From positions 1 through 30,171 of the forward strand of contig JAOXYB010032619.1 of NCBI GenBank assembly GCA_028565635.1: DNA of 30,171 nucleotides. Reading direction: 5' to 3'. The stretch is from Phoronis ovalis (Eukaryota > Phoronida > Phoronidae). The translations under genes were made by a program, and so were the position numbers. Below, piece after piece: positions 1 to 30,171 of the stretch (position 1 is its first letter; each line of letters starts with the position of its first letter). A model generated the notes under the pieces. It saw nothing but the letters and a program-made list of their open reading frames with translations, was not told where the DNA came from and did not search any database.

Positions 1-378
1 AGTCTGTGTTGCCTAACTTTTTTGCATAGTATGCCTTCGGACACTTTCGTCATCAAAAATCGTTCATTGATCAGATCAAAGGCGTAACTAAGACTGTTTT
101 TACATTTATTAGTCTTAGTTGTGACTTGCGTAAATTAGCGGTTAGTATCAAATAGAATTGATTATTTATCATTAGACTAAAATATTGATTTGCATTTTCA
201 TACGTTTGCGTAAAACTTAATATGCTCGATATGAATATGTATGCTTTTCATCTATACAATACCATCTTCGCAATGCCAAGGGAATACTCTCAAATACGTT
301 CTGAGAGTGCATACGAAGAGAGAATCTCCAGAGTTCGGAGGACGATACCATACGTGTACGTGACAATTAAGGAATTGC
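1..378. other. Non-coding flank downstream of the left MRH gene
   Basis: AT-rich sequence beyond the stop codon of the minus-strand MRH gene that ends at 379. It should contain that gene's 3' untranslated region. Reading frames here are short and show no recognisable domain. I see no third MRH copy before the left edge, but one could begin outside the window. Confidence 0.5.
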
Positions 379-2689
379 TCAGCAAGCATATTTAGTAAAT
401 ATTTTAAAATGCCCTTGGTAATAAATATCTTTAATATGCTCAAATATTGGTGTTGACATGTTCACGTTTTCTTCACAAATAAAATAAATTCGAGTCTGAT
501 ACTGAATCACATGATCAACAGTTGTGCCATGATAATAAGCCAAGTAAATGCCTGTAAAAATTAAAAAAAAACACAAATAATGTTACATGATATGAAGATA
601 ACAATGTGTTAATTTCAGTAAAATATTGAATACCGTATTAAGGTTAAGCTGGACCCTCGTCACTGTATAAATAAAAATTCGTGAAAAATCCGCATTACAT
701 TTTTTTCTCTCAAGAGAGATGTTTTCCAAAACTTTAACATTCAAGCATAATGGTATTTTCAAACTATTGTGTAAAATGTATGAAATTTAATTAGCGTTTA
801 ATTACACCCTATGAAAATCGTTAGGTATACATCCTACAGGAAAACTCAGTACATAAAAATTGGGGCTAATTATATTTTTAACAACTAATCAATACTCCCT
901 TAACTGGGTTTTGACCATTTTTAAATTGCACCAGGGATCGATTTTTTGATTATATAATCAATTTAGTGTTTTTTAGCAAATAAAAAAAATACCTTTTCTT
1001 AAACATTAATTAATAATTCAAAGATTATTCACAGTATTTACAATTCGGTAAAACCCAATGGAAGTATCGTTTACTTCTTAAAAACGTAGTTAGCTCCAAT
1101 TTAGATCCGCGATTTGCTGTAGGATGTACCTTATGATTTTTATGAGATGTCATAAAAAATTAATTAAATTTTGTGCGTTGCATACACCAGTCTAAAAATA
1201 CCGCCATAACATAGCATGAATGTTAAAGTTTCAGAAAACATTTATTTTATATGAAAAAAATGTAATGCGGATTTTTAATGAATTTTTATTTAAACAGCAA
1301 CGAGGGTCCAGCTTAACCTTAATCCAAATGTATGACTCGAATTTGGTAACACTTTCTGAAGGGCTTACTGGTAGAACCCTTTGAATATAACAGCTGTAGA
1401 CCGATATATAAGTTTTTCCTATCCATATACTTAGTAGGGAAATAAACACTTGTACATTATTTATTGAGTATAACGAAGTAATGCCACGTTTCAAAAAAAG
1501 CATTTTGGATATATAGTAGAAAAATATGAGAGTAAAATGATATTTGAGAAATGTTACCGTCATTGTGAGGATTTGTACCGAACGCAGATGCATTAACATT
1601 ACCCAGAAATACACATGACCCGTCAGGTGGGATCTGGAAAAGACAGTTAATTTACATCAATGTTTTTTTTTCAAAGCTATTGGAACGGTGTTACAAAAGA
1701 AAGTTCAAGATAATTAGCACGGCTAATTCTATTAGAGATTTTTCGAGTTACTCCGTGCATCTAATATTAATATCTAATTAAATTCTTATTATATTTTCTT
1801 ATGTATTCGAACTGGCCACCATCCATACATTTGCTAGTGCCTTCCTATTTCTTGTACAACCAAAGCGAAACTGCAGAATCCATCTTTGCAGCGACATGAG
1901 ATAGAAAAGTATATCTTCTATCATTTGGCAGAAAATAGTGTACCCCTTTACGTACCATATAGATTGGAGCTGTAACATGGCACTTGGAACTTATGACAGG
2001 TTTTTCAACGTTGCCACAGATTTGCAATTGAAATGAATATTTATTTAGTGTTCCGTCAAATGCAATAAGCGCGTTCCCAGATGTTTGAAAACCCGCGGTC
2101 TCAATTATATATCCTTCTGGTTTCCTGAAATGGGGAATTTAATGTTTTATTATACTTCATATTTTTATAAAAAGCCGCTTAATTTCAAAATTAAGCTATA
2201 AACACTTCAAATGATGACTTCATCCCCCGGCCGGCGGGCTTCATTTCTCAGCATTTTTTTTAATCCGTCCGAAACTCTCGATTACATAAACGTTTCCAAG
2301 GCAATAGAAATGTTGATCAGGGATCTGAGTTATTTTTAGGTGGCTCCAGTGCTCGCTAAAGTTTTGGTAGCACACATCATTATACGGGGATAAGACGCAA
2401 TGTGCTTTCAGTAAGCATCAACAAATGTTTTTTATTGATGAATAGTTAGGTTTAATGTTTTTAACAAATATAGGATCTTGCTTTTCATCACCACAAAGGT
2501 AATTTAAGGTAACTGCATCTGCTAAAATAACACCATGATTTCAGATACTTACTGTGAAATTAATGGTGATAAGTCATATATCTTTCCCTTTTCATCAATA
2601 TATCTGCAGTGTGAGACATCAGAGTTAGGAACAACATTCTCTGAGAAAGAAGTATGCACGATGAAAATTATGCTAACCAGCAAATTCAT
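379..2689 (-). CDS. Secreted single-MRH-domain protein, left tandem copy (four exons)
   Basis: I assembled coding exons on the minus strand at 2553-2689, 1956-2124, 1558-1633 and 379-551, giving 184 residues. Every junction has GT and AG, with phases 2, 0 and 1. Residues 1-16 are a hydrophobic signal peptide. The rest matches the mannose-6-phosphate-receptor-homology fold: CRYIDEKGKIYDLSPL near residue 28, then the FQLQICGNVEKP strand, PPDGSC, the NASAFG glycosylation sequon, RIYFIC and a terminal TKYAC. Known MRH proteins bind mannose-type glycans in the lumen or outside the cell; here neither a transmembrane segment nor a cytoplasmic tail follows, so secretion or lumenal retention is inferred. 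Exons 3 and 4 are about 81 percent identical in protein to the right copy at 3712-5498. The signal peptide is eight codons shorter than in that copy. Intron 3 is swollen by a foldback element. The start is the first ATG of the signal peptide. Ligand binding is unproven, and the domain has only six cysteines. Confidence 0.85.
642..1318. mobile_element. Foldback MITE flanked by TTAA, inside an MRH intron
   Basis: The left end, GGTTAAGCTGGACCCTCGT, recurs inverted at the right end. The first ~110 bp of the two arms (642-748 and about 1214-1318) are clearly alignable. Matching blocks continue inward almost to the centre near 980, for example around 810-840 and 1110-1135. The whole 677-bp unit is thus an imperfect palindrome with arms of roughly 300 bp. 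TTAA lies immediately outside each end (638-641 and 1319-1322), fitting a piggyBac-like target duplication, although the terminal bases are not typical of piggyBac. There is no coding capacity, so it is a non-autonomous element. It lies in intron 3 of the left MRH gene; the right copy's intron lacks it. Confidence 0.85.
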
Positions 2690-3711
2690 TTTATCATTCT
2701 ACTTGTATTATATGGAATGGCTAGGAACATCGAACTGATAAATAGATAACTGTTTGTCCTTGCATGGCAAACGTTGTTGGTTTATCTTTATCTTTGACCT
2801 ACAAAGAGATATTTTAGATATTGCTTTATAACATAATATAAGACATGACAAGTGGAATTCATAAAAAATAATGGGAAGTGACCCGTATGTTATAATGACT
2901 TTTTGTATAATATGAAATTATATTGGGAAAATTCTTTTTTAATTTTCTTTGCTAAACTTTATGATGTCTTGGACCAGATAATTTCGTGTAAATACAAACT
3001 CAGTAATTATAAAAGTAATTACAAGATCTTTTCCATGAGTTGCAAAATTTCAACTTTTGCGCAACATGTGCCAGACCAATTTCCTATATTTTTTTGTCAG
3101 TAAGACATACTGCCGACATCCACAGCGATTTATGGACTTTGATTCATAAGCCGCCATAAGGGGACAAGTAAACCAATTAAGCTAAACCTGGTCTCTTATA
3201 AAACATGAAAACAATCCAGATTATGTGGCTGTAAATGTAGTACCGCATCAAGAATCACTATGTGTAGTCTTATGCGTGTTTTCTCACTTTTTGTTTGAAA
3301 TTGAGCGAAAAACATTTAATTCAGGTAAAAAAGTAATGAAATCAGCAGCATTATTGAAAATTGAAAATAACTGATTGCCACAACAACTATGTTTCTATGG
3401 CTCCAGTGCTTTATGAAAAAGTAAAGTAAACGGTCAGAAAGCTCATTAATTTTTGTGAAATACTTGTTTCTGTTAATATACGAAGTATTACTCACATATG
3501 AAGTAGCAAGGAAATCCCTTATGCGACAAGTATCATTTATAAAAGACGTCAAAAAACAGGTAATAAAATTGCGTCTTTTTATTTTTTTTCGACATTTTCG
3601 AATAAATTAATTGACATCTTTTATTGTAAGAAAAATATATTTGGTACAAAAAACGAAGTAATAAAATAACATATATTTATTTTAAAGAATGATAAATCAA
3701 CAAAACTAAAC
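2690..3711. other. Intergenic spacer between the two MRH genes
   Basis: About 1 kb separates the start of the left copy from the stop of the right copy. It holds the left gene's promoter, including the upstream box at 2781-2801, and the right gene's 3' untranslated region. The short open frames show no domain. Nothing else is recognisable. Confidence 0.6.
2781..2801 (-). promoter_or_regulatory. Duplicated upstream box with paired GATA sites (left MRH gene)
   Basis: Read on the minus strand, this 21-bp block contains AGGTCAAAG followed by AGATAA and GATAAA. The same block with one mismatch lies at 5580-5600. The two boxes sit 92 and 82 bases upstream of their ATGs. The surrounding non-coding sequence has diverged much more. 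The motif resembles a nuclear-receptor half site joined to two GATA sites; the factors are inferred. Confidence 0.45.
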
Positions 3712-5498
3712 TCAACAAACATATTTCGTAAATATTTTAAAATGCCCTTGGTAATAAATATCTTTCACGTGTTCAAATATTGGTGTTGTCATGGTAACAT
3801 TAGCTTGACAAACAAAATAAATTCGAGACTGATATCGGATCACATGATCAACAATTGTGCCATGGTAGTAAGCCAAGTAAACTCCTATAAAAAAAAGATA
3901 GAAACTCGTTAATATATAGAATTAATGGTATCTTAATTAATATGTAATAATGACAATAGGTAAAAGTGATTCACAGACTAGTTGCATCTCCATACTGTGC
4001 CTCAATCGATATTTAATTATTTGCCCAGATCGAGATATATGTAGCCTGCAATATTTACCATGAGCATATCAAAGTAGCTAATCTTCAATACAAGTGTTCT
4101 CCATATGACATGAACGGGGAGATTTTGGAGCATGTAAAATTTCTTGTTCTGCTTACAAGAAAGCTGAGAATTCTTTAATAACTATGGTGGGGGGACACAG
4201 TTGTTTATGTCTTATTTAAATGCATCTGTGGAGGAACAACAAATGATATTCAAGCCATCTTACCATCATTAAAAGGATTTGTACCAAATGCAGACGCATT
4301 AATATTACCCATGGCTATGCAAGAGCCGTCCGGTGGAATCTAGAAAGACAAATTCATTGCAGTCAACTCCTGTCTTGTTTGGAAATGATACTTCATAAAA
4401 AAAATATTTAGTATGATGTATCGTGGAAACTTTTATCAATTAACAGCGTTACAGCTGCCGAAACTTTAGCGAGATGACTAAGGACCACCTGGCGGACGTT
4501 CCCGTAATCCCAGACATCGATTTTTGAGAAACCTGGCATTGCAAGATTGTACCAAAATTCAACTAACAATGGTCATCAGTCTTCAAATAATACCTAGACA
4601 GGAAAAAGAGGGAGGGAGAAATTTACTAGTATACTATGCAGCGAAATGTTTTATGCCAGCCAGAGTTATACCATATTGGGTATCTATTCATGTTTACGTA
4701 CCATGTAAATTGGAGACGAAAGGTTACACTTAGAACTCATCGGCTTTTCAACATTACCACATATTTGTAATTGGAATGAATAGGAAGACTGCGACCCGTC
4801 ATATGCTATAAGTGTGTTTCCAGATGTTTGAAAAACAGTTGTGTCAATCGCGTAGCCTCCTGGTTTCCTGAAATTGCGGAATATTTTATGTTTAACTATA
4901 TTTATGTTTAAAAAATACAATATTTGCATTGAATATCCAGCAATTGTAGTGCTCATCAAGTGATCCTGCTTCAGAATCTGATAAATGTGCAAATTAAGCA
5001 AAAGGTTTATCACAAAGTCTTTGGGAGGAAATAACATATGGTGTTGCAATTATTAATAAATGCACTTCCATACATTGAAGTTGTGTTGCAGGCGTTGTAC
5101 GCGTAATAGATATTTCATGCTGTTTATATATAGGTTGCAAATGGCTTACTCACTAATATGTCAACATAACACAAGTAATTTTCGGTATACTTTTATTTTA
5201 GTAAATCCAGAAGAGCGTTATTATTTTTCGTCATTGTAAAAACTGGAATATATGTCCGATGTATATTTTGAAATTTTAAAACTATAAATCATTTAGTTTC
5301 ATAAGATACACCAGTATACAATTGTTACAATACTTACGGTGAAATCAATGGTGACAAGTCATATACCTTTCCTTTTTCGTCAATGTACCTGCAGCGTGTG
5401 ATATCAGAGCTAGGAGCCACACTCTCTGATATAGTTGTATACACAACAAGCAATGATAAAGTATACACGGTGAGCATTACGAAGGGAAGCAAATTCAT
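3712..5498 (-). CDS. Secreted single-MRH-domain protein, right tandem copy (four exons)
   Basis: Minus-strand coding exons at 5338-5498, 4702-4867, 4264-4339 and 3712-3884 give 191 residues. Residues 1-24 form a hydrophobic signal peptide. The MRH domain fills the remainder. KVYDLSPLIS at about 44-53 is the family's usual first strand. Six cysteines lie at 36, 90, 101, 116, 160 and 191. By comparison with the repeats of cation-independent mannose-6-phosphate receptor (eight cysteines), one pair is absent, the one matching C106-C141 of the cation-dependent receptor. There is no membrane anchor. Exon 3 is 76 bp and exon 4 is 173 bp in both tandem copies, with identical intron phases, so they arose by whole-gene duplication. 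The Gln-Arg-Glu-Tyr set that contacts mannose 6-phosphate cannot be assigned with confidence; Arg155 is a candidate for the arginine. A general lumenal glycan or glycoprotein-binding role is the most that can be inferred. Confidence 0.87.
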
Positions 5499-6781
5499 TT
5501 TTGCAAGCTGGTAAAAACTATTAGATGGTTATATGTCGTCTATTTGTTCTTGCATTTGACAAGAATAAAATGCTATACTTTTATCGTTATCTTTGACCTA
5601 TTAAGATATCATTGGTGTAGCCTACATTGTTTATTTTGCAATAACATTAGACATCAGACACTACATGCTGGGACTACATGTCATACCTGTACGTAAAGGA
5701 TAATCAAAGAATAATAATAAAGCAAAAGGTAGTTTATCATTTTATTGGATAGTGAGAAAAATACGTCACAGTGTAGTTAATTTCCATGTTAATATTTTAG
5801 CAATGTTTTCGCTGCTTTTTTGCAGTGACCCTTGTCACAAATGTCACGGCAAAAGGATCATGCTCAAAAGAACCTAAACACCATCATAAATATTCATTAT
5901 GTGATATTATAAAATACTGAATACATATACCTATACAATATTACATACTGTATCGTTTACGCATATAGTATGCCACCTACTTTATTTACTGATAAATTTA
6001 TCTCTAACTTTAAAAGCATTGTAGACAAAAGCAACAATGTTAGACACGTCTGTTCATTAATGCACCATAGGAACTAGTTCAGTTACTGATATCTTATGTC
6101 ACATTGTGCCACATTAGTAAATAAATATCCATTCATTCATTTACAATACAGGAAGTATTAACAAACAAATATAACATAATTTTTTTATTTCACAGCATCA
6201 TACACCTCCCATTGATCAAGGATGATGAAGTAAAACTCTATTACTTGCATATGTAACATTTTTATACATAATCCCTGCTGTTAATGATCTTGACTAGTTT
6301 ACAAGTGATATAGTTGCAGGTATGTACCCAGGGCAGGTGCCAGTACATCTAACAGAACTCCATTTCAAGCACAGAATAATTCATTACTTGTGATTAAACT
6401 GTGCCTTTCATTGGAAGTATAAAATGTAAGGGTGCATATACACCCATAACAATACCAAAATGCAGTTATTCGCTTTAAATATCCCCCATACTATACATTC
6501 ATAAAAATGTTACATTTCAATAGCAAATTACTACTTGATAAATAAATATAACTGATTTCACAATAATTTACCATACATATGCATACATCATCGTTCACCT
6601 CTGATGTTGCACTATGGTGTAATAAAATTTTATAATAGCACCTTCCAGAACCACCAATATAAATGCCTTAAAATTCAAAATGGATTTAAAAACTTTGATA
6701 ATTCTTGTGGAAAATTATTCTTTTAAATGTACTTAAAGGGATAGCATATGTCATGTTAGAGGCACGTTCATTTTAAGTAAG
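5499..6781. other. Intergenic region upstream of the MRH genes and downstream of the zinc-finger gene
   Basis: This holds the promoter of the right MRH gene and the 3' untranslated region of the zinc-finger gene. A short CATT microsatellite lies near 6129-6143. No gene, RNA or longer repeat is visible. Confidence 0.55.
5580..5600 (-). promoter_or_regulatory. Duplicated upstream box with paired GATA sites (right MRH gene)
   Basis: Counterpart of the box at 2781-2801, with 20 of 21 bases identical. On the minus strand it reads AGGTCAAAG, then AGATAA and GATAAA. An ACATATAACC stretch nearer the ATG could serve as a weak TATA element. Confidence 0.45.
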
Positions 6782-8299
6782 TTAGGCAACTTCTGATGAT
6801 TTCAAAGTACCATGTCTGTTAACATGACTGTTCATGGCACTTCTTTGGGTGAATCTCATTCCACAGATATGACACTCAAAGGGTTTTTCACCTGTATGTA
6901 CTCTCATATGCCGGCGAAGACTACCACTTTGACCAAAACATTTCCCACATATGTCACATTCGTGTGGTTTTATTCCTGTGTGCGTTTTCTGGTGTCTCGA
7001 GAAAACAATCTGTTTCTGAAATCTTTTGCCACAAACATCACACGCAAATGGTTTATCATCGGTGTGCACAATCAAATGTTCTTTAAGATAATCACTACTT
7101 TTGTACATATTTCCACATATATCACACTGACATGATTTATCGTCATGTGTTGCTAGGTGCCTTCTTAAGAACTGCTTGCGTTTAAATCCTTTACCGCATG
7201 TCACACATTTATATTTCTTTACACTACTGTGCGATTCTTGATGCCTTCTCAAAGGCCTTGTATGCGAAAATGCCTTCCCACAAACTTTACATTCATGAGG
7301 TTTAGCATCTGAATGAGTTTTCACATGTTCAGAGAGATTACCACTTGAAATATATCTTTTACCACATACCTTGCATTTATATGGTCTAAAACCACTATGT
7401 AACCTTTCGTGGATATGCTTGTAATAAGGGTCACTAAATTTTCTTCCACAACTGGCACATTCAAAAGGTTTCTCTAGTGTATGCTTTCTCACATGGATTA
7501 CTAGCTTATATCTTGCAGAAACACAAAACCCACATGTGGAACACTTAAACTTCTTTTTCTTTTTGTGTATGCTCCTCATGTGATTATAAAATGTCCCTTT
7601 ATCATCAAAGCTAACAAGGCACAATTTGCAACTAAATGTGGCTTTACTTAGTTGTTTTACACATGTTTTACGTCTCAAATGTCTATGCAAAGACCCATAG
7701 AGCATGAATTCCCGACCACAAATATCACACAAATATTTTTCCTCGTGTAACTTCTCATGCACTATTAGTTGTTCTCTGTCGATACACGTTTCCTCGCAAT
7801 GCTTGCATTGACGTGACTGTCCGCCTGCTCCTGTGTCAGCTTGGTCAATTCTTGTTAAACATATCACAGCCTTTCTTGTTATTTGTGGATTATTTTGAAC
7901 CATTATATTTTTAGCATTAACTTCTTCCGTCTTAATTGAAAACTTATCATTACTTTCTTGAGGAACCGAATTTGTTTTAATAATGATATTTTTATCATTT
8001 AATGCAGATATACCTGTGAATTCATTCAATTCAGCTGGTTTAAGTTGACAAATTTGAGTCATTACATTTACACCATTTCTATCACTTTCACGTTTAATTG
8101 AGACCTCGTAAAAGTCAGTAGGACTTTGATTAGTAGCTTGAGTTTTTGTGATTGTACTGCTGACAACTATAGATTTCTTACAAGTGATAAATGATACACC
8201 ACTCTGTGTGCATTGCCAGTATTTCCTTTCAGGTTCTTGCATGCCGACAAGTGTAGAACTTGATACAGAAAGCTGGGAGTTTGAATTTGTCTGCTCCAT
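6782..8299 (-). CDS. C2H2 zinc-finger protein with 12 fingers, single coding exon
   Basis: This 505-residue protein is probably a nuclear, DNA-binding transcription factor. Residues 1-164 are low in structure and carry no KRAB, ZAD or BTB domain that I can see. They include two consensus sumoylation motifs, SIKRE near 67 and SIKTE near 121. From residue 165 to about 494 there are 12 fingers. The first three are irregular: finger 1 is CKHC-H3H, finger 2 ends in cysteine (C2HC), and finger 3 has a four-residue histidine spacing. The remaining nine are regular, and the later ones have TGEKP-like linkers such as HTGIKPHEC and HTGEKPFEC. An in-frame TAA at 8306-8308, nine bases upstream, fixes the ATG. 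A possible splice acceptor at 8329-8330 suggests a spliced 5' untranslated exon. The exact orthologue is not identifiable by eye, because poly-finger proteins expand lineage by lineage. Confidence 0.92.
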   Translation of the reverse strand: MEQTNSNSQLSVSSSTLVGMQEPERKYWQCTQSGVSFITCKKSIVVSSTITKTQATNQSPTDFYEVSIKRESDRNGVNVMTQICQLKPAELNEFTGISALNDKNIIIKTNSVPQESNDKFSIKTEEVNAKNIMVQNNPQITRKAVICLTRIDQADTGAGGQSRQCKHCEETCIDREQLIVHEKLHEEKYLCDICGREFMLYGSLHRHLRRKTCVKQLSKATFSCKLCLVSFDDKGTFYNHMRSIHKKKKKFKCSTCGFCVSARYKLVIHVRKHTLEKPFECASCGRKFSDPYYKHIHERLHSGFRPYKCKVCGKRYISSGNLSEHVKTHSDAKPHECKVCGKAFSHTRPLRRHQESHSSVKKYKCVTCGKGFKRKQFLRRHLATHDDKSCQCDICGNMYKSSDYLKEHLIVHTDDKPFACDVCGKRFQKQIVFSRHQKTHTGIKPHECDICGKCFGQSGSLRRHMRVHTGEKPFECHICGMRFTQRSAMNSHVNRHGTLKSSEVA

Positions 8300-8744
8300 G
8301 ATAAATTAAGTAGAACTTCAAAACATTCCTAAATAAGATGTAAAACAGTTAGTGCTACTACGAATCTGTTAAAATGGCAACTGAACTTATCTGTTATTTT
8401 GAATACTGAATATACTATTGGCATCAGAATAATGCATCATAGCAGCTTACGAAGCAGAATTATAAAGACATAGCAATAGCAGGTGTAGTCCAGTATCTAA
8501 CGTATTGGTCCTAATACTTTCCTTTCAAAATGTATCGTCTTTCAAAATTAACAAAACGATGACAATTTTGACATATCAGTAATCTTACTTTGTTATTATC
8601 AACTGAATAAGTGTCTTATTTGTTGAATTTTAACTCAATAAATAGGAAGCGACTGTAATGGTGTCTACATTTAGGCAACATACGAATGATTCAATGAATT
8701 TCTGTACTCATAAGGCCACAACTTTTTAATCGGTCTCGACCTTA
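8300..8744. other. Zinc-finger gene 5' flank
   Basis: AT-rich stretch upstream of the zinc-finger start. It presumably contains the promoter and an untranslated exon, since a TTATTTAG acceptor-like sequence ends at 8329 on the minus strand. No other feature is seen. Confidence 0.4.
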
Positions 8745-9453
8745 AACATAAGACATCCGAAAAGTACTTGGGGTGCACTATTACAACTGGATTGGATTGG
8801 AATGTGCACATTAACCTCATCTGCAGCAAAGCAAACAGAACACTGGGATTGCTACGCAGAAACCTCAATATTGACTCCATCGCAATAAAGGAAAAAGCAT
8901 ACAAAACACTCGTCAGACCATTAGTAGAGTATACCAACACGGCATGGGATCTATACGAACAGAAAGACATTGACCAATTAGAGAAGGTACAAAGACATGC
9001 TGCCCGCTATGTTACCAAAAGATATAGAGACAGATCAAGTGTAGGAGACATGTTAAACAATCTGAAATGGATCCCCCTAGAACAGCGCAGAAAGCGATGT
9101 TCTACAAGATTGAGAATGGATTAGTAGCCATCGATAAAGACCAGTACCTAATACCCCCAACACGCCGTACCAGACACATGCACATCAGCACATACCAGAT
9201 CCCTTCATGCAAGACAAATTATAGATAAGGCTCTTTCTTCCCAAGAACAATAAAGGAATGGAACAGTCTTCCCCCTGATGCTGTAACAGCCAGGTCACTT
9301 GATGCCTTCAAGGCTCAGGTGGCAAATTTTCTCAACTAAACCAAACCCAGCTATTTTAACCTGCACTGTACATATTCTGCACTCTTGTCAAATGCACACA
9401 CCTCTAGCAGAATCTTCAATTAGTTGAAGGTGGCTAGTTACGGAAGAAGAAGA
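8745..9453 (+). mobile_element. 5'-truncated, decayed non-LTR retrotransposon (end of reverse transcriptase ORF and 3' tail)
   Basis: The frame containing KYLGCTI, ICSKANRTLGLLRRN, YKTLVRPLVEY, AARYVTKRYRD and SSVGDML is the region after the catalytic core of jockey/CR1-type reverse transcriptases. It breaks at about 9090-9095, where reading shifts by one base into MFYKIENGLVAID. It then meets a TAA at about 9225 and continues as SFFPRTIKEWNSLP and ARSLDAFKAQVANFLN to a natural stop near 9340. A GAA-repeat tail closes the element at 9441-9453, typical of the 3' ends of these elements. Only the last ~200 codons remain, with one frameshift and one internal stop, so it is dead. 5' truncation is normal for target-primed reverse transcription. 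The left boundary is approximate. Confidence 0.9.
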
Positions 9454-11005
9454 CCCGTTAGGCGTTATAACTTATAGTTATATATCTCCATAAAGGACTC
9501 GAAACTGCCTATTAACCTCAATTTAAAATCCAAATGTCAAAATGACCTGCTATTTAATTCCACACATGATTGTCTACTGCCAACAACTTTAACACAAACC
9601 TCAAAGATGAATAAACAATTTCAACCTCCTCTAAAGACCATGATTATAATCCAACTCAACGAGTCAACTTTCGCGACTAATTGCATTTTCAGGTGTTTGT
9701 CTGCGTATCAAGGAATTAAAATTTGTTCTTATTAACCTGTTGTACGTCCTGCATGCGAAAATTGGTGCTACAAATCTGAAAATTATATTAAAAAACGAAA
9801 AATATTATGGTAAAAACGGTTGAAAAAATCCGGAACCATAATACCGGAAGTAACCGTGGGAATATTCCCTCCAACTGTCAAGAGCAACTGTTCAAGCGAC
9901 AGCGCTTCATGTGGTAAACTTAGGATATTCTAAAACTTTGTGCATTAAATATGCTAGGGTCCAGGTGGGTGCTACTTATTTTTAAGTATCATGTTTCTGC
10001 CGGGATGTTTTTATTTCATTAATTTCTGTTAAACTAATAGGTAACCTATCATCCACAACTTACTACGTTGTCTTGAACAATTGCTCTCCGCACAATTTAA
10101 TATAATGGTGAATACAAAAGTAAAAGAAATCCGAAAGGTCAAACTTCAGTGAGAATAGACAGGCTTTGGCTATATAGGGATGATAGGACCCCATAAGTGG
10201 ACCAGTTTTTTTTTAATCAATTTAAATTAGTGGATCTGATCAAATTTGTAGAATGAACTCGGTTTCTTAATCAGTTAGGATAGTGGATCAGGGTTGTTTT
10301 TTTTATCAATTAGCAGAGTGGATCCGTTTTTTTACTTATTTCTGTCAGCAAACAGGACTTTTTATTTTTAGCAAACAGGTTTTACCACCAAACAAAAATT
10401 TCTAATTGGGGCTTTTAGCAAGCAAAAGTAAAACTAGGAAAAATAGTTTAAAGGCCACACATCTCTACCCAAAATGTTGTGAAGTACCCTCACGAAGCAA
10501 ATATTTCCATCGATATGTACGACTAAAATGATAACAAACATATTCTATTAAAAGTTCACATGTTATATTTGATAACAAAAAACACCTGAAATTCATAAAA
10601 AAACGATTGTTCATTCGCCATGATATAATTAAATTATATTTCTAAATTTAGTTTATTTCACAGAGGCGTATTGTTAGACTGACATCAGGCGTAAAAAATA
10701 TTAGAAAGGTTTTGTAAATTTACTGCAGGTAGTAGCACGCCACAAAAAGACTATGATATGTACTATAAAATAGCATAGTAAAAAACATTTCTTTTGTGTG
10801 AAAACTGTAAGATGAGTTTTTAACGAGTTTGAATCGTAACAGCACAGGCCCTCGTCAGACAATTTTTCAAAAGGAGGGTGCGTTTGTCAGTAATGTTTTT
10901 AGAATTAACGATTTCAGAAAATACGAGTTACGTGGTTAAAAAAAACTTGACAAGCAAAAAAAGGCCGTTAAACACTTAAAAACTACTTCCCCTTACAAAA
11001 TCCCT
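9454..11005. other. Gene-free stretch with weak degenerate repeats
   Basis: No coding region is recognisable. Between 10196 and 10330 the word AGTGGAYC followed by a T-run recurs four times at uneven spacing (starts 10196, 10229, 10282 and 10317). AGCAAACAGG occurs twice just after. This looks like an old, decayed repeat. A CCGGAAGT (ETS-like) site lies near 9844. Confidence 0.4.
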
Positions 11006-11210
11006 CCCGATTCCGTTATTACGCGTAAAAAAAATTTCCTGTCAATTCAAAAGGGGGGTGCGTTCACAAGTCGGCAAATCAAGTATTATATAACATATAC
11101 GATATAAGATATACGCACACTTAACAATATGCCCGATTCCGTGATTAGGCGTAAAAACATGTTCCTGTCATTTCAAAAAGGGGTTGCGTTCACATCCAAC
11201 GCACCCCCAT
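11006..11210 (+). repeat. Diverged 65-bp direct repeat with a terminal hairpin
   Basis: Units at 11006-11070 and 11132-11194 share CCCGATTCCG, ATTA-GCGTAAAAA, TTCCTGTCA-TTCAAAA and GTTCACA, spaced 126 bp apart. A third, partial unit lies near 10868-10889 (TTTCAAAAGGAGGGTGCGTT). After the second unit the sequence folds back: GGGGTTGCGTT at 11180-11190 pairs with AACGCACCCC at 11198-11207 around a short loop with one bulge. This is probably a fragment of an interspersed repeat family. Confidence 0.55.
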
Positions 11211-12055
11211 ATGTCGGGCCTGTCAGCATACCACAGCCTATAGTTTTAAAATCCAAGTACAATATGTATAATTATTATGGTACAGACCAATTATTGTGTT
11301 GCTTTTATGTATTGTTTAGTGCTTATGGTCAAGCTTCGGTTCCGTCCTATGTTTTTCCTATCGGTTAGTTGTTATTGTTTTGAGTACTAGGCAAAATACT
11401 CATTATTAAGTACTCAAAACATATTGCCACTAAATCCGCATCTGACATCGGCTTTAATCTTCGGTAATGGCACAGTTCAGGAAAACTACCCGGGGTTTGC
11501 AGTCACATAATCACAGTTGGGAGTTCTCGGGGAGGCCGAAAAAGCAGGTAAAATGAAGTTTATAGATACTCGTGAAATCTACAAATCACACTCATACACG
11601 TACACGCTCGCGCGCGCGCACACATACTCGCACTAAGTGTACTGATAGGAAATATTAGTACTTGGCTATTAAGTGGATGGTGCCCCGGTGATACCTGAGG
11701 GGGGTTATAAAGTATTTTCTTAGTTGGTTAAGATTAGGTCGCTCTATTTAATTTTGATACTACGATCCGTACATTGAAATTGAAACATGTCAAATATCGT
11801 ATCGTCTAAACACAACTTTTTAAACAGGAATGTTCCGATGTCTTCACAATCAAATACAGATATTGTGTTTACTTAACAAACTGTATTAATTTAATTATTA
11901 CATTGTTGTATCATTATTTGTCTGCAATTAATGAAGTTCAATACAGATATTGATAATCTATTCTAATTACAGTTATTAATGATAATATAATGCATAATTA
12001 GTTTTCGTAGGCAAAATAAACAAAACAGCTGCGTTGATAAGTAAATTTCCAAGGA
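11211..12055. other. Gene-free stretch with a CA/CG dinucleotide tract
   Basis: No coding region is supported. Alternating purine-pyrimidine sequence at about 11585-11632, including a CG run near 11608, could adopt Z-DNA. The rest is AT-rich unique-looking sequence. Confidence 0.4.
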
Positions 12056-12361
12056 ACACTTCCAAGCATGTGTTGTCACTGTCAATGCTGTAAACAGAAG
12101 GCAGTGACACGTCCAAGCACGTGTNNNNNNNNNNNNNNNNNNNNNNNNNNNNNNNNNNNNNNNNNNNNNNNNNNNNNNNNNNNNNNNNNNNNNNNNNNNN
12201 NNNNNNNNNNNNNNNNNNNNNNNNTGTCACTGTCAATGCTGTAAACAGAAGGCAGTGACACTTCCAAGCATGTGTTGTCACTGTCAATGCTGTAAACAGA
12301 AGGCAGTGACACTTCCAAGCATGTGTTGTCACTGTCAATGCTGTAAACAGAAAGCAGTGAC
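12056..12361. repeat. 51-bp minisatellite spanning an assembly gap
   Basis: Units start at 12074, 12225, 12276 and 12327, with a period of exactly 51 bp. A partial unit precedes them from 12056. Each unit begins TGTCACTG and contains CAGTGACA 20 bases later, a perfect 8-bp inverted repeat. Units are almost identical on the right side. The left unit differs at a few bases near 12110-12121. Because 51 is divisible by three, the array gives an open frame on the minus strand, which I treat as an artefact. Confidence 0.95.
12125..12224. other. Assembly gap of exactly 100 N
   Basis: The run is exactly 100 N, the usual placeholder for a gap of unknown length. It lies inside the minisatellite, so the true array is probably longer than shown. 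Confidence 0.97.
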
Positions 12362-15300
12362 TATGAGTTTAATAAGTAACGTCAACAAAAGTTGTGACTG
12401 CAAAAAAATGATGTAATTCTGAGTGAAATTCAAATTTATTCAACCTGATTTCTATTGCATTGACTTATGAAGCAAGTAAATGTGACTATTGCGCATTAGA
12501 TCTCGGTTTGCTAAAAAATTTAATTTTCAGAACAAAATTGTTCCACTATTACCATGCCGCTATGGTTCCTATAGTCATATCGCATCGCAGCGCATACTCT
12601 GCTTGTAGCCTTGCTTATTAGATCTTACACTTAAACTGCTTTTTCTTGTTTTTCTGTGTTAAATATTACAAATTTATTCAAATTTTATTTTAAATACGAA
12701 AATTTAATTTTTCCGTGCCATAAGAAGTAGAGAAAAGAGCAATTTTAACTTCAATGTTGATGTTCAAATTACAAGAGGATTTGCATTTCTTGGTTTCCCA
12801 TGCAATACTGGATTGTCTATATTTGCAGCATCCCGAACAACCGTAATAATTAGACACTGCAGTGAAAAAAAGCTCACAAAATACTTCTTCGAAATTTTTT
12901 GGCGTAACTCACAGCTTATGAGCTTTTCCATTTAGTACCTTTTGTCAATAGTAGCGCAAATAATAACTTATTCATTTGCTTACGTGAAAAACAAGTAAAT
13001 TATCACACCTCTAATTAAATTTCATGTGTGCTTTGAATCAATCAAGCTTATATATTTTTATATGAAATTCGATATGTTTTTCTTTCAACCAGATCGCAAT
13101 GCTAACTAACCGGTTAAAATTCAATAGTAACTGAAATCACTAATTAGGCATCAACTCATTAATCTCTTTGTTGCCACAGGAAGCGCGCATGTAACTAAGT
13201 ACGTGTAAGTAATGCCCGAAATCTCTGTATATTGTTGTGATAACAAATGCTTTTTTACGAATTGGCAAGTATTTTCGACTTCAGTGACAATAGAGTTGTT
13301 TGAAGTTATCCACTCGGCTGGCATATCACCCTGAACTTCATCGAATGTACTGCATAACAAATGGTAGCTTTAGTAGATCTTGGATATCGATATTTATGGT
13401 AAGTAGACATTAATTAATGGGGAAAAATGTTTATCAGATAACTTAATTTTGTTACTTTATTTTTTATGATGTACTGTGTCTGTGCGTGGGACGAAAAACT
13501 AATGCTTATATGTTAACGAGAGCTTAACAAGAGATTATTATTATTAGCATGCGTGGAATTGTGTGAAATAATTTATAGTTTTATTACAGAATTGTTTTTA
13601 CTGAAATCCTAGAAAACATATATAATGGGTTACATTTTCTTCTACTTTTGCTCAATAAATGTTTACTACCAGCTAGTTAAAATCGGGTTTTGTAATAGTA
13701 AAATACCAGCAAAATATTTTTTTACCTTGCCAACTCATTTTTTAGTATGTACACTCATTACAGTGTTAAAAATGTTTCATGGATCGATCAGAAGTATTTG
13801 GCCTCATTGACATTGGTCTTCCATTAATTAAGGCCCATTGTATATTTACACCTGCCTTGGTCTATAATTATTATATTGTGTAACATACATAATTACCCTT
13901 ATAGTTTACCTATAATGATATAATTAGTTAATTGATAAATTAGAATAATATTAGCCGTCCATGGATGTAGAACAACTATATACACGAATTCTTTATTTCC
14001 AATGTGAGTATCCATATAATGAATTGTGTTACATATTTTGTTTTATTTTTATTTTAAGTAAAAGTGCAATGTCAAAAATAACATTCTTAATTGCACAATA
14101 CGGTCACCTCAGCAATTGTGACAGGATGCTATTGTAGGATTAGTTTAAAAGTAAGACAGAAGTTTCGATGGTTTTTAGAAAATTTAACACAATTTTGGTT
14201 AGATTTCCATTTCTTACCGTGACTCCATCTGCATCATCATATTAATTTGCATTTTATCCCCTATCAGCTGAAACACAACTTACGCATCAGTGGATGTAAA
14301 AAATATTGATTTATAATTTTCATTCACAAGTCATTGGTATACGGTATATTATGACAACTCACACACCTGGTTGACGCAGCAACAGTGTGCGATGCTGGCT
14401 ACAGTATAGATGGGTAATCAACATTAGTACTACAAACATAATTAATTAAGAGCATATGCTATAGCTAACTTGATAGAGACGGAAGTAATAGGTGCTGGTA
14501 AGTTTTTTTATGCAAACTCTTGTGTTGACGAATGCGAAAAATTGTGATATAATAACTAGATCAATATAGTTAAATGTACATATATTTGTTCAGTACAAGC
14601 GCTAACTCATACGTCAGCCTCGCTGTACGCCCCCAAGGATTCGGGATGGCTCTTGTCTATAGTAAACAGGCCTAAAAATATAGGGTTTAATCGTGTTTAA
14701 TATCGGCTATGTAATATATTCAGCACTATGTGTACGTCTGTGCTGTTTGCATACGTAGGAGGCAACGATTCTTAAAAAATTGCACGCGGTTTTCATTTTT
14801 AAATTTAGTATCACACTACCCTTTTTATTTTTGTATGGCAAAATAAAAAGTTAGTTGTACTGTAATATTGGCTGCAGTTACTAAATCGACAATCGTGACT
14901 GAAGATTAGTACAGAAATTAAAAACTTATTTTATGATCGTGGATTACAAGCACTGTCACCAACATTAAAACAATGTATCTTTTTACACTCATGGTATGTC
15001 ATAACACAAAAAAATACAAAGTGATAATCATTGTTTTATTCAGTAGTTTATCGTGACTGAAGATTATCTAATGTGCACGGAGTGCATTTATTTCAGATTG
15101 AAGATTAGTTTTGAATTGTTGTTGTTGCTCCATATTTAACGAGAACATTGCCCTTTGCCTTGTTTAATTTTAATATAGAAAACAAAGAGAATATTAAGCT
15201 AGCCACTGATCCAGAACTAAATATAACTAACTACATTCTACAAAAATCTTCAGCCGAGAATATGAAATGGTACTAGTGCCTTCGCCCTATTTTCACCATA

Positions 15301-15561
15301 ATTACCTTTATTTTAAAATAATGTGTTATTAAGTATTTAAACTTAGAAGGTAATATTTGATTCTTTAGAACGCCTCTAAAAAATAACTTTTTTGCTCCAA
15401 TTTCAAAAAAATTCTTGCGTGATGTTTGGGAGAGGTTAGGATATAACACTCTCAGAGTTTTATATATCCTAGGGAAAGGTGACGCAAACTCAGAAAAAAG
15501 CACTTTTTAAATTGGCGATCACGTGCCCAAATCACCTAGTAAACTGTTCTGTAACCATGCC
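12362..15561. other. Gene-free upstream flank of Arx, part 1
   Basis: I find no convincing coding exon. A minus-strand open frame at 13151-13360 (69 codons) has no recognisable domain. A 17-bp word containing TCGTGACTGAAGATTA occurs at 14892-14908 and again at 15050-15066. Less AT-rich patches near 14360-14400 and 14600-14660 stand out from the background and could be regulatory. Confidence 0.4.
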
Positions 15562-15843
15562 AGGCTTACCCAACCAGCGTGGACTCCAATCGTCAATCCT
15601 TCCTTACTCGCGCGCCTGCATAGCTGTATCTCCCATACGAACATTTTTCCGGTTTTCGCACCGAAATTCCTGCTACTCTGCTACTTGAACGGTCTTTTCG
15701 TGTACTCGCGTAAGTTGTAGGGAACTCGGAAACCTGTTCGCGGAGTTTCAATATGAAAACCGGAAAAAATGTTCTCCATATGATAGGAATAAAGCGCGCG
15801 AGTAAGGATTGACTGTTTGATTCCACGCTGGTTAGGTAGGCCT
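15562..15843. mobile_element. Small foldback (inverted-repeat) element
   Basis: The left arm, about 15562-15664, and the right arm, about 15757-15843 reversed, share AACCAGCGTGGA, GTCAATCCTT, TTACTCGCGCGC and CATTTTTCCGGTTTTC in the same order, with indels between blocks. The unpaired centre is ~90 bp. Base composition is markedly more GC-rich than the surroundings. There is no coding potential; overlapping short open frames on both strands are by-products of the symmetry. A clean target duplication is not visible. Confidence 0.8.
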
Positions 15844-18800
15844 GCATATCACTGATATTATCTGTCACGCAAGTTAGCACATTGCTCTAAAATACATTTT
15901 GTTTAGGTATATCAACGAAATATGTTGCACATAAAAATGAGCACAGTTTATTTAATTTATTCCATGTACAAAACGACGGGGATTTATTAGAGTTTCATTT
16001 CTTGACTGCCAACAGTACCAATCACAATTTTGATTCACGGCGCCGTATTACTAATTAAAGTACATGTACGTTTTAATTTGCTTTTGTGGAATAGTAAGGG
16101 CTCATTAAAATTTAGCATATGCAGGTGGCATATTCGTAACCCTATGCCAGTATTGACGTTGAATTTCGTAAATAAATAATAGCAGAATATCTCCACTTAA
16201 TTAAACTGAGTGTATACATGATTATTCAGATTTTTAAGAGTATATTTGTAAATTTTATGCGTTCCATGGCCATATTTAATTTCAAATGGTGTTGTTTTAT
16301 TTGCATCATGATCGATAAATCTTGTTTTTGCATTGCCACTAATTGTGACGGAAACAGTTTCAACAACTATTGCTATTATTTTTGTATCACTCAATGTAAT
16401 TACCCATTTTCTGTCAACTTTTTTACTATAATAGGCATTATTATAACCCTCATAGTGTTGAGAAAAAGTAGTTTATAATGAGGACAGGACATGGATAATA
16501 GAAGTTTAATTTGGATGATGGGTTTTATTATTCAAAGGGAAAGTAGTATATTAAAACCAGAAAATACTGCGTGCAATTAAACCCGAAATAATTTCCCTTT
16601 TCTCATCTTATCCTCTCCCGCTCGACAGCTCTCAGACCGCTCACTCCATTTGTCAGATGGTGCTGCTCCTGAATTATGATTGTTTATCAAACGGTGTGTG
16701 TGACCAGGCCTGGCATTGTAAGCTTCAGCCGAAATATTCTTTTAGGTTTCGTCATGACACAGATAGTAATAACACAACAAAATCGATAAAATTGATACAT
16801 CTATATATGAAATAATATCTGTAAATAAGTAAATTTATATTGCTTCCATTATGATATGAATAATCATGTAGCATAAATCTGTAGCGCCTCTCCAGGCACC
16901 GTGCTACATAATTAAGTTTTTTTAATTGGCACATATTACATATGTGCGGTATGTGCGGTATAATTACATAGTATACGGGTAAATCAATTATTTTCCTAAT
17001 TTTCCAACAAATAAAACGGGTCATTATTTTTTACCACGTGTTTTATATCAAACTGAACATCATAAATCTTTAAAAATATTCCTAATTACATTTAAATATA
17101 TGCTATTGTGTACTTAATTTATCTCGATCAGCATTTTGGGCAAAACATAGCGTAAAAGGGGATTGTGTGAGTTTGAAAAACAGTAGGGATCGACCCCAGG
17201 CTGATTATACACTATGTTAATAGTTAATTTACAGATATTGTAATCAGTTATTACAAAAAAATCAAGAAATTTTCAAGACAATTTCCTGGAGCTTCACTAA
17301 CTTATTATCTATGAATCACAAGTCTCCAATAGTTCCATCTATGCCTGCTTCAGGAAACGGAAGCCGAGATAGTGCTGGCTGTATTCAGCTCAGCTTGGTG
17401 CATATTTGCTCACAAATATCTAACATAACGTAGATGCATCTAAGTGATAAATACGTTTGTCGTCTAAACTATAGGGGATTTGGAAACGAACATATTCGTA
17501 TTCATAGTTTGTCAACAAAACGACGCGAAACATGCGTAAAACAAGACCAGTATTTCGTAAAAAAATTTACGCTCTAGTTTCTTCTTTTGTCGAGGTTTAA
17601 TTGCATTAGAAAAATAATGAATCCAATTATCTGGGCCAATTATGAGGAATAAAATACATACGGGTTAATTAGTATCATCTGACGTATGTATACTTTACCG
17701 GTAGGCGAGGCTCATTAGTCTGAATTCGTGTACTAACAAATTAAACATTTTAATTGGATATTATTAGATACACACGATCAAAATGCTACGTTATCAGCAA
17801 CAGAAGTTGAAAAAGTTGAAATTGTTACATTTGGCTAGCAAAATTTATTAGTGTGAATGCTATATGCTACACATAATTTGTATGCAACTTTGCTACACCG
17901 GGTTTATCTTCCAAGATGCTCCGAGTGCAGCATATATAAGCATTCTAGCGAATTTACTGCAAACACTTTAATTCGATATGTGTCGTTTTTGTACTAAATA
18001 ATTGAGGATAAAACTTGTCTTACAACAATTACTACCGCGAACACCTGGAGAACAGTTATTTTTAATTCATTTACGGCATGTCAGAAATTATTTTTGGCAC
18101 AAAGTTACGTTTTCTAGCTTGTTGTTCCATTTCGAAGGAAACTATTACTTATTCTAAATTACCAAGGGCTACAATTAAGGTGTTAATAAGACTAATTAAG
18201 TTGTTAACCTTGTCAAAATAATTATACGCTATTATTTGAAACTCAATCAGCCTGATCAGCGTAACAGTTTGAAATCATATACAAAATATGCTTGTGTTAA
18301 ACAAGTTTCAATTGTAAGGATAATTTTTTTGACTTTTCATTTACCATGACAGTTCACTGTGCTAAAAGCAAAAAAGGTAGAAAAGGCGAAATTAACCCTT
18401 TTGATATATGATATATAACTGTTTTCCTTCAAAATGTTTCTAAGTTTTACATTTAACACCCCTAAAGTAGTAAGATGGTGTCTTCCAATTTCTTGATCCA
18501 CATACATGTAGATTATCACGTGTCAAATTCCTTGATATGTAGTTTACTAATAGAATAAAATCATAATTATATAGATGTCCATTCTGAGATGCAATTCAGG
18601 ACTTTAATTCCTAAAGTTCACTGTTTCGTTTGATATATAAGTTTTAGAAGAGGATTGCTAATACCAATAAAGCAACAGTGCGCTATTCTCTTATTCTGCA
18701 TGAAGGTATTACATGTTTAATTCAGTTTTACCTTAATAAAGGTAAGCTTGTCATTTCAATATACATTTGCACGGCTCTACAATTATTGTTTCAAAATGTT

Positions 18801-19682
18801 ATTAAAAATCGTAAAAAATTAAAAGTATTTACAATTATTTTTTGTTAATTTCTAGTAACGGTCTGGTATAATCCGATAGGCTTCTCATGCTGACTAGACA
18901 TTAGTTATATAAATTACCATGTTATAGTTTTTTATAACTAACCTTAAGACATTTACAAACAGCGCACTAGTGGTACGAGAATCTACTGTACATCTTTAGA
19001 CAGTAGGAGGTTGAAAGGTGGCTGAATAAAGATCGTATTTTCTTTTATTTTGTTACCAAAGAAAAGCCTATTACGACATGTTAATGTGTTTACATAGTTA
19101 TATTTATATTTATAGCTCAATAGAAATATCCATTGATGCACGCCTAAACTCAATACACAAATCGTTTACCATAGTTAATGTTATCATTACTCTTCATTAT
19201 ATAAACTTGCAAATGTCTATATTAGTAGTGAACCCGATCCAAGATGATATACAAAATTTATATATATTTATACCGCCAAAGGTGGTAAAACAACTGTAGC
19301 CAAGATTATAGTGTCAATTGATAATCTCAGTGTATCCTTAAGATTAAGTTACCTTAATATTGTGAAGTTATAAAGCAAGAAATTAAACTTAACAATATAA
19401 ATGTAAGAGACTTTTTGACCACTTTTAACGCGTTGATATCATGTACTAGATTGTTGATCTTGATTGAATAGTTTAATAGTATAATAGTCCTTAATTTAAT
19501 TTGATAAAAGATAATATTTGTTATTTTTCAGGCTAAATATATTTGTTGAAGCCCGTGGCGCATGTTAAGAATACAAAACACTTGAATGTAATAGCCATTA
19601 TCAAAGAATAGAAAACTTGGTAGCTTAAAGAGGAATCAACAAAACAGACGAAATATACTGCTACGTTGGAATTAACAACAAT
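15844..19682. other. Gene-free upstream flank of Arx, part 2 (promoter-proximal)
   Basis: No coding exon is seen. A CT- and GC-richer patch at about 16600-16690 holds CATTTG (16647-16652) and CAGATG (16654-16659) E-boxes and a FOX-like TGTTTATC at about 16681. A TATATAAG lies at 17933-17940. A splice-acceptor-like TTATTTTTCAG ends at 19531, so a 5' untranslated exon may be joined there. An in-frame TAA at 19626-19628 rules out coding continuity from that acceptor into the Arx ATG. Confidence 0.45.
17933..17940 (+). promoter_or_regulatory. Candidate TATA box upstream of Arx
   Basis: TATATAAG is preceded by a GC-richer stretch, 1.74 kb upstream of the Arx start codon. If used, the transcript would begin near 17965 and be spliced to the acceptor ending at 19531. 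The match is good but expected by chance in AT-rich DNA. Confidence 0.22.
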
Positions 19683-22600
19683 ATGCAGAGTACACAACAA
19701 TTAGCCAGTGAAAACACTAAGCAAATTAATAGTAACAACACTATTTATCGTCCGTTTACTGTTTATAATGCACAACCAAACTCAAAGCATGCCGAGGTTG
19801 CTTCATTAACACCTGCGGACCAGTTTGTGGAACAATGCAAATCAGATATTAAACATCTTCGTGATCCAGTTAATGAAGAGTTGGAAAAGAATTGTAACAT
19901 GGACAAGAAAATAGACGGTATTTCGTCAAATGATAATCGGGAAAGAGTCATGAGTGAAAGCAGTGAGGAATTCGTGGATGATAGAAAAGTCGCAATAAAT
20001 AATAATAGAAATGATCGAGTTATGGATGAAGATGATAAAGTTAGCCTAACAGAAAGCGAAGACATTGATTTTGAAGAATATGGCAAAAGAAAACAGAGAA
20101 GATATCGAACAACATTTACAAGTTATCAGCTCGAGGAATTAGAGAGGGCCTTTCATAAAACACACTATCCTGATGTTTTTACAAGGTAGATACATGTAAA
20201 AAAATGAGTTTTATCCAAGTGGCCACAATACTAATTACCTAACCGTGTGGCAGATATTATATCAATGCCTTTACAAAAATGTATACTTTCATTTAACAAC
20301 ACAAACTTCAAAGTACAAATTAAGTGTAAATAGGTCCCGAACAGTACTAACCATCTCAAAGTGAGATTTTCTTATGAATTACGTAACGTGTGATTCAGAT
20401 CTATATGAGGTAAATTTTGTTTAAAATAATCAACAAAAAATGTAAGATTACAACTCTAATTGTATTTCTTGAATTTTACAGGGAAGAGCTGGCAATGAGA
20501 ATAGATCTGACAGAAGCTCGAGTACAAGTAAGATTAAAATTGCTAATTAATGTAATTACTAGTTATTTAACATTTGTGTATCTAAAAATAAAGCAACAGG
20601 ATGAATTCGAAGTAGTCAGAATTATACTAAGTTATGCAATGAACGACGTTTAACAGCCATAGCTAAAGTTGAGACGTCGACCAGGTTCTAAGATCATGCT
20701 CTCAGACAGCAACATTTTTTTCCAAAAAAGTAACAAAAGCAACGCGCTAGGTTGCAGGAGAATATACCGATCTGGAAAGTCCGCCCCTATATACCAATAT
20801 TTTCTTCTGTTTTTCATGCAATTATTTCTATTTAAGAATTTTAGTAATCGAGTATCTAATATAATCATAATAGTATATTAATATCTTAGGTATAACTTCT
20901 GCATCGCCCACGTTAAATAGTTTTGCTTAATATATGTGTGTAGAAAAATATTAGAAAATTATGGACGCATTTAATACAAATCTCTTTTTCCAATTAATAG
21001 AATGTATATGTATATGCACTTTAATTTTTACAAATAGTATAATTAAGGATACATGATTGTATTTATATAATTAAGGTTAACTATATTTAACTTACAAGTT
21101 AAGGATACAAGACTTATAGAAGAGAATTACAGACGATTTTTAATTTAGATCAATACGATAAAAATGAATAATAGATAGTGTGGGAAAACACATGTTTTTG
21201 GAATTAAAGTATACACATATATTCATTGATGCGTGAAAAGGATGAATTAATAAGATTATAATATTGAGTGATTAAATGAATATATCTGATTTAATCAAAT
21301 TGATATGAAGGATGAGTGTACCTAAAATATCCGGACAAAATGCTTAAGTATGTTAAGAAGTTTGTCCGGATATTTTAGTTGCGGCTACAATTGTTTCACA
21401 CAGGTAACAAAAAGCGGTACTAGAAAGTCAAACGCACTAGTTCATTTGTGTAAATTGAATTTCCGTTTGCAAACGCTCAATATCAATAATTATTTTAACT
21501 AAATACTAAGAAATCAACTGCACAGGAATTTATTATATGTTATTAATTAATAAAAACAAACACAAGTAATTATTGATACAAGTAAAACTACAAACTACAA
21601 GTGTTTCTTTAACCTCTGAGGAGGTACTTTTTTTAAGATAAAGAGCCGGGTTATTTTGCAGACATATTTCATAAAATAACATCATTGCTTTATTGGAAGG
21701 ACTAATATTTCCCTTGTCAATGACAAATTTGAATGCATGTTACACAATGCTGCGTTTTCTGAGGAACAGTTTCAACATTTGCTATTTGGCTATTTGGTTG
21801 CGTTGAAGAATTAAAGGCACACAGAAAGAATTTTTCATAAATTTCCGCAAATAATTAAGAATTTGACAACATCCCAAAATTCCTTTTAGAAAAATATAAA
21901 AATTGAAAGAGAGGAAAGGTATTTAAAACATAAGTTCTGTATAAATATTGTAATTTTCAATAATTACAATTAAAAATATAATTCACAGTTGGATAATTAT
22001 GCATGTACATGTACAAAACTCGCCCTTCATGTTTTATATAATTTTGAATATTTCCTGAAATCACTTTCTACAAACTGTAAGTAAATACCACAATTCTACG
22101 CTAAATTACATGTAACATTTTCTATAATAATTGTGACGAAAACGTGTAGTGATTTAATCTGTGAGAATTATTCTAAAAATGTTGCTATTGGTAAAAGCAT
22201 ATGGATTCGATGTAAAGACAAATAAGTACATGTAAGCAATGGAAAATCGTCCAGTGCAAATAGGTAATAAAATCAACTGTTTACAAAAAGAAATATCTGC
22301 AAACAAATGAAACAGGGGTTGTTGACTTAATCGAACAAGATATAAGTGGTAAATAATTATTTTTAATTACCTAAATAAAAGATTTTGAAGCTTTTAGAAT
22401 CTTATGAAAATAAATTAGGCTGCTTGATAAAACATACACATATTAAAGCAAATTTAGTCTGTTTATTGGGCATTGTAATCCAATTTGACAATTGTTTGCT
22501 CATTTTGAATTGAATGCAAGGTTACAACAATTTTGCAAAATACCCCATTTGTACAATTATGTAAATTTATAAACGGTTTTGTATTTATTTTAAGGCAAAG

Positions 22601-23719
22601 TATTTAGGGACAATTGCTATTGATAATATGAATGAGTTGTTTGATATAACATGATCAATTTTCTTTGATAATAATTGTTGAATAGATATTTTCATTTAAT
22701 AGTGTTGATCTTTGTAAAATAAGTTGACAATGAATAAATTAATTTTAATAATTGCAAGTATGCTAGGCATTTATGACGAATGTATATTTACTGGGAATGT
22801 ATATTTCTAGATTTTCCTCACAAACAATGGATAGTCAAATGTACCAAATCTTGTACATTCTATGTAGTTATAAAACATGTGTTTTATGTTGTCATTACAG
22901 AAACCGTAGTGTGTTGTCATGGCAATCCACACATAGGGTACACCACTACATTTAAAATATAACTTCATGCATAAACAGTAGCTCATCGCATCCCTTCAAA
23001 AGAGCTGGATGCCAAGCCTGATAACTAAAAAAATTACGGACAATTTGAATTAACGTTGTTACTTGACCACATCATTCCATTTCGTTTTTCAGGTATGGTT
23101 TCAAAACAGAAGAGCCAAGTGGAGAAAAAAGGAAAAAGTTGGACCCCAAAGTCATCCATTTATTCCCTACCCACCTAACACTGTAGGAGTTGCCCCAAGA
23201 TTATTAAGTGGATTACCAAATCAACCAAGTTATGTGGATACAGTTTCAAGGGATTTTTTATTGAAATCCTATGAAAGTTCTGCTGCCATGGCTGCACTAA
23301 GTAGATATTCTGCTTTGCATCAGTTAACCAATAATGGTGGTATACATCCAAATGCCTTGGCAGCCATGTTGCCTTCAGGACTGAGTAATAATCCAATTGC
23401 ACATTTCTTAGGTACTTCTTCACCTCTTCAACATTCATATCACACTGGATTACCAGGTGGTATACCAAGTTTACCACCAATGGGTTCTTTTCAAAATATT
23501 TTAACTACGATGACAAATATGTCTGCCAGTAAATCTCAGACAACGTTAAGAAAATCACCTTCGTTATCACCTCCTGTACTTCCAACAATAAATTCAGCTA
23601 AAAGTCCTGATAGAAAATCATCAAGCATTGCTGCTCTGAGATTGAAAGCTAGAGAACACGAACTCAAATTAGGTCTGTCACCGCCCAAGATAGTTGACGA
23701 AGTGGACATAATGTGTTAA
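19683..23719 (+). CDS. Arx: Aristaless-related homeobox transcription factor (three coding exons)
   Basis: Coding exons at 19683-20185, 20482-20527 and 23093-23719 give 391 residues. In known animals Arx is a nuclear regulator of forebrain interneuron and pancreatic or endocrine cell fates. The paired-like homeodomain spans residues 138-197, with Gln at homeodomain position 50 (Q187) and the WFQNRRAKW recognition helix. Basic clusters KRKQRR and RAKWRKKEK flank it. The acidic stretch [10 protein letters not shown] to DIDFEEY (about 91-133) precedes it, as in other Arx proteins. The OAR (aristaless) motif, [18 protein letters not shown], lies at 359-376, and the protein ends in a free cysteine as Arx proteins do. 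The 46-bp middle exon splits the homeodomain after FTR and before VWFQN, the usual paired-like intron positions. An in-frame TAA at 19626-19628 supports the ATG. Oddities: no polyalanine tracts and no recognisable N-terminal octapeptide. It is shorter than human ARX (562 residues). Confidence 0.97.
20186..20481 (+). other. Arx intron 1
   Basis: A 296-bp intron within the homeodomain, with donor GTAGAT and acceptor TTTTACAG. The codon for the arginine before EELAMR is split (phase 2). Nothing else is recognisable inside. Confidence 0.93.
21322..21378. repeat. Perfect 18-bp inverted repeat (hairpin) in Arx intron 2
   Basis: CTAAAATATCCGGACAAA at 21322-21339 is matched perfectly in reverse complement at 21361-21378. 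The 21-base loop contains a second small palindrome, CTTAA-GTATG-TTAAG. Either a tiny foldback transposon remnant or a structured RNA could give this. The bases immediately outside the arms do not pair. Confidence 0.9.
22913..22926. promoter_or_regulatory. RFX X-box-like palindrome in Arx intron 2
   Basis: GTTGTCATGGCAAT matches the symmetrical RFX-family X-box in all but its last base. It lies about 170 bp before the third exon, in a locally less AT-rich patch. Function is inferred from the motif only. Confidence 0.35.
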
Positions 23720-23959
23720 GCATATTAGACAGATAGCGTCACATAGGCACATATAGGCATCATCATCTATTCTGGTTTGGGACCAACATATTAAAAGCAG
23801 GATGGAAATGGGATATACTCTGATAAAGTTGTACTGACGATATACTGACATCATATCTTAATTGGTATGGAAAGAATTCTCCCAGGGATATTCTATACAT
23901 ATTATGTTATATACTTTGCACATATTTTGTGAAAATATATCTGGTTTGTGCATATAGCA

Positions 23960-23965
23960 AATAAA
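23960..23965 (+). terminator. Arx polyadenylation signal
   Basis: A canonical AATAAA lies 241 bases after the Arx stop codon, followed by a T-rich and TG-containing stretch at about 23978-23993. This gives a compact 3' untranslated region. Confidence 0.6.
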
Positions 23966-24670
23966 CATAAATTTTGCATTTTTTTTCTTTGCATTTACCA
24001 GAAAATCTATTTTTGTAATAGATAAACTTCTTTCAGTTCATTATAGGAACAGTATTAATCGGGATCAAAATATATTTGTTCTAGGTCGATGGCTTCTATC
24101 TTTGTTCACTCTGATTCTATGTATTGTTTTCTTTACTTTTATTGTGTTTTGCTTAATTATTCAGTAATACATATTTTAAAGTTTAAAGCCATACGGGTTC
24201 ACTTATCTATAACTTATCACGCGCAGCTTACAGACAATGCAATTTGCAATTTAAATAAACCGGTATGTTATTTAATATATTCCCTTCGTGTCTAGTATGC
24301 GCCAGCCATTACACGAGTTTACACATTTAGACTGATGTCATTTCATGTGGAAACCATTACACTCGTGACAATCCAATATCCACATACAGCAGAAGATCGT
24401 GAGAAAGCTAATATGAAATGAAAGTTTTATACCCCACGAGAGACACGAAAACGGTCAAACAAAACTTGTATATGAACTACATTGTTTATATGATGCAAGA
24501 TTCATTCATCCATTAACCAAATCGTTTCATGTTATCGTTTTAAATTTTAACAAAAATGTCTCGAGGGAAAATTGACGTATGTTTCAACACAAACCGATGA
24601 CATACAAAGCTTAATTAGAGTAACATTTGAGGAAATGAGCATTCATCAGACAAAAGTAAACTCCCTTGTT

Positions 24671-24745
24671 CAGCTGTTCAATCCGCCCTCAGGTGAAAAA
24701 TCTTATAATTAAATCAAACATAGATAGAGTAATCTAATTCACCTG
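24671..24745. promoter_or_regulatory. E-box and homeodomain site cluster 3' of Arx
   Basis: CAGCTG (24671-24676), CAGGTG (24690-24695), TAATTA (24706-24711) and CACCTG (24740-24745) fall within 75 bp. TAATTA is the preferred core of paired-like homeodomains including Arx. This is a candidate bHLH/homeodomain enhancer, not proven. Confidence 0.3.
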
Positions 24746-25259
24746 CTTAGAAATCTTATTGTATTCTATAGATTTATTAATTTCCTTAATTTTTTTATCT
24801 ATTAATGTATTATTTTTTTATTGGCATGCATCAATCATTCATGTGAAACTCGTATTTTTTGTTCTTAGATAATTTCCTTTTAGTTATTTTCAATTGAAAC
24901 TTACATATTTTCTTAATTACACTTCCTTTGTCTAATTAATTTTTAATTGCAAGAAAGCAAAATATCTCTCTACTAACCTATATAGCTGTATAAATATCAA
25001 TTATTACCATACAAATGTAATGAAACGATATAGACATTTCTGTATTTATTCTATTGCTTGTTGTATAAACAACTTCTCGAACTTTATTTATGGAGTACAA
25101 TAGAAATCGAGTTAAGTACAATCCGTAATTAAAATCTAGTCTGGATCTAGTTACATAAAATAAAATTCTAAATAATTGAAGGAAAAATATTAGTCCGTTC
25201 TTTTTTTCCTAATGGAAAACCATGCTTTTCGTTTCTTTTACCCCATGTAGCTTCAGATG

Positions 25260-25278
25260 TGACGTCATAGAAACAATA
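25260..25278. promoter_or_regulatory. Perfect CRE next to a SOX-like site
   Basis: TGACGTCA at 25260-25267 is the full palindromic cAMP-response element. AACAAT (SOX-like) follows at about 25272-25277. It lies between the convergent Arx and POLA1 genes. The CRE octamer is rare by chance in AT-rich DNA. Confidence 0.35.
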
Positions 25279-26084
25279 AGGTTAAGGCAACTGGTATTTC
25301 CCTCATAGGGAGATTTCCTAAATTTAAAAAGTTTCTTAGAACAATGACCGAGTGTTTCAAAATTACAAACCAACGCTTTTATTATTTACATCATTCAAAG
25401 GAAAGATTTACATGTCATTTACTAATTATAGTTAGTTATAAACATTTTTTTTATATTACAAAATTTGTGTAGACATACAGGTGGATATTTTTTATACTCC
25501 AGCATGCTATTGTTCCTTATTGCAGACATATTTAACCTCACGGTAGTTGTATTCCATCACTTGTTAGTACTATTAGCTAGCTAGTACATAGCATCTGTCA
25601 ATAGTCCCAGGATTCTAGGCAGAGAGATGCCTACAACCTGTTTATCCTCCGGTGCATATTTCATCAATGAATTCTTCGCACTAATAATTTTTATTAACCC
25701 TTTGAGATTAGTAAATAAGATGACAAACAAACGCGTATATGAATTAAAATTTATTTTTTATACATACAGCTTCAGAATTCACATTCCAATGGCTACCTAT
25801 TCATGTAACTCTAGGAAACTAACAGATTTCGATTTTATAAGCATACTAATTTAAGCCATCAAATATTTTGTCAGTTTTACATTTATTCTATATGTCAATT
25901 CTACAAATTTACCATATATCAAAGTTTCTTAAAAATATGCTTTGAATTTATAGTAACAGTTCCCCTTGAATATTCATATAAAAGTTAATGTACCTTTCAA
26001 CTTTCAAGTTCAATATAAAACAGTGATTTCTAATTTTACCATTTACCATTGCGAGTCATTTATCTACATAAATATGGAAACTGA

Positions 26085-26090
26085 TTTATT
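26085..26090 (-). terminator. AATAAA overlapping the POLA1 stop codon
   Basis: On the minus strand the last codons, ATG AAA TAA, run into an AATAAA hexamer. The hexamer overlaps the stop, so if used the 3' untranslated region would be only about 20 bases. Another AATAAA lies on the minus strand near 25881-25886 and is the more usual choice. Confidence 0.3.
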
Positions 26091-28996
26091 TCATTGTAAA
26101 CAGTCCTTCGAACAGTTTGTTTAAGTTGACTTTTGAATATGCATTTTGTTCTAATTTCTGTCGTATGTGTGACTTCAGTAGATTGTACTGCTCTTTGTAA
26201 GCATCAGACACTCCTGCAGCAACTGAAATTTTAAAAATAATTATATGTAACATACAATAGATATTTTCTCATTCACAAATAAACTAAGGAAATTAAACAA
26301 TAAAGATACCTAAGTTGATCTACAAGGGCATGGTGACATTGGTCAAAATAATGCTTTACACAAATTCTCTCCTGCCACTATAATCTCAACAGGTTTTCAT
26401 GCAATGAGCAGAGGTGAACTGGTATTTGAAAAACACGGATCTCTTAAACTAAAGGAATGGAACATCATACTCGGCTGATTCACCCCTAAGTCAGCCACTG
26501 TAAAAGATGAAATATATACCTTTTCTACCTTCAAATGGCAATAGTTCTATAGCTTTAGGCAGGTTAAACATATATTGGTAGAACAACATCTGAGTATACA
26601 AACTAGTATCAGAATACTGTAAAAAAACAAATACATAATTATAATTTGCAATTTATTTCTAGTATTTCTTATTGATTTCAAAAATTAGTAACACTATCAA
26701 GAACATAATTTGCAAGATTATAAAAAATAGTCAAATATAGAATAAAAAAAAAATAACACAAGATTTCGATATCTCGACATATATAGGGATATTTAGTGGA
26801 GGCAGCAAATTAATTATAGACTGTTTATACAGCAAAACAACAAAATCATTCTTTAAATATTTGTTCATGCTTGTCTATAGTTTGGTTTATTTTATAATGC
26901 AATTTATAATACAAGTAGGAACAAAACAACTATAAGACAACATAAAAAAGTGGAGACAACATAAATATCTACATGTAGATTCATCTACATATTCAAAAAC
27001 TAAATAGTTTGGTTGAAGTTCATGAGCACTCATTACCTCAGCTTCCAAATTCCCTCGATGACAGGTCTGACATGTTACGTGTCCACGGTGATAATTGAGA
27101 GGAAGTTTACGAGTTCTAGCAGCACATGTGGAATCATCACATTTCATCCAACCCTACATTACATAACGGTATTATAAGATTTGCTTGAAGGTTATATCAC
27201 ATATGACACAGAAATCAACGATTTGCATTACATTAACAACCCTAAACTGGGATTAGGTTATTGTGGTATTATAATGCTAATTGTGACAGTGGCAAATTTA
27301 AAAGACTGGATTTTTGTGAAGAATGCACTTACTTCATAATATTTTTTGACAAAAGATCGAATGTCCAATGTGAGCTTGTTGATAAGGACGTCAACATTGT
27401 CTCCAGGCCTGTAACTACATTTTTCATTTGTACAGGTTTCCAGTGAGCACTTGAGTGCAGTTCCCTAAAAGAAAAATATACAAAGTCTTGACTGCTATAT
27501 ATGCTGTTAGCCTGCTGCATAAAGGTTTTCAGGCAGATGATTTTTTTATTCTTATCTAAGTAATACTATGCATCATTTCTTAAAGGAGTTACATTGCTGT
27601 AAAAAACTGAGTTACACAACTTCAGTTCTAACACAATTCTGTTTTATCCTTTCAAAATGACTTTGTAAGACAGAAATAGATGAGTTATTTACAGAGAAAT
27701 TTGAGACTTATTTTATAACTTTAAATTTAGAAACATGCAGTGTGAACCACCCAATTTGTTGGTTATTTTTACAAACAATGTGATTTTTATTCTTTAAAAA
27801 GAATACATTTTCATACAACAGTTTACAAATTTAAATCAGTTTGTTTTGTTACCCTTTTTAGTAAATCAAGTTAACCATGTCACGAAGCAATTGCAAGGAA
27901 TGACACGTCTCAGGCACTCAATCAACTTAAACTATTAAAAACATACTTCATTTAGCAAGCCATTTCTTTCAAAAGTGTCTAGAATAAAACCTTTTAGCTT
28001 AAACACACTTAATTTAAGTTCACAATAAAGACAATTTAGACTCACACCTGGATTTAAAGGGTTTGAATTAATGTAATGCGAGATTAAGAGGTAGCTCAAT
28101 TGTTGAAACACGTAAATATTTTGAAACATGGACAATCATAAGCCTATCCGAAGTTCAAATATGTACACTTTCAATTGGTTTGTTTAACTAAGTTGTAGGT
28201 TATGACTAGCATTCTTTGTGTATACTCGTGACTCGTTATATAGAATTATTGTAATAGTCATGACTCCTAGCAATTACAGGTAGACTAAATTATATCTTCT
28301 TTTAAGTATTAGGTCAAATCAGCCAAACACTTGGGATGGCAAAAATGAAAATTGATATTCTAAAAGGACAAAGTGCATGCATCTTGAAACAGGTAACTTG
28401 TCAATCATATTTTATGCATATATGCAAGACACACTTAGCGAAAAATAATCCCTTGAATAAATTTATGTAACAACAAATTATTTTTAATTTGAAGTAGCCG
28501 AGACAACTGCCACTCGGACAATAGGTAGCGGATATCTCAAACTTTGTGCTAACATCAGGTAACAAAATTGAAAGCTGTCAAATATCACATAAATTTCAAT
28601 GAGCTATACTACTACTATATTAGTGAAATAATGAGAGTCAAATTTATGAATAGGATTGTTCCAAACAAAAAGATGTACAGCTTCTGTTTCAAAAACATTT
28701 TTATACTTAATCTATAGAAAACAGATTAGTTATAATCATACTTATATAATCATACTTATTTGAACAAAGCTGAATGGAACTATGCCTAAATGTTGCAAAA
28801 TACAAGATACATAGACTTACCATCCCAACAAAAACACCATCAAAGATGATTTCCTTCTTGCATATAGGACACACAAATTTGAATCTGTCACAATCTTTGT
28901 ACCGTTCTTCCTCAGAAAGTTGAGCACCAAGCATTGCGTCTTCTTCATCGTAGGCCTGATGTTGCATGGAATGCTTGTAACCTGATGGATCAAGCC
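26086..28996 (-). CDS. POLA1: DNA polymerase alpha catalytic subunit, last five coding exons (partial)
   Basis: Minus-strand exons at 28821-28996, 27333-27464, 27037-27153, 26520-26616 and 26086-26222 encode the final 218 residues; the 5' part lies beyond the right edge. The subunit extends RNA primers at nuclear replication origins within the primase complex. The first exon starts LDPSGYK and has YKDCDRFKFVCPIC. Zinc module 1 is CPIC plus CSLETC in the next exon. Zinc module 2 is KCDDSTC plus CQTC. The spacings C-x2-C and C-x4-C match human p180. The link NKLTLDIRSFVKKYYEGW is nearly invariant in the family. The last exon carries YSKVNLNKLFEGLF, corresponding to the C-terminal segment that contacts primase in known complexes. 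Introns are 1,356, 179, 420 and 297 bp, all GT-AG. The gene runs head-on toward Arx. Confidence 0.97.
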
Positions 28997-30171
28997 CTAC
29001 AAAAACACAGAATCTACATCTTGAAAAGGCAGCACCGATAAATTTGAAATATCAAATTTCGACAACTAGACAATAAAACAATAATATTGTAAATGTTACA
29101 TCACTAAGGATGATGTCAAGCTTCGTAAATTTAAATGTCTTTTATTCCGTAATGGGTTAAATTTGATTATACAAAATACCCTGTGTGTTTCCAAACATGC
29201 AAACTTTTAAAAAATCCCATAAAATATGGTGAATGTTAAAAAATCATCAACTGAAAAGCTGTATTTTCCCTTTTTGACTCAAGTACTGCACGGAGCCAAT
29301 TAGAGGATTACCCAGTACAGCAAGAAGCCAATTAAGAGGATTAGTGGGTCTACAGCTTATCCCTATCAAAACTATATTGAAGCACTTGGTCAGGATAATA
29401 AATTCTTCCTAATACAAAGGGTATAAAACTTGGTAATTTATCAAAGAGTTGCAGTTTACCATTTTTAGCATTTAAAACCGATGAATTTTAAAACAATAAA
29501 GCATGTGAATATACATAGTAATTGATGAAGTTTTTTTTCACCCACGAGCTCTTTATCATATTTAGATTACTGTTTGAACAAACAGTTGCATTAGGCCATA
29601 AAAAAGGAAGTATATTTACTACAACCTGTTTGTTATTGCTTGTAACTCAAAACTATGCAAAATAATGTAATTGTAAATTCTATTTTTAGGTCAGATGAAG
29701 TTTTTTCTCACGGATGAGCTCTTTATCATATTTAGCTTACTGCCTGAACAAACAGTTGCATTAGGCCATAAAAAAGAAGTATTACAGTAACTAATAAGAA
29801 AATATTACATGTATTTTCCGAGTATGGTAACACTATTTACATATGTTTACTACAAGCTGTTTGTTGTTGTTTGCAACTCAAAACTATGCAAAATAATGTA
29901 ATTGCAAATTCTGATTTTTAGGCCATTTTGTCAAAGCTTAAAAAAACATTGTCAACAAGTTATTTAGGCAATGGTCATAAAACAGTAAACAAGACATTTG
30001 TCATGTCTAATGCACATCCAATGTGTAGGATATTTTTTTAACATTATTGTTTTTTTACATTAGAAAGGAATATAATACATCATGCATTATAATTTGGTTT
30101 ATCATTGTGGGGTACTCTTATTCAAAATGACTGTTTCTGCTGTCTGATGCATTACCCCGGGGGAGAACTAA
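28997..30171 (-). other. POLA1 intron reaching the right edge
   Basis: The exon at 28821-28996 begins after TTTTTGTAG, in phase 2. The preceding exon is not within the remaining 1,175 bases: no frame shows the conserved segment expected before LDPSGYK. The intron holds a direct duplication at 29524-29923 and a pair of short direct repeats near 29286-29336. Confidence 0.7.
29524..29923. repeat. Imperfect tandem duplication in a POLA1 intron
   Basis: Unit 1 (29524-29693) and unit 2 (29694-29923) share GATGAAGTTTTTT, GAGCTCTTTATCATATTTAG, TGAACAAACAGTTGCATTAG and CTCAAAACTATGCAAAATAA in order. Unit 2 has about 60 extra bases, at roughly 29785-29848, placed between matching GAAGTAT and TTTACTACAA words. 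Confidence 0.85.

What the first reader, a model, noticed from the sequence alone, without database searches (positions are those of the whole stretch)
19683..28996. Arx and POLA1 lie tail-to-tail, as in vertebrates
The sequence shows a complete Arx on the plus strand converging on POLA1 on the minus strand, with 2,367 bases between the stop codons. From memory, human ARX and POLA1 are also immediate neighbours at Xp21-22 in convergent orientation, and several ultraconserved Arx enhancers lie between and within them. Finding the same order and orientation in a distant invertebrate suggests a genomic regulatory block in which POLA1 is a bystander held in place by Arx enhancers. The alternative is chance retention.
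Basis: partly seen in the sequence, partly recalled or inferred. Interest (0 to 1): 0.82.

Follow-up and report, generated by a model that had tools for sequence, protein, structure and literature searches.

The report
Ancient tail-to-tail Arx–POLA1 gene pair
An invertebrate, likely of the mollusc-and-annelid branch, carries the developmental control gene Arx and the DNA-copying gene POLA1 tail to tail, 2.4 kb apart, as in vertebrates; the pairing is likely over 500 million years old and would be kept by Arx's control DNA, which remains untested.

Summary
Arx (three exons, 391 aa, homeodomain plus OAR) lies on + at 19683-23719. The last five POLA1 exons lie on - at 28996-26086. Most of the rest of POLA1 follows in order on contig C4440, so it is most likely one gene cut by a contig end. 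By POLA1 tree and Arx similarity the animal is likely a lophotrochozoan outside Mollusca. In protein listings, Arx and POLA1 share a contig in 6 of 9 lophotrochozoan and 4 of 6 vertebrate species that could be compared. In two unionid mussels their locus tags differ by six; elsewhere only shared contigs are shown.

The regulatory-block reading is only partly supported. The homeodomain core TAATTA is doubled around Arx (45 seen, 22.4 expected; first of 64 AT-only hexamers against 20 control contigs), but that region set was chosen post hoc. The excess is clearest in intron 2 and upstream, weak in the interval, and absent from POLA1's 3' introns. Conserved non-coding sequence could not be tested, because no related genome was held. 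It is a likely new member of a known kind. I could not check whether the 2012 pan-metazoan microsynteny list already includes it.

The parts
19683..20185 (+). Arx coding exon 1 (predicted start codon; N-terminal part and first half of the homeodomain)
20482..20527 (+). Arx coding exon 2, 46 bp, inside the homeodomain
   Evidence: GT/AG borders and frame
20528..23092 (+). Arx intron 2; TAATTA 12 seen, 4.9 expected; no other copy found in the assembly
23093..23719 (+). Arx coding exon 3 with homeodomain end, OAR motif and stop
23720..26085 (.). 2,366-bp interval between the two stop codons; no other copy found, no Pfam domain; weak TAATTA excess (7 seen, 4.0 expected)
26086..26222 (-). POLA1 last coding exon with stop
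26520..26616 (-). POLA1 coding exon
27037..27153 (-). POLA1 coding exon (zinc finger)
27333..27464 (-). POLA1 coding exon (zinc finger)
28821..28996 (-). POLA1 coding exon; the exon before it is on contig C4440
29977..30171 (.). repeat at the contig end inside a POLA1 intron (41 other matches listed, 40 of 365 candidates scored); likely cause of the contig break
9500..19650 (.). Arx upstream region without Pfam domains; TAATTA excess strongest at 12500-15500 (11 seen, 4.5 expected)

Best explanation
The window holds Arx and the 3' end of POLA1 facing each other tail to tail with 2,366 bp between their stop codons, an arrangement likely inherited from the common ancestor of protostomes and vertebrates and probably kept because DNA that controls Arx lies around Arx and in the shared interval. 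Shown: gene identities, order, orientation and distance, and the collinear continuation of POLA1 on contig C4440 (the physical join of the contigs is inferred). Shown in part: shared contigs for the pair in other lophotrochozoans, with close linkage in two mussels. Inferred: that the adjacency itself, and not only the chromosome, is ancestral. Inferred and untested: that Arx enhancers, probably including homeodomain-responsive (self-regulating) ones in intron 2, upstream and less clearly in the interval, are why breaks between the genes are selected against, so that POLA1 is a passive passenger. In this genome the motif signal sits on the Arx side and stops before POLA1's introns. A break within the interval would cost Arx part of its 3' control; a break inside POLA1 would damage an essential polymerase, and that alone could protect one flank.
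For: Identity and anatomy. Same printed contig length for Arx and POLA1 in Owenia, Babylonia, Littorina, Argopecten, Sinanodonta and Potamilus (6 of 9 lophotrochozoan species with both numbers), and in Betta, Scophthalmus, Megalops and Rhinatrema (4 of 6 vertebrates). Locus tags ACJMK2_019087/_019093 and CHS0354_023347/_023353, each six apart. TAATTA is 2.01 times expected over 15.1 kb on the Arx side, against 1.11 in 20 control contigs (Poisson P 0.0002 at the control rate); none of the 20 contigs reaches 2.01 (highest 1.83), 0 of 20,000 random sets of five 3-kb control pieces (drawn from 56) reach it, and it ranks first of 64 AT-only hexamers. No other copies were found for 15900-23100, for the interval, or for 26000 to about 29263, while repeats lie on both sides. 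In mice, deletion of ultraconserved Arx enhancers gives brain or growth defects, and in zebrafish three mediate ARX autoregulation (PMC8955779, passages).
Against: Arx and POLA1 are on different contigs in Nucella, Mizuhopecten and Candidula (all contigs under 5 Mb) and in Myxocyprinus and Acipenser (polyploid fishes, by recall). In four of the six positive lophotrochozoans only the same contig is shown, which a shared ancestral linkage group would also give. The interval alone has no significant motif excess (40 of 300 shuffles reach it; 8 of 56 control pieces), and the POLA1 3' introns have none. Taken singly, only intron 2 (P 0.009) and 12500-15500 (P 0.012) stand out at the control rate. 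Spaced homeodomain pairs (P2, P3) show no clear excess. The second-ranked hexamer, TTAATT (1.78 against 1.81), overlaps TAATTA, so the excess may partly be a broader sequence bias. The Arx-side region set was fixed. No sequence conservation was tested. The pair is unlinked in Drosophila and C. elegans (recalled), so it can be broken.
Confidence: 0.5

Rival explanations
1. Ancient neighbours kept by inertia: the pair was adjacent in the bilaterian ancestor and has simply not been broken in slowly rearranging genomes, with no selection on the linkage.
For: Same-contig linkage in 6 of 9 lophotrochozoans fits conserved linkage groups as well as constraint. The POLA1 3' introns show no Arx-type motif signal. 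A 2.4-kb target is small and rarely hit.
Against: Adjacency, unlike chromosome membership, is usually lost over such times (general knowledge). Two mussels still have the genes within six locus tags. There is a homeodomain-site excess around Arx.
Confidence: 0.38
2. Independent convergence: the two genes became neighbours separately in vertebrates and in this lineage.
For: Nothing specific; adjacency was not tested in the animals in between.
Against: The prior chance that a given pair becomes adjacent in a given orientation is about one in tens of thousands (inference from gene number), and linkage in an annelid and molluscs points to common descent.
Confidence: 0.04
3. A repeat-poor block protected mainly because both flanks are genes: insertions and breaks from about 15.9 to 29.2 kb would mostly hit Arx or POLA1 exons, introns or 3' ends, so coding and transcript constraint alone keeps it together.
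For: No other copies found over most of about 13 kb, with the two 3' ends close and possible poly-A signals at 23960 (+) and 25887 (-).
Against: About 1.9 kb between those possible 3' ends and 3.7 kb upstream of Arx are neither coding nor, on this guess, UTR. Coding constraint does not explain linkage in mussels where other tags intervene.
Confidence: 0.08

Closest known systems
Vertebrate ARX-POLA1 locus with ultraconserved ARX enhancers (hs119, hs121, hs122, hs145 and others)
   Same: Arx 3' end faces POLA1, neighbouring genes (PMC8955779 passages; POLA1 orientation recalled).
   Different: Human interval and POLA1 introns are far longer (recalled) and the region holds tested enhancers. Here no enhancer is known, and upstream of POLA1 lie Asparaginase_2 matches, not PCYT1B.
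Genomic regulatory blocks (GRBs) with target and bystander genes
   Same: A developmental homeobox gene next to a housekeeping gene in conserved linkage; the candidate motif signal is centred on the target.
   Different: The defining array of conserved non-coding elements was not testable; no motif signal in the bystander's 3' introns.
Ancient metazoan microsyntenic pairs (Irimia et al. 2012, seen here only in a reference list, and recalled)
   Same: Unrelated genes kept adjacent across bilaterians, one of them a developmental regulator.
   Different: Whether Arx-POLA1 is in that list could not be checked (paper not held).

Membership tests
Arx (aristaless-related homeobox) | Paired-like homeodomain of Arx type | tested here: met
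   59/60 to four lophotrochozoan Arx rows, 57/60 to three vertebrate ARX rows, 50/60 to ALX4
Arx (aristaless-related homeobox) | C-terminal OAR motif | tested here: met
   PF03826 32.4 bits, cut-off 20.1
Arx (aristaless-related homeobox) | N-terminal octapeptide | tested here: not met
   Not in the predicted protein and not found at 8.3-19.7 kb by pattern or by tblastn of 12 Arx proteins. The Lingula hit P0003 also lacks a clear one (read by eye). It may lie elsewhere; not treated as essential for the family.
POLA1 | Polymerase alpha zinc-finger C-terminus | tested here: met
   PF08996 164.7 bits and solved POLA1 at 5.7e-55
POLA1 | Alpha-type N-terminus and B-family core in the same gene | tested here: met
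   In order on C4440 up to near its end; the physical join of the contigs is inferred
Conserved ancient microsyntenic pair | Adjacent in distant phyla | tested here: inconclusive
   Adjacent here; recalled for vertebrates; tags six apart in two mussels; otherwise only same contig, 6 of 9 lophotrochozoans
Genomic regulatory block | Array of conserved non-coding elements across target and bystander | not testable with these tools
   No related animal genome held
Genomic regulatory block | Elements control the target, not the bystander | not testable with these tools
   Needs reporter or deletion assays

The most novel reading that the evidence does not exclude
Arx-POLA1 is one of the oldest regulatory blocks in animals: the convergent pair and homeodomain-driven self-regulation of Arx from its introns and 3' flank already existed in the bilaterian ancestor, and the vertebrate ultraconserved brain enhancers are descendants of that control DNA, which later spread into POLA1.
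Probability: 0.25. Interest if true: 0.75.

Novelty: new member of a known kind. Interest (0 to 1): 0.5.

Why it matters
The ARX-POLA1 region holds some of the best studied ultraconserved enhancers, whose age and reason for existing are open. A protostome with the same gene pair in 2.4 kb would give a small, testable version of the locus. If its intron 2, upstream region and interval act as Arx enhancers, the vertebrate block has a bilaterian origin; if they do not, linkage alone can outlive regulation.

Tried and rejected
Considered and dropped: a three-gene block with PCYT1B (human neighbour, recalled and in PMC8955779 and PMC3826498 passages): the first 10 kb of C4440, upstream of POLA1, show only Asparaginase_2 matches in six frames. 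A second Arx or POLA1 copy or an allelic contig for a divergence test: none found. An N-terminal octapeptide exon: none found. Spaced homeodomain pair motifs: no clear excess.

Literature on Arx-Pola1 synteny in invertebrates: 0 papers hold ARX, POLA1 and microsynteny; 0 hold ARX, POLA1 and synteny; 12 hold POLA1 and ARX (titles and abstract starts seen; passages of two of them; none on invertebrate gene order by title); 0 hold aristaless-related, DNA polymerase alpha and synteny; 5 hold Arx and microsynteny. Four broader searches (6 of 6 listed, 20 of 79, 20 of 35, 15 of 899) listed none on this pair by title. A search for human ARX exon 3 mutation names found none, so the shared 46-bp exon is only a recollection. 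Irimia et al. 2012 and Dickel et al. 2018 were not held.

Caveats on controls: DNA searches scored only 39 of 591, 40 of 365 and 40 of 603 candidates; 23101-23719 was not searched as DNA. Control contigs gave their first 9,000 bases only; three of the 20 hold long N runs, and 4 of 60 pieces were dropped for that. In one search the counts against aristaless and ALX4 were one residue out of register and were redone. The Biomphalaria genomes hold Arx paralogues (PMC8848322 passages), so some molluscan Arx rows could be a paralogue.
Full report
What is there. The window is one whole contig (C1611) of a 77.4-Mb, 4,805-contig animal assembly. Arx lies on the plus strand in three coding exons, 19683-20185, 20482-20527 and 23093-23719, joined at GT/AG borders into 391 codons plus stop. 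Pfam finds a homeodomain and an OAR motif. The homeodomain differs at one residue of 60 from Haliotis, Patella, Owenia and Lineus Arx, at three from three vertebrate ARX rows, at eight from Drosophila aristaless and at ten from ALX4. Apart from a first row, a tick protein matching over 14% of the query only, the best named matches are molluscan, brachiopod and annelid Arx. POLA1 runs on the minus strand. Five exons from 28996 to 26086 total 659 bp, two bases plus 219 codons with stop, and give the alpha-type zinc-finger end. Residues about 21 to 1265 of a mollusc homologue, with no match for 188-305, lie in order on contig C4440 up to near its end, so POLA1 is most likely one gene cut by a contig break; a repeat with 41 other listed matches ends the window there. 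The stop codons are 2,366 bp apart, and no other Pfam domain was found in six frames around them.

Which animal. A tree of 25 POLA1 proteins groups the window's gene with molluscs, annelids and a nemertean (100/100) against deuterostomes, outside the molluscs (100/98 for the 12 molluscs), with its exact sister unresolved. The tree held no ecdysozoan, brachiopod or phoronid. Arx similarity agrees with a lophotrochozoan: 59/60 homeodomain residues shared with four of them, against 52 to 55 for the insect and onychophoran rows shown. The window's Arx shares a short N-terminal YRPF with Lingula Arx (seen by eye), a weak hint only.

Is the pair conserved. No animal genome with gene order was available, so I used the contig length that the protein database prints for each hit. 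Where Arx and POLA1 of one species give the same number, they share a contig. By my reading of the listings (120 rows each, 39 rows) there are 15 species with a number for both genes. Same contig: Owenia, Babylonia, Littorina, Argopecten, Sinanodonta and Potamilus (6 of 9 lophotrochozoans); Betta, Scophthalmus, Megalops and Rhinatrema (4 of 6 vertebrates). Different: Nucella, Mizuhopecten, Candidula, Myxocyprinus and Acipenser. In Sinanodonta and Potamilus the locus tags differ by six, so a few annotated genes may lie between. In Owenia, Babylonia, Littorina and Argopecten the test shows only the same contig. No ecdysozoan POLA1 is among the rows listed, so linkage there was not tested; in Drosophila and C. 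elegans the genes are unlinked by recall.

Regulation. The block model predicts Arx control DNA around Arx and in its neighbour. I counted TAATTA, the core site of paired-type homeodomains (recalled), because three ultraconserved ARX enhancers mediate autoregulation in zebrafish (PMC8955779, passages). Against dinucleotide shuffles it is in excess in Arx intron 2 (12 against 4.6; 0 of 300 shuffles reach it) and at 9500-15500 (16 against 7.6; 0 of 300). It is weak at 15900-19650 (31 of 300) and in the interval (40 of 300), and there is no excess at 1-6700 (96 of 300) or in the POLA1 3' introns (253 of 300). Twenty control contigs, taken at even steps through the assembly and cut into 56 usable 3-kb pieces, have 1.09 to 1.11 times expectation, and the Arx side 2.01 (45 against 22.4). 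No control contig reaches that (highest 1.83), and TAATTA ranks first of 64 AT-only hexamers, closely followed by the overlapping TTAATT. The POLA1 body on C4440 (17 against 14.2), the asparaginase region (5 against 8.6) and the Hox contig (13 against 12.8) look ordinary. The set of regions called the Arx side was fixed, spaced pairs of sites show no clear excess, and motif counts do not prove function.

Repeats. No other copies were found for 15900-23100, for the interval, or for 26000 to about 29263, while repeats lie at 0.6-1.3 kb, 3.5-3.7 kb, 6.4-6.8 kb, 8.5-11.2 kb, 15.5-15.8 kb and 30 kb, with weak matches at 29.3-29.7 kb. This fits a protected block, but without a genome-wide comparison its rarity is unknown.

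How it most likely works. The most economical reading is an ancestral convergent pair. Arx control DNA around Arx, in intron 2 and possibly in the interval likely makes breaks costly, and POLA1 is carried along. In this compact locus the motif signal ends before POLA1's introns, so the vertebrate habit of keeping Arx enhancers towards POLA1 is not shown here and may be later. Plain inertia is nearly as likely.

What is known. The vertebrate locus, its enhancers and the general model of target and bystander genes are established (PMC8955779 and PMC5728398, passages). My searches found no paper on this pair in invertebrates, but the key 2012 catalogue of ancient pairs was not held, so the pair may already be listed. 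I score it as a likely new member of a known kind.

Noticed in passing
G000:C3291 12181, 16388, 20971 (L014): Three homeodomains on one strand 4.2 and 4.6 kb apart that read as Hox3, Hox2 and Hox1 (assignment by recall of their sequences): a compact anterior Hox cluster.
   Followed up: partly
window 6782-8305 (-): Open 507-aa C2H2 zinc-finger frame without introns, the nearest domain-bearing gene upstream of Arx.
   Followed up: partly
G000:C4440 1-10000 (L016): Asparaginase_2 matches that look like two tandem gene copies upstream of POLA1, where vertebrates have PCYT1B.
   Followed up: partly
window 635-1348: Repeat with dozens of other places in the assembly that also matches its own reverse complement at about 71%, as a long palindromic element would.
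   Followed up: no
window 21322-21378: Inverted repeat in Arx intron 2 (84% self-match on the other strand), no other copy found in the assembly.
   Followed up: no
window 12500-15500: Strongest TAATTA density upstream of Arx (11 seen, 4.5 expected; 1 of 56 control pieces reaches this ratio), a candidate enhancer region.
   Followed up: partly
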